Of a stretch of 64,000 nucleotides of DNA, positions 1-64,000 are shown in pieces. This DNA comes from Phaeospirillum sp. (GTDB lineage: Bacteria > Pseudomonadota > Alphaproteobacteria > Rhodospirillales > Magnetospirillaceae). The stretch is taken from positions 1 to 64,000 of the forward strand of contig JAVBXM010000014.1 in NCBI GenBank assembly GCA_030824585.1. The letters are read 5' to 3'. Below the pieces are notes generated by a model. The model worked only from the letters and a program-made list of their open reading frames with translations. It searched no databases and was not told where the DNA came from. Position 1 is the stretch's first letter. Each line of letters begins with the position of its first letter. A program made the position numbers and the translations under genes.

Positions 1-96
1 GGGAAGCCGAAAATGACAGCCCTGGTCGCTTGCATGCGAAAGCTCCTCGTCATCCTCAACGCCATCGTCCGGGATGCTCGCGCATGGAACACTTGA
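1..96 (+). mobile_element. IS110-type transposase, C-terminal end only
   Basis: The plus strand is open from base 1 to a TGA at 94-96. The translation contains TALVACMRKLLVILNAIVRD followed by a short tail ending WNT, which is the characteristic extreme C-terminus of IS110-family (DEDD plus serine domain) transposases. Only about 31 codons are visible; the rest lies upstream of the window, so it cannot be said whether the element is intact. IS110 elements transpose with a bridge RNA made from an element end. Bases 97-139, up to the next gene, would include that end, but I see no clear terminal repeat there. Confidence 0.7.
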
Positions 97-139
97 CGCG
101 CAACACAGTCGCTTCGTGGCGGATATCGAAGGCTTTCCG

Positions 140-892
140 TTATTTCCGGTGAATGGCGAACGGCCCCGGGGCCTGGCAGACCGGCATCATCTCGATGCGG
201 TTGATGTTGACGTGGGCGGGCAGGGAGGCGGCCCAGAATACCGCTTCGGCGATATCCTCGGAGGTCAGCGGCGTGGTGCCTTCGTAGACCTTGGCGGCCT
301 TTTCGGCATCGCCGTGGAAGCGGACCTCCGAGAACTCGCTGCCGCCGCACAGGCCGGGCTCGAGGTTGGTCACCCGCACCCCGGTCTTGACCAGATCGGC
401 GATGAGGTTGAGGGAGAACTGGGTCACCGCCGCCTTGGTGGCGCCGTACATGTTGCCGCCGGGATAGGGGTAGGTGCCGGCCACCGAGCTGATGTTGACC
501 ACGTGGCCGCGATCGCGCTCCACCATGCCCGGCAGGATGGCGCGGGTCATGTACATCAGGCCCTTGAGGTTGGTGTCGATCATGGTTTCCCAGTCGTCGA
601 GCTCGGCGGCCTGGGCCGGCTCCAGGCCGAGGGCGAGGCCGGCGTTGTTGACCAGCAGGTCGACGGGCCAGGGCAGGGCGGCGGCAAAGGCGGCCACCGC
701 CGTGCCATCGCGCACGTCCAGGGCGGCGGCATGCACCGGAACGCCCCCCAGTTCGGCCTTCAATGCCTCCAGCCGCTCGGTCCGGCGGCCGCAGATCACC
801 AGATTGGCGCCATGGGCGGCAAAGCGACGGGCGATGGCGGCGCCGAAACCGGCGGTGGCGCCGGTGACCAGCACGGTGCGATTGGTCCACAT
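140..892 (-). CDS. SDR family NAD(P)-dependent oxidoreductase (YdfG-like)
   Basis: A 250-residue classical short-chain dehydrogenase/reductase. The N-terminal Rossmann glycine motif is VTGATAGFGAAIARRF, the NNAG motif (LLVNNAGLALG) follows near residue 85, and the catalytic Ser...Tyr-x-x-x-Lys is seen as ISSVAG and YGATKAA. Length and motifs match the YdfG/serine 3-dehydrogenase-like group, which oxidises 3-hydroxy acids such as serine or 3-hydroxypropionate with NADP+; the substrate is inference. The gene is the most downstream of the minus-strand genes here, 22 bp after the lipoprotein gene. A GGAGG lies 12 nt upstream of the ATG, slightly far. It should be a soluble cytoplasmic enzyme. Confidence 0.85.
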   Translation of the reverse strand: MWTNRTVLVTGATAGFGAAIARRFAAHGANLVICGRRTERLEALKAELGGVPVHAAALDVRDGTAVAAFAAALPWPVDLLVNNAGLALGLEPAQAAELDDWETMIDTNLKGLMYMTRAILPGMVERDRGHVVNISSVAGTYPYPGGNMYGATKAAVTQFSLNLIADLVKTGVRVTNLEPGLCGGSEFSEVRFHGDAEKAAKVYEGTTPLTSEDIAEAVFWAASLPAHVNINRIEMMPVCQAPGPFAIHRK

Positions 893-914
893 GCTACTTG
901 TTGACCTCCGAAGC

Positions 915-1565
915 CTATTTCATTTCCGAAGCGCGGGGGGCGAGGGGGCGCTGGGGGTCCACGTCGCGGATCATCACCAGATGCGGCATGGGGGTCAGCG
1001 GGTTCTCGATCTTCCAGATATAGACCTTGGACGCGCCGAACGGCTTGACCTGGGTGGCGTTGTGCTCCACCACGTTGCCGTCGGTGGTGATGCGGAACTC
1101 GCCCTCCATGTTGAGGCCCAGTTCCGCCAGAATCTGGGCGTCGGAGGGCTTCATGGCGTTGGCCTTGATGATGATGGCGCCATTCTCCACCGAGCGCAGC
1201 GAGATCAGCCGGGCGTCGCGGCGGATCAGCGAGGTCAGTTGCACCTTCTCCAGCCGACCGACCCGCTCGTATTCCACGGCGAAGCGGCCCTTGCCCTTGG
1301 CCTCGATCTTGCGGAAGGCGATGTCGCGCGACAGGTCGCGGCGGATGTTCTCCTGCCGCTCGGCCTCGTCCTCGGGCTTGACCTTGTTCTTGCGGTAATC
1401 GTCCAGGATGGGGGCGAACATCAGGTCGCCCTTGTAGGTCAGCGAATAATCGCCGTACTTGGACAGACGCAGTTCGCTCTTGAACTTGTCGGGGATGTAG
1501 CACGACGACAGCAGCAACACCGCCGCCAGGACGCCGATCCGCTTCAGCCAGTCACCCGCCACCAT
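915..1565 (-). CDS. Predicted lipoprotein of unknown function
   Basis: A 216-residue protein with a signal sequence and lipobox: hydrophobic LAAVLLLSSC places the lipidated Cys near residue 22, so it should be exported and anchored in a membrane. The mature part is hydrophilic, mixed alpha/beta, with many Lys, Arg and Glu (for example NKVKPEDEAERQENIRRDL) and no enzyme motif I recognise. The start codon overlaps the end of mazG by 14 bp, so the two are probably translated from one message. I cannot assign a function; a conserved alphaproteobacterial lipoprotein is the safest description. Confidence 0.75.
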   Translation of the reverse strand: MVAGDWLKRIGVLAAVLLLSSCYIPDKFKSELRLSKYGDYSLTYKGDLMFAPILDDYRKNKVKPEDEAERQENIRRDLSRDIAFRKIEAKGKGRFAVEYERVGRLEKVQLTSLIRRDARLISLRSVENGAIIIKANAMKPSDAQILAELGLNMEGEFRITTDGNVVEHNATQVKPFGASKVYIWKIENPLTPMPHLVMIRDVDPQRPLAPRASEMK

Positions 1566-2430
1566 GCCCTCCGGCCTTCTCCAAGGTCTTGGCAGCCTGC
1601 CACAGAGCCTCCATCTCGTCGAGGGTGGCGGATTCGGCCGAACGGCCGGCGGCCTTCAATTGCGTCTCGATATGGCGGAAGCGGCGCTCGAACTTGGTGT
1701 TGGCGCGCTTCAGGGCCCGCTCGGGGTCGACGTTGAGCTTGCGGGCCAGATTGACGCAGACGAACAATACGTCGCCCATCTCATCCTCCAGCCGGTCGAA
1801 GGGGGCGTCGGCACGGATTTCCTCGGCGATTTCATGGGCTTCCTCGGCCAGCTTGTCGAGGATGGTTTCCGGCCGGTCCCAGTCGAAGCCGACCCTTGCC
1901 GCCCGGTTCTGCAGCTTCAAGGCCCGCGTCATGGGGGGCAGGGTACGGGCCACCCCATCCAGGATACCCGGCTCGCCGTTCTCCCCGGCCTTGGCGGCGC
2001 GCTCGCGGGCCTTGGTTTCCTCCCAGGCCTCGACCTGCCCGGCGGAATCGCGGCCGTCATTCTCGATGAACACATGGGGATGGCGGCGGATCATCTTGTC
2101 GGCGATGGAGGACGCGATGGCGTCGAAGTCGAAATCGCCGTTCTCCCTGGCCATCTGGGCATAGAACACCACCTGGAACAGCAAGTCGCCCAGCTCATCC
2201 TTCAACTGGGGCATGTCGCCGTGCTCGATGGCCTCGGCCACCTCGTAGGCTTCCTCGATGGTGTAGGGCGCGATGGTGGCGAAGGTCTGTTCCAGGTCCC
2301 AGGGGCAACCGCCCTCGGGCGAGCGCAGCCGCGCCATGATGGCCAGCAGGCGGTCGATGGGCGAGTCCCCTTGCTCCGGCGTCGCTCCGGGCCGCTCAAC
2401 GCGGCCGCGCTCGCTGTGCTCGCTCGTCAT
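1552..2430 (-). CDS. mazG: Nucleoside triphosphate pyrophosphohydrolase MazG
   Basis: A 292-residue tandem-domain MazG. The N-terminal domain carries GGCPWDLEQTF and EEAYEVAEAI...DELGDLLFQVVF, and the C-terminal domain repeats the pattern as EEAHEIAEEI...DEMGDVLFVCVNLARKL. These Glu/Asp residues bind Mg2+ and the phosphates; the family hydrolyses NTPs to NMP and pyrophosphate and helps clear damaged nucleotides and modulate (p)ppGpp. The E. coli protein is about 263 residues; here there is a roughly 20-residue polar N-terminal extension. The ATG overlaps the upstream transglutaminase-like gene as ATGA, indicating translational coupling. Confidence 0.95.
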   Translation of the reverse strand: MTSEHSERGRVERPGATPEQGDSPIDRLLAIMARLRSPEGGCPWDLEQTFATIAPYTIEEAYEVAEAIEHGDMPQLKDELGDLLFQVVFYAQMARENGDFDFDAIASSIADKMIRRHPHVFIENDGRDSAGQVEAWEETKARERAAKAGENGEPGILDGVARTLPPMTRALKLQNRAARVGFDWDRPETILDKLAEEAHEIAEEIRADAPFDRLEDEMGDVLFVCVNLARKLNVDPERALKRANTKFERRFRHIETQLKAAGRSAESATLDEMEALWQAAKTLEKAGGHGGG

Positions 2431-3095
2431 TGCGCCTTGGCCTCGGCGGCGAAGTCGGCGCCGGTTCCCCAGGGATCGTCAACCATCATCAGCGGACAAC
2501 GCTCGCGATAGGTGGCGGTGATCTCCTCGTAGGGTACATCGTAGTAGCTGCCGCGCTCCTGGACGTATTCCATGTGCCGGCGGTCCTGCTTGTCGAACGG
2601 ATGGAAGACGGAGTCGGTTTTTCCATCCCATTCAAGGGGATGGACGCCGAACTTCTCGCATAGAGCCAGGTTGAAGGCGGGGGTGGCCTTGACCCACCGG
2701 TCCTCGTGCCTGATCTCGGCGAAGGAATGCCAGCAGAAGACGTCGCCGCCGTTCTTTTCAATCAGCTTGGGGGTGGCGAGGTGGTTGCGTACGTCGGCGA
2801 AACCCAGGCGGGCGGGAATGCCGATCGCCCTGGCGCAAGCGGCGAGCAGGGCGGCCTTGGGGATGCAGAAGCCGCGTCCCTGGGCCAGAATATCGGCGGC
2901 GGAATAGGTTTCCGGTGCGTTGAAACGCACATAGGGATCATAGATCACCGTGTCGCGGACCGCGTAATAGAGACGGATGGCGGCATCCAGGCGGTCGGAG
3001 GCGCCGGCGGCGGCGGCATTGGCGAAGGCGGCGATGGCCGGGTTGTCGCTCTGGATGAACTTGGCGGGCTGCAAGGCGCGGGGATCGACGGTCAT
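2427..3095 (-). CDS. Transglutaminase-like cysteine protein
   Basis: A 222-residue protein of the transglutaminase-like superfamily. The Cys motif is GFCIPKAALLAACARAIGIPARL near residues 70-90 and the His motif is FCWHSFAEI near residue 120. The usual following Asp position reads VKATPAFN, so the canonical Cys-His-Asp triad looks incomplete and the third residue may be replaced. No signal peptide is evident, so it is probably cytoplasmic. Bacterial members are often proteases or peptidoglycan/peptide hydrolases; the substrate here is unknown. It sits 36 bp after the small hypothetical gene and overlaps mazG by ATGA. Confidence 0.8.
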   Translation of the reverse strand: MTVDPRALQPAKFIQSDNPAIAAFANAAAAGASDRLDAAIRLYYAVRDTVIYDPYVRFNAPETYSAADILAQGRGFCIPKAALLAACARAIGIPARLGFADVRNHLATPKLIEKNGGDVFCWHSFAEIRHEDRWVKATPAFNLALCEKFGVHPLEWDGKTDSVFHPFDKQDRRHMEYVQERGSYYDVPYEEITATYRERCPLMMVDDPWGTGADFAAEAKAQ

Positions 3096-3131
3096 GATGC
3101 TTCCGGATGGTTGGACCGGGCCAGCATAGAG

Positions 3132-3455
3132 CTAATCCTGCCTGGGGGGAACGCTGCAGCATTGATGGACGATGGCGGCCTGATCACGGCGGTTGTCGTC
3201 CTTGAACGCCAGCCAGCGGCGATAAAGGCGGGCGAAGATGGAGTCCGAAAGAGGCAGGCGGTTGGCGGAAAGCCAGCGTTCGATGGCCGGGAGCGTCACG
3301 TGGCGCAGATCGTAGATGACGACCATGCGGCCGGCGCCATCGGCCCGCAGGTCGAGAATTCCTTCCGGACGTTCGAGAAGCGTGGCGGCCGCCACGTCGG
3401 CACCAGGGGCGAGGGAGAGGCTCAAAGTACGGATCAGGCGGTCGGTTTCGCTCAT
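3132..3455 (-). CDS. Small hypothetical protein, ferredoxin-like fold suspected
   Basis: I start this 107-residue protein at the ATG of MSETDRLIRTLSL because GGAGG lies 6 nt upstream; an in-frame ATG at 3509 exists but lies inside the island end and has no ribosome site. The pattern strand (RLIRTLSLSL), helix (ADVAAATLLE), strand (GILDLRA), strand (RMVVIYDL), helix (LPAIERWLSANRL) resembles a heavy-metal-associated type beta-alpha-beta-beta-alpha fold, but there is no CxxC, so a metal role is not supported. It is the first host gene left of the mobile island. Without the island it would lie only about 43 nt downstream of nhaA. Confidence 0.6.
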   Translation of the reverse strand: MSETDRLIRTLSLSLAPGADVAAATLLERPEGILDLRADGAGRMVVIYDLRHVTLPAIERWLSANRLPLSDSIFARLYRRWLAFKDDNRRDQAAIVHQCCSVPPRQD

Positions 3456-3483
3456 GTTGTCCTCCAACATCCCATATCCATTT

Positions 3484-3515
3484 GTCGCAAATAGTGCAGT
3501 TTCGGACATTGTTGC
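3484..3515 (+). repeat. Left island end: GTCGCA core plus inverted motif
   Basis: The core GTCGCA (3484-3489) is followed by an 8-nt spacer, AGTTTCG (3498-3504), five further bases and TGTTGC (3510-3515). The same arrangement in inverted orientation, with the same 8-nt spacer, is at the right end (25429-25459). This symmetry is what is expected of recombinase-binding arms next to a crossover core. It lies 29 bp upstream of the start codon of the small host gene at 3455. Confidence 0.55.
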
Positions 3516-3994
3516 CCTTTAATTCGGGCGACCGAGACGCTGCGAAGTGCAAGCCGAAGGCTCACTTCGCAGTGGATCGGTCGCAACCAAATTTGAGATT
3601 GTCTGTTGCATTTTTCAAAAGGGCAGAATCGTTGCAACTAGGCAGGTGCCCGAGAGCAACGCATTTTGCAATGGTTGGACGGATTTTTCGCGGTAAATGT
3701 TGCGGCGGAGCGAATGTTCACGCCGGGGCATGTTTGCTTGTTAAGCTGCGCCGCGGTGGCGGCTTCGGCGGCTGTGAGGTCGCCGCTGCAGTGTATGGCT
3801 GTAGTCTCCATTTCAGTCGTCAAAGGTATGTAGACATTCGATAACAGAAAGGGGTTTCTCCCAAAGCGTGGAATTTGATTTAAGGCCGGAAAGCAGAGGC
3901 CAGAATTGAAGCTTATTTGTTGAGTGACTTGCAGTGAGTGCTCGTTCCCCAATAACTTTTATTGTTGTTAAGCTTTTCTTGCGCATCGACGAGG
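3516..3994. other. Non-coding left arm of the island
   Basis: About 480 bp without a convincing gene. Open frames exist on both strands (for example 3638-3952 minus) but have no ribosome site, no family resemblance and poor codon bias. The stretch contains a bipartite inverted repeat at 3528-3584, and the hexamer TGTTGC recurs at 3510, 3604 and 3698, exactly 94 bp apart each time. GTTGC/GCAAC also occurs at 3583, 3630 and 3655. This is most simply read as accessory binding sites for the island's recombinases. No clear terminator for the operon that ends at 3995 is seen. Confidence 0.5.
3528..3584. repeat. Bipartite inverted repeat inside the left island arm
   Basis: The outer stem GCGACCGA (3528-3535) pairs with TCGGTCGC (3577-3584), and the inner stem CTGCGAAGTG (3540-3549) pairs with CACTTCGCAG (3563-3572). 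A symmetrical 4/4-nt internal loop separates the stems and the apical loop is 13 nt. Both stems are perfect. No T-run follows on either strand, so it is not a standard terminator. It begins 13 bp inside the terminal motif and could be a recombinase or accessory-protein site, or a folded-strand structure. Confidence 0.6.
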
Positions 3995-5647
3995 TCATGA
4001 ACTTACTATAGTCGAGGGAGGCATTCGCAGGTCAGTAATCTTGATATTCGTCATATTGTCGCCAACCAAGATTGCGGGCAGTTCCTGGGCGAACTTGGCA
4101 GCATGAATTTCTATTAATCCAGGCTTGGACAGCCGCCATCCACCGGTGGCTTTTTTGTCTTCCATCGGCCGATCGACAACGACGTATTCAACGGGAATAT
4201 CGGGCGGGATGTTGCGCAGGTGCTCGATCCGATATTTCTGATCAAGATTGGTCGCGTCGACGACGGCCGAGCGACCATTGGCCAGTCGGGCTCCCACTAT
4301 GGCACGCAGGCGCTCAAACACCGGTTCCTGGTCCCCGGCCATATCATGCGAGCCGGTCATGGCCTCCCGAATTGCATCTGAAGACACGATATCCGCTGGG
4401 TCGTGGTGGAGGGCCGCCCAAGTACTTTTTCCGGCGCCACTGGGGCCAATCAGCATTACCAATTGCTGGCCGCAACGCGGCCATTCCCATCCTGGGCAGT
4501 CCTCAGTGAAAGTTGAAGAGAGGTCTTCCCACAGCTCAGATGCCTTATTAATGTAATTAGCCTGCACAGGTTCGAAATGGGCCATGCTACGGCGCATTCG
4601 GATGCACAAATTTATCAAGAGTGCGTAGTTGTCCGGCAGATCATCCTTGATCCGTTCATTGACATCATACAGCTCCAATTCCCACGCGCTTTTGTAGGTC
4701 TTTTTATGGCCGCCGGTAAACTCCTTAGTAAAGGGGAGTTGCGCTTGTATGTGGTCGAGATATTTGCCTACAAAGGCTACTCGGATTTGGTCTAGGAACG
4801 GGAAGAGGATACGGACTTGGCCGCGCCAGACACGCTTATCCAATCCGTCATCATCCTGTGCCGCGAGTAGGGCCGATGTATGCACCCAGGTGAGCCCGTC
4901 CCAACGATCGACCAGGCCATTGCTCCAGGACGGGTGCTTTTTTAGCGCTGGTGCATATTGCTTCAAGTGCGTCAAAGGGTTGGCCAGCGTCGCCAAGCTT
5001 AAACTAGCCAAACCACGAGCCAGGTCTTCATCCCACCCGGCCAAAACCGTTGCTACCGACACTGCCGTGCGTGCAAGCAGGCTATCATCCGGCCATCCGA
5101 GACGGGCTTCGATAAAGGTTTCAGTATCGTGCCGTGTCACTTGGCCCAACCATCGGAATTCCTTGCCGACAACCGCAATGGCGTCGTCTCTTGGGACTCC
5201 CGACGGAAAAACGACGAGCAGCGACGGAGCCAGCGTGCGGCCCAAACGCACCCGTTCGGTCCTGAGCAGCTTCAGGAAATACACCCAAGGGTACCAATCC
5301 TCTGCGGGGATGCCTTCGACCACGAAAATCCCTGCTGACAGTTCTGGCGCTATTAAGAAGTCGCCCACCAACCGAATGCCGTTGGTCCGCAAGCCCGCCG
5401 CGTTGGCCAGCATAGTTACCGGTGCACGGTTGCGTAAGCCGGTCGATGCATCGACGCGGATCACGGTCGCTGCCGAGTGCATCTCTAAATGATTGGCGAT
5501 GGCGCCGATCAGCCCTCCCGGATGCGGAGTGGGCAAAGACAGGCCAACCACACCGTCTTCGGTACCGATAACCGCCGTCGCCACTCGCTCGACGAAGCGG
5601 GTGGGGCCAGGAAGACCCCACCAGCTTAGCGCGCGCCACGCTGTCAT
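3995..5647 (-). CDS. NTPase-like / HEPN-like / polynucleotide-kinase-like fusion protein
   Basis: A 550-residue protein, last gene of the cargo operon. Its ATG overlaps the stop of the PIWI gene as ATGA. The first ~200 residues look like a degenerate NTPase-type alpha/beta domain (GVVGLSLPTPHPGGLIGAI, later SLLVVFPSG). Around residues 270-375 an all-helical region ends with RMRRSMAHFEPVQ; R352-x4-H357 fits the HEPN RNase signature R-x4-6-H, in a context like the common RNxxAHxEP. From about residue 395 there is an AAA_33/PNKP-type kinase domain: Walker A GPSGAGKST (K407), SSDAIREAM, and VVDATNLDQKYR. Such kinases phosphorylate 5'-OH ends of RNA or DNA. A role in making 5'-phosphate guides, or as an RNase effector, is inference. 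The kinase call is firm; the HEPN call is moderate. Confidence 0.75.
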   Translation of the reverse strand: MTAWRALSWWGLPGPTRFVERVATAVIGTEDGVVGLSLPTPHPGGLIGAIANHLEMHSAATVIRVDASTGLRNRAPVTMLANAAGLRTNGIRLVGDFLIAPELSAGIFVVEGIPAEDWYPWVYFLKLLRTERVRLGRTLAPSLLVVFPSGVPRDDAIAVVGKEFRWLGQVTRHDTETFIEARLGWPDDSLLARTAVSVATVLAGWDEDLARGLASLSLATLANPLTHLKQYAPALKKHPSWSNGLVDRWDGLTWVHTSALLAAQDDDGLDKRVWRGQVRILFPFLDQIRVAFVGKYLDHIQAQLPFTKEFTGGHKKTYKSAWELELYDVNERIKDDLPDNYALLINLCIRMRRSMAHFEPVQANYINKASELWEDLSSTFTEDCPGWEWPRCGQQLVMLIGPSGAGKSTWAALHHDPADIVSSDAIREAMTGSHDMAGDQEPVFERLRAIVGARLANGRSAVVDATNLDQKYRIEHLRNIPPDIPVEYVVVDRPMEDKKATGGWRLSKPGLIEIHAAKFAQELPAILVGDNMTNIKITDLRMPPSTIVSS

Positions 5648-8600
5648 TCCCCCCTCTCCACGGCGGCGGCTGCCTTAAGCAGTGGGTTAAGCAGGTAGGG
5701 TTGAGTATCGGCAGAAGAGCCTGTGACTCCTGGATCGGCTTCTAACAGGCCCATCAGTAGGCCATACTCAACAATCTGTTGACCGCTAAGTCCTGCGGCT
5801 TCCGGCACTTCCGGCAATATGCCCTCGTCGATGTAGTAAGCGGAGATCCGACCGTCGTCCCCCACCCAACGAGGCAATATTAGGAACACCTCCTTAATCT
5901 GCGGAAGCAGGCCAAGATCGTTCCAGAGCTGATCTTTATCAGCTATCAGGCGTTCAAATTGTCGGTCAATGCGAGTGCTAAATTTTTCTCGTGATCCTTC
6001 TGTATTTATTATTAGTAGTTGGCTTAGAAGGCGGTTGAATCCTCCGGTCTTCTCTCTCAATCCGTCTTGAAACTGTTCAACCGCCAAGTGTTCGGCCTTG
6101 AGGCTGTAATCGAGCATGGCCGCCGACCACAGCTGCAGCGGTAAAACCCGGATTTGAGTTGGAACCGGGTGTGCCCGCGGATCCTGAATCCAAGACAGGG
6201 CGTGGGTTGGCCCGCCGATGAAGGCTAGACGGACGCGGCCCTCGCGTACCGTGCCAGTCCTTAACGCCATTTCCAGCCAGCTGAAGTCCCACGGGCTCTT
6301 GGAATCGATCACCAGCAAGGTGAGGTCGATCTCACGCGGGCGAGCCTTGGTTATGGCTTCCATCAGTTGGCTGCAATTGGTCCAAACCTGCGAAACCACT
6401 TCGATGCGGCTGCCATCGGACACCAGTGGACCTGCTGTCTTCATGGCCGCTGCGACGATTCCTTGATCAGACAGGGAGTTACCAAAAATCACCCGAATGG
6501 GTACGGCCGCAGAGTTGGCATCGCGGGTCAACAGATCATGCTCCTGGCCCATCGTCAGCGGGCAGGCGTGCTTTGCCGCCACTTTGAAGATGGCCGGAAG
6601 ATGCAGCGGGCGGCGCATGGAGCGGGGCTCGAAGGCCTCCGGCGCTGGGCGGTCAAGAAAATCCACCAGCTTGGTCACGACGTCGAGTTGGCTGCCCAGC
6701 AGGCGAAGTATGGTGTGCGAACGCAGCGCCCAAGCATCGTGGCTCACCCGACGCAGGACGCCCAAGCCCTCCATTTCGTCGAGAAGATCTTCGACCACGG
6801 ACAGCCGGTTAACCTGATTGAAGGCCTTGGGCCAGTGCTTGGTCGCCGAGGCCAGCACCTCAACCGCGGACATACCCTCGCCGACACGGCCCATGGCACT
6901 GTCGTCGAAGGCACGCAGGGCCATGATGTTAGCAATGAGCGCGTAACGTTCCTCGATCTGAATAGTGTAGTTGAACATTTTTGCAATCTCGCGAGCAATG
7001 CGTTCGTCCTCCAACGCTTCGCGCACCTGATCGCTGCTTATACGCTTCTGTAGCCATTTACCCCGCTCAGTCTTACGGTCGTTAAGGCCTTCTAGCAAAC
7101 CTTTGCAAAACAGCTGGACAAGAACCGGGTAGTAGTTGCAGTGACTAAGAATGCGCCAGACATCCTCTCGGTTTTCAAATTCGTATCCCATGGCAGCCAG
7201 TGGGCGGGTTACCAACTGTTCGGCATCGTGCAGTTCGTCATCCATGAGCGGACCGATGCGCTGGGGATCTGACGCAATCTGCTTCAGTGGCGGATTCTCG
7301 GTGTGTACCAGTCGGGTGACGTTATGCAGGCCTGCCAGCACGAACTTGAAGCGGCGATGGCTGGAGTCCATGAGCTGTTGGAGGCGGATGAACTCCTTGA
7401 AGCCGCCATCAGCGTCTGTCTTGATGAAGCGGTCTGCCTCGTCGAGAAGGACAAGGATACGCCGCTTGGTGTCGGCCTCGAGCCAGTCGTTAATGGCCTG
7501 GCTGAATTCCGTCGCAGTGTGGACGGGCTCGTAAAACAGGTCAGGCAGCTCTCGGGAAATATATTCCCAGAGGCAAGATGGCATCACATTATTGCCGATA
7601 TCGAGGATGCTGACATAGGCAACCGCCATACCTTCTTTCGGTTTGTGTTCAGATTCTTTCAAGTATTGGAGGAGAGCGGTCTTGCCGAGCCGACGGCCAC
7701 CATAAACAATGCAGCTGCCAGAAGCGTCCAGCAATTTGCGGTATTCCGTCCGACGTCCGAAAAATATCTCCTTAGGAACCGCTTGGTTGCCGTAATCGCG
7801 ATAGGGCGACGCAAACGAGAAGGGCTGAGCACATTCCAGTAGGGTGAGCGGGCGGAACTCCGGCTCGCTCAGTGCAAACAGGAACATACCCTCGTCGATT
7901 ACCAGCACACGCTGCCCTTTGCTGTTGGCGTAGGTCGCGATTTGGGCCAACCGGCCTGCGGATGCGACTGATAGCACAAGAATCAGGACGCCCATGGATC
8001 CTGCATTGGTGCAAAATTGACTGATCTCGGTATCACTCGGGACTTGTGTGACGACGCAGACGCGGTAATTACCCTTGGTCTGGCTACCAAAATCCGGCAG
8101 GAGCAAGCAATCCGGCTCCCACGGAATCTGCAGACGCATTTCTGAGACATAGATTTTACGCGAGTTGCTGGTAAGGGCCCGGTCCGGCCGCACGATCTCA
8201 CCCTTTAGGCCTGCGCGGTCGAGAAAAACATTGAGAAGCGCCAAGACCTGATCGGTATTGTGGCCGCCGTTCACGCGATGGCGCAGGCCTTTCCAGTCGT
8301 TGAGCAGTGCTAGTGCGTCGGCCCGACGGGATTCACTCAGGCGGGAATAAGCCAGGGGACCGAAGTCAATTTCCTCCTGTAAGCAGGCCTGTGCCTTGTC
8401 GGCCACTTTTTCCGACAACGTAGTTGCTTCCATCAGGGTATTGGGCACCGCGGGGAAGAAGGCTCGGAAGCGGGGGTTGGGCGAAGTGGTTTCCGGTAGG
8501 GCCCGACCGCTTTCCAGAAAGTCGATGTATTCCCCGGCGGTCAGAAGGTCGTCCTTGGTGATCAGGCCCTGCACCCGCTCTGCATCCGTCGGGTTGATCC

Positions 8601-11600
8601 CGTGCTCACTACTTAAGGTGTCGAGGCGGCCAAGCAGGTTCTGTCGGGGCTTCCGCAGCAGGTGCTGAATCTCTTCGCGCACTGAGCACAGTAGGTTTTC
8701 GGCTGCGGCAAAATCGAGGATAACCTCGTTCTCTTCCTTCTCGTTGCGGGCATCCACGGTCAGGTTGGTGGGTAGCTCATTAGGCTCAATCCGATCAAGT
8801 TGAGACAGTTGGGCCTGAGCGGCATCTACGCCAGGTAGCACGTTCATGCGCTGGACACGGTCAACCATCCGCCGTACTTCCGCGATGTCACCGGTGAGCT
8901 TGTCGCGACGGAACTTCGCATTGCCTTCGATGAGGTCGCGCAACTCACCGCGCTGAACATCGGTAATGCCATAGAAGGCACCACCATCAACGAGGAGCCG
9001 AGCAGCTACAAAACAGTCGGCGTTAAGGTGCTGACGCACGGCCGTTTCCATGGCGGCATAGCGGTCGCCATTGATCTCGCGCGGCAAGGGCGTGCGGTTG
9101 AGTAGTGTGTTAACGACCATTTCCGGCTGGTAAGGCGAGGGCAGCCAGGAGCGCCCAAATTCAAGACCGGGTAGCCATAGCAACGGTCCGTGCAGCGCCA
9201 GCAGATGATCGGAAATCCCGGACGATGGCAACAGGCCGCTAATGGCGTCCCGCAGCCGCGCAAGCATCTGAAGTGCGTAGCGGGCAGCCGACAATGGCAA
9301 CGGTGGAGCGCTTTCCATGAACGCCTTGAGCGTGTCTTCTGCAGGCTCCAGGGCGCCTATAATGTTAAGGCGGATGCGATCGACAATGGCTCGCTGACCA
9401 CTTTTACGCATTTCCGGAATAGCGTCGCGGACTTGGACATATTCACGGCACTGCGCCGCCAAGTCTGAAATATGAGCGACCAACCGTTCGCGAGCATCGC
9501 CATCCACTCCTTGGGCCTTGAAATGCGTGGCGGCCTCTTCAGCTTCATCCAGAAGGTAGATGATCTGCTGCCGGTCCATATACTTTGTAAATTCCCGTGT
9601 CACCTCGAGTGCGATGGCCCCACCTTTCTTAAGGCCATCCCGCAATTTGCCGATGACACCGTTGCTGTGGACCAACGACTGCCGGATCTTATTGCCGAGT
9701 ACGAAACGGAAGCGCAGGGCGCTGAAGGACTCAATGCTGTTCAGAATTTGCTGTAGGCACTCCTCCCCATAGCTCACGTCCTCCGCGGCCTGCGAAACGG
9801 TCTTTAGCATGGCTGGCGTCACACCCAGTCCCGAACGCGATACCAAGGCGTCCTTTAGCTTATAGACTCCTTCACCCACCCCAGCTTCCAAGCCGTTCAG
9901 AGTCTCGAGCGCCTGTATGGCCATGCTGTCCGTGTGGAATAAGGCCACAGTGGTGAGGGCCCCAAACACGGTGAGCATGCGGGCTGAAGACACGTCGTCT
10001 GCGACGGTCTCGTCTTCTTGCATTTCCTGAATACTGAGAAGAACGTCTTCGATGAGGGAGTTTAGGGCTGCATCACCTTGCAGCAACGAATGGTTGATGT
10101 GCGGCGCCATAGCCGCCAGACGCAACTCTGCCTCAGAAAAGGCGAAACGATACTCGCCGAAAATGCGGATGGCGGCGCGCAGGAGATGGTAGGCCAGCCC
10201 GAACTCATGGTTCTCGATCAATGCCAGCATCTTCAGTTCAATAGAGGCTGCCAAACCGGTCAGGGCTTCGTCCGGCAACGGCGCCGGTTGTATTTCGGCC
10301 GACACATGCTCCGGCTCCGGCCACGTTAGCGGCTCCTCCTCGCCCTGCGGAGTCACGGCAATATCTTCCTGGGCGGGATCAAAGGCCACCCCAAGCCGCT
10401 CAATTTGATCTGAGGGCCCGGAAGTATCGCTATCGGCACCCGTTTCGTCTGCTAGAGAGGATTCCTGCGCTGTGGCAAACGCCGAGACTGCTTGCGTAGA
10501 AGGATCGGTGACCTCCCATGCAGCAGTATCCACATTACCCGTACGAGCCTTGGTCACCACTATAGTATTGGGCCCCTCGGCTATTCTTCCGAGCTGCAGA
10601 ACGGACATGAGGGCCTGCAGGCGGGCCAGTCCCTCTTCCGCTAATTGGATCGCCCGGTTGGTCATGGGCATGGCTTCCGCGAGGCGCGCCATGGCACCGC
10701 TGGCAGCAATCTCGGCAATCAGGTCAAGGGCCTTCTTCCGGATTTCTACGGCTTCCCGGCGCATGTCGCTTAGGTACTCAAGCTCCGCGTTGGCCCGTGC
10801 CGCCGTAGTTTGGTCAACCTGTTCCAAACTTTGCGGCCAGTTGAGACTGGCGTGCGTTTCCTGCTCGGCCTTATCATCAGTAACAATGGCGGCGAAATCA
10901 GCGGCAAGGGCCTGAGCGGCATCCCAGAATGGTGCGGCCAGAATCCCTCGGGGCTGGCATTCCTGCCACAACCGCGCCGCTTCGCGGGCTTGCTCCAGGA
11001 CGGCAATCAGGTCGATCAACGCTTCTTCGATCGGTTTTTTTGCCCGTATGGTCGTCAGCATCCGATGGGCTTCGGCCAGGGTGTCCCGCCAAATGGTCAA
11101 GCTGACCTGAGCCCCCTCAGCTGCCATGAGTGGCTCTGCATCTGCATTGGCTGAAGCTGGGCCTTCGATTTCCCCCTCCAATCCTTCGTCTTCACCAGAT
11201 TCTTCATCCTCCTCATCCTCGTCGAAAGAGGTAGTGGAGCCATTCGGGGAGACCAACGGTGCGTTGGGTTGCTCGATGATGTCGCGGTCCCAGTTGAAAT
11301 TGTGATCGTTTAAGTGGGCCTCTGCGGCCGTCATGAAGGGTTCCAAAATGCCTAATTGCTCAGGGTATTCCCGCAAGAAGGCATGTAGGGTCTCGTCGTA
11401 GCCCCGACCAAAGGTCATCAAATAAATAGTGCCCCGCATAACATCAAACTGCTGGTCACCAGCGAGCAGTGCGATAGCCGGCCCGAGGTCCGCAGGGCGC
11501 GGGCATTTGGCCCTAGTGCTGGCAATCTGAATGTGGCTCTGATAGACCTTGCGGTAAGGTCCGAACAGCATGAAGTCTTTACGTTTTTTCAACTTCATGT

Positions 11601-14600
11601 GGCGGGCGGCGACACGGGTGACGGCGCGAACAAAGGCCGGATAGCGCAACCCATCAAGTAGAATATCTGGAAACTGCTCCGCAGTTGGCCGTTCGTCTGG
11701 CCACGGGAAGCCGGACAGGCATCGGATTTCTTCTGCCCAGTGATGAATGTGTCGGAGCAAGCTTTGGGGGGCCGAAATCTTAGTTCTCAGCCAGTCAGCG
11801 GTGACGAAGTTGGGAACCGGCAAAACAGGCGTCTTCGGTGTGTTAGGCCACAAATCCGCAACGTCGGCGTTGATTGCCGTGGATGCCATGACGTCTCCCC
11901 CAATATCTTTGCTTTGTGTGGCTGCAATAGAAGGCATGCCCACGTGTGGCAATGCGAACTGGTTGGTTCCAATCGCCCGTAGCGACGTCGAGTTCGTCAA
12001 GGCGCTCCGGCCAGGGCCCTGGATGCCGAAACGCCGGGCAGCGGCGGTCCAGCGGTCCGTTAACTCAAGGTCCAAATCCGGCGCCTCATCCGGACAACTC
12101 TCGGCTTCATTATTGGCAACGGTGACCGCCGGACCACTCAGTTCCGCTGGCCCTAAGTCGTCTTCATACCCATCGGCTAGAACTATTGATGCTCCGTGGC
12201 CATTTTGCTCATCGCTGACTGCATCGTCGGACTCAGCATCTGCCTCTTCCAGGCCGAACCGGGTCATATAGTCTCGAACCTTGGATTCGAAGGACAGCGG
12301 CGAGGGAAGCGTTGTTGGCAGGGGACTGTGGCCGTAGCCGCAGCGTAGGCTGGCAACCATATGAGCAATGCGGTCAGTGCTGTCACCGTCGCAATGGGTC
12401 ACTACGGTGATGTCGACTGGCCGCGGCAGGCGATAGAGTTCCTTTGCGATGTCATAAACTTGTTGAACGTAGAGCCCCTTCGAAGGCGTACTTGGTGGCA
12501 GATTGAGGCCTTTGACCTTCTTGGCGGGATAGAAGGATGTAAGATTGCGGTAGACGCTAAGGCCGCGTGGGATGGACATTTGGAAATACCCGGCCGTAAT
12601 CCAATAATGTACGGCTTCACCGCCGATTTCCTCGGCGATGCGGATAATGCGCTCGGTGATGGAAGGTGCATAACGCTCGACGGCCTCTCCGGTCGGCAAG
12701 TTGGTTGCTGGGTCTATCTGCTCGTAGCTGGTGGACTTGTGCTCGAAGATGCGTCCTGCATGGTCGGTGCGCACCCGCACTAAGCGTACGCCCGGCCAGC
12801 ACGTGGCCATGCCAAGCCGTTCTGCGCCCAGGGCAATCGTCGAACCGAACTCGCTGTCCTGCAGCCAGGGCCACAGACTGGCTGCCGAGGTCGAGTCGAT
12901 TAAGACTAATGGCCGGTCTCCTGCCTGCGCGGTATCGTCAATTACGGCGCGAACGAATTTTTGGAAAGAGTCGCGTTCGACATTTCGGCCGCTGCCCAGG
13001 CTAGCGGTAACGTCCGGGCTGGCCACCCGTTTGAGGGCAGCAAAAAACGGCTCCCAATAATCAGTCCAGCGCATGCAGCCATCGAACCATCCAACGCGGG
13101 CGGTAGTGCGCCCGGTCGCGGCGTCGATGCGAGTAGCTAAGCAGATGCGGCCCCCCTTAGCGCCTGAGCGTAGGCGCGCCTGAGTTACCACAGAAATACC
13201 AATAATGGCTTTGGGTCTGGTGTCCTCTTTCGGGAACGCGCCTTTAAGCAAGCTTTGCACCTCGGACACGAGGCCAGAATGGCCGAAAAGTAGGTCGTAG
13301 ACGGCGGCCTGGACACGATGCAGGTAGTTTTTAAGTCCCTTCCAATTGGAAGCCGGAGGAAGCAGGTACTGCACATTGGCGTCGGCGATGCTGGCCAAGG
13401 CATAACGGCCAGCCAACTTGTTAACGGGATCGTCCTTGCGGCGATCATACCAATCGGCTGCCTGCACGAGCGCATGGGCGCCGGGATAGTCGCTAAAGAT
13501 GGCTTCGGCCAGGGGACGCCAGGCTGCAACGCGCGCGGCGAATCTCTCCTTGGCCTTGTGGGCTGGCGCCGGCATGTCGGCCCGGGGGCCATGGACATCG
13601 GCGGGCAAAAGGTATTCGACCATAGCGACCGAGGTGCCGAACAACCCGGTGATCACCGCCCTCAGCACCGCTCTTTCCGCTTCCGTGCGGGCTACTAAAG
13701 CGACGGTGGGGATTTGGTCGCCGAAAGCCCGGCGCATGCGCTGTCTGTTACTCTCGCGCACGATTTCCAGCGCTGACCGGGCGTCGAGTGCGGACTCGAC
13801 AGTAATTTCGGGGACTTCGCCATCGCTCATTAACTGACGGCAGGCTGTCATCAGTGCGTCGCCGTCAAGCCGGTTGCGACCAAGCGTTAGGGCGATATCG
13901 GCGATAAGCGCCTCCGCCTGCAGGGCCTTGTGGTGGTCCTCCGCACGCCTGGGTGTGCGCTTTGTCTCTGCAGTTTCCTGAAACGGCAAGGCCTTGAACC
14001 CGTCTGCGGCCATCAGCCTGAGCACGGTATTCAGCAGGTCAGCGTTGTCGCGGGTGGTAGTGCCACGACCGACCGGATGTGAGCCCCCCAGCTGAGGGGA
14101 GTAGGGAATGCCAACGAACACCCCCTGCCTACCCTGCTGCGCCACCCATTCTTCCAGGTTCTTACCGAGATCTAGGCGGAGATTGAGCGCCTGGAGCATG
14201 AATTCCGGCGAGAACGGCTCATCGGGTACGCCTTTGCGGACAGAGGTGGTGAATTCGATGGCTACCGGGCTTTTATTCTCGCCTATGACGGTGCCGGTTA
14301 CTGTGCGCAGGCGTCCCAACTTCTTCGCATCGGGTAGGGTGTCGTACCACAGCCTGCGTGCAGCCCTCACGACCACTACCGGTCGTGAGAGAAACGGTGT
14401 GCTTTCGACCGTCAGCTCCGCCACCATCGAGTAGCGGCCACCGTTGGCGACTGCTGGCCAAGTCTGGAATCTTAGAGTGTTATTTGCAGACGACGCCCGG
14501 ATTATTCGGTAGACCGGTCCAAGGCCCTCAAATAGTTCCTGACCTTCGAGGCAGCGGGCGATGACTTGTAAAACGCCATGTTTGAGCTTATCGAAACTTT

Positions 14601-15120
14601 CCCCGGCATGCAGCCGCTGCGCCAAATCGAATTCCAATTCGTCGACGGTGAATGCCGCTTCCGGAGTTGCCAAGTCGGCCACGGCCGTAAAGAGATCGTC
14701 ATCGATCCCCACCCGGTCGCTCCAGGGCTTCAAGACCATACTCATCCAGGTCTTGAGCGCCGAGGCCGCCCGTTTGGTCAAGTCCAGGCTGCCGCCGGGG
14801 ATGCTGAGGAAGGGGTGACATTCCTCGCGGTTCCACGGCGCTCCGAGATCAGCCACTAGCAGCACAGCTTCGGGTATTTGTGCTTCCAGTGCCGCCCGTA
14901 ATGAGGCGTAGGGCAGCATTTTGCCCTCGGGCAAATTAGAGATGGCTGCTTGGCGTGCCACCTCCCGCAGACGTGCGGCTAAGAGATCCGACCAAGACAG
15001 CCGCACGGTCCAAACGGGCAACGCTTGCGGAGGATCGACGACCAGAGCGCAGGTGGCGGGGACCACACCCTTGCGGCCACCCTTTTCACGAAACAGTGTG
15101 GGCACGGCCAGGTTAGTCAT
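5644..15120 (-). CDS. pPIWI-RE PIWI protein fused to a giant STAND-type ATPase region
   Basis: A 3158-residue uninterrupted frame. I start at ATG 15120 (MTNLAVPTLF), which overlaps the helicase stop by 8 bp and has GAAGG upstream; an earlier in-frame ATG at 15189 is less likely. Residues 1-~950 have the layout of pPIWI-RE proteins: an N-terminal DUF3962-like region, then an RNase H/PIWI module with LVLIDSTSAASLWPWLQD near 740, and a C-terminal TVVTHCDGDS...LPSPLSFESKVRDY near 905-950. A linker and an acidic stretch near 1300 (DEDEEDEESGEDEG) lead into ~1000 mostly helical residues. A P-loop ATPase follows: FGRRTEYRKLL, Walker A GGRRLGKT (K2480), Walker B ILVLLDEAD near 2558, then winged-helix-like sequence and a second alpha/beta segment. 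This resembles STAND NTPases, which oligomerise on sensing a ligand. PIWI family: established. Fusion function: inference. Confidence 0.8.
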   Translation of the reverse strand: MTNLAVPTLFREKGGRKGVVPATCALVVDPPQALPVWTVRLSWSDLLAARLREVARQAAISNLPEGKMLPYASLRAALEAQIPEAVLLVADLGAPWNREECHPFLSIPGGSLDLTKRAASALKTWMSMVLKPWSDRVGIDDDLFTAVADLATPEAAFTVDELEFDLAQRLHAGESFDKLKHGVLQVIARCLEGQELFEGLGPVYRIIRASSANNTLRFQTWPAVANGGRYSMVAELTVESTPFLSRPVVVVRAARRLWYDTLPDAKKLGRLRTVTGTVIGENKSPVAIEFTTSVRKGVPDEPFSPEFMLQALNLRLDLGKNLEEWVAQQGRQGVFVGIPYSPQLGGSHPVGRGTTTRDNADLLNTVLRLMAADGFKALPFQETAETKRTPRRAEDHHKALQAEALIADIALTLGRNRLDGDALMTACRQLMSDGEVPEITVESALDARSALEIVRESNRQRMRRAFGDQIPTVALVARTEAERAVLRAVITGLFGTSVAMVEYLLPADVHGPRADMPAPAHKAKERFAARVAAWRPLAEAIFSDYPGAHALVQAADWYDRRKDDPVNKLAGRYALASIADANVQYLLPPASNWKGLKNYLHRVQAAVYDLLFGHSGLVSEVQSLLKGAFPKEDTRPKAIIGISVVTQARLRSGAKGGRICLATRIDAATGRTTARVGWFDGCMRWTDYWEPFFAALKRVASPDVTASLGSGRNVERDSFQKFVRAVIDDTAQAGDRPLVLIDSTSAASLWPWLQDSEFGSTIALGAERLGMATCWPGVRLVRVRTDHAGRIFEHKSTSYEQIDPATNLPTGEAVERYAPSITERIIRIAEEIGGEAVHYWITAGYFQMSIPRGLSVYRNLTSFYPAKKVKGLNLPPSTPSKGLYVQQVYDIAKELYRLPRPVDITVVTHCDGDSTDRIAHMVASLRCGYGHSPLPTTLPSPLSFESKVRDYMTRFGLEEADAESDDAVSDEQNGHGASIVLADGYEDDLGPAELSGPAVTVANNEAESCPDEAPDLDLELTDRWTAAARRFGIQGPGRSALTNSTSLRAIGTNQFALPHVGMPSIAATQSKDIGGDVMASTAINADVADLWPNTPKTPVLPVPNFVTADWLRTKISAPQSLLRHIHHWAEEIRCLSGFPWPDERPTAEQFPDILLDGLRYPAFVRAVTRVAARHMKLKKRKDFMLFGPYRKVYQSHIQIASTRAKCPRPADLGPAIALLAGDQQFDVMRGTIYLMTFGRGYDETLHAFLREYPEQLGILEPFMTAAEAHLNDHNFNWDRDIIEQPNAPLVSPNGSTTSFDEDEEDEESGEDEGLEGEIEGPASANADAEPLMAAEGAQVSLTIWRDTLAEAHRMLTTIRAKKPIEEALIDLIAVLEQAREAARLWQECQPRGILAAPFWDAAQALAADFAAIVTDDKAEQETHASLNWPQSLEQVDQTTAARANAELEYLSDMRREAVEIRKKALDLIAEIAASGAMARLAEAMPMTNRAIQLAEEGLARLQALMSVLQLGRIAEGPNTIVVTKARTGNVDTAAWEVTDPSTQAVSAFATAQESSLADETGADSDTSGPSDQIERLGVAFDPAQEDIAVTPQGEEEPLTWPEPEHVSAEIQPAPLPDEALTGLAASIELKMLALIENHEFGLAYHLLRAAIRIFGEYRFAFSEAELRLAAMAPHINHSLLQGDAALNSLIEDVLLSIQEMQEDETVADDVSSARMLTVFGALTTVALFHTDSMAIQALETLNGLEAGVGEGVYKLKDALVSRSGLGVTPAMLKTVSQAAEDVSYGEECLQQILNSIESFSALRFRFVLGNKIRQSLVHSNGVIGKLRDGLKKGGAIALEVTREFTKYMDRQQIIYLLDEAEEAATHFKAQGVDGDARERLVAHISDLAAQCREYVQVRDAIPEMRKSGQRAIVDRIRLNIIGALEPAEDTLKAFMESAPPLPLSAARYALQMLARLRDAISGLLPSSGISDHLLALHGPLLWLPGLEFGRSWLPSPYQPEMVVNTLLNRTPLPREINGDRYAAMETAVRQHLNADCFVAARLLVDGGAFYGITDVQRGELRDLIEGNAKFRRDKLTGDIAEVRRMVDRVQRMNVLPGVDAAQAQLSQLDRIEPNELPTNLTVDARNEKEENEVILDFAAAENLLCSVREEIQHLLRKPRQNLLGRLDTLSSEHGINPTDAERVQGLITKDDLLTAGEYIDFLESGRALPETTSPNPRFRAFFPAVPNTLMEATTLSEKVADKAQACLQEEIDFGPLAYSRLSESRRADALALLNDWKGLRHRVNGGHNTDQVLALLNVFLDRAGLKGEIVRPDRALTSNSRKIYVSEMRLQIPWEPDCLLLPDFGSQTKGNYRVCVVTQVPSDTEISQFCTNAGSMGVLILVLSVASAGRLAQIATYANSKGQRVLVIDEGMFLFALSEPEFRPLTLLECAQPFSFASPYRDYGNQAVPKEIFFGRRTEYRKLLDASGSCIVYGGRRLGKTALLQYLKESEHKPKEGMAVAYVSILDIGNNVMPSCLWEYISRELPDLFYEPVHTATEFSQAINDWLEADTKRRILVLLDEADRFIKTDADGGFKEFIRLQQLMDSSHRRFKFVLAGLHNVTRLVHTENPPLKQIASDPQRIGPLMDDELHDAEQLVTRPLAAMGYEFENREDVWRILSHCNYYPVLVQLFCKGLLEGLNDRKTERGKWLQKRISSDQVREALEDERIAREIAKMFNYTIQIEERYALIANIMALRAFDDSAMGRVGEGMSAVEVLASATKHWPKAFNQVNRLSVVEDLLDEMEGLGVLRRVSHDAWALRSHTILRLLGSQLDVVTKLVDFLDRPAPEAFEPRSMRRPLHLPAIFKVAAKHACPLTMGQEHDLLTRDANSAAVPIRVIFGNSLSDQGIVAAAMKTAGPLVSDGSRIEVVSQVWTNCSQLMEAITKARPREIDLTLLVIDSKSPWDFSWLEMALRTGTVREGRVRLAFIGGPTHALSWIQDPRAHPVPTQIRVLPLQLWSAAMLDYSLKAEHLAVEQFQDGLREKTGGFNRLLSQLLIINTEGSREKFSTRIDRQFERLIADKDQLWNDLGLLPQIKEVFLILPRWVGDDGRISAYYIDEGILPEVPEAAGLSGQQIVEYGLLMGLLEADPGVTGSSADTQPYLLNPLLKAAAAVERGE

Positions 15121-18100
15121 CGTCACGGACGCCTTCAGGAGAAAAACGCACACCTGCACACCGTTCAAGCGGATGCAGGAAGGGTTCATAGAGCGCGCGG
15201 TAGACTTCCCGATTCACCGGATCGGTATCGTTGACCCGCGCGGCTAGGATGTCGCGCATCATCACCAGCATGCTAGTTTGACGGCTGTCTGTGTGCTCGC
15301 CTGTGGTGGCCGAGACCGGCGCCCAGGCAGTATCGGCAAAGATCACCCGGGCCTTGCAGCCATTCCGCATAGCACGGCCTATGGTCTGCAAGACATCGAC
15401 CATGATGTCAGCGGTGAAGGGAGCCGCGAGCGGTCCCAGGCGGCTAGCCTGGACGGGGAAACGCAGCAGACGGCGGGTTACCTCGGCTAACTGGTGGCGG
15501 GCCTCGCGCCACGCGGCGGTGAGACCGCTGGGCGGCAGGGTTGGACACAAGGTAGCACGGTCCAGTTCGAGGGACTTCGCGCCGACGATGCCGGCCACCA
15601 AGTCGAGGCTTTCGGTAGCGGGATGGGGACGAGTTAGAAAGACCAGAGTGCCCAGCAGGGCGTCACGCCGCCGCGGACCCTGCTCGAAGACGATGTTAAC
15701 GCCGCGGGCTAGTGCCTTCATGGGAAATACAAGGATGTCCCAGTCGTCACGTAAGCCCAAACGCTCAACCTGGGCCGCGGTGATCCAGTCGCCCTCGTTG
15801 CCCGACGGAGTGCGTTCGACGACTGCCACTACACGCGGCGCCAAGTCCGGCCGCGTACGTCTTAGATGATCTTTGATCAGGCGCACTTGGGCATAGCTAT
15901 TGACCACTAGCGCTACCTTGCGGCCCGGATCGAAATCCCGGGTCATAGCTATGGCGAGCGGGTTTTCTCCGCTAAAATAGTGGTCGACCATCTTGCGCAG
16001 GATACGGTCACGCTGTGTTAGTGGTGCCCCTGAGAAGCGTAGCATCCGGTTGGGAGCGCCGGGATCGGGGATAGGGGCGAAGATGTACTCGCTGTCCTTC
16101 CATCCATCGTCCGCCTCGGGCCGACGCAGCACCAAGTCTGGACCGACGGGAATATGAAAAGTAGGACTTTCCTCAAGGAACGAGGTTGCGCTGGCTAGTA
16201 GCACTGCCGGACCGTGTTCTTGACTATGGTGCTTATCGTGGCGCAACAGCTGATGCAGACGGTAGAGTAAGGTGCGTGGCGCTCCTCGGAACGAGACGTA
16301 CTGCAGTCGGACGCTGGCTCGCCCCTCGCCCTCGTCGGAGTGGTAACGCACCCCGGAGAGCCGACCGATCAGAGCCTCGGGAACCACCCGCGCGAGATCC
16401 TCAGAAATACCCTGGCGGAACAGCGGTTCATGGTGGATGCCTTCAGCAACCATCGCTTGTTGTGCCGGGATCAGGGCCAGGAACTGCATTACCACGGTGG
16501 TCACGCCAACCAGGAAGCGGAACAGCTCTACCAACTCTTCAGGCCCTAGTCCGGTGCGGGGCAGAATAAGGGCGAAGGTTGCGGCGCGCAGGTCAACGAG
16601 TATGCGGTCCTTGCGCTTGGGCAACGGTTCGGAGATCCAGTCACGCACGAGCGTAGTAATTTTCAATGCCGCATCGGTCACTTCGGCTGCGGGGCGGCCA
16701 AGCGCCTGTGCAATTTGATCTGCGGCAAAATCGTGCTGCTCAAGGTCGTCGTCCACGTCGGTACGGCGGAATAGAGCAGCGCGAACACAGCCGTCCCAGA
16801 ACAGACGGATAGCGTTGAAGCGCTTTTCTTCGGCCAGTCGCTCGGAGGGCGGAAGGAGGGAGATGTCCTCCGGGCAGAACAGCGTGGAAATAACGCTGTT
16901 GCCTGTGACGAAGATATCCTTGAAGCGCGACAGGGGGCCTTCCTGGCCATTGCGTTGTAAATCTCGCTGCAACTGGAGCACAAGGCTGTGATTTAGCTCG
17001 CGGAAGTCGCTAGCTGCAGCACTGTACTGGCGCACGTTGGACGCTGTCATGTCATTGCGCCCCACTGACAGGGGCAGGAATAGGTCACGGTTGAGGGCGT
17101 GCTCGTAAGAACCTTCGCTACCAGTGAGATCCAATGAGGAGATGGCTTTGCGATCTAGCACAGCCTGCGCGCCATCAGCCTCGTCGATGATAACTAGGTC
17201 GGCCGTCAGTGCCACGGCGTCGAAATAGCGGGCTTGGTCCTCGGCAAAATGCGGGCTGATGCGTGTGTCCATAGAGAGGACATGGCCAAGCCAGATGTGC
17301 CGGTGCGTGAGCTCGCGAGGAGCCTTGAGGCGACCGCACCAGCCGGATAGCGGACAGAGGTGTGTGCTTTCGTTTTCCTTTTGGGTGCCGTCCCGCTTTA
17401 GGCCGCGTTGCTTGACGGCGATGCACGGAGGCGTCAGGTGCGGGAAATCGCTGCCGCCGTCCGCGTCTGTATCGAATGCGGCTAAGGCACAGTTAAGTGC
17501 AAGCAGGTCGGCACCTGGCGCGGTTCGGCCGAAACCTCGCGCCTCGTCGGCAGCGAGGCGTTCCGCCAACTTTCGGGCGTGCTCAATACGGGTCTGCGGA
17601 GACTGGCCAACCAGTAGGCCGACATCCGCTCCATAGAACCGTAGATCCGCCAGCAAGTTGAGTGAAGCCTCGATAGAGGGCAGCAACAGTACCGTGCGGT
17701 AGCCGTTTTCGTCGAGCCAAAGCAGAAGCAACATGATCAAGGTCGTCTTGCCGGTGCCGGGTAGGCCAATCAGGTGCTTGAGCCCAGAGAGGCGGATGAC
17801 TTCGGTTTCCTCGAGCGTGCCATTGTCCCGGTCGGGCACCAACACATGGAACTTACGTTCTCCGCCGACCTCACGCAGGCGTGCCAGCCAATTGCCACGC
17901 GGCCGATCTGGCACGGCGACGTCCTGGGCGTCCATCCGAGCCGCTATCGCTTCCAGCCCAGCGAGCGGAATTTCGATGGATCCGCGCGGACGCCTCGCCC
18001 AGTCGTGATGTGGCGCCTTGGGCAGCGACGGGAGGGAAGAAAGATCTATGCTAATGCGTTCGGCGCCCTCAGAGGCCGTCGTTAGCACCGCCATCGCGCG

Positions 18101-18526
18101 GGCAGCGTCGGCCCTGGTCATTTTCCAACGCTGAAATGGCAGCCCATTGACCAAGGCGGAGACCATCCCATTGACCAGAAAATCAGTTCCGGCCCGGCGA
18201 CGAAATGGAAAGTGAGGCTGTTCGGGGTCGATCTCGTAGGGAGGCTCGACGTAGTCATCATCTTCGAGGTGCTCATCCTCCCAGCTGACGGCGTTGTAGA
18301 CAGCCTGCCGCAGTTGAATGTCGGATGCCGCTGCGATTCCCATTTGGCGGAGAGAGAACGCGGCCACGGCAAAGGTGCGGGCCTGACGATGATCGAGTAA
18401 AGCACCATAGCCTGCCATTAGGGCAGGGGCATTGGCCAAATGCTGTTCTCCTAGCAAGACTTCAACCGCGGCACACAGCCATTGTGCGCCGAGGGCGGGG
18501 GTGAAAGCGTGCGGCTTCTCCCTCAT
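15113..18526 (-). CDS. DinG/XPD-like helicase of the pPIWI-RE module
   Basis: A 1137-residue superfamily 2 helicase. Walker A is GLPGTGKTT (K260), motif II is VIIDEAD (D448-D451) and motif VI is QTIGRAMRNG near 1048-1057. Between motifs I and II there are cysteines at PPCIAV, HLCPLSGWC and LNCALA, which could bind the Fe-S cluster typical of DinG/XPD helicases; the cluster is suggestive, not proven. About 250 residues precede the helicase core and probably form the family-specific N-terminal domain. In pPIWI-RE systems this helicase is the constant partner of the PIWI protein and nuclease, and has been proposed to unwind R-loop-like targets. It overlaps the nuclease gene by ATGA and the PIWI gene by 8 bp. 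Confidence 0.85.
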   Translation of the reverse strand: MREKPHAFTPALGAQWLCAAVEVLLGEQHLANAPALMAGYGALLDHRQARTFAVAAFSLRQMGIAAASDIQLRQAVYNAVSWEDEHLEDDDYVEPPYEIDPEQPHFPFRRRAGTDFLVNGMVSALVNGLPFQRWKMTRADAARAMAVLTTASEGAERISIDLSSLPSLPKAPHHDWARRPRGSIEIPLAGLEAIAARMDAQDVAVPDRPRGNWLARLREVGGERKFHVLVPDRDNGTLEETEVIRLSGLKHLIGLPGTGKTTLIMLLLLWLDENGYRTVLLLPSIEASLNLLADLRFYGADVGLLVGQSPQTRIEHARKLAERLAADEARGFGRTAPGADLLALNCALAAFDTDADGGSDFPHLTPPCIAVKQRGLKRDGTQKENESTHLCPLSGWCGRLKAPRELTHRHIWLGHVLSMDTRISPHFAEDQARYFDAVALTADLVIIDEADGAQAVLDRKAISSLDLTGSEGSYEHALNRDLFLPLSVGRNDMTASNVRQYSAAASDFRELNHSLVLQLQRDLQRNGQEGPLSRFKDIFVTGNSVISTLFCPEDISLLPPSERLAEEKRFNAIRLFWDGCVRAALFRRTDVDDDLEQHDFAADQIAQALGRPAAEVTDAALKITTLVRDWISEPLPKRKDRILVDLRAATFALILPRTGLGPEELVELFRFLVGVTTVVMQFLALIPAQQAMVAEGIHHEPLFRQGISEDLARVVPEALIGRLSGVRYHSDEGEGRASVRLQYVSFRGAPRTLLYRLHQLLRHDKHHSQEHGPAVLLASATSFLEESPTFHIPVGPDLVLRRPEADDGWKDSEYIFAPIPDPGAPNRMLRFSGAPLTQRDRILRKMVDHYFSGENPLAIAMTRDFDPGRKVALVVNSYAQVRLIKDHLRRTRPDLAPRVVAVVERTPSGNEGDWITAAQVERLGLRDDWDILVFPMKALARGVNIVFEQGPRRRDALLGTLVFLTRPHPATESLDLVAGIVGAKSLELDRATLCPTLPPSGLTAAWREARHQLAEVTRRLLRFPVQASRLGPLAAPFTADIMVDVLQTIGRAMRNGCKARVIFADTAWAPVSATTGEHTDSRQTSMLVMMRDILAARVNDTDPVNREVYRALYEPFLHPLERCAGVRFSPEGVRDDD

Positions 18527-19623
18527 CGGCTGAACTCGCGGATGGCCTCGGATACGGTCATGAATTCTATGTCTTGGGAGCCTTGGTAGGACGCCCGCAG
18601 TTGCGCGAGGTAATGGGGGTTCAGGCGAAGCTTGTCGTCGGGCACGGCCAGGATCTTACGGCGGAACATCTCTAGGCGGCCAATAGAGCGGCTGAGCTTG
18701 GCCGCCAGTACCACTGGGCTGGCATACGTCTTGACGTCGATGCCGATAGCGAGTCCGTCGATGCCTATATCGGCTGCGTCCGCTTGCGGATAGAGGGCCA
18801 CTCGTTTCCCATTGGTCGCTAACGAATCGTAGATGTGAATTTCATCGAGACCGGGTCCGACCCAGTAAGCGAGGATGGCGTTAGTAGCGAGGCGCCATAG
18901 GCCGGGTTCCGTGATCACGTCGCGCTTGGCTGGGACTGGACAGGCCAGACGGCACTGACGGATGCGGCATCGGCCACTAGGAAAGGAAACGGCGTCACGC
19001 TCTGGCCATAATATGCTACCGCACTTGGCGCAGCGGATGCCTCGCCCCCCCTGAAGCGCGGCTTGAGGAATTGGCCTGTAGAAGGACATGATGGTCCGCG
19101 CCGACGCTGCATGACCACCCTCAACGATGAAACGGTGGATGTCCTCCTCGTGGACGGCAGGATGGCGCACAACAAAACCGCGGATCGCGGTGTAGGCCTC
19201 GGCGCGCTGCCTGGGCGGGTAGTCTTTAAGGGCGAGGCGCAGATGCTCATGATGAAGCTCTTCCTGGGCGGAAATCTCTGAATCGCCCGCATGCGCCAAT
19301 TCCCGGCAATCGGCTGTCGGGACGCCCAGGTCAGGGTCAACCAATGCCACATCGGCATAGCGAAACGGCGGTTGGAATGCCGCTAGACCCCAGTCACGAA
19401 ACGGCTGGCTAGCCTTGGCCATTACTTCGTGCAGGCTAGCGCCCCAGTCCTCGACACGCTCGGCAGCGCAAAGGCCGGACAGCAATGTGAGCCCCCGCCG
19501 CGTTGAAGCTGGAAGTGACGCATCCTGTTGAACCGCTCGGCCATCTGCAACGATTTGATCAAAGACGTCGGTGAAACCTCGCGCTAGACGGCTGACTATG
19601 ATCTCTGGCCGGGGGTCTAACAT
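18523..19623 (-). CDS. PD-(D/E)xK nuclease of the pPIWI-RE module
   Basis: A 366-residue protein, first gene of the cargo operon. A Cys cluster at C198, C201, C219, C224 and C228 (CAKC...CRIRQCRLAC) probably binds zinc. Downstream is a restriction-endonuclease-like core: a helical Glu in EPGLWRL, then D285 with spacing of ten residues to I-D296-V-K298 (GLAIGIDVKTY), the D-(x)n-D/ExK signature for Mg2+-dependent DNA cleavage. Gene order (nuclease, DinG-like helicase, PIWI) is exactly that of the published three-gene pPIWI-RE systems, which supports assignment as the pPIWI-RE-associated REase. The ATG at 19623 lacks a strong ribosome site. It ends overlapping the helicase ATG. Confidence 0.8.
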   Translation of the reverse strand: MLDPRPEIIVSRLARGFTDVFDQIVADGRAVQQDASLPASTRRGLTLLSGLCAAERVEDWGASLHEVMAKASQPFRDWGLAAFQPPFRYADVALVDPDLGVPTADCRELAHAGDSEISAQEELHHEHLRLALKDYPPRQRAEAYTAIRGFVVRHPAVHEEDIHRFIVEGGHAASARTIMSFYRPIPQAALQGGRGIRCAKCGSILWPERDAVSFPSGRCRIRQCRLACPVPAKRDVITEPGLWRLATNAILAYWVGPGLDEIHIYDSLATNGKRVALYPQADAADIGIDGLAIGIDVKTYASPVVLAAKLSRSIGRLEMFRRKILAVPDDKLRLNPHYLAQLRASYQGSQDIEFMTVSEAIREFSR

Positions 19624-19691
19624 GAGCGCATCGCCAGGGCAGGTTGGGGGTAGCGCAGTTCAACCCTTGCGGATTGCGCTGCATCCTTTGG

Positions 19692-19719
19692 GTTATACCT
19701 TCTGACGATAGATATGCAA
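19692..19719 (-). promoter_or_regulatory. Candidate promoter of the pPIWI-RE operon with upstream palindrome
   Basis: In the 158-bp gap before the nuclease gene, the minus strand reads TTGCAT (19719-19714), a 16-nt spacer and TATAAC (19697-19692), a reasonable sigma-70 type promoter giving a leader of about 60 nt. Nine bp upstream of the -35 is a perfect palindrome GATGCCTGGCATC (19729-19741), a candidate operator. This gap is the only space between the recombinase operon and the cargo operon, so the cargo probably has its own control. Confidence 0.4.
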
Positions 19720-19781
19720 ACTTCAATCGATGCCAGGCATCTTCGCCGCAACCGGCATTTGTGCGGAATAGGTCGCCGTCC

Positions 19782-20291
19782 TTATCCGTCAGTATCCGCG
19801 TCCTCTACGACGGAGGTCGGGAATGGGGCGACAATCGCCGTCGACATTGCTCCGATCTCTTGTAGGCGATCCAAAACTGTCCGGTAATCATCGAAGAATC
19901 GCGACCAGGCGCGCATGCCGCCCATCTCTCCAATGGCATGAATCATGGCACGATGAGAAGCAGTCAGTAGCGCAGCCCGCTCCTCCAGTTCACGGATACG
20001 GGCATCCTTTCGCTCCAAGGCGGCGGCGAGGTTAGATTTTGAGCTTTTGTCCGTCCGCTCAATCATCCGGCGTAGTTCCGTTTGGCGAGACTGCCACTCA
20101 GCGAGTCTGGCATTCCGCCAGGGGTCGCGGGTGATGGACGACGCGTGGTCAACTCTCTCCAACCGGCGAGCCACGGCCCGTGCGGTGATGGACTCGTTAT
20201 TCTGGAGCATCACATCAAGGATTGCTATGAAAGTGCGGTCCGTCTGTTCCGCTTCGCTTGTGCGGCGGGAAGGGAAGGGAGCTTCAGACAT
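19782..20291 (-). CDS. GinD/TnpC-like small recombination helper
   Basis: A 169-residue protein, last of the recombinase quartet, overlapping the third recombinase gene by 8 bp, with GAGGA upstream of its ATG. The N-terminal half (TFIAILDVMLQNNESITARAVARRL) looks like a helix-turn-helix, and residues ~75-120 form a charged coiled coil (ALERKDARIRELEERAALL). Size, position and HTH plus coiled-coil build match Tn554 TnpC and the fourth gene of GInt operons, which aids excision and integration. There is no catalytic motif. Sequence similarity to named members could not be checked, so the assignment rests on context and architecture. Confidence 0.65.
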   Translation of the reverse strand: MSEAPFPSRRTSEAEQTDRTFIAILDVMLQNNESITARAVARRLERVDHASSITRDPWRNARLAEWQSRQTELRRMIERTDKSSKSNLAAALERKDARIRELEERAALLTASHRAMIHAIGEMGGMRAWSRFFDDYRTVLDRLQEIGAMSTAIVAPFPTSVVEDADTDG

Positions 20292-22527
20292 CCAAAAGTG
20301 TCCTCATCTTTCTGATCGGGGCGGAACGGTCCGCTCCCTCCGGGAATGGCCGCTGTCCGTCCGTCGTCCCCAGTACCTTGTTGATGCTGGCGATCATCGC
20401 TTCCGCGTGCCGAAGCTGGTTGTCCCGCCCGATGCCGGGCCGCCGTCCCTCGATCTCGTCAACCGCTCTGGCCATCGCTGCCCTTGTCTGTTCCAGGTTG
20501 CGGCGATGACGCTGGATGTCCGTGGCGACCAAATGGTTACAGCCGTCAAAGCATTGAAGGTGCTTGGGGCAGGGGTCGATAGTGAAGCTGTTGATGCAAT
20601 GGCCGTACGGCGTCGCGTGAAATCCGTCCGCTTCGGCGGCGAGGAACTCGAAGGCACGCTCGTCGCCGAACTCAAGTTGGATGCGCTTGAAGGTATCGAC
20701 GATGGGGCCGGACGCTTTGCCCGCCTGAATCATCGCGGCCACGGTCTGCGCCTTCTCGGGTAGTTCGCGGGCCGCTGGCGGCAGGTCGATTGCGGCGAGA
20801 TCCTCGGCAAGGCTCCGATGGTCGTATTCATAGCTCTGGGCGACGGTGCGGCGGTTGAACCGCTTCGTTATCATGGCATCGGCGATGCCTAGACGGAACA
20901 GCTCGGTGTTCTGCAAATGCCGGAGTGCGTGGGTGTTGAGGCCGAGACGGCGGTCCTCGGCGGTCTCCCCATAGCGGGCGAATATTCCCTTGTCGCTTGG
21001 AGCAAGGTGGATCATGAGGTCATGCGGTGTCACCCGTCCTACCGCGAAATATCGACTCACATCGCAGATCCCGTCATTGCGGGTCTCGACGATGGCGCGT
21101 TTGGGACACAGAAAGAGGAGTTCGTCGGCCCGGAGGAATTTTCCGTCACCTAACGGAAAGGGGAGGGTGTCCGAGAGTTTGGTCGGGAGATGTTCGGTGA
21201 CCAAATTCTCAATTTCACAGACGCGAACACGACCTGCAAATTTAGGCCAACCGGCCTCAGCCAGCCGGTTCCAATAGCTATAAAACGGCTGCGCGAAAGC
21301 CCCCGGCGACCGATCTTGCTGCTCGGCAATCTTTCCCAAAACAGCCACATCGAATCTCTGCCGATATTCCCTTGTCAGGTCCTCAGGCAGGCCGGCGGCA
21401 CGGATCTGGGGATTGCCGGACAGACGGACGTAGAGGTCAAACAGCGAGATAAATTCGTCTTCACCAAACTCGGGAAAGTGACGGCCAGTCTCGGCCTGGC
21501 TGCGCAGGCGTGCACGGAGCGGCGCGGTAAGCTTGACGATGCCGTCCAGCGTCTCCTCGATGATCGGTTCGAACAGCGTGGGAACATGTTGGAAGGCTTG
21601 GTACAAGAGAACGCTGTTCTCGTCGCGACCCCATTGCTTTTCGGCAAAGTGCCGAAGCATCAGGGTCCGGGAAACGCCGCCGACCGTGCCCGCGTCTCTG
21701 CCGTCGACATCGACGTAGTCGCGTACCCGCTTCCAATCCGCTGGGATCGAACACACCTCGCCAACCCGCAGGCCGCAGAGGATCAGCAACTTGATTTGAG
21801 CGAACCGAAGAGCGTCCGAGAAGGTGCGGGGGTGCTCAGTGAATACAATGCGGACCAACTCCCAAAGTGCCCTCAATTCGGGCAGGCGCTCTTCATTCTT
21901 ACGTTCACCAAGCCTTCTCCGAATCTGAGGACCACGCTTGACCGGCCGCGTGCGCTCGCCTTTTTCATCTCGCAGCAGCTGGTGGAACGGCCCTCGGTTG
22001 CAGAGGTGGCGTGCATCAAGGATATACTTGACCACGCTTTCAACCAGTTCTCCCAGCTTGCCGGATGCCTGGGCGGCGATGGCCACGGAACGGGCAAAAC
22101 GGACATCGTCGGCCGTCATGGCCCACGGCTCGGCGCCGGATAGTGCTTGCACGCAGGTCCCCAGCACCCTGAGCGGACGGATCACCTGGCTGTTTACATG
22201 GGCCGGCGTGTTTCGGGAGACCAGGATCTGTTGAATTGTGGCAGCCTTGATAAGGTCCTGCCATCCTCGACTCAACGCGCCTTTTGCCACGGCAGGGCGG
22301 CCAGACTCGGCCAGACGCCGGTTCAGAACCTCGATCGTGTTTCTGTCGCCCCCGAGATCGGAAAGACGGGCCGTGGGCGGCGGCACCGCTCCGGCCATGG
22401 CGGTGAGGTCCCAGGCTGCCTGCTTGTCGATGAAGCCGTCACATTCGACGGGTAGCTCCCACGGAATATTTCGTTCGACTGCCAGCGTCCGTGCTGCGGC
22501 CACGTATGCGGCGAAGGCATCATTCAT
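20284..22527 (-). CDS. Tyrosine recombinase 3 (GinC-like)
   Basis: I take ATG 22527 (MNDAFAAYVAAART), which has AAGGAG 6 nt upstream, rather than the GTG at 22551, giving 747 residues. The catalytic region shows Arg I in LCGLRVGEVCSIP, then HALRHLQ (R536, H537) and SYEYDH (Tyr 566 or 568 as nucleophile). After this comes a C-terminal extension with a possible zinc site, HCINSFTIDPCPKHLQCFDGC. It is much longer than a simple integrase, as is usual for the third member of recombinase trios (Tn554 TnpB is about 630). Overlap with its neighbours indicates one translational unit. Confidence 0.8.
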   Translation of the reverse strand: MNDAFAAYVAAARTLAVERNIPWELPVECDGFIDKQAAWDLTAMAGAVPPPTARLSDLGGDRNTIEVLNRRLAESGRPAVAKGALSRGWQDLIKAATIQQILVSRNTPAHVNSQVIRPLRVLGTCVQALSGAEPWAMTADDVRFARSVAIAAQASGKLGELVESVVKYILDARHLCNRGPFHQLLRDEKGERTRPVKRGPQIRRRLGERKNEERLPELRALWELVRIVFTEHPRTFSDALRFAQIKLLILCGLRVGEVCSIPADWKRVRDYVDVDGRDAGTVGGVSRTLMLRHFAEKQWGRDENSVLLYQAFQHVPTLFEPIIEETLDGIVKLTAPLRARLRSQAETGRHFPEFGEDEFISLFDLYVRLSGNPQIRAAGLPEDLTREYRQRFDVAVLGKIAEQQDRSPGAFAQPFYSYWNRLAEAGWPKFAGRVRVCEIENLVTEHLPTKLSDTLPFPLGDGKFLRADELLFLCPKRAIVETRNDGICDVSRYFAVGRVTPHDLMIHLAPSDKGIFARYGETAEDRRLGLNTHALRHLQNTELFRLGIADAMITKRFNRRTVAQSYEYDHRSLAEDLAAIDLPPAARELPEKAQTVAAMIQAGKASGPIVDTFKRIQLEFGDERAFEFLAAEADGFHATPYGHCINSFTIDPCPKHLQCFDGCNHLVATDIQRHRRNLEQTRAAMARAVDEIEGRRPGIGRDNQLRHAEAMIASINKVLGTTDGQRPFPEGADRSAPIRKMRTLLDV

Positions 22528-24070
22528 GGACATCTCCTTCAGCGCCGGCACCGAGCGCCTTGATGATGGCCTGGACCGTTTCTAGGGTAACCTTCAACTG
22601 AACGAACGCCGGCGATTGGTTGTCCCCGAGAGATTCGTCGAAGAAGAAGCGGACGACGGGGCGCAGTTTGTCCAAAACCTCCCTGTGGATGGTCACGTCG
22701 TTGAGCGGAAAGAATTTCCGGCAGGTATAGCAGGAGAGAACAGGGTTCTTGGAGCACAGTGACTGGCCGAGATCGCAGCCGCCGATGCCGGCAATGGGAA
22801 TACCATGTGGTACGCCCCCGACCTGTTTGTCCGATGGCATGCCGAGTAGAGCTACTTTGTCGATTGTGCGGGATCGCGCCACTTCGACGATGGCGCTGTA
22901 GATAGGGGAGATCGCCAGCGCCTTGTTCAGCTTTTCTGCCTGGGTCGGGGAGGCCTCGAAGTAGTCGAGCGATGTGTCCGCTTGGGAGTGGCCGAGGAAC
23001 TCGGCCACTTCCTCGACCGTAGCCCCCGCATCGGCCAGACGTTGGGCTGCGGAATGGCGAAGGTCTGTCGCAGTACGACGGATGCCAGTCACCTGTTCGG
23101 TGGTGTCTCCAATCGCCTTGATCATCAAAGAACGCGCGAATGGAAACAGCTTGGCGTCGCTCGCCGTTTCCGACCGTAACCACACCCGAGCAAGATGCCG
23201 GCGCCGGCTATACTCCACGAGAAGAGGAGCCCACTCGAGTTTGATTTTACGAACGAAAGCGGTCTTCTCAGTAGACTTTCGCTTCTTCGCCCGGTATGCC
23301 AAGAAATGAACCAAAGGCCCGTCCCCTTCACCTGGATAGATGCGGAGATCATCGAGATTGAGGCGACTGATCTGCACCGGACGGAGGCCGTGCTGATAGC
23401 TGATGCAGAGCAAGCAAGCCTTGGCCAACTCCTCGTCGGAGGCGTAGGCTGCACTTTCGGTCACGTAGTCGAGGTGCTCGATGATCTTGGCTTCCTCGTC
23501 GGCGGTCAGTATCGATTCGCCGCTGATGACACCCTGATAGTTGTCATTCCAATCGAAGGGCAGGGAGCGCACAAAATCGACATGCCCAGGACGGAAGTCG
23601 CCCAGGCACATTTCGCACATAAAATGTAAGAACAGCTTTGTGGCGTGGGCAACGCTCTGTTGGATTGCAGCACGCCAACGAGTGTCCCAGTAGATTTGCC
23701 ATCCATGAAGCGGTCGTTCGACTGCATCTAAAAACCACGTGGCACCATAATCTCTGAAAATTGACATGACGGAGAAATAGCATTTTTGTGTAATCGTTGG
23801 GCTTTTCCCGTGCAGCAGCCAAGCAAAAAAGTTCTTCAATAATATTTTCACATCTTCATCGTGGATAATTTTTACGTCCAGTGTTATAGAGATAGTATCA
23901 TACTTGATATTCCAGAGGTCGCTTTCGGAGGGGTGGCGGATTGTCTTCCACTCATCCTCGTATTCATCCAGGTAACGGATATGGGATGGCAAGGAGGGCA
24001 GGGCAGTGATGGCGCTCCTCGCCACCGCATGCGCCTGGGAATTGCCAGCGTTTTCCCGGCTTCTGGCCAT
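22520..24070 (-). CDS. Tyrosine recombinase 2 (GinB-like)
   Basis: A 516-residue protein. Box I Arg lies in YQHGLRPVQISRLNL, box II is TATDLRHSAAQRL (R338, H339), then FLGHSQADTSLDYFEA with Tyr370 as nucleophile. The C-terminal region has CDLGQSLCSKNP and LSCYTCRKFFPL, a likely zinc-binding finger also seen in other recombinase-trio proteins. The start codon shares one base with the stop of the first recombinase (TAATG) and the end overlaps the third by 8 bp. It should act with its partners to cut and rejoin the island ends. Confidence 0.85.
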   Translation of the reverse strand: MARSRENAGNSQAHAVARSAITALPSLPSHIRYLDEYEDEWKTIRHPSESDLWNIKYDTISITLDVKIIHDEDVKILLKNFFAWLLHGKSPTITQKCYFSVMSIFRDYGATWFLDAVERPLHGWQIYWDTRWRAAIQQSVAHATKLFLHFMCEMCLGDFRPGHVDFVRSLPFDWNDNYQGVISGESILTADEEAKIIEHLDYVTESAAYASDEELAKACLLCISYQHGLRPVQISRLNLDDLRIYPGEGDGPLVHFLAYRAKKRKSTEKTAFVRKIKLEWAPLLVEYSRRRHLARVWLRSETASDAKLFPFARSLMIKAIGDTTEQVTGIRRTATDLRHSAAQRLADAGATVEEVAEFLGHSQADTSLDYFEASPTQAEKLNKALAISPIYSAIVEVARSRTIDKVALLGMPSDKQVGGVPHGIPIAGIGGCDLGQSLCSKNPVLSCYTCRKFFPLNDVTIHREVLDKLRPVVRFFFDESLGDNQSPAFVQLKVTLETVQAIIKALGAGAEGDVHE

Positions 24071-25326
24071 TAGCTATCCTGCCGGATCATTGCTTCTGGG
24101 TTACCTTCGATGGAGCGGATCGCGCGGAGAACATCCACGCGATCATCGAACTTCTTATGCCAGACGGAGATCAACCGATCCTCGAAATAGGCCCGGGCGT
24201 AGTGACGAGGCATCTCGGAATCTTTGGCCCATCCGAAAAATACCCGGAGGTTCTGGAGTGCCAATTCCATCTCCATGCCGTCGCCAACGAATTCGGCCAT
24301 TCGGACGACTGCGCAGGTGTGCCGGCAATCATGAGGCGTCACCTTGTCGGTGTGGAGGCGGTTGCGCAGTTCAGTCCTGGCTGCCGGGGAGAGCGCGCCG
24401 GAAAGGCCATCAAACATGAGGTTGACCGTAGGCAACGCCAGCGGCCGGTGGCGATTGGATGCGATCAGGAAGGTGTGGTCTTGCCTTCCACGGTAGTTGT
24501 CCACGTAGTGCTGGACGATGTCGGCGACCCCATCCGCGATTGGGATCTGGCGGTGCGATAGGGCCGTCTTGATGCCTGGCGCGGTGTAGCGGGGATCTTC
24601 GCTCTCGTACTGATTCCAGGTAACGTCGATCCATTTGCGGTAGCCGCCAATCCTCGGGTCAAAATCCTCTTTGATGGCGTCGAGGGGCAGAATTAGCGCC
24701 TCGCTCCGTCGCAGTCCTTGGTGAAGGTAGAGCAGGAAGAGGGCATAATTGCGCCACCTCTGGCCCTCGGAGCGAAATGGGTTCCTGACCGAGGTCGGGT
24801 CGGCAATGGCATAGAGGTCTTCGACGACGGCTGCCGGCATCGCCCGCATCGCCTTCATCTTTGGCTGCCGGGAAACTTTGAGGCTTGCGTAGAGACGCTG
24901 GAGGCGGTGTAGGCGGGCCTGCATCACGTCAAAGGAACGTGGAGTGCCGTCGCTTCGGGAGCGGCGCTCGAAAATGTCCCGGACGAACTCCATAGCGGCG
25001 CGCCAGTCGATGCTGCGGTCCGTGCGGGAATTGGCGGAGGCGTTGCGGACATGGACGAAGAAGCCCTCTAGGCAGCCTTCTAGCAGGTCGAAATCGCTTT
25101 CGGCGATCAGGCGGTCAAGACAGTCCGCGCCGGTTTGCTCGCGGACGGATCGGTAGAGTCGATCGATGGCCAGCAGCTTGGCGGCCAGTGTGGAATCGCT
25201 GAGGCCGCTGCCATGCAGGGCTTCCCACACTGTGGCCCAATACCGGGGGGCGCCACGGTCGTCGGTGAGCACCTGTCCATTCAGGTGGGGCGGAAGTCGG
25301 GGGGATCTTATCCGTTCGAGCGTCAT
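24070..25326 (-). CDS. Tyrosine recombinase 1 (GinA-like)
   Basis: A 418-residue protein from ATG 25326; a GTG at 25338 would add four residues. Catalytic signature: LHQGLRRSEALILPL (box I Arg), TPHDCRHTCAVV (R335, H336), FFGWAKDSEMPRHYARAYFED with Tyr376. The N-terminal ~150 residues resemble a core-binding SAM-like domain. It is the first gene of the quartet and lies next to the right end of the island, as GInt operons do. The leader of about 100 bp contains the two repeated end motifs, so the recombinases may regulate their own transcription by binding there; that is inference. Confidence 0.85.
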   Translation of the reverse strand: MTLERIRSPRLPPHLNGQVLTDDRGAPRYWATVWEALHGSGLSDSTLAAKLLAIDRLYRSVREQTGADCLDRLIAESDFDLLEGCLEGFFVHVRNASANSRTDRSIDWRAAMEFVRDIFERRSRSDGTPRSFDVMQARLHRLQRLYASLKVSRQPKMKAMRAMPAAVVEDLYAIADPTSVRNPFRSEGQRWRNYALFLLYLHQGLRRSEALILPLDAIKEDFDPRIGGYRKWIDVTWNQYESEDPRYTAPGIKTALSHRQIPIADGVADIVQHYVDNYRGRQDHTFLIASNRHRPLALPTVNLMFDGLSGALSPAARTELRNRLHTDKVTPHDCRHTCAVVRMAEFVGDGMEMELALQNLRVFFGWAKDSEMPRHYARAYFEDRLISVWHKKFDDRVDVLRAIRSIEGNPEAMIRQDS

Positions 25327-25359
25327 TGTCCGACACACTACGAGACGGGCGGACTTGCC

Positions 25360-25459
25360 GCAACAGTCGAAACAAGACTCTACTCCAGGTAGCGTTGCGT
25401 CTCAGAATGGTGAGAAACGGGCTGTCACGCAACAGGCACGAAACTAGTCTTGGGTCGCA
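25360..25459 (+). repeat. Right island end: two repeated motifs and GTCGCA core
   Basis: Two similar units lie in direct orientation: GCAACAG, 1 nt, CGAAAC, AAGACT at 25360-25379, and GCAACAG, 3 nt, CGAAACT, AGTCT at 25429-25450. The outer unit is 8 nt from GTCGCA (25454-25459). The left end has the outer unit inverted with the same 8-nt spacing. Between the two units is a further small dyad, GTTGCGT (25394-25400) with ACGCAAC (25427-25433). The core is 10 bp from the nhaA stop codon. Confidence 0.55.
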
Positions 25460-25468
25460 TAATGTATA

Positions 25469-26626
25469 TTATGACGACAAACCACGACACCTCAGGAGCA
25501 CGATGGAGCCCAGGATGGCCGAAAGCCCCGATCCAGCCAAGACGCCGATTTTCACGGCGTCGGACGATTCCGGATGACCGCCGAAGGCCAGCGCGCCGAT
25601 GAACAGGCTCATGGTAAAGCCGATACCGCACAGGATGGCGATTCCGTAAAGCTGGGCCATGCTGGCGCCTTGCGGCCGCTCGGCGAAGCCCAGCCGGATG
25701 GCTGTCCAGGCCGCGCCGAACACGCCGATCTGCTTGCCCAGGAACAGGCCCAGCGCAACACCCAGCGGCAGCGATCCCAGGGCCGCCGAGGGCTGCAATC
25801 CGGTGAACGATACGCCGGCATTGGCGAAGCCGAAGATCGGCACGATGCCATAGGCCACCCATTTGGCCAGGGCGTGCTCCAGGCGATGCAGCGGCGAATG
25901 CCGATCACCGCCGGCGGGCCGCATGGGAATGGTCAGGGCCAGGGCGACACCGGCGATGGTGGCATGGATGCCCGATTGCAGCATGGCACCCCACAGCCCC
26001 GCCCCCAGCAGCAGGTAGGGCCATAATTTCCCGATTCCCAGCCGGTTGAGCCCCACCAGGGCGCCCAGCGCCGCCGCTGCCGCGCCCAGGGCCGGCAGCG
26101 AGAGATCGGCCGTGTAGAACAGCGCGATGATCAGCACCGCGCCGAGATCATCGATGATAGCCAGCGCGGTCAGAAAAATCTTGAGCGAGGCCGGCACCCG
26201 CGGCCCCAGCAGGGCCAGGACGCCCAGGGCGAAGGCGATGTCGGTGGCGGTGGGAATGGCCCAGCCCCGCAGGGTGGCCGGCGATTGGGCATTCAGCGCC
26301 AGATAGACCAGGGCCGGCGCCGCCATGCCGCCCAGGGCCCCCAGTCCGGGCAGGACGCGCCGCGACCAGGTGGACAATTGCCCGTGTACAACCTCGCGCT
26401 TGATCTCCAGGCCGACCAGCAGGAAGAACACCGCCATCAGGCCGTCATTGACCCAGTGCTCGACGGACAGACCGAACCCCTTGGCCTGCAAGGCGGAAAA
26501 ATAGGCTCCGGACAGCGGCGAATTGGCGACGACCAGCGCCAAGGCCGCGGCGATCATCAAGATGATGCCGCCCGCCGCCTCGCTTTGCAGGAAGTCGCGC
26601 AGAACGGAAAACGGCCTCTCAGCCAT
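25469..26626 (-). CDS. nhaA: Na+/H+ antiporter NhaA
   Basis: A 385-residue membrane protein with about 12 hydrophobic segments. Family hallmarks are the N-terminal [25 protein letters not shown], the [21 protein letters not shown] segment, and the transport-site aspartates in [14 protein letters not shown] and [16 protein letters not shown]. It exchanges sodium for protons across the inner membrane for pH and salt control. The length is normal. It overlaps the MBL-hydrolase gene by 8 bp and is the last gene of the housekeeping cluster. The mobile island is inserted just beyond its stop codon, leaving the coding sequence intact. Confidence 0.95.
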
Positions 26627-27389
26627 GCTCGATCACCAGCCCGTCATGGGCCGGAATTACGTGCGGCGGAACAGCCCGCCGCACCGCCTCGTAATCGAGC
26701 CGGGAGCCCATGTGAGTGATATAAGTGCGCCTGGGCTTGACGCAATCGACCCATTCCAGCGCCTTGGCGATATGGGCATGGGTCTGGTGGGGATAATCCA
26801 CCAGGCAGCCGATGATCCAGGTATCGACGCCCTCCAGTGCCTTGAAGGATTCGGGCGGCAGATCGACCACGTCGGTGCTGTAGGCGATCTGGCCGAAGCG
26901 CAGGCCGAGCGTCCGGCAATAGCCGTGGTCCTGATCGAAGGGAATCACCTCGATGTCGCCGATGCGGAATGGCCCGTTGATCTCGTGGGCCTCCAGCAGC
27001 GGGCGATAGATGAACTCGCCCATCTCCTCCAGGGGCTCGAAGGCATAGGAAAAGCGGGTCCGGGCGGTCGCCAGCGTCCCGGCATCGCCCCACACCGGCA
27101 GCCACTTGCGGGTGACCCGGTTGACCTCGCGCAGATCGTCAATGCCATGCAGGTGGTCGGCGTGGTCGTGGGTGTAGATCACCGCGTCCACGCTGCGCAC
27201 CCCTGCCGCCAGCATCTGGTCGCGCAGATCGGGCGAGGTGTCCACCAGGATGCGGGTCGCCCCCTCCTCCACCAGGATGGAGGATCGCAGGCGGCGGTTG
27301 CGCGGATTGGCGGGATCACAGGCCCCCCATCCCCCGGAGATGGTCGGAACGCCGGCGGCGCCGCCACACCCGAGGAAGGTGACCTTCAT
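26619..27389 (-). CDS. MBL-fold metallohydrolase (PhnP-like)
   Basis: A 256-residue metallo-beta-lactamase-fold hydrolase. It begins [33 protein letters not shown], typical of PhnP-type phosphodiesterases, with the metal motif [11 protein letters not shown] near residue 80, [17 protein letters not shown] further on, and C-terminal [13 protein letters not shown]. PhnP itself cleaves cyclic phosphodiesters in phosphonate degradation, but no phn gene is nearby. The alphaproteobacterial tatD-MBL pairing is common and the true substrate is unknown. The start overlaps tatD by ATGA. Confidence 0.9.
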
Positions 27390-28165
27390 GGCCGCGCCAC
27401 TTTGGTGAACAGGCGGTGGAAATTGTCGGTGGTGGCGGCTTCCACCTCGGCCATGGTCAGGCCCTTGACCTCGGCCAGCCGGGCGGCGGTATGGGCCACG
27501 TAGGCGGGTTCGTTGCGCTTGCCGCGATAAGGGATCGGCGCCAGATAGGGGGCGTCGGTCTCCACCAGCAGGCGGTCCAGCGGCACGCCGGCCAGGGTAT
27601 CGCGCAAGATGTCGGCGGTCTTGAAGGTCATGATGCCCGACGCCGAGATGAACAGGCCCAATTTCACAGCCTTTTCAGCGAAGTCGGGGCCGGAGCTGAA
27701 GCAATGGACCAGCCCGGTGAAGGCCCCCTTCCCCATCTCCTCGGCCAGGATCGCCCCGGTATCGTCGTCGGCATCGCGGGTGTGGACGATCACCGGCAAA
27801 CCCGTGCGCCGCGCGGCTTCGATATGGATACGGAACGAATCCCGCTGCCGGTCGCGCGGGCTCTTGTCGTAGTAATAGTCCAGGCCGGTCTCGCCCAATG
27901 CCACCACCTTGGGGTGCTCGGCGAGGCGCAGCAGGGTATCGAGATCGGCATAGGGCGCCACGCCCGCCTCGTGCGGATGGATGCCGACACTGGCCCAGAC
28001 GTTGTCGAAGCGCTCGGCCACCTTGACCACCTGGTCATAGCGGGTGATGTGGGTGCCGATGGTCAGCAACACCCCTACTCCCGCCGCCCGGGCGCGGCCG
28101 ACCACGCCGTCGAGATCGTCGGCGAAGTCGGGAAAGTCCAGATGGCAGTGACTGTCGACCAGCAT
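27386..28165 (-). CDS. tatD: TatD family metal-dependent DNase
   Basis: A 259-residue TIM-barrel hydrolase: MLVDSHCHLDFPDF (HxH metal ligands), ALGETGLDYYYDKSPRDRQ with the metal Glu, VIVHTRDADDD, VHCFSSGP, and ETDAPYLAPIPYRGKRNEPAYV. TatD proteins are Mg2+-dependent 3'-5' exonucleases on DNA, also linked to editing of mischarged tRNA products. The gene begins one base after the end of metG, so the pair is surely cotranscribed. It is a cytoplasmic enzyme of normal length. Confidence 0.93.
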   Translation of the reverse strand: MLVDSHCHLDFPDFADDLDGVVGRARAAGVGVLLTIGTHITRYDQVVKVAERFDNVWASVGIHPHEAGVAPYADLDTLLRLAEHPKVVALGETGLDYYYDKSPRDRQRDSFRIHIEAARRTGLPVIVHTRDADDDTGAILAEEMGKGAFTGLVHCFSSGPDFAEKAVKLGLFISASGIMTFKTADILRDTLAGVPLDRLLVETDAPYLAPIPYRGKRNEPAYVAHTAARLAEVKGLTMAEVEAATTDNFHRLFTKVARP

Positions 28166-29716
28166 CTAGGCGGAGGCCTCTTCCACATAGCGCGGGAACA
28201 CGCCCTGGGGCGCCGGCAGGGCGAGTCCCGCCTTCAGTGCGTGGTTGGGGCCGAAGAAGGCGAAGCTGCGCTCGCCCTCGGGCACCACGAGCTGGTCGAG
28301 GATACGGGCGGAGGCCGCCGGCATGAACGGCTGGGTCAGCAAGGCCAGCGAGCGGATGGTCTCGGCCAGCACCCACAGCACCGTGCCCATGCGGGCGGGA
28401 TCGGTCTTCTTCAGCGCCCAGGGCGCCTGCTTGTCCACATAGGCATTGGCGGCGCGAATCACCACCCAGATGGCCTCGAGGGCCTCGTGATAGAGCTGGC
28501 GGTCCATGGCATCCCTGACCTTGGCCAGCATGCCGTAGGCGGCGCCCAGCATGTCCTTGTCGTCGCCGGCATCGGGCGAATGCTCGGGCGTCTGGCCGCC
28601 GCAATTCTTGCCGATCATGGACAGCGAGCGCTGGACCAAATTGCCGTAATCGTTGGCCAGTTCGCTGTTCATGCGGCCCATCATGGCGCGCCGGGAGAAA
28701 TCGCCGTCATTGCCGAACGGCACCTCGCGCAGCAGGAAATAGCGTACCTGATCCAGGCCGTAGGTCTCGATCAGCTCCAGCGGATCGATGACGTTGCCCA
28801 CCGACTTGGAGATCTTCTGGCCCTCGTTGGTCCACCAGCCGTGGGCGAAGACCCGCCTGGGCGGGGCCAGGTCGGCGGCCATCAGGAAGGCCGGCCAGTA
28901 GACGGCATGGAAGCGGACGATGTCCTTGCCCACCATGTGGATGGAATTGGGCCAATAGCGGGCGAATTCGCCGGAAATGTCGGGATAGCCCAGGGCGGTG
29001 ATGTAGTTGGTCAGCGCGTCCAGCCAGACATACATGATGTGGGCGTCGTCGCCGGGCACGGGAATGCCCCACTTGAAGCTGGTGCGCGATACGGAAAGGT
29101 CCTGCAGCCCGCCCTTCACGAAGCTCATCACCTCGTTGCGGCGGGACTGGGGCGCCACGCAATCGGGGTTGTCCTCGTACCACTGGAGCAGGCGGTCCTG
29201 GAACGCCGACAGGCGGAAGAAGTAGCTGGGCTCCTTCACCCATTCGACCGGGGCGCCGGTGGGGGCCAACTTGGCGCCACCCTCGCCCTTGACCAGTTCG
29301 TCCTCGGCGTAGAAGGCTTCGTCGCGCACCGAGTACCAGCCCTCATAGGCGCCGAGATAGATGTCGCCCTTGGCCACCAGCTTGTCCCACAGCGCCTGGC
29401 AGGCGACCTTGTGGCGGGTCTCGGTGGTGCGGATGAAGTCGTCGTTGGTGCAGCCCAGGATCTTGGCCAGATCGCGGAAATTGGCCGAATTCTGGTCGGC
29501 CAGGGCCTGGGGCGTCACGCCGAAGGCCTCGGCCGACTTCTCCACCTTCTGGCCGTGTTCGTCGGTGCCGGTCAGGAACTTGACGTCGAAGCCGTCCAGG
29601 CGCTTGAAGCGCGCCAGCACATCGCAGGCCAGGGTGGTGTAGGCATGGCCGATATGGGGCTTGTCGTTGACGTAGTAGATCGGCGTGGTGACGTAGAAGG
29701 TCCCGGCCCCATTCAT
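28166..29716 (-). CDS. metG: Methionyl-tRNA synthetase
   Basis: A 516-residue class I synthetase. It starts YVTTPIYYVNDKPHIGHAYTTLACDVLAR (HIGH motif), has FLTGTDEHGQK, and carries GQKISKSVGNVIDP as the KMSKS equivalent, followed by a helical anticodon-binding domain. The short connective peptide and the absence of a C-terminal dimerisation (EMAP-like) domain place it in the MetG2/short type usual in alphaproteobacteria. It charges tRNA-Met for both initiation and elongation. Gene order holB-metG-tatD is conserved in the class. Confidence 0.96.
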   Translation of the reverse strand: MNGAGTFYVTTPIYYVNDKPHIGHAYTTLACDVLARFKRLDGFDVKFLTGTDEHGQKVEKSAEAFGVTPQALADQNSANFRDLAKILGCTNDDFIRTTETRHKVACQALWDKLVAKGDIYLGAYEGWYSVRDEAFYAEDELVKGEGGAKLAPTGAPVEWVKEPSYFFRLSAFQDRLLQWYEDNPDCVAPQSRRNEVMSFVKGGLQDLSVSRTSFKWGIPVPGDDAHIMYVWLDALTNYITALGYPDISGEFARYWPNSIHMVGKDIVRFHAVYWPAFLMAADLAPPRRVFAHGWWTNEGQKISKSVGNVIDPLELIETYGLDQVRYFLLREVPFGNDGDFSRRAMMGRMNSELANDYGNLVQRSLSMIGKNCGGQTPEHSPDAGDDKDMLGAAYGMLAKVRDAMDRQLYHEALEAIWVVIRAANAYVDKQAPWALKKTDPARMGTVLWVLAETIRSLALLTQPFMPAASARILDQLVVPEGERSFAFFGPNHALKAGLALPAPQGVFPRYVEEASA

Positions 29717-29748
29717 GGGAATGCTCCGCTAAAACAAGAAGTTACCCA

Positions 29749-30840
29749 TTATCGCGAACCCTGGCGGGCGAGGCGCTCGACCGCCATGAAGGCGCCGAGA
29801 ACGGCCTGCTTGCGGTCGAGATGGACCGCTTCGGTGCGGGCGAACAGGGTGGTGATCTTTTCCCACACCTCCAGCCAATGTTCAAGGCTGGCCGCCGCCA
29901 GCAGGCGCTCCATCAGGGCGCCCTCGCCCGCCACCACCTCGGCCATGCCGTGGCCCTTGCGCCCACCCGCGCGGATCAGGCGGGCCAGCCACCAGCCCAG
30001 CAATTCGGTAACGGTGCGGAACGACCCGTCGTTCTCGGGTCTGGCCACCTTGTCGCCGAAGGCGTGCAGGGCCGGCACGTCCAGACGCGGCAGGCCCTGC
30101 AGCAGGTCGAGCAATTCGCGATAGAGGTCCAGCCCCCCCTCGTCGGCCAGGGCCAGGGCCTTGCCGATGCTGCCTTCGCCCAGCCGGGCCAGGGCGGCCA
30201 CCTCCGTCGGCCCCAATTCGGGCCGCTGGCGGTTCAGCAGATCGGTCACCACATCCTCGCTCAGCGGCTGAAGCATCAGGCGGCGGCAGCGCGAGCGGAT
30301 GGTGGGCAGCAGGCGGCCCGGCGAATGGGATATCAGCAACATCAAGGCGTTGCGCGGTGGTTCTTCCAGAACCTTCAGCACCGCGTTGGCGGCGTTGCGG
30401 TTCATTTCGTCGGCGGAATCGATGATCACCACCCGCCAGCCGCCCTCGGCCGGGGTCAGCGACATGAAGTGGCCGATGCCGCGCACGTCCTCGACCACGA
30501 TTTCGGAACGTAGCTTGCTTTTCTTGTCGTCGGCCCAGCCGCGCTCTACCGTCTCGAGATCGGCGTGGCCCTGGGAGGCGATGCGGCGGAATACCGGATG
30601 GTCGGGGCGGATTTCCAGGTTGGCGGGCGCGTCGCCGAACAGCCCGCCCCCCTCGCCGCCCCCGGCCAGCACGAAGCGGGCGAAACGATAGGCGAGCGTC
30701 GCCTTGCCGATGCCCTTGGGGCCGCACAGCAGCCAGGCATGGGCCAGGCGCCCCGAGTTCCAGGCGTCCAGCAGCGCCGTCTCGGCAGCCCCGTGGCCGA
30801 ATAGCTCGGAGGTTTCGCGGGGATGGGGGGAGTCGGTCAT
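29749..30840 (-). CDS. holB: DNA polymerase III delta prime subunit
   Basis: A 363-residue clamp-loader subunit, started at the ATG of MTDSPHPRETSELFG; a longer in-frame reading would run through the upstream palindromic repeat and is not credible. AAA+ features: ELFGHGAAETALLDAW, LAHAWLLCGPKGIGKATLAYR (P-loop), VVIIDSADEMNRNAANAVLKVLEEPP, and LMLLISHSPGRLLPTIRSRC (SRC motif). The zinc-finger cysteines of other delta prime proteins are absent, as is frequent in this class. It works in the replisome to load the beta clamp. It lies between tmk and metG. Confidence 0.93.
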   Translation of the reverse strand: MTDSPHPRETSELFGHGAAETALLDAWNSGRLAHAWLLCGPKGIGKATLAYRFARFVLAGGGEGGGLFGDAPANLEIRPDHPVFRRIASQGHADLETVERGWADDKKSKLRSEIVVEDVRGIGHFMSLTPAEGGWRVVIIDSADEMNRNAANAVLKVLEEPPRNALMLLISHSPGRLLPTIRSRCRRLMLQPLSEDVVTDLLNRQRPELGPTEVAALARLGEGSIGKALALADEGGLDLYRELLDLLQGLPRLDVPALHAFGDKVARPENDGSFRTVTELLGWWLARLIRAGGRKGHGMAEVVAGEGALMERLLAAASLEHWLEVWEKITTLFARTEAVHLDRKQAVLGAFMAVERLARQGSR

Positions 30841-30845
30841 GTGGT

Positions 30846-30911
30846 ATGCGGGCGAGACGCCCGCGCTCCGAAATGGCGCTTTTCCCGGGAGCGCGGGCGT
30901 CTCGCCCGCAT
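30846..30911. repeat. Perfect 24-bp palindromic repeat (REP-like) between tmk and holB
   Basis: A 24-nt arm (30846-30869, ATGCGGGCGAGACGCCCGCG then CTCC) is matched perfectly in inverse by 30888-30911, with an 18-nt loop. It fills most of the 85-bp gap between tmk and holB. The sequence is of the interspersed REP type seen in GC-rich proteobacteria, and transcribed it would form a very stable hairpin that could attenuate or protect the operon mRNA. It contains no T-run, so it is not a standard terminator. Confidence 0.8.
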
Positions 30912-30925
30912 GAATCGCAAGCCGC

Positions 30926-31570
30926 TCATGGCACCGGCAGCCGTGCCCGCACGGTCGCCATGATGTCGCCGTGGACCTCGTCCGGGCCATGGGTGGCGTC
31001 GATGACGGCGCAGCGCACGGGGTTCGAGGCGGCGATCCCCAGGAAGCCCTGGCGCAGGCGCTGGTGGAATCCCAGGCCCATGCGCTCGTAGCGGTCCTCG
31101 GCCCCGCCGCGTGCTCCGGCCCGCTCCAAGCCCTTCTCCACCGGCAGGTCGAGGATCAGGGTGAGGTCGGGGGCGAAATGACCCACGGCGACCCGGTACA
31201 GGCTGGCGATGATTTCGGGGTCGAGGCCGTGGCCGAAGCCCTGGTAGGCCAGGGTGGAATCGGCGAAGCGGTCCGAGATCACCCAGGCGCCGCGCTCCAG
31301 GGCCGGCCACACCGTCTTGACCAGATGGTCGCGCCGCGCCGCGAAGTGGAGCAGCGCCTCGGTCACCCCGTCCCAGCGGGCGGTGTCGCCTTCCACCAGC
31401 AGGGCGCGGATGGCCTCGGCTCCGACCGAGCCGCCGGGTTCGCGGGTGGTGACGACCATCAGCCCCTCATCGCGCAGGCTGTCGGCCAGCAGCCGTACCT
31501 GCGTCGATTTGCCCGCCCCCTCGCCGCCCTCGAAGGTGATGAAGCGTCCACGGGGTGGGGCGGCTGCCAT
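30926..31570 (-). CDS. tmk: Thymidylate kinase
   Basis: A 214-residue dTMP kinase. The P-loop is ITFEGGEGAGKSTQVRLLADSL, followed by VVTTREPGGSVGAEAIR (DR/E-P-G motif), VISDRFADSTLAYQGFGHGLD, and LILDLPVEKGLERAGARGG as the lid region with arginines. It phosphorylates dTMP to dTDP for DNA synthesis. It begins 3 bp after the D,D-carboxypeptidase gene, and the tmk-holB order is widely conserved. Confidence 0.95.
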   Translation of the reverse strand: MAAAPPRGRFITFEGGEGAGKSTQVRLLADSLRDEGLMVVTTREPGGSVGAEAIRALLVEGDTARWDGVTEALLHFAARRDHLVKTVWPALERGAWVISDRFADSTLAYQGFGHGLDPEIIASLYRVAVGHFAPDLTLILDLPVEKGLERAGARGGAEDRYERMGLGFHQRLRQGFLGIAASNPVRCAVIDATHGPDEVHGDIMATVRARLPVP

Positions 31571-31573
31571 GGC

Positions 31574-32731
31574 TTAGCCCTTCTTGCCCCAGAGGATGCG
31601 CTTGAAGGCGGTGGACATGCGGCCGGTGAAGCCCAGCTTCTCCACGTCGGCGCCGGCCACCATGGGCACCTCGACCGGCACCATGCCCGGGGCGGTGACC
31701 ACGATCTTGCCCACTTCCTGGCCGGCCTTGACCGGCGCGGCGATGGGGCCGTTATAGACGGTGGTGACCTTCATCTCGGGGCGGTTGCGCCGCTGCATGG
31801 TGACCTCGATGCCGGACTTGACGAGCAGCGGCACGGTCTCGGCCTGGCCCAGCCAGACCTCGGCGTCGGGGATCACCTCCTCGCCCGCCTTGAACAGGGC
31901 GTAGGTCTCCCACTCACGGAAGGCCCATTCGGTCAGGCGTCGCGATTCCTCGGCCCGCTCCTTCATGGAGCTCATGCCGTTCAGCACCATGATGATGCGG
32001 CGGTTGCCCCGCTTGATGGACGCGGTCAGGCCATAGCCGGCGGCCTCGGTATGGCCGGTCTTCAGGCCGTCGGCGCCCGGGGTGTTGTAGAGCAGCGGAT
32101 TGCGGTTGCCCTGCTTGATGCCGTTGAAGACGAACTCCATCTGGCTGAACAGCGGGTAGTATTCCGGGAAATCGCCGATCAGGTGGCGCGACAGCACGGA
32201 AAGGTCGCGGGCCGTCATCAGATGGCCCGGTTCCGGCCAGCCGCTGGCGTTCTTGAAGGTGCTCCTGGTCAGGCCGATCTGGCGGGCCTTGCGGGTTTCC
32301 TCCTCGGCGAAGGCTTCTTCCGAGCCGGAATAGGCCTCGGCCAGCACCGAACAGGCGTCGTTGCCCGACTGGATCACCACGCCCTTCAGCAATTCCTCGA
32401 CGGTAGCCGTGGAATTGACGGGAAGGAACATCAGCGATCCCTCGGACTTGTAGTGCCGCTTCCAGGCGGTTTCGCTGACCGGCAGGCGGTCGCTGGGCTT
32501 CCAGGCGCCACTCTTGAGCTTGTCGAAGACCATGTAGACGGTCATCAGCTTGCTCATGGAGCTGGGGACCATCAGCTCGTCGGCGTTCTTCTCCATCAAC
32601 ACCTGGCCGCTGGCGTGATCGATGATGATGGCCTGCTTGGCGGCGGTCTCGATGGACTGGGCCCCGGCCGCACCCGACAGGACCGGAATCAAGAGGGCCG
32701 CGACCAGCGAACGGCGAAGGAGAGCGAGCAT
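31574..32731 (-). CDS. dacC: D-alanyl-D-alanine carboxypeptidase (PBP5/6 type)
   Basis: A 385-residue periplasmic serine peptidase with an N-terminal signal peptide (SLVAALLIPVLSGAAGAQS). Active-site motifs are SSMSKLMTVY (S-x-x-K), QSGNDACSVLAEAYSG (SGN), and GLKTGHTEAAGYG (KTG). A beta-rich C-terminal domain (VTMQRRNRPEMKVTTVYNG) precedes a short amphipathic end that usually anchors the protein to the membrane. It trims the terminal D-Ala of peptidoglycan pentapeptides. It lies 19 bp downstream of rlpA, both being cell-wall genes. Confidence 0.93.
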   Translation of the reverse strand: MLALLRRSLVAALLIPVLSGAAGAQSIETAAKQAIIIDHASGQVLMEKNADELMVPSSMSKLMTVYMVFDKLKSGAWKPSDRLPVSETAWKRHYKSEGSLMFLPVNSTATVEELLKGVVIQSGNDACSVLAEAYSGSEEAFAEEETRKARQIGLTRSTFKNASGWPEPGHLMTARDLSVLSRHLIGDFPEYYPLFSQMEFVFNGIKQGNRNPLLYNTPGADGLKTGHTEAAGYGLTASIKRGNRRIIMVLNGMSSMKERAEESRRLTEWAFREWETYALFKAGEEVIPDAEVWLGQAETVPLLVKSGIEVTMQRRNRPEMKVTTVYNGPIAAPVKAGQEVGKIVVTAPGMVPVEVPMVAGADVEKLGFTGRMSTAFKRILWGKKG

Positions 32732-32750
32732 TACATCGGCCTATCTGTTG

Positions 32751-33722
32751 TTAATCGACGACCACGCGGGCGTCCTGCGCCCCCGCGGCGACCACGGAAT
32801 CGAGGATGCGGTCGGCTTCCTCGACGCTGGTCATGGGGCCCAGGCGGACCCGGAACAGGGTCTTGCCCTGGACCTGAACCTGCTGCAACTGGGCCTTGCC
32901 CACCCGCGCCAGGCGCGCCGCCATACGGTTGGCGTTGTCGTGGCGGCCGTAGGAGCCGGCCTGGACATAGATGGAGGTGGGGCGCACCGGCACGGTTTTC
33001 ACCTCCTGGGCGGCGATTTCGCGGTCCACCGCCTCGGCGGTCATGCCGCGCTGCTGGGGCTGGACGGACGAGGCGATGGTGACGTTGCCGTTGTCGCCGT
33101 TCTTGACGCCGGGAGGCGGCGGCAGGGATTCGGCCTGCACCGAGCCGCGCGGCGCCGCGCTGGCCACCTTGGGCTCGTTGCCGGTGGCATCGGGCTTGAG
33201 CTTGCCGGCCAGGACGCGGCTTTCCTCGGTCAGGATCTGGACGCGGACCTTGGCGGTCCCCTTGCCCTCCATGCCCAGCAACTGCGCCGATTTGCGCGAC
33301 AGGTCGAGGATGCGGCCATTGACGAAGGGACCGCGGTCGTTGACGCGCACGATGATCGAACGGCCGTTCTCCAGGTTGGTCACCCGGGCGATGGACGGCA
33401 TCTGCAGCGTCTTGTGGGCGGCGGTGACGGCGTTCTGGTCGAAGGTCTCGCCGTTGGCGGTCAGCTTGGCGTGAAAGTCGGGGCCGTACCAGGACGCGAT
33501 GCCCGTCTCGTCATAGGCGAAGTCTTCCTGGGGATAGTACCAGACGCCCGCCACCTGATAGGGCTTGCCCACCTTGTAGTTGGTGGCGGCCGAGGACGAG
33601 GGCGGCGGCGGGGTGTCGCCGCCCACCGACTTGGCCACGTGGCCGAACAGGTTCATCTCGGCGCAGCCCGTGAGAATGGTTCCGGACAGCAGCAGCACCG
33701 CCAAGCGCGTCTTCCGCGACAT
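32751..33722 (-). CDS. rlpA: Septal-ring lytic transglycosylase RlpA family lipoprotein
   Basis: A 323-residue lipoprotein: the signal and lipobox are LSGTILTGC near residue 20. The double-psi beta-barrel domain covers about 80-180 (ASWYGPDFHAKLTANGE, VTNLENGRSIIVRVNDRGPF, RILDLSRKSAQLLGM), with the catalytic Asp in NDRGP. A low-complexity linker leads to a C-terminal SPOR domain (TSIYVQAGSYGRHDNANRMAARL...TLFRVRLGPM). SPOR binds denuded septal glycan strands, and RlpA cleaves them during daughter-cell separation. The gene order with dacC and an MltB-like gene forms a cell-wall group. Confidence 0.93.
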   Translation of the reverse strand: MSRKTRLAVLLLSGTILTGCAEMNLFGHVAKSVGGDTPPPPSSSAATNYKVGKPYQVAGVWYYPQEDFAYDETGIASWYGPDFHAKLTANGETFDQNAVTAAHKTLQMPSIARVTNLENGRSIIVRVNDRGPFVNGRILDLSRKSAQLLGMEGKGTAKVRVQILTEESRVLAGKLKPDATGNEPKVASAAPRGSVQAESLPPPPGVKNGDNGNVTIASSVQPQQRGMTAEAVDREIAAQEVKTVPVRPTSIYVQAGSYGRHDNANRMAARLARVGKAQLQQVQVQGKTLFRVRLGPMTSVEEADRILDSVVAAGAQDARVVVD

Positions 33723-33762
33723 CTAGTCCCCTCCCCGCAGGCTCGGCCAAAGATATGGTAGT

Positions 33763-34788
33763 CTACTTGCCACCGATGCGGTCCGCAAGATGCCCTGCCG
33801 CCAGGGCGAAGAAGGTCGAGCGGTTCCACTTCATGATGGTGCGGAAATTGTCGTAGACCAGGAAGGCCGGGCCCTTGTTGCCCTCGGCCAGCACGATGGA
33901 GGCCGTGATGTCGCGGGCCGGCAACGCCTTGCCGTCGGCGGCCTTGACGCCCAGGGCCGCCCATTCCTTCACCGTCTTGCGGGTGTCGGTGCCCAGCAGG
34001 GAGCGGGAGAAATCGGCGGGCAGCCTCACGGCCCGGCCCCAGGTCTGGTCGCCCTTCCAACCTTCCGACGACAGATAGTTGGCCGCCGAGGCCAGGGCGT
34101 CGGAGCGGTTGGTCCAGATGTTGCGCTTGCCGTCGCCGTCCCAGTCCACCGCGAATTTCAGGAAGGTCGACGGCATGAACTGGCACTGGCCCATGGCCCC
34201 GGCCCACGAACCGATCATGTTGGCGGGCTGGATGTGGCCCTGGTCGAGGATGGTCAGGGCGTTCATCAGCTCGGTGCGGAAATACTTGGAGCGCCGGCCG
34301 TCATAGGCCAGGGTCGCCAGGGACGACACCACCGACATGCCGCCGGTGTTCTTGCCGAAATTGGTCTCGATGCCCCACAGCGCCACCACGAAGCGGGGCT
34401 GCACGCCGTAGCGGCGCTCCACCTCGGCGAGCAGCGCCTTGTTCTCGGCCAGCTTGCGCCGTCCTTCCTCCACCCGGGCGGGCGTGACGATGCGGCCCAG
34501 ATATTCGTTGAAGGAAAGGGTGAATTCCGGCTGCTTGCGGTCCAGCTCGATCACCCGGTCGATATGGGTGACGTTGGCCAGGGCGGTATCCAGGGTCTGG
34601 GGCCGCAGCCCCTTTTCCAGGCCTTCGGCGCGCACGCCGGCCAGGAAAGCACTGAAGCCGCTGTCCGCCGTGGCGATCTGAGGGTCAGCCGGGACGGCCG
34701 GCTCCTCGGCCGAGGCGGCGCAGCCGCCCAGGGACAGGGCCGCCACGGCCAGTCCGGCCATCATCCAAGATTTCGTCGCCCAAGCCAT
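33763..34788 (-). CDS. Lytic murein transglycosylase (MltB-like)
   Basis: I start at ATG 34788 (MAWATKSWMMAGLAVAALSL, lipobox LSLGGC), giving 341 residues; an ATG nine codons upstream at 34815 is also possible. The Slt-type domain is clear: FVVALWGIETNFGKNTGG with the catalytic Glu, YFRTELMNALTIL, and SWAGAMGQCQFMPSTFLKFAVDWDGDGKRNIW. A C-terminal peptidoglycan-binding domain is missing, so this is the short form. It cuts glycan strands, forming 1,6-anhydro-muramic acid. It is the most upstream gene of the minus-strand group that runs down to nhaA. Confidence 0.9.
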   Translation of the reverse strand: MAWATKSWMMAGLAVAALSLGGCAASAEEPAVPADPQIATADSGFSAFLAGVRAEGLEKGLRPQTLDTALANVTHIDRVIELDRKQPEFTLSFNEYLGRIVTPARVEEGRRKLAENKALLAEVERRYGVQPRFVVALWGIETNFGKNTGGMSVVSSLATLAYDGRRSKYFRTELMNALTILDQGHIQPANMIGSWAGAMGQCQFMPSTFLKFAVDWDGDGKRNIWTNRSDALASAANYLSSEGWKGDQTWGRAVRLPADFSRSLLGTDTRKTVKEWAALGVKAADGKALPARDITASIVLAEGNKGPAFLVYDNFRTIMKWNRSTFFALAAGHLADRIGGK

Positions 34789-34853
34789 GCCGCAAACCCC
34801 AAATCTGGTAAGCATCCGGGTGTTGTGCCACACTTTAGCGGGGGACTGCAATC

Positions 34854-35654
34854 TCAAGGCTGCGGCAGCAGGGTGTCGGTCCAGCCCATCAGGCGATACA
34901 TCACCAGTCCCAGCCCCTCGTGAATCAGCGGCCCCAGCCCCGATATCCCCTTCAGGGGGGCGAAGCGCAGATCGGCCCACCAGGGCCGGGAAAGCCCGGA
35001 CGTGTAGTAATCGACGGGAATGGGAAGCACCGGCCAGCCGACCGCCCGGAAACAGCCCACGGCGCGCGGCATGTGTCCGGCCGAGGTGATCAGCAGCCAG
35101 GTCTCGCCGGGCTTGGGCTGCATGACCTCCTTGGTGAGGGTGGCGTTCTCGCGGGTATTGCGCGATTCCCGCTCGAAGACGATGCGGTCGGCGTCGAAGC
35201 CGATGTCGCGGTAGAAGGTCCGGGCGTAGTCCGCTTCGCGGAGCGTCTGGTCGAAGGGGTCGCCCGAACCGCCGCTGAACACCAACCGGGCCTCGGGGTA
35301 GCGTCCGGCCAGCGAAACCAGCGCGGTCATGCGGGTGGCGGCGCTGCCGACGATCACCTGCCCGCGCGCCGCGCTCAGGGCCGGGGAAATGGCGCCGCCC
35401 AGCACGATGATCCCATCGACTTTTTCCGGCAGGGGGTCGGGGGCGGCGAAACGCCCCTCCATCCAGCCCGTAACCCACCGGTCCACCGGCACGACGGCAA
35501 AGGCCACCACCGTCAGCAAGGTGGCGCCGAGCACCATCCGTCCGGCGCGCAGCCAGCGCCGCGACAGGGTCAGCAGCCAGCCGGCCAGCAGCAGCAGCAG
35601 GATCACGGTGGCCGGATCGGTGACGAAACCGAGCAGTTTGGACAGCAGGAACAT
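34854..35654 (-). CDS. YdcF/ElyC family (DUF218) membrane protein
   Basis: A 266-residue protein. Two N-terminal membrane helices (ATVILLLLLAGWLLTL and MVLGATLLTVVAFAVV) are followed by a DUF218 domain: VDGIIVLGGAI, EARLVFSGGSGDPF, ARTFYRDIGFDADRIVFERESRNTRENA, TWLLITSAGHMPRAVGCFRAVGW. The layout is that of ElyC, which affects envelope stability and lipid-carrier metabolism. The enzymatic reaction is not known with certainty. It stands alone, separated from neighbours by about 65-90 bp on each side. Confidence 0.85.
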   Translation of the reverse strand: MFLLSKLLGFVTDPATVILLLLLAGWLLTLSRRWLRAGRMVLGATLLTVVAFAVVPVDRWVTGWMEGRFAAPDPLPEKVDGIIVLGGAISPALSAARGQVIVGSAATRMTALVSLAGRYPEARLVFSGGSGDPFDQTLREADYARTFYRDIGFDADRIVFERESRNTRENATLTKEVMQPKPGETWLLITSAGHMPRAVGCFRAVGWPVLPIPVDYYTSGLSRPWWADLRFAPLKGISGLGPLIHEGLGLVMYRLMGWTDTLLPQP

Positions 35655-35741
35655 ACCGCCTACATGACACGGCCGGTACGCAGAGTCACTAGCCTTGTCG
35701 GGGAAGCGGGCGGCGCCGGCCGCCGCTTCCCCGACCGCACA

Positions 35742-36956
35742 CTACTTCTTCACCATGGGGCAGGCCGAACCGGCCAGCGGCTTGAACGCCTCGGCCGCCG
35801 GGATGGTCGCCTGGATGGTGTAGAAGTCCCAGTCGCCCCTGGACTCGGCCGGGGTCTTCACCTTGACCAGCAGCATGTCGTGGATCACCCGCCCGTCGGG
35901 GCGGATGGCGGCGTTGCGCATCACCGCGTCCGAGATGGGCATCTCGCGCATCTTGGCCGACACCACCTTGGCCTCGGTGGTCTTGGCCGCCGCCACGGCG
36001 CGCAGGTAATGCAGCACGCTGGAATAGGTGCCGGCCTGCACCATGGTCGGCTTGCGGTCCTTGAAGGCTTTCTGGAAGCGGGCGGCGAAGGCGCGGGCCT
36101 GGTCGTCCTGGTCCCAGTAGAAGCCCTCGGTGAAGGTCAGCCCCTGGGCGATCTCGAGGCCCAGGCTGCGGATGTCGGTCAGGAAGATCAGCAGCGGCAC
36201 CACCTGCTGCCCGCCCTGGACGATGCCGAACTCGCGCGCCGTCTTGATGGCGTTGATGGTGTCGGCGGCGCCGTTGGCCAGGGCGATCACCTGGGCCTTG
36301 GAACTTTGCGCCGACAGCAGGAAGGACGACATGTCCGACGAGTTGAGCGGGTGGCGGACGCTGCCCATCACCTTGCCGCCCAACTGATTGACCATGGCCA
36401 TGGAATCCGCCTCCAGGGAATGGCCGAAGGCATAATCCACCGTCAGGAAGTACCAGCTCTTGCCGCCCATCTTGGTGATGGCCTGGGCCGACCCCGCCGC
36501 CAGGGCATAGGTGTCGAACATCCAGTGGAAGCCGTTGGGCGAACAATCCTCGTTGGTCAGCTTGGTGGTGGCCGGCCCGGAATACATGGCCACGAAATTG
36601 TGGTCCACCGTCAGCTTCTGCACCCCCAGCGCCACCGCCGAGTTGGTGAGGTCGGCAATGGCGTTGACCTTGTTGACATCGGCCCATTCGCGGGCCTTCT
36701 GCACGCCGATATCCGCCTTGTTCTGGTGATCGATGGACAGAAGCTCGATCTTCATGCCCTTGCATTCCTTGGCCAGGCATTCGTCGAGGGCCAGTTGGGC
36801 CGCCGCCACCGAGCCGGGGCCGCCCATGTCCGAATAGGGGCCCGACATGTCCGACAGAATGCCGATCTTGACGGCCTGCTCCGCCGCCGAAGGGAAGGCG
36901 GCCAGCGAAAGGGCCATGGCGCCGGCCAGGGCCGGAATCCTTGCGTTCCTGATCAT
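35742..36956 (-). CDS. ABC transporter substrate-binding protein, branched-chain amino acid type
   Basis: A 404-residue periplasmic type I binding protein. I start at MIRNARIPALAG because GGGGAAA lies upstream of that ATG and a clear signal peptide follows (ALAGAMALSLAAFPSAAEQ). The fold begins VKIGILSDMSGPYSDMGGPGSVAAAQLALDE, as in LivJ/AmiC-like proteins. No permease or ATPase gene adjoins it; the nearest LIV operon at 38734-43303 has its own, different binding protein. This one may therefore feed that transporter with a second substrate, for example urea, amides or aromatic acids, which is inference. Confidence 0.88.
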   Translation of the reverse strand: MIRNARIPALAGAMALSLAAFPSAAEQAVKIGILSDMSGPYSDMGGPGSVAAAQLALDECLAKECKGMKIELLSIDHQNKADIGVQKAREWADVNKVNAIADLTNSAVALGVQKLTVDHNFVAMYSGPATTKLTNEDCSPNGFHWMFDTYALAAGSAQAITKMGGKSWYFLTVDYAFGHSLEADSMAMVNQLGGKVMGSVRHPLNSSDMSSFLLSAQSSKAQVIALANGAADTINAIKTAREFGIVQGGQQVVPLLIFLTDIRSLGLEIAQGLTFTEGFYWDQDDQARAFAARFQKAFKDRKPTMVQAGTYSSVLHYLRAVAAAKTTEAKVVSAKMREMPISDAVMRNAAIRPDGRVIHDMLLVKVKTPAESRGDWDFYTIQATIPAAEAFKPLAGSACPMVKK

Positions 36957-37117
36957 GAGAGCGTTTCCCCATCTGTGAAGTCCGGCGGGGGCTTCGCCCC
37001 TCGTTGCCTTCATCAAATCACAGCAGGGGCAGGCAAAGAAACGAATATCTGTTCGTTTAAAGGGTGGGTCGCGCCCCATTGCGCGTCCCGCCCCGGTGCG
37101 CTAAATGTGCCGGACGC

Positions 37118-37207
37118 GGAAGGGTGGCAGAGTGGTCTATTGCAGCGGTCTTGAAAACCGCAGGCCCCGCAAGGGGTCCGGGGGTTCGAATCCCTCCCCT
37201 TCCGCCA
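37118..37207 (+). tRNA. tRNA-Ser (anticodon TGA)
   Basis: A 90-nt class II tRNA. The acceptor strand GGAAGGG pairs with CCCTTCC near the end, followed by the G discriminator and an encoded CCA (37205-37207). The anticodon stem-loop is GCGGT-CTTGAAA-ACCGC with anticodon TGA, the long variable arm is CCCCGCAAGGGG-like, and the T arm contains GGTTCGAATCC. The long arm and G discriminator are serine identity elements. It reads UCA and other UCN codons. The TPR-methyltransferase gene ends convergently 2 bp away. Confidence 0.97.
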
Positions 37208-37208
37208 A

Positions 37209-38699
37209 TCAGACGGCCCGCAATACATAGGCCCGGCCGGCGATGTCCTGGCCCAGTTCCTTGCGCAGGGGAAAATCCCGCTGGCGGATGACGGCGAAGC
37301 CGAAGCGGGCGGCCAGATCGGCGATATAGGCCGATGAATGGGCGAAGCGGCCGCTGCTTTGGCCGGTAACACCCCTCCCCTCGTCGACCTCGACGGAAAA
37401 GGCGAACCAGCCGCCGGGCCGCAGGGCCTGGCGGGTTGCCGCGAATACCTGTGACGATTCGCCGATATAGATCAGCACATCGGCGGCGACGGCCATGTCG
37501 TAGCAGGCGTTTTGCCCGGCCAGAACGCCGACGATCTCGCCCTCGGTCACGTCGTCGTAAAGGCCGCGCGTCCTGGTGGCCTCGACCATGCCGGGCGCCA
37601 GGTCGATGCCGTCGAGGCGCATGGCATGGGGCTTGAGAACAGTGCCGCAAAGGCCGGTGCCGCAGCCCAGGTCGACGATGGCTTTCGGCTGGTCCAGTGC
37701 TCCGGCGGCCTTCAGTTCCTCCGCCAGCACCCAGGGGGCGGAATAGCCCAGTTCATCCACCAGGACGTGGTCGAAGGTGGCGGCACAGCCGTCGAACAGG
37801 GCGCGAGTGTAATCCAGTTGAGCCGCCGTATCCGCCTCCCCGGTCAGCAACGACAGGAAATGGCGGGCCTCGGCATCCTCGGGATCGAGCCGGCAAGCCT
37901 CGCGCAGGGCGACAGTGGCGTCCTCGACCCGTCCCTGGCGGAACAGGGCGCGACCAAGGACCGAATGGGCCAGGGCCGTGTCGGGGGCCAGGGCGAGAGC
38001 GCGCCGCGCCGCCGCTTCGGCCTCGGCATAGCGGCTACCCATCTGGCTTAGATTGCCGAGCAGGGCCAGGGCGTTGGCGTCGTCAGGCCTGAGTGCGGTT
38101 GCCCCCTGCAAGGCCGCGTGGGCGATGGCGGGTTGGTTGCGGGCCATGGCCTCGTGGCTCAGGTCGAGCAGCAGGGCCGCATCCTTCTCCCCGCGGGCAT
38201 AGGCCAGGACATGGGGCAACGCCTCGACGTCGCGGCCCATCTGCCGCAGGGCCTTGGCCAGTCCGGCATGGGCGGTGGGCAGATCGGGGGCCTGGCTCAA
38301 CGCCTTGCCGAAGGCCTCCGCCGCCTCGGCCGGCCGATGCAGGCGGGCCAGGGCCATTCCCAGCCCGGCCAGGGCGTCGGGACGCGCGGGGGCGCAGTCG
38401 GCGGCGCGCCGAAATCCCGCCACCGCGTCCTCGATCCGTCCCAGTTCCATCAGGACGTTGCCGCGATTGATCTGCGCATCGGCGAAATCCGGGCGCAGTT
38501 GCACCGCCCGATCCAGATGGGAAAGGGCGCGGGTCAGTTGGCGGCGCTGGATGGCGAGATAGCCGGCCAGATACCAGGCGTCGGGGTTGCGCGGTTCCTT
38601 CTCCACCAGCTTGCGGTACAGGCGCTCGGCGGTCCCGAGGTTACCGGCTTCGTGGTGGCGCAAGGCATCGAGAAACAGGGGCGAGGGCTGTGTGGACAT
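37209..38699 (-). CDS. TPR-repeat protein with C-terminal SAM methyltransferase domain
   Basis: A 496-residue fusion. Residues ~10-290 are tandem tetratricopeptide repeats (NPDAWYLAGYLAIQRRQLTRALSHLDRAVQL, FADAQINRGNVLMELGRIEDAV and so on). From ~330 a class I methyltransferase follows, with motif I AIVDLGCGTGLCGTVL, LDGIDLAPGMVEATR, and DMAVAADVLIYIGE. Such proteins are frequent in Magnetospirillum-like bacteria; the methyl acceptor is unknown, and the repeats probably bind it. The stop codon lies 2 bp from the 3' end of the tRNA-Ser gene on the other strand. Confidence 0.88.
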   Translation of the reverse strand: MSTQPSPLFLDALRHHEAGNLGTAERLYRKLVEKEPRNPDAWYLAGYLAIQRRQLTRALSHLDRAVQLRPDFADAQINRGNVLMELGRIEDAVAGFRRAADCAPARPDALAGLGMALARLHRPAEAAEAFGKALSQAPDLPTAHAGLAKALRQMGRDVEALPHVLAYARGEKDAALLLDLSHEAMARNQPAIAHAALQGATALRPDDANALALLGNLSQMGSRYAEAEAAARRALALAPDTALAHSVLGRALFRQGRVEDATVALREACRLDPEDAEARHFLSLLTGEADTAAQLDYTRALFDGCAATFDHVLVDELGYSAPWVLAEELKAAGALDQPKAIVDLGCGTGLCGTVLKPHAMRLDGIDLAPGMVEATRTRGLYDDVTEGEIVGVLAGQNACYDMAVAADVLIYIGESSQVFAATRQALRPGGWFAFSVEVDEGRGVTGQSSGRFAHSSAYIADLAARFGFAVIRQRDFPLRKELGQDIAGRAYVLRAV

Positions 38700-38733
38700 G
38701 GGGCGAGAATAGCCGCTTGCCGGCGAATTTCAA

Positions 38734-39437
<704 letters not shown>

Positions 39438-39438
<1 letters not shown>

Positions 39439-40169
39439 CAGAGCTTCTCCTGCCCCAGGTAACAATCCAGCACCCGGGGATCGCGCACCACCTCTTCCGG
39501 CACGCCCTCGCAGACCGGCTTGCCGCTGTTGATGACCACCACCCGCTGGGAAAGCGCCATCACGGCGCGCATGACGTGCTCGATCAGCACGATGGTCAGG
39601 CCGCTCTCGCGGTTGAGCTTGCGGAAGGTCTCCACCATGCGGTCGGTCTCGGCGGGACGCAGGCCGGCCATCACCTCGTCCAGCAGCAGCAGCTTGGGAC
39701 CGGTGGCCAAGGCGCGGGCCACCTCCAGGCACTTGCGGTCGGGCAGCGTCAGGCTGCGGGCCATCTGGCGGCGCTTGTCGGCCAGGCCCAGCAGGTCCAG
39801 CACCTCGCGGGCGCGGCGGCGCGCCTGGGCCACGTCGTGAGTCCAGCGCAGGGCGCCGATCAGGACGTTCTCCTCCACCGAGATGTTGCCGAACGGCTTG
39901 ACCAGTTGGAAGGTCCGGCCCACGCCGGCCCGGCACACCTGATCGGGGCGCAGGCCCACCAGGGAGGCGCCCTCCAGCTCGACACGCCCGCCATCGGGTT
40001 GAAAGACGCCCGCGATCATATTGAAAACAGTGGTCTTTCCCGCACCATTTGGGCCGATCAGCGCCACCACCTCGCCGGCATTGACGCTGAACGTCACGCC
40101 GTCCACGGCGCGCAGGCCGCGGAAGTTCTTGACCAGTCCCTCGACCAGCAGCAGCGGCGCGGCGCTCAC
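39438..40169 (-). CDS. livG: LIV-type ABC transporter ATP-binding protein LivG
   Basis: A 243-residue ABC ATPase starting with GTG at 40169, which overlaps the livM stop as GTGA. Motifs: Walker A GPNGAGKTTVFNMIAGVF, GVGRTFQLVKPFGNISVEENVLIGA as Q-loop, Walker B LLLLDEVMAGLRPAE, and IVLIEHVMRAVM. The signature region reads SLTLPDRKCLEVARALA, unusual because the standard LSGGQ/LPYG form is altered to LTLPDRK; the LivG family is variable here. It forms the ATPase pair with LivF. Confidence 0.92.
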
Positions 40170-41158
40170 GACTCGCCCTCCCCGCCGGCATCCGGCTCCA
40201 GGCCCAGGCGGGTGCGCAGCCAGGGCCAGACCCCATCGGGCAGGAACTTGACGATGGCCAGCAGCGACAGGCCGTAGCACAGCTGCTTGATGCCCGCCGC
40301 CTTGAAGCCCATGGCCTCGGTGGCCATGGTGATCAGCTCGCCCAGGGGCGTGAGGATCAGCGCCCCGAGGATCGGCCCGAACAGGGTCCCCAGCCCGCCG
40401 ACGATGGGGGCCAGGATGATCTCGATGGACCGGTTCATGCTGAAGGCCTGATTGGGGAACAGGTTGTTGTAATAAAAGGCGAAGAACACCCCGCCCAGGG
40501 CCGTCAGGCCGGCCGACAGCATCACGGCGGTGAGCTTGGCGCGGAAGACGTTGATGCCGAGAGCGGCGGCCGCCTCCTGGTCTTCGCGTACCGCCAGCCA
40601 GGTATAGCCCAGGCGCGAGCGCACCAGCCGGCGGCACAGCAGGAAGATGCCCACCGTCATGGCGAGGATCAGGTAATAGAACATCAGCGGATGGCCGCGC
40701 AGATGGATCAGGTCGATGCCGCCACGGTCGCCCACCGGCAGGAACAGCCCGGCCGGGCCGCCCAGGCCGGGGATGTGCTCGAACAGGATGCGGGTGAACT
40801 CGGCGAAGGCGATGGTCAGCAGGGCGAAATAGACGCCCTTGACCCCGAAGCGGAAGCCCAGCGCCCCGATGACGCCGCCCACCGCCACCGCCGCCGCCGC
40901 CGCGGCGAACAGGCCCAGCGCCGCCGGCACGCCCAGATGGACGAACAGCGCGGCCGCCGTATAGGCCCCCAGGCCCACATAAAGGGTATGGCCGAGGGAC
41001 AGTTGCCCGGCGAATCCCATCATGATGTTCCACGCCTGGCCCACATAGGCGAAGTACATCACCACCACGAGGACCGACAGCAGATACGGCCCGGCCACCA
41101 GGGGCGCCAGGGCGAAGGCGGCCAGCAGCAGGCCGAGCAGGATGGCCTGGCGGCTCAT
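40166..41158 (-). CDS. livM: LIV-type ABC transporter permease LivM
   Basis: A 330-residue inner-membrane permease with 8-10 hydrophobic segments. Family features are QAWNIMMGFAGQLSLGHTLYVGLGAYTAA and the cytoplasmic coupling loop SRLGYTWLAVREDQEAAAALGINVFRAKLTAVMLSAGLTALGG with the EAA-like motif, then IEIILAPIVGGLGTLFGPILGA. It heterodimerises with LivH. Its ATG overlaps the livH stop by ATGA and its stop overlaps the livG GTG, so livHMGF is translated as a coupled set. Confidence 0.94.
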   Translation of the reverse strand: MSRQAILLGLLLAAFALAPLVAGPYLLSVLVVVMYFAYVGQAWNIMMGFAGQLSLGHTLYVGLGAYTAAALFVHLGVPAALGLFAAAAAAVAVGGVIGALGFRFGVKGVYFALLTIAFAEFTRILFEHIPGLGGPAGLFLPVGDRGGIDLIHLRGHPLMFYYLILAMTVGIFLLCRRLVRSRLGYTWLAVREDQEAAAALGINVFRAKLTAVMLSAGLTALGGVFFAFYYNNLFPNQAFSMNRSIEIILAPIVGGLGTLFGPILGALILTPLGELITMATEAMGFKAAGIKQLCYGLSLLAIVKFLPDGVWPWLRTRLGLEPDAGGEGES

Positions 41159-42021
41159 TTGCGCGCCCCCATCAGGCCCTGGGGCCTGAGCACCAGGATC
41201 AGGATCAGGATGGCGAAGCTGAACATGCCCTTCATGGAGGGCATGAGGAAATAGCCGGCCAGCACCTCGGACACGCCGATCAGCATGCCGCCCAGCAGGG
41301 CGCCGCCCATGCTGCCCAGCCCGCCGACGATGACGATGATGAAGGCCAGCATGGTCAGCTCGGGACCGCTCGACGGCATCACGTCGATCAGCAGCGAGAG
41401 CAGCGCGCCGGCCGCCCCCACGCAGGCCGAGCCGATGCCGAAGGTGACGGCATAGAGCTGCTTGACGTTGAGCCCGATCACCCTGGCGCCCACCAGATTG
41501 TCGGCGCAGGCCCGGATGGCCTTGCCGGTCATGGTGCGGCGGAAGAACAGCATCAGCAGGCCCGAAATGGCGAGCGCCGCCGACGCGGCCAGCAGGCGGA
41601 CCTTGTCCACCAGCAGCGGCCCCACCTCGTAGGTGTCGAAGCCGTAGGGAACCTGGATGCCGTGGGCATCCGGGCCGAACACCAGAAGGGAGAAGTTGAC
41701 CATGATGATGGCGACGGCCACCAGCAGGATGAACTGCATGTGCTCGGGCTTGGCGACGAAGGCGTCGATCAGGCCGCGCTGCATGACGTAGCCCAGCGCG
41801 AACAGCAGCAGGGCGATCAGCGGCAGGCCGACCAGCGGGTCAAGCTCGAGCCAGGTGAACAGCATCCAGGCGGCGTACATGGCGAGCGCCGTCATCTCGC
41901 CGTGGGCGAAGTTCACCACGCGGACGACGCCGAAGATGACCGACAGGCCCAGCGCCATCAGGCTGTAGACCAGCCCGGTCAGCAGGCCGGTAACGATCTG
42001 GTTGGCAAGGTCGATGGTCAT
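41155..42021 (-). CDS. livH: LIV-type ABC transporter permease LivH
   Basis: A 288-residue inner-membrane permease, started at MTIDLANQIVTGLLTGLVYSL. LivH hallmarks are YSLMALGLSVIFGVVRVVNFAHGEMTALAMYAAW, the coupling loop MTGKAIRACADNLVGARVIGLNVKQLYAVTFGIGSACVGAAGAL, and FIIVIVGGLGSMGGALLGGMLIG. It lies 52 bp downstream of livK; the gap contains a strong hairpin that likely lowers expression of the membrane and ATPase genes relative to the binding protein. Confidence 0.94.
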   Translation of the reverse strand: MTIDLANQIVTGLLTGLVYSLMALGLSVIFGVVRVVNFAHGEMTALAMYAAWMLFTWLELDPLVGLPLIALLLFALGYVMQRGLIDAFVAKPEHMQFILLVAVAIIMVNFSLLVFGPDAHGIQVPYGFDTYEVGPLLVDKVRLLAASAALAISGLLMLFFRRTMTGKAIRACADNLVGARVIGLNVKQLYAVTFGIGSACVGAAGALLSLLIDVMPSSGPELTMLAFIIVIVGGLGSMGGALLGGMLIGVSEVLAGYFLMPSMKGMFSFAILILILVLRPQGLMGARK

Positions 42022-42023
42022 GA

Positions 42024-42067
42024 GAAAAGCATCCGACGGCCGCCCTGATCGGCGGCCGTCGGCTTTT
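42024..42067 (-). terminator. Hairpin between livK and livH (attenuating terminator)
   Basis: A perfect 12-bp inverted repeat CCGACGGCCGCC (42033-42044) / GGCGGCCGTCGG (42051-42062) with a 6-nt loop. On the minus strand the stem is flanked by AAAAGC before and GCTTTT after, the form of a rho-independent terminator. Because the remaining livHMGF genes lie just downstream, it probably gives partial termination so that the binding protein is made in excess, as in many importers. Confidence 0.75.
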
Positions 42068-42073
42068 ACAACA

Positions 42074-43303
42074 TCAGCCGCGCTGTTGCCAGCCCGGAGC
42101 GGGGAATACCGGCTTTGCCTCCGCCACATCGCTGGGCAGCACCACCAGGGGCTTGCCGCCGAAGTTCTGGATGGTGGCCGAGCGGGTGTTGGTGTTCTGG
42201 CCCTTGGCGTCGAACACGATGGGACCGCCGATCATCACGTGCTCGGCGATATTGGTGGCGGGCAGCGCCGCCAGGATCGCCTTGGGATCATTGCTGCCGG
42301 CCCGCCGGGCGGCGTCGGCGGCGATCAGGATCGCTTCGAAGGTATAGCCGATGTTCATCTCGAACAGGGCGTCCGGATAGGCCTTGGAAAAGGCCTTGAG
42401 CAGAGCCTGCGACATGGCGGTCTTGGGATTGATCCACGGCAGGTTGGTCATGCAGTAATCGGAGTACTTGCCGAGCGTCTTGTAGAACTGGGCCTCGTAC
42501 ATGCCGGGGCTGCCGGGCGATACCACCGCCTTGGGCTCGAAACGCTGCTTGACCATCTCGCGGATGATGCGGATGCAATCGTCGCCGTGGGGCACCAGCA
42601 GCACCAGATCGGCGCCGGTGGCCTTGGCCTTGCCCACTTCCACCGCCAGATCGCGGGCGGCGCCGTCATAGGCGATGGTCTCCACCAGGGGGAACGGCAT
42701 GTCGAGCGTCGGGAAAAGCTTGTTGACCGCGCCGGCCATGGCGGTGCCGAAGGTATCGTTGTTGTGCAGGAACACTGCCTTGGTGGGCGTGGTGCCGGTG
42801 GTCTTGAACACATCCTTCATCAGGGCCAGGCCCTCGGTCACCAGCTTGGGCGCCGTGGGGAAGTTGCGGAACACCGTCTTGAAGCCCTGTTCGGTGATGT
42901 TGGGGGCGGCGGCGATGTTGATCACCAGCGGCACGCCGCGCTGCTCGCAGACCTGGGCCACCGCCAGGGTATGGGCGGAATCGAAGGCGCCGATCAGCAC
43001 CTGGGCGCCGTCGGCGATCAGCTTCTCGGCCCGGGTCCGGGCGGTATCGATGCTGGTCTCGGTGTCGGCGACCATCAACTGCACCGGCATGCCCATGTCG
43101 GCCAGCAGGGCGGGCGTGACGTCGGCACCGCGCTTGCAGCTCTGTCCCTCGCGGGCGAGGCCGCCGGACAGCGGCAGCAACAGGCCGATCTTCAGCGGCT
43201 GAGCGGCGCGGGCCGGCGCCCTCAGACCCAGGATTGCGGCGCCGGCCACACCGGCGGCGAGGAAGCCGCGGCGGTTGACCATCGGCGAGGAATGCCCGGA
43301 CAT
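42074..43303 (-). CDS. livK: LIV-type substrate-binding protein with Tat-like signal
   Basis: A 409-residue binding protein started at MSGHSSPMVNRRGFLAAGVA, with AAGGAG 7 nt upstream. The signal carries NRRGFLAAG then a hydrophobic stretch and ARAAQP, which looks like a twin-arginine signal. Mature sequence: LKIGLLLPLSGGLAREGQSCKRGADV and VADTETSIDTARTRAEKLIADGAQVLIGAFDS, a type I periplasmic fold. It leads the livKHMGF operon. The family ranges from leucine to amides, urea and aromatic acids, so the ligand is not certain. Confidence 0.9.
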   Translation of the reverse strand: MSGHSSPMVNRRGFLAAGVAGAAILGLRAPARAAQPLKIGLLLPLSGGLAREGQSCKRGADVTPALLADMGMPVQLMVADTETSIDTARTRAEKLIADGAQVLIGAFDSAHTLAVAQVCEQRGVPLVINIAAAPNITEQGFKTVFRNFPTAPKLVTEGLALMKDVFKTTGTTPTKAVFLHNNDTFGTAMAGAVNKLFPTLDMPFPLVETIAYDGAARDLAVEVGKAKATGADLVLLVPHGDDCIRIIREMVKQRFEPKAVVSPGSPGMYEAQFYKTLGKYSDYCMTNLPWINPKTAMSQALLKAFSKAYPDALFEMNIGYTFEAILIAADAARRAGSNDPKAILAALPATNIAEHVMIGGPIVFDAKGQNTNTRSATIQNFGGKPLVVLPSDVAEAKPVFPAPGWQQRG

Positions 43304-43441
43304 GACTTGCTCCTTGCAGGAAATGAAGGGCGCAAGACTAGCCGTTCGCCGTCCATGCGGCAATGAGGTCATACCCCCTTATGGCGGACGGCGATCCGTA
43401 TTATGCTGGAACGCAATTCCGCAATCGAAGGTTCGAGCTCA

Positions 43442-44749
43442 ATGATCCGCCTGGCCAACGTCATCGTAGCCCATGCCGACGCGGGCGCCGCCGAAGCAAT
43501 TCTGGCGCGCCTGTCGCACAACGGCTATCACGCCATGCACGCCACCAGCCGCGAGCAGGTTCTGCAACTGGCCAAGTACGAGCATCCCGACCTGATCTTG
43601 GTGGGTGACGTGGGCGAGGACCCCATCGGCCTGGGCTTCGTGCTCAAGCAGGAATCATTGCTGGCCGACATCCCCATGGTCCTGCTGGTGGACAAGGTGA
43701 CGGCCGACGCGGCGGAAAAGGCCTGTGCCGCCGGACTTGACGACACCATTTCCATGCACGACGACGACGTGGAACTGCTGTCGCGGCTGCGCCCCCTGGT
43801 CCGCCTCGCCACCATGCATGCCGAACTGCGCCACCGCGCCTGCGCCGCCCAGCAATTCGGCGTCGCGGCCAGCGAGCGGGCTTCGGTGCACGACGGTATC
43901 CGCCCCTGCATCCTGGTGGTCGGCCATGACCACGACGGTGTCGGCGCCATCCTCGGCGCCTCGGCCGAAGTAATCAGCAGCGCCAACCTCTACGATGCCG
44001 AAAGCCTGCTGGAGCACCGCAATTTCGATGCCGCGGTGGTCACCGCCGAAGGCGATCTCGAAGGCTACCTCGCCTTCGCCTCCCAGGTCCGCAACAATCC
44101 CCGCCTGTTCAACCTGCCCATGGTGGTGGTGGTGGACAAGGGCGTGCCGGCGGTGGAGGTCTACCGCCGGGGGGCCAGCCGCGTGCTGCCGCGGCCTTTG
44201 GATTCCGGCATCCTGCGGGCGTCGGTGCTGAGCATGGTGCGCCGCCAGCAATTGCGCTGGTCGATCCGCGGCGCCCTGTTCGAGAGCATGAAGGATCAGA
44301 CCCGCGACCCGCTGACCGGGGTCTACAGCCGGGCCTATCTCGACGCCTATCTGGGGGAACGCCTGGAAATCGCCAAGGCTCACGACCGCCATCTGGCCGT
44401 GGTGTTCTTCTACATCCCCAATATCGAAGGGGTGCGCAGCCATTTCGGCGACGATGCCGCCGAGCATCTGGCCCAGCAATTGGGCCAGTGGATCACCGGC
44501 CTGCTGCGGGCCGAGGACATGACGGCGCTTTACGCCAAGAATCAGTTCTGCGTGGTGCTGCCCGACACCCCCACGGTCGAGGCCGAGGTGGTGATGCATC
44601 GCATCGCCGGCGTGCTGGCCTATACGGATTTCGCGGTCCGCGAGGTCTACCAGCCCATCAAGGTCTGGGTTCAGGTGGCTTGCACCGATGCCAAGACAAC
44701 CGATACGCTGGAGACGCTGCTGGCCCGGGTGCAGGCCAAGCTGGACTGA
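43442..44749 (+). CDS. Two-receiver protein with degenerate GGDEF domain (PleD-like)
   Basis: I start at ATG 43442 (MIRLANVIVAHADAG); an in-frame ATG at 43403 would add 13 residues. The 435-residue protein has receiver 1 (VIVAHAD...DLILVGDVGED...MVLLVDKV), receiver 2 (CILVVGHDHDG...AAVVTAEGD...MVVVVDKG) and a C-terminal GGDEF-type domain beginning DPLTGVYSRAYLDAYL. At the active-site turn, where GGDEF is expected, it reads YAKNQFCVVLP, so diguanylate cyclase activity is unlikely. It may act as a c-di-GMP or partner-binding scaffold, as PopA does in Caulobacter. It is divergent from livK and 19 bp upstream of the FrnE-like gene. Confidence 0.85.
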   Translation: MIRLANVIVAHADAGAAEAILARLSHNGYHAMHATSREQVLQLAKYEHPDLILVGDVGEDPIGLGFVLKQESLLADIPMVLLVDKVTADAAEKACAAGLDDTISMHDDDVELLSRLRPLVRLATMHAELRHRACAAQQFGVAASERASVHDGIRPCILVVGHDHDGVGAILGASAEVISSANLYDAESLLEHRNFDAAVVTAEGDLEGYLAFASQVRNNPRLFNLPMVVVVDKGVPAVEVYRRGASRVLPRPLDSGILRASVLSMVRRQQLRWSIRGALFESMKDQTRDPLTGVYSRAYLDAYLGERLEIAKAHDRHLAVVFFYIPNIEGVRSHFGDDAAEHLAQQLGQWITGLLRAEDMTALYAKNQFCVVLPDTPTVEAEVVMHRIAGVLAYTDFAVREVYQPIKVWVQVACTDAKTTDTLETLLARVQAKLD

Positions 44750-44768
44750 TTTCCGGAAAGGAACGCCG

Positions 44769-45416
44769 GTGAGGATCGAGTACGTCTTCGACACCGTCTG
44801 CCCCTGGTGCTACGTGGGCAAGCGCCGCCTGGAGCGTGCCCTCGCCCTGCGTCCGGAGACCCGTGCCCGCATCATCTGGCGCCCGTTCCTGCTCAATCCC
44901 GACCTGCCGCCCGAAGGCATCGACCGCCGGGTCTACCTTGACCGCAAGTTCGGCGGCAACGCCCGCGTCCAGCGGGTCCACGCCGCCGTGGCCGCCGCCG
45001 GCAAGACCGAGGGCATCGAGTTCGACTTCGACTCCATCACCCGCATGCCCAATTCGCTGAATTCCCACCGGCTGATCCGCTATGCCGGCTCCACCGGCCG
45101 CGAGGCCGAGGTGGTCGAGGCGCTGTACAAGGCCTATTTCTCCCAGGGCCTCGATATCGGCGATGTCGAGGTGCTGGCCGACCTCGGCGCCTCGTTCGGG
45201 CTGGAGCGGGAGCCCCTGCTCGGCTACCTGGCTTCCGACGCGGACGCGGCCAGCGTGCTCAACGACAACGCCCGCGCCCATCGCCTGGGCGTCAACGGCG
45301 TTCCCTGCCTGATCCTCGACGGCTCCTACGCCCTGGCCGGAGCTCAGGAACCCGACATCCTGCTGCGCCTGATCGACATCGTGCGCGAAAGCCAGCCGGA
45401 AGCGGCGTTCTCCTGA
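44769..45416 (+). CDS. DsbA/FrnE-family thioredoxin-fold oxidoreductase
   Basis: A 215-residue protein beginning with GTG, preceded by AAAGGA. The N-terminus is RIEYVFDTVCPWCYVGKRRLERAL, with CPWC as the redox motif, and the cis-Pro loop is GVNGVPCLILDGSYALAGAQ. The insert between is helical, as in FrnE, HCCA isomerase and DsbA-like cytosolic proteins. There is no signal peptide, so it acts in the cytoplasm, probably in thiol-disulphide exchange or glutathione-linked isomerisation. The gene is probably cotranscribed with the preceding receiver protein. Confidence 0.9.
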   Translation: MRIEYVFDTVCPWCYVGKRRLERALALRPETRARIIWRPFLLNPDLPPEGIDRRVYLDRKFGGNARVQRVHAAVAAAGKTEGIEFDFDSITRMPNSLNSHRLIRYAGSTGREAEVVEALYKAYFSQGLDIGDVEVLADLGASFGLEREPLLGYLASDADAASVLNDNARAHRLGVNGVPCLILDGSYALAGAQEPDILLRLIDIVRESQPEAAFS

Positions 45417-45511
45417 ATCGCACCGGTTCGAGAACGCGAAAAAGCCGGTTCGACCATCAAGACACCAAGAACACCAAGAGGATGGAGCAGAATGCCCCCT
45501 CTCTCGCCGTC

Positions 45512-45534
45512 ATGGCCGGGCTTGACCCGGCCAT
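45512..45534. repeat. REP-type palindrome ATGGCCGGG...CCCGGCCAT
   Basis: A 9-bp perfect stem with a 5-nt loop (CTTGA), embedded in TCGCCGTCATGGCCGGGCTT. This wording is an interspersed palindrome of alphaproteobacterial genomes. It lies in the 212-bp gap between two convergent genes, next to short CACCAAGA repeats at 45463-45480 and a terminator at 45542. Confidence 0.65.
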
Positions 45535-45541
45535 CTTCAAA

Positions 45542-45575
45542 CAAAAAATCCCTTCAGCGGCGAACCACTGAAGGG
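45542..45575 (-). terminator. Rho-independent terminator of the class V aminotransferase gene
   Basis: On the minus strand the sequence reads TCCCTTCAG (45575-45567), a 10-nt loop, CTGAAGGGA (45556-45548), then six T residues (45547-45542). The perfect 9-bp stem plus T-run lies 54 bp after the stop of the aminotransferase gene. Confidence 0.85.
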
Positions 45576-45628
45576 ACCTGTTGGAGAGGCGGAAAATAAC
45601 GGCAAGGGTAATCTTGAAAAAGCTTACC

Positions 45629-46831
45629 CTACGCCCTCACCTCGGACGCCAGGCTGCGTTCCAGTTCGGCCATGCCACCGGGCATATCCACCTTGCCGCC
45701 GGCCGCCCGCATGGCGGAACCAAGGGCGTGCAGGGTGCGGAACAGGTTCGGTGCCCGGCTCTGCTCGCCCATCTGGCCGATACGGACGATGGGCAGGCCG
45801 AAGGCGCCGGAGATTTCCACCTTGTGCACCTGGCTCATGATGTGGCGGACCTGATCGGCCGAGATGTGCTCGGGCAGTTCGATACCCACCACCGAGTTGA
45901 GGCGGGAATCTTCCTCGATCAGCAGTTTCAGGCCCATGGCCAGCACGCCGCGCTGCAGCGCCGTCGAACACTGGGCATGGCGGCGGAAGCGGCCCGGCAG
46001 GGTCTCGTCGCCGATCAGGCGCAGCGCCTCGTGCAGCGCCAGGATACCCGACACCGGGGCGGTGTAGTGGTAGGAGTGGTTGTGCCAGAACTGGTGTGCC
46101 AGACGCGCGTCCAGGCACCAGTGCGCCATGGGGGCGTTGCGCTTCTCGATGCGGGCGAAGGCCTCTTCCGAGAAGGCGATCAGCGACACGCCGGGAATGG
46201 ACGACAGGCCCTTCTGGCCGCCGGTGATGATGGCGTCGACCATCCACTCGTCCATTTCCATTTCCATGGTGGACAGCGTGCAGACGGCGTCGACGATGTT
46301 GAGACAGCCGTACTTCTTGCCCAGACGGCAGATTTCGACGAGATCGCGGTTCCACACCGTGTTGGAGGTCTCGCCCTGCACCACGGTCAGAATCTGGTAC
46401 TGGCCGCTTTTCAGCGCCTTTTCCACGTCCTCGGCGGCGATGGCCCGCTTGTCGGGAGCGTCCAGGCGGGTGACGTCGCCGCCCACCCGATCGGCCATCT
46501 CGGCCAGACGGCGGGAGAACAGGCCGTTGCAGATGCTGAGCACCCGGGTTCCCGGCTCCACCAGATTGGCGATGGCCATCTCCATGGCGGCCGAGGCCGG
46601 GCCGGCCACGCCCATCACGTGGGGCGAAGCGGTCTGGAAGACGTAACGCCCCATGGTCTTCACCTGCTCGATCACCGCATTCATGGTGTCGCCCAGGTGG
46701 TTGATGATCAGCGAGTTGGCCATGGCCACCTTGGGCGGAATCGGCACGGGGCCGGCGCCCATCATCAACAGGGGTTCGTCAGGCAGGATGTTGTCCAGGG
46801 GGATGACAGTGGGGGGCGTGGGGTATTTCAT
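45629..46831 (-). CDS. Class V aminotransferase (alanine-glyoxylate / pyridoxamine-pyruvate type)
   Basis: A 400-residue PLP enzyme. Features: LLMMGAGPVPIPPKVAMA, the phosphate-binding HVMGVAGPASAAMEMAIANL, TVVQGETSNTVWN, NIVDAVCTLSTMEM with the PLP Asp, and the Schiff-base Lys in ITGGQKGLSSIPGVSLIAFS. The class includes serine- and alanine-glyoxylate transaminase and pyridoxamine-pyruvate transaminase; the sequence around the Lys suits the last two. The substrate is not decided. It has its own terminator downstream. Confidence 0.85.
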   Translation of the reverse strand: MKYPTPPTVIPLDNILPDEPLLMMGAGPVPIPPKVAMANSLIINHLGDTMNAVIEQVKTMGRYVFQTASPHVMGVAGPASAAMEMAIANLVEPGTRVLSICNGLFSRRLAEMADRVGGDVTRLDAPDKRAIAAEDVEKALKSGQYQILTVVQGETSNTVWNRDLVEICRLGKKYGCLNIVDAVCTLSTMEMEMDEWMVDAIITGGQKGLSSIPGVSLIAFSEEAFARIEKRNAPMAHWCLDARLAHQFWHNHSYHYTAPVSGILALHEALRLIGDETLPGRFRRHAQCSTALQRGVLAMGLKLLIEEDSRLNSVVGIELPEHISADQVRHIMSQVHKVEISGAFGLPIVRIGQMGEQSRAPNLFRTLHALGSAMRAAGGKVDMPGGMAELERSLASEVRA

Positions 46832-46870
46832 GATCCATCCTAAGGCCGGGCTTCGGCCTATACTCCTTTT

Positions 46871-49800
46871 TCAGGCCGATGCCAATTCCGCCAGTTTACC
46901 AATGACGTTGCGCAACCCGACGATGCGCTGCTTGGGGTCCTCCCAGGCGCGGAGGAAGACGATCTTGTGGTCGGGGCGGATCTTGCACGAACCGGCCGAC
47001 CGCGCGATGAACTGCACCAGGGCGGCCGGATTGGCGAAGACGTTGCCGCGCAAGGAGACCACGGCGCCCTTGGGGCCCGAATCCACCTTGTCGATGCCGG
47101 CCAGCTTGCACAGCGCCTTGATGGCGACCACTTCCAGCAGGTTCTCCACCTCGGGCGGCAGCTTGCCGAAGCGGTCGATCAATTCGGCGGCCAGTGCCTC
47201 GATCTCCGCCTGATCGGCCACCGAGCCGATGCGGCGGTAAAGGGACAGGCGTACCGACAGGTCGGCCACATAGGTCTCGGGAATCAGCACCGGCGTGCCC
47301 ACGGCGATCTGCGGCGACCATTCCTCGGCGGCCTCGCCCCCCTGCCCGCCCTTGGCGGCGGCCACCGCCTCCTCCAGAAGCTGCTGGTAGAGCTCGATGC
47401 CCACCTCGCGGATGTGGCCCGACTGCTCCTCGCCCAGCAGGTTGCCGGCGCCGCGAATGTCGAGGTCGTGGCTGGCGAGCTGGAAGCCGGCCCCCAGGGT
47501 ATCCAGGGCCTGCATCACCTGCAGCCGCTTTTCCGCCGCCTTGGACAGCACCTTGTCGTTGGGCAGGGTGAAATAGGCGTAGCCGCGCGTCTTGGACCGC
47601 CCCACCCGGCCGCGCAACTGGTAAAGCTGGCCCAGGCCGAACATATCGGCCCGATGGATGATCAAGGTGTTCACCGAGGGCATGTCGATGCCGGATTCGA
47701 TGATGTTGGTGGACAGCAGCACGTCGTACTGCTTGTCGCCGAACGCCACCATCACCTCTTCCAGGTCGGCCGGTGCCAATCGACCGTGGGCCACCGCGGT
47801 CTTGACCTCGGGCACCAGCTTGGCGAGGCGTTCGGCCACCCGGTCGATATCGGCGAGGCGCGGGCAGACGTAGAATACCTGCCCGCCGCGATAGCGTTCG
47901 CGCAGGATGGCTTCGCGCAGCACCACCGGATCATAGGGCAGCACGAAAGTCCGCACCGCCAGGCGGTCCACCGGCGGGGTGGCGATGACGCTCATCTCCT
48001 TGACCCCCGACAGCGCCATCTGGAGCGTGCGGGGAATGGGCGTGGCAGTCAGCGTCAGGACATGGACGTCGGATTTCAACTGCTTCAGCCGCTCCTTGTG
48101 GGCGACGCCGAAATGCTGCTCCTCGTCGATGATCAGCAGGCCCAGGCGCTTGAAGCCGATACCCTTGGCCAGCAGGGCGTGGGTGCCGACCACGATGTCC
48201 ACCGAGCCGTCGGCCACCCCGGCCTTGACCTCGGAAGCGGTCTTGGCGGTGACGAGGCGCGACAATTGCTCGACCCGCACCGGCAGGCCGGCGAAGCGCT
48301 CCTTGAAGGTGCGGTAATGCTGGCGGGCCAGCAGGGTGGTGGGCACCACCACGGCGACCTGCAATCCCTGCAAGGCCGCCACGAAGGCGACACGCATGGC
48401 CACCTCGGTCTTGCCGAAGCCCACATCGCCGCAGATCAGGCGGTCCATGGGGCGGCCGGAGGCCAGATCGGCGATGGAATCCTCGATGGCGCGAAGCTGG
48501 TCGTCGGTCTCGGCGAAGGGGAAACGGGCGCAGAACTCGTCGTACAGCCCCTCGGCCGGGACCAGGGCCTCGCCCTGGCGCATCTGGCGTTGGGCGGCGA
48601 TACCGATCAACTGGTCGGCGATGTCGCGGATACGTTTCTTCAGCTTGGCCTTGCGGGCCTGCCAGGCGGTGCCGCCCAGCTTGTCCAGCGACACGCCGGC
48701 CTGCTCCGAGCCGAAGCGGGTGAGGACGTCGATGTTCTCCACCGGCACGAACAGCTTGTCGCCGCCGTCATAGATCACCCGCAGGCAATCGTGGGGAGCG
48801 CCCGATACCTCCAGGGCGACCAGACCGTCATAGCGGCCGATGCCGTGCTCGACGTGCACCACCAGGTCGCCCTCGGCCAGGGCCGAGGCCTCGGCGATGA
48901 ACTGGGCGCCCTTCTTCTTCTTGCGGGCCGGCCGGGCCAGACGGTCACCCAGGATATCCTGCTCGGTGACCACGGCCAGCCCGGGCGTTGTGAAGCCGTG
49001 GTCGAGGCCAAGCACCGCCACCGCCACCCGGCCCTTGTCCAGGGCCTGGGCCTCGGCCCAGCTTTCCACCGTCTCCAGGCCCTTGATGCCGTGGTCCTTC
49101 AGAACCCCGGCCAGACGGTCGCGCGAGCCTTGGGTCCAGGCGGCGATCACCATGCGGCGGCCGGCCTTGGCCTGTTCCTCGGCATGTTCGCGCACGCAGT
49201 CATAGACGTTGATGCCCGGCCGGGCCCGCATATCGGCGAAGTCGCGGCCCAGGCGTCCGCCGGCATCCACGGCGTCCCCCTCGCCCTCCACCACGTCGAA
49301 GGGCGACAGGTGCAGCACCGGGCGCACCGCCAGCAGGCGGTCCCATTCCGGACGCTCGAGATACAGCCGCTCGGGGGCAATGGGGTGATAGACCATGCCG
49401 GATTCGGTCAGCCCCGAGCCGGAAAGACCGGCGCGGGCGTCGAAATATTCCAGCACCAGGGCGTGACGGGCGGTCAGAGCCTCGTCCGACTGGTGGTCCA
49501 GCACCACCGCCGCCTCGGGCACATAGGCGAACAGGGTGTCGAGGCCGTCATGGAACAGCGGCAGCCAATGTTCCATCCCGTTGAACTTGATGCCCTCGGA
49601 TATGGCCTCGTAAAGCGGGTCCGGTCCGGAGATCACTCCGAACATCTCGCGGTAATTGGTGCGGAACCGGGCGATGGACGCCTCGTCCAGCCCCACCTCG
49701 CTGACCGGGCGGCAGACGAAGCCGTCCACCGGGCCGGTGGTGCGCTGGCTCATGGGATCGAAGGACCGCACGGAATCGATCTCGTCGCCGAAGAAGTCCA

Positions 49801-50350
49801 GGCGCAGCGGTTCGGACGAGCCCGGCGGGAACAGATCGACGATGCCGCCCCTGACCGCGTATTCGCCTGGCTCCATCACCGTATCGGCACGCACATAGCC
49901 GTTCTTGGACAAGAAACCGATCAGCTTGTCCATGGACAGCCGCGAGCCCTTGCGGGCGTCGAGCGTCGCCGAGGCCAGCGCCTCGCGCGGCGGCACCCGC
50001 TGCGCCAGGGCGGGAACGGTGGTCAGCACCACGAAGGCGCCCTTCACCCCGTCGGCAAGACGCGCCAGGGTGTCGATGCGCCGCGCCACCATGTCCACAT
50101 GGGGCGACACGCGGTCATAGGGCACGCAATCCCAGCCGGGAAATTCCAGCACGCGGAGATCGGGGGCGAAGAAGGCCAGGGCCTCGGCCATGCGGGCCAT
50201 GCGGCCTTCGTCGCGGGCCACGTGCACGATGCCGCCCTCCGCGCCGGCACCGGCCGCCAGTTCGGCCAGCAGCAGGGCATCGCGCCCTTCCGGCGCCCCG
50301 GCGACCTTGCGGCGCCCGGGCTCTGAGAGAAGATTATCGATAGTTTTCAA
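46871..50350 (-). CDS. mfd: Transcription-repair coupling factor Mfd
   Basis: A 1159-residue protein of standard length. The N-terminal UvrB-like part (LRVLEFPGWDCVPYDRVSPH, YAVRGGIVDLFPPGSSEPLRLDFFGDEIDS) is followed by the RNAP-interaction domain (EGDLVVHVEHGIGRYDGLVALEV), and the RecG-like translocase has GDVGFGKTEVAMR, LLIIDEEQHFGVAHKERLK, LTATPIPRTLQMAL, STNIIESGIDMPSVNTLII and QLRGRVGRSKTRGYAYF. It removes stalled RNA polymerase and recruits UvrA. The start is TTG at 50350, overlapping the sdhE stop as TTGA, so initiation probably depends on coupling. uvrA and recG lie within 7 kb. Confidence 0.97.
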   Translation of the reverse strand: MKTIDNLLSEPGRRKVAGAPEGRDALLLAELAAGAGAEGGIVHVARDEGRMARMAEALAFFAPDLRVLEFPGWDCVPYDRVSPHVDMVARRIDTLARLADGVKGAFVVLTTVPALAQRVPPREALASATLDARKGSRLSMDKLIGFLSKNGYVRADTVMEPGEYAVRGGIVDLFPPGSSEPLRLDFFGDEIDSVRSFDPMSQRTTGPVDGFVCRPVSEVGLDEASIARFRTNYREMFGVISGPDPLYEAISEGIKFNGMEHWLPLFHDGLDTLFAYVPEAAVVLDHQSDEALTARHALVLEYFDARAGLSGSGLTESGMVYHPIAPERLYLERPEWDRLLAVRPVLHLSPFDVVEGEGDAVDAGGRLGRDFADMRARPGINVYDCVREHAEEQAKAGRRMVIAAWTQGSRDRLAGVLKDHGIKGLETVESWAEAQALDKGRVAVAVLGLDHGFTTPGLAVVTEQDILGDRLARPARKKKKGAQFIAEASALAEGDLVVHVEHGIGRYDGLVALEVSGAPHDCLRVIYDGGDKLFVPVENIDVLTRFGSEQAGVSLDKLGGTAWQARKAKLKKRIRDIADQLIGIAAQRQMRQGEALVPAEGLYDEFCARFPFAETDDQLRAIEDSIADLASGRPMDRLICGDVGFGKTEVAMRVAFVAALQGLQVAVVVPTTLLARQHYRTFKERFAGLPVRVEQLSRLVTAKTASEVKAGVADGSVDIVVGTHALLAKGIGFKRLGLLIIDEEQHFGVAHKERLKQLKSDVHVLTLTATPIPRTLQMALSGVKEMSVIATPPVDRLAVRTFVLPYDPVVLREAILRERYRGGQVFYVCPRLADIDRVAERLAKLVPEVKTAVAHGRLAPADLEEVMVAFGDKQYDVLLSTNIIESGIDMPSVNTLIIHRADMFGLGQLYQLRGRVGRSKTRGYAYFTLPNDKVLSKAAEKRLQVMQALDTLGAGFQLASHDLDIRGAGNLLGEEQSGHIREVGIELYQQLLEEAVAAAKGGQGGEAAEEWSPQIAVGTPVLIPETYVADLSVRLSLYRRIGSVADQAEIEALAAELIDRFGKLPPEVENLLEVVAIKALCKLAGIDKVDSGPKGAVVSLRGNVFANPAALVQFIARSAGSCKIRPDHKIVFLRAWEDPKQRIVGLRNVIGKLAELASA

Positions 50351-50625
50351 ATCGGTGCGGCTTCGCTTTGAACGAATGTCTTGATCATCGCCATCACGTC
50401 GTGGTCGAGATGGGCCGGAACGTCCGCCTTGCCGGTCACCCAGTTGAACAGGTCGGAATCATTTTCGGCGATCAGCGATTCGAAACGCTCGGCCTGACCG
50501 GACGACAGCGTTTCCAGATACTTGGCGGCGAAACCGCCAAACAGAATGTCGTTCTCGTTGGAGCCCATATGGTGGGCGCGGAACATCAGGCGCTTCAGTC
50601 GATCTTGATCCATTGCATCCGGCAT
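50347..50625 (-). CDS. sdhE: FAD assembly factor SdhE
   Basis: A 92-residue helical protein; an ATG at codon 5 (MDQDRLKRLMFRA) is an alternative start. The family motif, normally RGxxE, appears as HHMGSNENDILFGGFA, so the usual Arg before Gly is Met while the Gly and Glu are kept. The ending DLFNWVTGKADVPAHLDHDVMAMI matches the conserved NW region. SdhE promotes covalent attachment of FAD to succinate dehydrogenase. Linkage to mfd and divergence from recG is a usual alphaproteobacterial arrangement. Confidence 0.9.
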   Translation of the reverse strand: MPDAMDQDRLKRLMFRAHHMGSNENDILFGGFAAKYLETLSSGQAERFESLIAENDSDLFNWVTGKADVPAHLDHDVMAMIKTFVQSEAAPI

Positions 50626-50684
50626 TGCGTCGGTTTCGGAGCCGACTAGGATATAGCCCCTCGTCGTCCGAATGTCAGCCCGCC

Positions 50685-52764
<2,080 letters not shown>

Positions 52765-52766
<2 letters not shown>

Positions 52767-52830
52767 ACCACGAAGACACAGAGGCACGAAGAAACACGAA
52801 GAAGATTTTTTCTTCGCGCCTTCGTGGTTC
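52765..52830. repeat. Palindromic CACGAAG-type intergenic repeat between recG and the GDT1 gene
   Basis: Short direct repeats of the form CACGAAGA/CACAGAGG fill 52768-52803, and the whole is a palindrome: GAACCACGAAG (52765-52775) pairs with CTTCGTGGTTC (52820-52830), and inside CGAAGAA (52797-52803) pairs with TTCTTCG (52810-52816) around a T-rich loop. It overlaps the recG stop by 2 bp and lies between convergent genes, where it can serve both as terminator and as an interspersed element. A relative (ACACCAAGAACACCAAGAGG) is at 45461-45480. Confidence 0.65.
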
Positions 52831-52845
52831 AAGTTATTTTATTCC

Positions 52846-53427
52846 CTACCCCATCACCGTCTTGCCCACATCGGTCAGCGCCAGCACGCCCAGGATGGCG
52901 AACAAGGCGGCGGCGACCATGCGCACCAGCTTCAGGGGCAGCTTCTCGGCCATGGCGTTGCCCACGAACACGGCGGGCACGTCGGCGATCAGCATGCCCA
53001 GCGTCGTGCCGGCGGTGACCAGCAACAGGTCGCCAAAGCGCGCACCCAGGGCGATGGTGGCGATCTGGGTCTTGTCGCCGATCTCGACCAGGAAGAACGA
53101 GATGGTGGTGGCGACGAAGGGGCCGGCCTTCTCCCACATCCGGGGCTGGTCGTCCTCGTCCATCTTGTCGGGAACCAGGGTCCAGGCGGCCATGGCGATG
53201 AAGGAAAGACCAACGATCCAGCGCATCGTTTCGGGGCCGATCCAGCGGGCGACCTCGACGCCAAGCCAGGCCGCCAGGCCGTGATTGGCCAGCGTCGCCA
53301 CCAAGATACCGGCCACCACGGCCACGGGCTTCCTGAACTTGGCGGCGAGCAACAGGGCGAGAAGCTGGGTCTTGTCGCCGATCTCGGCGGCGGTGACCAC
53401 GGCAAGCGATACGAACAGGGAATCCAT
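52846..53427 (-). CDS. GDT1/TMEM165 family (UPF0016) cation exporter
   Basis: A 193-residue membrane protein started at MDSLFVSLAVVTAAEIGDKTQ. Two inverted halves each have the family motif: AAEIGDKTQLLALLLAAKF in helix 1 and FLVEIGDKTQIATIALGARF in helix 4, with about six helices in total. The family exports Mn2+ (and Ca2+) out of the cytoplasm. The riboswitch upstream fits a manganese-export role well. Longer in-frame starts upstream run through the riboswitch and are not used. Confidence 0.92.
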   Translation of the reverse strand: MDSLFVSLAVVTAAEIGDKTQLLALLLAAKFRKPVAVVAGILVATLANHGLAAWLGVEVARWIGPETMRWIVGLSFIAMAAWTLVPDKMDEDDQPRMWEKAGPFVATTISFFLVEIGDKTQIATIALGARFGDLLLVTAGTTLGMLIADVPAVFVGNAMAEKLPLKLVRMVAAALFAILGVLALTDVGKTVMG

Positions 53428-53507
53428 GAAGCACCAAATGGGGGATTGGGCGATGCATGACCAATGGCCCGGAATCCCGCCCAATCCCTGGGACGCAAGA
53501 ATTCCGA

Positions 53508-53613
53508 AGCCAAAGGTCTCGCCAAGCTGTTCCGCCGGACGCGCCATGGGCCAAAAGGCCCAAGTCTGTTGACGCGCCCCCTTCTGATGGCCGAAGGCGG
53601 CTACTCCCCAATG
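53508..53613 (-). promoter_or_regulatory. yybP-ykoY (Mn2+) riboswitch
   Basis: The minus-strand leader of the GDT1 gene contains the hallmark GGGGAGTAGC (53609-53600) at its 5' side, a central pair of GGCGCGTC segments forming an internal helix, and the 3' strand GGCGAGACCTTTGGC. These are the conserved elements of the yybP-ykoY motif, a Mn2+ sensor that turns on exporters of the MntP and UPF0016 families. About 80 nt separate the aptamer from the ATG, enough for an expression platform; that part contains ATTGGGCGG and CCCAATCCCC, which could pair near the ribosome site. Confidence 0.85.
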
Positions 53614-53622
53614 ACGGGGCGG

Positions 53623-53651
53623 ACCATACCCATGCCAGCCATGCCGGGCAA
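53623..53651 (-). promoter_or_regulatory. Candidate promoter of the riboswitch leader
   Basis: On the minus strand TTGCCC (53651-53646), a 17-nt spacer and TATGGT (53628-53623) form a good sigma-70 type promoter whose start would fall a few bases before the riboswitch motif GGGGAGTAGC. The region is shared with the divergent uvrA gene. Confidence 0.55.
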
Positions 53652-53720
53652 GCCCTTTATCCGCCGCCCGAATCTCTCTAACATCCCGCCCCTGTTTTGA
53701 TGGAAGTGGATTGGCCTGAT

Positions 53721-56564
<2,844 letters not shown>

Positions 56565-56770
56565 CCCATTGGCGGGGGCGGATTTTCCGCCCCTTCCGAA
56601 TCCTTCGTCGTAAATACGTTACTTTAAGAAAAAGGCCCGCTTCTCGATTCAATTCACTGATGCAATGAATTTTTGACTGGAGTCCGGGCGGGCCATTACT
56701 TCAAAATCTCTGGACAGCAGATTCTTTTCTTGCAACATTGACCCCCTTGGATCGCAAGAAGAGTCGTCCC

Positions 56771-57484
56771 ATGAGGTTCCTTCGCGTCATCACCGTGCTA
56801 TCCGCCCTTGCGGCGGTATCGGCCTGTGCCGCGACCGAACCCGTGGCCGTGACCGCTTCTTCTCCCGCTTCCGTCGTCGCCGCGCCGCCCCCGGCCCCCA
56901 CTCCGGCTCCGACCACGGTCGAGGAAGTGGCGGTTCCGCCCCAGCCCGTGGCCGTTCATTTCAACCACGGCAAGGCCGACATCACCGGCTCGACCATGCA
57001 GGTGCTGTGGGGACTGGCCCCGGCGCTCAAGGCCGCCGAACCCTCGGTGATCCGCATCCAGGGCTTCACCGATGCCTCGGGCAAGGCGGCCTACAACAGG
57101 ATTTTATCCGAGAAGCGGGCCCAGGCGGTCGCCGACCAGCTCCGCAAGCTCGGCGTCACCGCCAGGATCGAGGTGGTGGGCCAGGGCATCGTCAAGGGCG
57201 GCAAGAAGGGAACCAAGGATCAGGGCGCCCGTCGCGTCGAGATCCGTTGGGAGCCCGCCGCCTCCGCCAAGACGTCCGCCTCGGTTCCGGTTCCGTCCGA
57301 CACCCTGAAGGCCCAGGCCGACGCGCCTGATCTGGGCGTCAACGACATTGCCGGCGCCGCTCCGGCCGCGTCCGCGGCCGAAGCGGTGTCTTACGCCGGT
57401 TTCACGCCGGTTTCCGGGTCGCCCCTGGTCGCGGATTGGGCCACGTCCCGCGAGGCGACCGGACCTCCGGTCATTCTTTCTTAG
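56771..57484 (+). CDS. OmpA-family lipoprotein
   Basis: A 237-residue protein with a lipoprotein signal (ITVLSALAAVSAC, Cys near residue 20), a Pro/Ala/Thr-rich linker (SVVAAPPPAPTPAPTTVEE), and an OmpA C-terminal type domain: VAVHFNHGKADITGSTMQVL, VIRIQGFTDASGKAAYNRILSEKRAQAVADQL, GARRVEIRWEP. The domain binds peptidoglycan non-covalently, so it probably links the outer membrane to the wall. A disordered Ala-rich tail follows. The 206-bp gap before it contains a weak GC hairpin after uvrA (GGGGCGGATTTTCCGCCCC) and no clear promoter. Confidence 0.85.
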   Translation: MRFLRVITVLSALAAVSACAATEPVAVTASSPASVVAAPPPAPTPAPTTVEEVAVPPQPVAVHFNHGKADITGSTMQVLWGLAPALKAAEPSVIRIQGFTDASGKAAYNRILSEKRAQAVADQLRKLGVTARIEVVGQGIVKGGKKGTKDQGARRVEIRWEPAASAKTSASVPVPSDTLKAQADAPDLGVNDIAGAAPAASAAEAVSYAGFTPVSGSPLVADWATSREATGPPVILS

Positions 57485-57546
57485 AGCGCGATGATAATAG
57501 ATCGACGCGGCTTCGCGCCGATCTATTATCTGAATCGCCCTCTAAC
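57483..57546. repeat. Palindromic interspersed repeat after the OmpA-like gene
   Basis: AGAGCG...CGCCCTCT encloses a long dyad: GATAATAGATC (57493-57503) pairs with GATCTATTATC (57520-57530), with CGCG pairing inside around GCTT. A second small palindrome, CGAATCGC-GAA-GCGATTCG, follows at about 57580-57599. The first starts 2 bp inside the stop codon of the OmpA-like gene. The AT-rich stem in a GC-rich genome and the AGAG/CTCT borders suggest a mobile palindromic element such as a MITE or REP derivative. Confidence 0.6.
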
Positions 57547-57615
57547 TTATTGATTAGAGGCGGATTCAGCTTCTCGGACGAATCGCGAAGCGATTCGACC
57601 TCAAAGCATCCGGCT

Positions 57616-57735
57616 CTAGATATACGCGGCAATCTGAGCCCGCCGGCGCCGCAGAGCCTCGGCATCCTCCACCTTGACCACCGGTTTCTGGGCGGGAGTG
57701 GTCTGGGTCTCGGCGGTCTGCTTGCTGCTTTTCAT
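57616..57735 (-). CDS. Possible 39-residue basic peptide
   Basis: A short minus-strand frame in an otherwise gene-free 580-bp stretch: it starts MKSSKQTAETQTTPAQKPVV and ends RRRRAQIAAYI. The third codon positions are strongly G/C as in real genes of this genome, and AAAGGACGG lies upstream of the ATG, though about 12 nt away. No family is recognised. The peptide is polar and basic with no membrane segment. It may be a real small gene or a chance frame. Confidence 0.35.
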   Translation of the reverse strand: MKSSKQTAETQTTPAQKPVVKVEDAEALRRRRAQIAAYI

Positions 57736-57912
57736 GATGGGGTCCGTCCTTTGCTTGGAGGCCAACTGCCTTCAAGCAAGGACAATGCCCCCCAATCATG
57801 GCGGCAAACGGGTCGCAATCTGGGCATTTTCAAGGCAACCCTTTCCAAGCCTGTTCGGCGCCCTCACATGTATCCTTGATACGGACTCCGACTGATCCGT
57901 TCACCAGATATG

Positions 57913-58015
57913 TCATCCCGAGCACAAGCGAGGGATCTCCGCCTGGACCATCGCCGCCAACCTGGAAATGCCGGGCCAGGACGAGATCCCTCCTTCCCAT
58001 GGTCGTCGGGACGAC
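57913..58015. repeat. Nested palindromic repeat upstream of arginase
   Basis: GTCATCCCGA (57913-57922) pairs with TCGGGACGAC (58006-58015) with one mismatch, and GAGGGATCTC (57931-57940) pairs perfectly with GAGATCCCTC (57983-57992). The wording GTCATCCCGAGC...GCGAGGGATCTC belongs to a widespread class of bacterial intergenic palindromic repeats. The rest of 57736-58063 shows nothing else that I can support. Confidence 0.65.
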
Positions 58016-58063
58016 ACTCCGAACGGTTCACCAGAGTTTGTATGACAGGCCCAGGAGGGCGCC

Positions 58064-58927
58064 ATGGATCGTCATTGCACGATCATCGCCGTCGGAGTTG
58101 GACAGGGCGCCCGCGACCCGGGATGCGCCGAAGGGCCGAGGGTTCTCAAGGAATCGGGGATGTTCGGGCGGCTGGCCGCCCATAGCCCTTCGCTGATCTG
58201 GCGCGACGTCCCGGTGGCGGTCTCCCTCGCCTCGCCCGCCCTGGCGGTGGCCCAGGCCTGCGACGCCCTGGCCGGAGCGGTGGCCGGAATCAAGGCCGAC
58301 GGCCGCTTTCCCATCGTCATCGGCGGCGACCATTCCATCGCCATGGGCACCTGGAGCGGCCTGCGCCGCGCCCTGCCGCCGCCCGGCCTGTTCGACCTGC
58401 TGTGGATCGACGCCCACATGGATTGCCACGATCCCTCCACCAGCCCGTCGGGCGCCCTGCACGGCATGCCGCTGGCCTGTCTGCTGGGGCGCTGCCATCC
58501 GCAACTGGCCGGGGTGGCCTGCCCCGCCCCGCCGCTCAGACCCGAACGGGTCACCCTGATCGGGGTGCGCAGCTTCGAGCCGGAAGAGGACGCCTTCACC
58601 CGCCAATCGGGCCTGCGCGTCATCCACATGGACGAGATCGCCGTCCGGGGACTGGCCGCCCTGCTGCCACGGCCCGCCGGCCTGTTCGGCATCACCCTCG
58701 ATCTCGACGCCATCGATCCCGAGGACGCGCCGGCGGTGGGCTCGCCGGTGCCGGGCGGCCTCCGTGCCGCCGAATTGCTGCAATGCCTGCGGCCGCTGCT
58801 GGCCTCGCCCCGCTGCCTCGCCCTGGAAATCGCCGAATACAACCCGCCGCACGACGTGGCGGGCAAGACCGCCGCCCTGGTGGAAACCATCCTGCGGGCG
58901 GCGGTGCAACCGGGAGAACCGCCATGA
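58064..58927 (+). CDS. rocF: Arginase
   Basis: A 287-residue ureohydrolase. The Mn2+ ligands are in VIGGDHSIAMG, LLWIDAHMDCHD and GITLDLDAIDPEDAPAVGSPVPGG; the N-terminal IIAVGVGQGARDPGCAEGPRVL matches arginase rather than agmatinase. It converts arginine to ornithine and urea. Its stop overlaps the start of the ornithine aminotransferase gene (ATGA), so the two form a two-step arginine-degradation operon yielding glutamate semialdehyde. GGAGGG precedes the ATG. Confidence 0.93.
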   Translation: MDRHCTIIAVGVGQGARDPGCAEGPRVLKESGMFGRLAAHSPSLIWRDVPVAVSLASPALAVAQACDALAGAVAGIKADGRFPIVIGGDHSIAMGTWSGLRRALPPPGLFDLLWIDAHMDCHDPSTSPSGALHGMPLACLLGRCHPQLAGVACPAPPLRPERVTLIGVRSFEPEEDAFTRQSGLRVIHMDEIAVRGLAALLPRPAGLFGITLDLDAIDPEDAPAVGSPVPGGLRAAELLQCLRPLLASPRCLALEIAEYNPPHDVAGKTAALVETILRAAVQPGEPP

Positions 58928-60120
58928 CCGCCACCATCGACCTCGAGGACACATGGTGCGCCCACAACTACCATCCGCTGCCGGTGGTGCTGGTCAGGGG
59001 CGAAGGCGCCCTGGTCTGGGACGAGGACGGACGGCGCTATATCGACATGATGGGCGCCTATTCCGCCGTCAGCCACGGCCATGGCCACCCCCGCATGGTG
59101 CGGGCGCTCACCGAGCAGGCCGGCAAGCTGGCGGTGATCTCGCGGGCCTTCCACACGGCGCCGCTGGGTCCCTTCGCCGAACTGGCCTGCCGCCTGACCG
59201 GCATGGACCGGGCCCTGCCCATGAACACCGGCGCGGAAGCGGTCGAGACGGCGCTGAAGGCGGCGCGCAAATGGGCCTATACGGTCAAGGGCGTGCCCGC
59301 CGGACAGGCCCGCATCATCGCTGCCAAGGGCAATTTCCACGGCCGCACCATCGCCATCGTCGGCATGTCCACGGTGGCGCAGTACCGCGACGGCTTCGGT
59401 CCCTTCCCCGGCGGCTTCGATCTGGTACCGTTCGGCGATGCCGATGCCCTGGAGCGGACCATCACCCGGGATACCGCCGCCTTTCTGGTGGAGCCCATCC
59501 AGGGCGAGGGCGGCATCATCGTGCCGCCCGCCGGCTATCTCGCCCGCTGCCGCGAGCTGTGCGACCGCCGCCGGGTACTGCTGATCGCCGACGAGATACA
59601 GACCGGACTGGGCCGCACCGGCCGCCTGCTGGCCTGCGAACACGAAGGGGTCAAGCCGGACGCGGTGACTCTGGGCAAGGCGTTGGGCGGCGGCCTGCTG
59701 CCGGTTTCTCTGCTGCTGGGCAAGGCCGAACTGATGGACGTGTTCCGGCCCGGCGACCACGGCTCCACCTTCGGCGGCAATCCCCTGGCGGCAGCGGTGG
59801 GGCGCGAGGCCCTGCAGGTGCTGCTGGACGAGGGCCTGATCGAGCGCGCCGCCCAGTTGGGCGACTGGCTGATGGGCCGCCTGCGGACCCTGGACAGTCC
59901 GCTGATCAAGGATATCAGGGGGCGCGGCCTGTTCATCGGCATCGAGTTCGATCCCGACCGCATCCAGGCGCGCGAGGTTTGCGACCGGCTGGCGGCCAAG
60001 GGCATCCTCACCAAGGACACTCACCGCAACACCATCCGCTTCGCGCCCCCCCTGGTGATCAGCCGCGAGCTTTTGGACGAGGCGGTGGGATGCCTGGGCG
60101 CGGTGCTGGCGGAGCCGTAA
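58924..60120 (+). CDS. rocD: Ornithine aminotransferase
   Basis: A 398-residue class III PLP aminotransferase. It begins [24 protein letters not shown] and has [34 protein letters not shown] (typical of ornithine aminotransferase), [31 protein letters not shown] with the PLP Asp, and [14 protein letters not shown] with the Schiff-base Lys. It transfers the delta-amino group of ornithine to 2-oxoglutarate. Its 3' end overlaps the convergent pseudouridine synthase gene by 62 bp. Confidence 0.92.
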
Positions 60121-60664
60121 CGTCCCGCCATTTCCCAGGCTCGAGACCGTCCAGGGTCCACTCGCCCACCGCCCAACGGATCAGGCGCAGGGTGGGAAAG
60201 CCGATGGCCGCCGTCATGCGGCGGACCTGGCGGTTGCGGCCCTCCTTCAGGGTCAGTTCGATCCACGAGGTGGGAATGGCGGCGCGGTAACGGATGGGCG
60301 GATCGCGCGGCCACAGGGCCTGTGGTTCCGCCATGGCCCGCGCCCCGGCCGGCAGGGTCGGGCCGTCGTTGAGCGCCACGCCGCGCCGCAGCTTCTCCAG
60401 GTCGGCCTCGGAAGGAATGCCCTCAACCTGGGCCCAATAGGTCTTGGCCAGCTTGTGCCTGGGGTCGCTGATGCGCGCCGCCAGCGGCCCGGAATCGGTC
60501 AACACCAGCAGCCCTTCCGAGTCGCGGTCCAGCCGTCCGGCGGCATAGACGCCCGGCACATGGATGAAATCCTTGAGCGTCGCCCGGCCGCCTTCGCGGT
60601 CGGTGAACTGGGTCAGCACGTCATAGGGCTTGTTGAAGACGATCAGCCGAGTCACAACACCCAT
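60059..60664 (-). CDS. Pseudouridine synthase, RsuA/RluE type
   Basis: A 201-residue enzyme, started at [20 protein letters not shown]. No S4 domain is present, which fits the RluE branch (23S rRNA U2457). Motifs: [22 protein letters not shown] with the catalytic Asp, KTYWAQVEG, and [27 protein letters not shown]. The C-terminal tail is proline-rich. The last 62 bp overlap the convergent ornithine aminotransferase gene, an unusually long antisense overlap. It is divergent from the SpoU methyltransferase gene, 26 bp apart. Confidence 0.9.
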
Positions 60665-60690
60665 TCCACCTTTGCCCGAAAGGCCCAGCA

Positions 60691-61494
60691 ATGGCACGAG
60701 CGCCGTTTCCGCACAAGAAGCAGCCGCCAAGACGCCCCGACACCACCCCGATCCGCCCGGATAGCGATAAGGTCGCCGGCCTGCCGGCGGTCAAGGCGCT
60801 GTTCGCCCACGATCCGGTCCGTGTCGAGCGGCTGTTCTACGACGAGCGCATGAAGGAGGCGGCCGCCGAGATGTGCAAGGCCATGGCGGCGGCCCACAAG
60901 CCCTATCGCATGGCGCCCACCGAGGAGCTGACCAAGATCCTCGGCTCGCCGCTCCACGGCGGCATCCTGGCGGTGACCCGGCCCAAGCCCATCCGCGTCT
61001 TTGACCCGGCCGACGCCCATCTGTGGGCCAAGGCGGGCAAGCCGCTGCTGGTCCTGGACGGCGTCGGAAACCCCCACAATCTGGGCGCCATCGCCCGGAC
61101 CATGGCCTTTTTCGGCCTCGACCGCCTGCTGATCTCCGATCATCCGGGACAGGCCGGCCCGTCCGAGGCTTCGCTGCGGGTTTCCGAGGGCGGCCTGGAA
61201 TGGGTCGAGGTGATTCGCGCCCAGAAATTCGTTGCGGCCCTCAAACGGCTTAGGGATTCCCATAGGATCGTCGGCACCGCGCTCGGTTCGGGCAGACCGT
61301 TGGCCGAGGTGTTGAACCGGCCCGGCAAGCCGGTGGCGCTGATCCTCGGCAACGAGGAGGACGGCCTGCCGCCCGCCACCCTGGCCGCCTGCGACGACAT
61401 CGTCACCCTGCCCGGCTCGGGCCGGGTGCAGTCGCTCAACGTGGCCGCCACCGCCGCCATCCTCATCCACGAACTGGCGAAGCCGCGCCGCTAG
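60691..61494 (+). CDS. SpoU/TrmH family RNA methyltransferase
   Basis: A 267-residue knotted (SPOUT) methyltransferase. A basic N-terminal tail ([13 protein letters not shown]) leads to an L30e-like substrate-binding domain ([28 protein letters not shown]), then motif 1 [17 protein letters not shown], motif 2 [13 protein letters not shown] and motif 3 [23 protein letters not shown]. It is closest in layout to the YfiF group; it methylates a ribose 2'-O of RNA, target unknown. Confidence 0.9.
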
Positions 61495-61578
61495 ATTGTA
61501 CGGCTCCTCGGGGGCCGGGCGCGTGCCTCCGCACGCCTGGCTTTCGCGGCATAAGCCGCGCCGCCCCTTGGGCCCAGC

Positions 61579-61611
61579 CAAAACTCGATGGGTCCACCTC
61601 ATCGAGTTTTG
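61579..61611. repeat. Perfect 12-bp inverted repeat before the parvulin gene
   Basis: CAAAACTCGATG (61579-61590) pairs with CATCGAGTTTTG (61600-61611) around a 9-nt loop. The A/T ends make it look like a bidirectional rho-independent terminator for the upstream methyltransferase gene. TATAAA at 61613-61618 follows at once and may be the -10 of the parvulin gene, in which case the dyad could also be an operator. GC-rich dyads at 61500-61565 complete this 152-bp gap. Confidence 0.55.
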
Positions 61612-61646
61612 GTATAAAGTGCCCGTCCACCATTTTGGAGAGTTCC

Positions 61647-61967
61647 ATGTCTTCCACCGTCCGCGCCTCCCACATCCTCCTGATGTACAAGGGCTCCATG
61701 CGCTCCCAGGCCACCCGTTCCAAGGACGAGGCCCTGGCCGAGATCAACAACATCAAGGAAGAGATCAACCAGGGTGCCGATTTCGGCCAGATGGCCCGCC
61801 AGTACTCCGACTGTCCGTCGGGCGAGGATGGCGGCGATCTCGGCGAGTTCCCCATGGGGGCCATGGTGCCGGAATTCGAGGTGGCGGCCTTCGCGCTCAA
61901 GTCGGGCGAGGTCAGCGGCGTTGTGGAAACCCCGTTCGGCTTCCACTTGATCCAGCGCACCGACTGA
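61647..61967 (+). CDS. Parvulin-type peptidyl-prolyl isomerase
   Basis: A 106-residue single-domain rotamase, started at MSSTVRASHILLMYKG because GGAG lies 6 nt upstream. The parvulin signature residues are RASHILL, the long helix region with QGADFGQMARQYSDCPSGEDGGDLGEF, and VVETPFGFHLIQRTD. There is no signal peptide, so it is a cytoplasmic PpiC-like (Par10/Pin-like) enzyme. The basic phosphate-binding loop is modest (YKGSMRSQATRSKDEAL) and may allow phosphorylated or acidic substrates. Confidence 0.92.
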   Translation: MSSTVRASHILLMYKGSMRSQATRSKDEALAEINNIKEEINQGADFGQMARQYSDCPSGEDGGDLGEFPMGAMVPEFEVAAFALKSGEVSGVVETPFGFHLIQRTD

Positions 61968-62136
61968 TCAACCGGAAAGAGAACCCACCCGGCGTCGGCC
62001 ATTGTTACGGCCCAGGATTATACAGAGCAAAAATCCGCATCTCCCGAAGTCGACGTGTCGTCAGCGACAGCATGGACACGGCAACCGAAAGCAGCTTAGG
62101 ATTTTTTGCGATGGGCTTCATCCAGGGGAACCGAAC

Positions 62137-63138
62137 ATGGCCGACGATGGGAACAATATCAAAGCTGAGACCGTAGAGATTTTGGTTCCCCCGGCCGAGC
62201 CCGCTTCGCCGCCCGGTCCCAGCCGGAAAAAGGCCCCGGCGCCGGCCCCCAAGCCGATCAGCCCGGCCGGTCAGGCCCGTCACGAACTGGCCGAAATGCG
62301 CCACGATCCGGAAGCGGTGCGCCACGCCTTCGAAACCGGCGAGTATCCTTACAAGAGCCGCATGGGCCGCGCCGAATACGAAGCCAAGAAGGCTGCCCTG
62401 CAGGCCGAACTCCTCAAGGTTCAATTGTGGGGCCGCGATACGGGCCAGAAATTCGTGCTGCTGTTCGAAGGCCGCGACGCCGCCGGCAAGGGCGGCACCA
62501 TCAAGCGCTTCACCGAGCATCTCAATCCCCGTGCGGCGCGGGTGGTCGCCCTGGAAAAGCCCAGCGACGTCGAGCGCGGCCAGTGGTTCTTCCAGCGCTA
62601 CATCCAGCACCTGCCCACCTCCGGCGAAATGGTGTTCTTCGACCGCTCCTGGTACAATCGGGCCGGCGTCGAGCGGGTGATGGGCTTCTGTTCCCCGGCG
62701 GAATACCTCGAGTTCATGCGCCAGACGCCCGAGGTGGAGCGCATGCTGGTCCGCTCGGGGATCAAGCTCTACAAGTACTGGTTCTCGGTGACCCAGGACG
62801 AACAGTTGCGCCGCTTCAAGTCGCGCGAGCGCGACCCGCTGAAGCAGTGGAAGCTGTCCCCCATCGACAAGGCGTCGCTCGGCAAATGGGGCGAATATAC
62901 CGACGCCAAGGAAGCGATGTTCTTCTACACTGATACCGCCGACGCGCCGTGGACCATCGTCAAGTCGGACGACAAGAAGCGGGCGCGGCTCAACTGCATG
63001 CTCCACTTCCTCAACTCGCTGGACTATCCCGGCAAGGACGAGGGGCTGGTCCATATTCCCGACCCGCTGATCGTCGGCAAGGGCGCCCATGTGGTCCACA
63101 AGACCGAGCGCATGCTGGGTGCGACGCTGAGCCCGTAG
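62137..63138 (+). CDS. ppk2: Polyphosphate kinase 2
   Basis: A 333-residue PPK2-family kinase started at MADDGNNIKAETVEILV, with AGGGG upstream. A Pro/Ala/Lys-rich N-terminal tail of ~45 residues precedes the core: LLFEGRDAAGKGGTIKRFTEHLNPR (Walker A), FQRYIQHLPTSGEMVFFDRSWYNRAGVERVMGFC (Walker B), and the lid LYKYWFSVTQDEQLRRFKSRERDPLKQWKLSP. The enzyme transfers phosphate between polyphosphate and nucleoside diphosphates. It is cytoplasmic and of single-domain length. Confidence 0.95.
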   Translation: MADDGNNIKAETVEILVPPAEPASPPGPSRKKAPAPAPKPISPAGQARHELAEMRHDPEAVRHAFETGEYPYKSRMGRAEYEAKKAALQAELLKVQLWGRDTGQKFVLLFEGRDAAGKGGTIKRFTEHLNPRAARVVALEKPSDVERGQWFFQRYIQHLPTSGEMVFFDRSWYNRAGVERVMGFCSPAEYLEFMRQTPEVERMLVRSGIKLYKYWFSVTQDEQLRRFKSRERDPLKQWKLSPIDKASLGKWGEYTDAKEAMFFYTDTADAPWTIVKSDDKKRARLNCMLHFLNSLDYPGKDEGLVHIPDPLIVGKGAHVVHKTERMLGATLSP

Positions 63139-63175
63139 CCGCCTCTTTTTCGCGCCGCATCATTTGACAGAAGGG

Positions 63176-63200
63176 GCCGGCGCAACCATGTTGCGCCGGC
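63176..63200. repeat. Perfect 10-bp stem-loop between ppk2 and the UPF0114 gene
   Basis: GCCGGCGCAA (63176-63185) pairs with TTGCGCCGGC (63191-63200) around CCATG. No T-run follows on the plus strand, so it is not a classical terminator. It lies just upstream of the ribosome site of the next gene and may be a rho-dependent stop, an mRNA-stability hairpin or a leader structure. Confidence 0.55.
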
Positions 63201-63222
63201 AACCCGCGCCGAGGTGGAAGTG

Positions 63223-63726
63223 ATGGAACATTTTCTCGAGAAGCTGATCTTCCGCAGCCGCTGGGTGATGGCGCCCTTCTATCTGGGACTGGTGCTCTCC
63301 CTGGTCATGCTGCTGGTCAAGTTCTGCCAGGAACTGATCCACGTCGTCCCGCAAGTCCTTGATATGAACGAGAACCAGATGATTCTGCTGGTTCTCTCCC
63401 TGATCGACATGTCGCTGGCCGGCAACCTTCTGCTGATGGTGATCTTCGCCGGCTACGAGAATTTCGTTTCCAAGATCGACACCGGCGACAGCGAGGACCG
63501 CCCCGACTGGATGGGCAAGGTGGATTTCAGCGGACTGAAGCTCAAGCTGATCGCCTCCATCGTGGCCATCTCCGGCATCCACCTGCTGAAGGCCTTCATG
63601 AACGTGGAGATGCAGAACAAGGAGAACCTGGCATGGATGGTCGGCATCCATATGGTCTTCGTGGTGTCGGGGGTGCTGCTCGCCCTCATGGATCGCATCG
63701 TTGAAGGCTCCAACCCCCATCACTGA
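63223..63726 (+). CDS. UPF0114 (YqhA) family membrane protein
   Basis: A 167-residue protein with about four membrane segments: WVMAPFYLGLVLSLVMLLVKF, MILLVLSLIDMSLAGNLLLMVIFAGYENFV, LKLIASIVAISGIHLLKAF, and WMVGIHMVFVVSGVLLALMDRI. The segment LAGNLLLMVIFAGYENFVS is diagnostic of UPF0114. The ATG has GAGG 8 nt upstream. The family's function is not established; it is an inner-membrane protein of standard length. Confidence 0.9.
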   Translation: MEHFLEKLIFRSRWVMAPFYLGLVLSLVMLLVKFCQELIHVVPQVLDMNENQMILLVLSLIDMSLAGNLLLMVIFAGYENFVSKIDTGDSEDRPDWMGKVDFSGLKLKLIASIVAISGIHLLKAFMNVEMQNKENLAWMVGIHMVFVVSGVLLALMDRIVEGSNPHH

Positions 63727-63740
63727 GCCGCGGGGCTTCC

Positions 63741-64000
63741 ATGCCCCGTGACGCCCCCTCCAATCATCCGGAGGTGATGTCCTGGGAAAAGGATATCGAG
63801 TATTTCTGCGCCCGCTGCGGTGCCCCGGTGACCAAGGGGCGCTGGGAAATGGCCCTGAACGGCGGGTTCGAGCACGTCTTCTTCAACCCGGCCGGCATGG
63901 TCTTTCGCGTGCTGTGCTTCAAGGAGGCGCCGGGCGCCATCGCCCTGGGCGCCGCCAGCGGCCAGTTCACCTGGTTCCGGGGCTATCTGTGGCGGCTGTG
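63741..64000 (+). CDS. Cys-motif hypothetical protein, truncated by window end
   Basis: An open frame from ATG 63741 (or ATG 63777, which has GGAGG very close) to the edge of the window, about 86 residues so far. It contains YFCARCGAPVTKGRWEMALNG, with CARC as possible half of a zinc site, then EHVFFNPAGMVFRVLCFKEAPG and ASGQFTWFRGYLWR. Codon bias is that of a real gene, and it follows the UPF0114 gene by 14 bp on the same strand. I recognise it only as a conserved hypothetical. Confidence 0.6.
   Translation, partial: MPRDAPSNHPEVMSWEKDIEYFCARCGAPVTKGRWEMALNGGFEHVFFNPAGMVFRVLCFKEAPGAIALGAASGQFTWFRGYLWRL

What the first reader, a model, noticed from the sequence alone, without database searches (positions are those of the whole stretch)
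19782..25326. GInt-type recombinase quartet delivering a defence cargo
Three different tyrosine recombinases with complete R...HxxRH/RHxx...Y sets plus a small HTH/coiled-coil protein overlap in one operon at one end of the island. This is the ginABCD layout. GInts carry varied cargo; here essentially the whole cargo is the PIWI operon, so this is a compact vehicle for moving that system between hosts.
Basis: partly seen in the sequence, partly recalled or inferred. Interest (0 to 1): 0.62.

Follow-up and report, generated by a model that had tools for sequence, protein, structure and literature searches.

The report
Defence island docked at dif site
A 22-kb mobile island with its own three recombinases sits exactly beside dif, the spot where bacteria separate joined chromosomes, and carries a PIWI-based defence operon; relatives in three classes of Proteobacteria use the same docking site but carry different cargo.

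Summary
The quartet is real (window 19782-25338, minus strand): GinA 422 aa, GinB 516 aa, GinC about 747 aa, GinD 169 aa; 66 of 80 related loci keep the order. In a tree each recombinase groups with its counterpart in GInt-like elements, not with XerC/D or lambda Int. GInt-type is supported. Corrections: GinB has Thr for the His of HxxR; GinC keeps the first Arg that published GinC lacks.

A same-genus genome holds the empty site; the breakpoints share GTCGCA, inside one arm of dif. The 16-bp dif core occurs exactly once in 17 of 17 same-genus genomes. Upstream of ginA, 42 of 69 testable segments have a dif-like site beating all 30 controls of their locus, in Alpha-, Beta- and Gammaproteobacteria. 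Two relatives sharing the right end carry other cargo. I found no paper linking GInts to dif.

Cargo: REase, DinG, a 3181-aa pPIWI-RE fused to a huge ATPase module, and a P-loop kinase; none of 80 related loci has it.

The parts
3484..3489 (.). right copy of the 6-bp core GTCGCA (attR); chromosome lies to the left
   Evidence: junction against empty site L005
3490..3589 (.). conserved right terminus with a 22-bp imperfect hairpin (3528-3549 / 3563-3584)
   Evidence: 114 bp (3476-3589) 94.7% and 93.9% identical in two relatives with other cargo; hairpin
3590..3994 (.). AT-rich 3' end without an annotated gene (GC 0.491 against 0.587 for the element)
3995..5647 (-). P-loop kinase-like protein, 550 aa (AAA_33; partial match to Pnkp kinase domain)
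   Evidence: conserved after the giant gene in plasmid loci
5644..15189 (-). giant 3181-aa protein: pPIWI_RE X, MID and RNaseH domains in 1-980, then about 2200 aa with an AAA_22 ATPase at 2490-2626
15113..18526 (-). DinG-like helicase with pPIWI_RE_Z region (PprDinG, 1.1e-177)
18523..19623 (-). restriction endonuclease with pPIWI_RE_Y and REase domains (PprRE, 7.2e-57)
19782..20291 (-). ginD, 169 aa, helical N-terminus plus long coiled coil
20284..22527 (-). ginC, large tyrosine recombinase (about 747 aa); model resembles Cre (E 0.03)
22520..24070 (-). ginB, tyrosine recombinase, 516 aa
24070..25326 (-). ginA, tyrosine recombinase (GTG start at 25338 possible)
25359..25450 (.). terminal direct repeats CGCAACAG..CGAAACaAGaCT / CGCAACAG..CGAAACTAGTCT, candidate recombinase-binding sites
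25454..25459 (.). left copy of the core GTCGCA (attL)
25452..25479 (+). host dif: GGGTCGCATAA TGTATA TTATGACGACA, intact except for outermost bases of one arm
   Evidence: core unique in 17 of 17 same-genus genomes; coordinates

Best explanation
The island is a GInt-type integrative element whose own GinABC recombinases, with GinD as accessory DNA-binding protein, insert a circular form into the chromosome at dif. Shown: the breakpoints share the hexamer GTCGCA, which lies in one arm of dif; the ginA end keeps a complete dif apart from its outermost bases; the far end keeps only GTCGCA followed by the element's own conserved right terminus. Also shown: many relatives in three proteobacterial classes have a dif-like site beside ginA, and cargo is exchangeable. 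Inferred: strand exchange is done by the Gin proteins within the hexamer, between arms that in the element read CGAAACT-N8-GTCGCA-N8-AGTTTCG; because dif is rebuilt, insertion should cost the host little; dif is a useful target because most circular bacterial chromosomes have one (general knowledge). The delivered cargo is a four-gene pPIWI-RE system (REase, DinG, giant PIWI-ATPase fusion, kinase), inferred to be anti-invader defence.
For: Empty site: L005 (unnamed same-genus genome G005) joins window 1949-3489 to 25454-28120 with a 6-bp overlap. Dif identity: core once per genome in 17 of 17 same-genus genomes and in 29 of 31 Xanthomonas-group genomes. Family: 42 of 69 upstream segments (62 genome loci, 7 plasmid quartets) beat all 30 controls with a dif model from 22 difs of genomes other than the window's and G007 plus recalled E. 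coli dif (about 2 expected); 29 of 69 score above every control of any locus, the displaced dif of L149 aside. In 12 of 26 searched genomes the only match to CGCATAAN6TTATG is the one beside ginA. Xanthomonas: homology to seven relatives starts at the same outer edge of the dif arm. Same right end, different cargo in UBA6219 and M. aberrantis. Another same-genus genome, G007, has the start of ginA beside dif. Tree.
Against: 27 of 69 upstream segments did not beat all controls, many from Paraburkholderia and Caballeronia contigs, and 4 of the 7 plasmid quartets; a few of the 42 that did are low-scoring and probably chance (L077, L161). In one search, 6 of 26 genomes had no match to the pattern and 8 had other or further matches. 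7 of 28 loci with a clear site have dif in the opposite orientation (uncertain where the site is nearly palindromic, as in L085). M. aberrantis has a different left-end sequence and GCACCA for the hexamer on the right. The right end of the Xanthomonas element could not be located. Excision, transfer and defence were not tested. The dif function of the site is inferred from sequence and uniqueness.
Confidence: 0.8

Rival explanations
1. The island is an IMEX: host XerC and XerD integrate it at dif, and the gin genes do something else or act only in excision.
For: The target is dif, the classic IMEX target (PMC5357621, passages read). Inserts of about 11 kb sit at dif in two same-genus genomes, G009 and G011; the one in G009 has phage genes.
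Against: The crossover hexamer GTCGCA lies in an arm of dif, not in the 6-bp centre TGTATA; the element's far end has no centre and no second arm. In G009 and G011 the remnant on the nhaA side begins at the centre (TGTATATTATGACGAC), as expected for XerCD. The gin quartet, which published mutants show to be essential in a GInt (PMC5385486), is intact.
Confidence: 0.1
2. The dif-like sequence belongs to the element, which carries its own copy from host to host.
For: It often lies at a similar distance from ginA (for many loci 117-143 bp).
Against: The empty site in L005 already has it; the window's genome still has one copy, as do 12 of 26 other genomes; in Xanthomonas the flank beyond the site matches relatives over 1.5 kb.
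Confidence: 0.04
3. It is a RIT or Tn554-type element rather than a GInt.
For: All use sets of tyrosine recombinases; GinD has weak matches to DUF6262 in 3 of 35 members. PMC8865565 lists ginABCD elements under the Tn554 group (passage read).
Against: RIT elements are described as three genes in about 3.5 kb (PMC3414803, section read), which leaves no room for cargo; here are four genes, GinC of about 747 aa and a 22-kb island. RIT and Tn554 reference sequences could not be obtained.
Confidence: 0.05

Closest known systems
[quoted passage not shown] ginABCD; Tn6571-type)
   Same: Four-gene operon at one end, tripartite layout, imperfect direct repeats, 6-nt core, varied cargo including defence.
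   Different: Target is dif, not mentioned for GInts in the texts searched; GinC keeps the first catalytic Arg; recombinases are only about 22-32% identical to the two plasmid reference sets.
[quoted passage not shown]
   Same: Integrated at dif, dif rebuilt at one end.
   Different: Encodes its own recombinase trio; crossover in an arm of dif, not the centre; no complete second Xer site at the far end.
RIT (recombinases in trio) elements
   Same: Three overlapping tyrosine-recombinase genes.
   Different: RITs are about 3.5 kb with three genes (PMC3414803).
pPIWI-RE three-gene system (REase, DinG helicase, pPIWI-RE)
   Same: Same three components in the same strict order (PMC3702460, passages read).
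   Different: PIWI protein has a C-terminal extension of about 2200 aa with an AAA ATPase, and a fourth, kinase-like gene follows; same four-gene unit in four of five plasmid loci fetched (28 plasmid records matched the extension).

Membership tests
GInt | ginABCD: three tyrosine recombinases and a small helical protein, one operon, at one end of the island | tested here: met
   operon inferred from overlap, not from transcripts
GInt | recombinases homologous to GinA, GinB, GinC by position | tested here: met
   references are plasmid sets L076 (four genes) and L024 (A, B, IS30, C, no D annotated), not the type strain DSM 4166
GInt | tripartite layout with cargo and short AT-rich 3' end | tested here: met
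GInt | flanking imperfect direct repeats from a staggered 6-nt exchange; site-specific insertion | tested here: met
   GTCGCAtAAT / GTCGCAaATA; the staggered cut itself is inferred
GInt | GinC lacks the first catalytic Arg (published description, not the definition) | tested here: not met
   R254 invariant in 28 of 28
GInt | excises as a circle; all four genes needed | not testable with these tools
   needs bench work
IMEX | relies on host XerCD, no integrase of its own | tested here: not met
   encodes gin quartet
IMEX | crossover in the central region of dif | tested here: not met
   breakpoint hexamer GTCGCA in an arm
RIT | about 3.5 kb, three genes | tested here: not met
   21,970 bp with four gin genes and cargo
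RIT | sequence kinship to RitA, RitB, RitC | not tested
   no reference sequence obtained
Tn554 | sequence kinship to TnpA, TnpB, TnpC | not tested
   reference record absent
pPIWI-RE triad | REase, DinG helicase and pPIWI-RE genes in this order | tested here: met
pPIWI-RE triad | anti-invader function | not testable with these tools
   predicted in PMC3702460, not shown for this system

The most novel reading that the evidence does not exclude
Xer recombination sites (chromosomal dif and the related resolution sites of plasmids) are the landing pad of much of the GInt superfamily, not just of this clade. Any replicon with a Xer site is then a target, which would explain how one element family moves between chromosomes and plasmids of distant bacteria. 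Leads beyond this clade: ginA copies close to that of the P. aeruginosa plasmid L024 sit at dif in Pseudomonas-group genomes (L247 with 0 mismatches; L221 and L223 with 2), and plasmid sets L024 and L076 have a degenerate Xer-like site beside ginA. Against: 13 other scored loci of that search show no such site, a close fragment (L228) among them.
Probability: 0.35. Interest if true: 0.75.

Novelty: new variant of a known kind. Interest (0 to 1): 0.62.

Why it matters
Dif is the site at which circular bacterial chromosomes are separated after they have joined. The elements known to use it that I met in the papers searched mostly borrow host Xer recombinases. A family with its own recombinase trio that docks in one arm of dif and rebuilds it would be a different solution to the same problem, and would give defence genes a widespread, perhaps nearly harmless landing place. 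It also makes GInt target choice testable: the predicted core hexamer and arms can be mutated directly. Practically, the terminus beside dif becomes a place to look for new defence systems; this one island already exposes a giant PIWI-ATPase fusion.

Tried and rejected
Phage-integrase origin: rejected by the tree; the partial E. coli IntD fragment sits weakly (80) beside the A group and is a long branch. IMEX: rejected as the main reading (see rivals). Class-wide searches with single queries found little: pPIWI RNaseH in 2 of 385 genomes, the window's own included; GinC in 4 of 385, the window's own and three distant matches of 28-30%. GinB in the genus: 3 of 17, the window's own and two weak matches, none in G007. 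Right end of the Xanthomonas element: chromosomal flank found about 43 kb from dif, exact end not found. RIT and Tn554 references: not obtained. E. coli dif: my remembered coordinates missed it once and the second stretch was not read, so its sequence in the dif model is recalled. GinD fold search gave nothing useful; GinC resembles Cre but only at E 0.03, and its model is poor around the catalytic Tyr. PDB profile search of the giant extension gave nothing useful. A structure of the giant protein was not attempted.

Rows left out: the 69 segments are 62 of the 80 loci plus 7 plasmid quartets, those with a GinA match and enough upstream sequence. In one search, 13 of 30 loci had no GinA match on the plus strand and were not scored, L222, a close copy, among them. 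Of the cargo ORFs, 3 from UBA6219 and 7 from M. aberrantis went to Pfam and 10 from M. aberrantis to PADLOC.
Full report
Observation. The four genes are as described, on the minus strand from 25338 (or the ATG at 25326) down to 19782. GinB has Thr where the first His of HxxR should be, and GinC is hardly recognised by Pfam (0.013) yet has R254, K297, H533xxR536H537 and Y568 invariant in 28 of 28 homologues. The published GinC lacks the first Arg (PMC5385486; parts 1-3 of 6 of the text read).

Kinship. Window proteins against plasmid quartets give best matches strictly by position, A to A, B to B, C to C. A tree of 84 rows (quick search, SH-aLRT only, unrooted) places A, B and C with their counterparts in this family (99, 93, 60) and then with two plasmid reference sets (91, 99, 99), apart from XerC/D and lambda Int. 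The references are L076 from an E. coli IncHI2 plasmid, with the four-gene layout, and L024 from a P. aeruginosa megaplasmid, where an IS30 copy lies between B and C and no D is annotated. I take both to be GInts from layout and kinship, and from the link of GInt with Tn6571 in PMC10121019 (passages read); that L024 is of the IncpRBL16 type is recalled. The type GInt of DSM 4166 was not compared, and the reference branches are long. A group with a shorter GinC (L157, L162, L077) lies inside the family in the tree.

Boundaries. Same-genus genome G005 has no island at this place: its locus L005 matches window 1949-3489 and then 25454-28120, overlapping by six bases, which are GTCGCA. The element is therefore 21,970 bp, 3484-25453, counting the hexamer once. 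Its GC is 0.587 against 0.672 and 0.655 for stretches of the two flanks.

The site is dif. The empty site reads TTTGTCGCATAATGTATATTATGACGACA, the layout of dif: two arms around a 6-bp centre (E. coli dif recalled). The core CATAATGTATATTATG occurs exactly once in each of 17 same-genus genomes, the window's own included. The island replaces only the outermost bases of one arm: after insertion the sequence beside ginA is GGGTCGCATAA-TGTATA-TTATGACGACA. The stop codon of the neighbouring NhaA-like gene (named by me from its sequence, not by a domain search) overlaps the other arm.

The family shares this habit. One scan of genome contigs with a GinC alignment returned 80 loci (the best 80 of 98), 68 with all four genes, 66 in order. 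I built a dif model from 22 difs of same-genus or same-order genomes other than the window's and G007, plus recalled E. coli dif, and scored up to 600 bp upstream of ginA. Of 69 segments (62 genome loci and 7 plasmid quartets), 42 beat all 30 control segments of the same locus, where about two would be expected. A few of the 42 are low-scoring and probably chance (L077, L161); 29 of 69 score above every control of any locus, leaving aside L149, whose own dif lies a little further out and turned up among its controls. By a simpler count, 28 of the 70 loci with a GinA match have a site within three mismatches in 900 bp, among them Massilia, Undibacterium, Pandoraea, Xanthomonas, Stenotrophomonas, Pseudomonas, Salinisphaera, Afipia and Magnetospirillum. 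In 21 the same arm faces ginA as in the window; in 7 the other (Rhizobium, Mesorhizobium, Ensifer, Afipia, Thalassospira, Brevundimonas and a Bordetella MAG). The 27 losers include contigs cut near ginA, 4 of the 7 plasmid quartets and many Paraburkholderia and Caballeronia loci; some of these show a weak dif-like site at the usual distance (for example L089, L099, L106), others none.

Is the site the host's? In 12 of 26 genomes searched the only match to CGCATAAN6TTATG is the one beside ginA (positions compared by hand); 6 had no match and 8 had other or further ones. In the Xanthomonas group 30 of 31 genomes have the core and 29 have it once. In X. arboricola the flank beyond the far arm matches seven relatives over 1.5 kb, with homology starting at the outer edge of the arm next to the element. 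For one relative (L164) the flank from the other side of dif lies about 43 kb away in X. arboricola, which is where an insertion would put it; the exact right end was not found.

Own recombinases or XerCD? In G009 and G011 an insert of about 11 kb also separates the NhaA-like gene from dif. In G009 six of its ORFs were searched: one matches a phage packaging family, one an endolysin, others phage families of unknown function, so a small prophage; related ORFs also lie on the far side of dif. The remnant on the gene side starts at the centre, TGTATATTATGACGAC, in both genomes, as XerCD exchange predicts. The island's breakpoint is outside the centre. Its two ends, read towards the hexamer, are CGAAACTAGTCTTGG and AATAGTGCAGTTTCG, symmetrical over seven bases at equal distance (9 of 15 in all), a plausible pair of core sites. 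A second copy of the left-end motif lies about 70 bp further in.

Exchangeable cargo. Window 3476-3589 is 94.7% identical to the right end in Rhodospirillaceae UBA6219 and 93.9% in M. aberrantis. Of the cargo ORFs searched, UBA6219 has a cation efflux protein, an oxidoreductase and a phosphoesterase; M. aberrantis has Mokosh MkoC (1018 bits), RmrA and RmrT, a GTPase-associated system and an AAA_5/REase_II-like gene. About 5 kb beyond that right end M. aberrantis also has the window's chromosomal flank (window 166-2361). A further same-genus genome, G007, has the first 68 residues of ginA next to dif, cut off by the contig end and split in two frames; no GinB was found in it. Plasmid pBJ86 has Qat genes next to its gin quartet; its element ends were not mapped and no dif-like site stood out there.

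The window's cargo. REase (PprRE 7.2e-57), DinG (PprDinG 1.1e-177), a 3181-aa PIWI protein (PprPIWI 1e-44 over 53-979) and a 550-aa P-loop kinase-like protein. The first three are the known triad in its known order (PMC3702460, passages read). The PIWI protein continues for about 2200 residues with an AAA_22 domain found in 6 of 6 homologues. Of 28 plasmid records matching this extension I fetched five. Two Azospirillum, one Microvirga and one Bradyrhizobium locus have the same four genes beside a divergent WYL-domain gene, without gin genes in the stretch fetched; in A. ramasamyi the PIWI part is annotated as a separate gene. Agrobacterium has the ATPase part and the kinase without PIWI. A PIWI-RE from P. 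stutzeri is an RNA-guided DNA nuclease in vitro (PMC10991935, abstract read). Defence by the window's system is inferred. None of the 80 family loci has these genes within the DNA held (the query proteins find the window); those loci hold at most about 10 kb beyond ginC.

Beyond the clade. With GinA of L024 as query, 38 of 119 Pseudomonas-group genomes have a match; 30 loci were kept and 17 could be scored. Three close copies sit at a dif-like site (L247 exact, L221 and L223 two mismatches) with the opposite arm facing ginA, and L231, a member of the window's family, has it too. The other 13 do not, among them a close fragment (L228, 82.5%) and a decayed copy (L232). The plasmid sets L024 and L076 have a degenerate site with a good TTATGTTAAA arm. 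Part of that arm may belong to the element, so this stays a lead.

Literature. A word search of the GInt paper finds no 'dif'. No held paper has both 'GInt' and 'dif site' as whole words; broader searches (20 of 40 papers listed, three papers, passages read) gave nothing on point. Only the open PubMed Central library was searched, without preprints or most subscription journals. Defence genes on GInts in E. coli are already reported (PMC10121019, passages read).

Verdict. A GInt-type element, new in its target: a dif-docking clade. The vehicle is a known kind and the defence link is known; the docking site and the giant PIWI cargo are the surprising parts.

Noticed in passing
L062 and L063 (unnamed same-genus genomes G009, G011): About 11-kb insert at dif in each, with XerCD-style junctions; in G009 a small prophage (packaging-family protein, endolysin), with related ORFs also on the far side of dif. 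The G011 insert was not annotated.
   Followed up: partly
window 5644-15189; loci L029, L030, L031, L033: pPIWI-RE fused to (in L029 annotated beside) an ATPase module of about 2200 aa, followed by a kinase-like gene, conserved as a four-gene unit on plasmids beside a divergent WYL-domain gene.
   Followed up: partly
L032:13573-21086: The same giant ATPase module plus kinase in Agrobacterium without any PIWI part, suggesting it is a system of its own that fused with pPIWI-RE elsewhere.
   Followed up: no
L247, L221, L223 (Pseudomonas group): ginA copies close to that of plasmid L024 also sit beside a dif-like site, with the opposite arm facing ginA.
   Followed up: partly
window 3528-3584 and two relatives: Strong imperfect hairpin at the right end, conserved among elements with different cargo; function unknown, perhaps a recombinase site or a transcription barrier.
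   Followed up: no
window 25469-25479: The stop codon of the neighbouring NhaA-like gene lies inside one arm of dif.
   Followed up: no
L178 (G454, Xanthomonas group): Genome with two dif cores and a region 70% identical to the ginA end beside one of them, probably another member.
   Followed up: no
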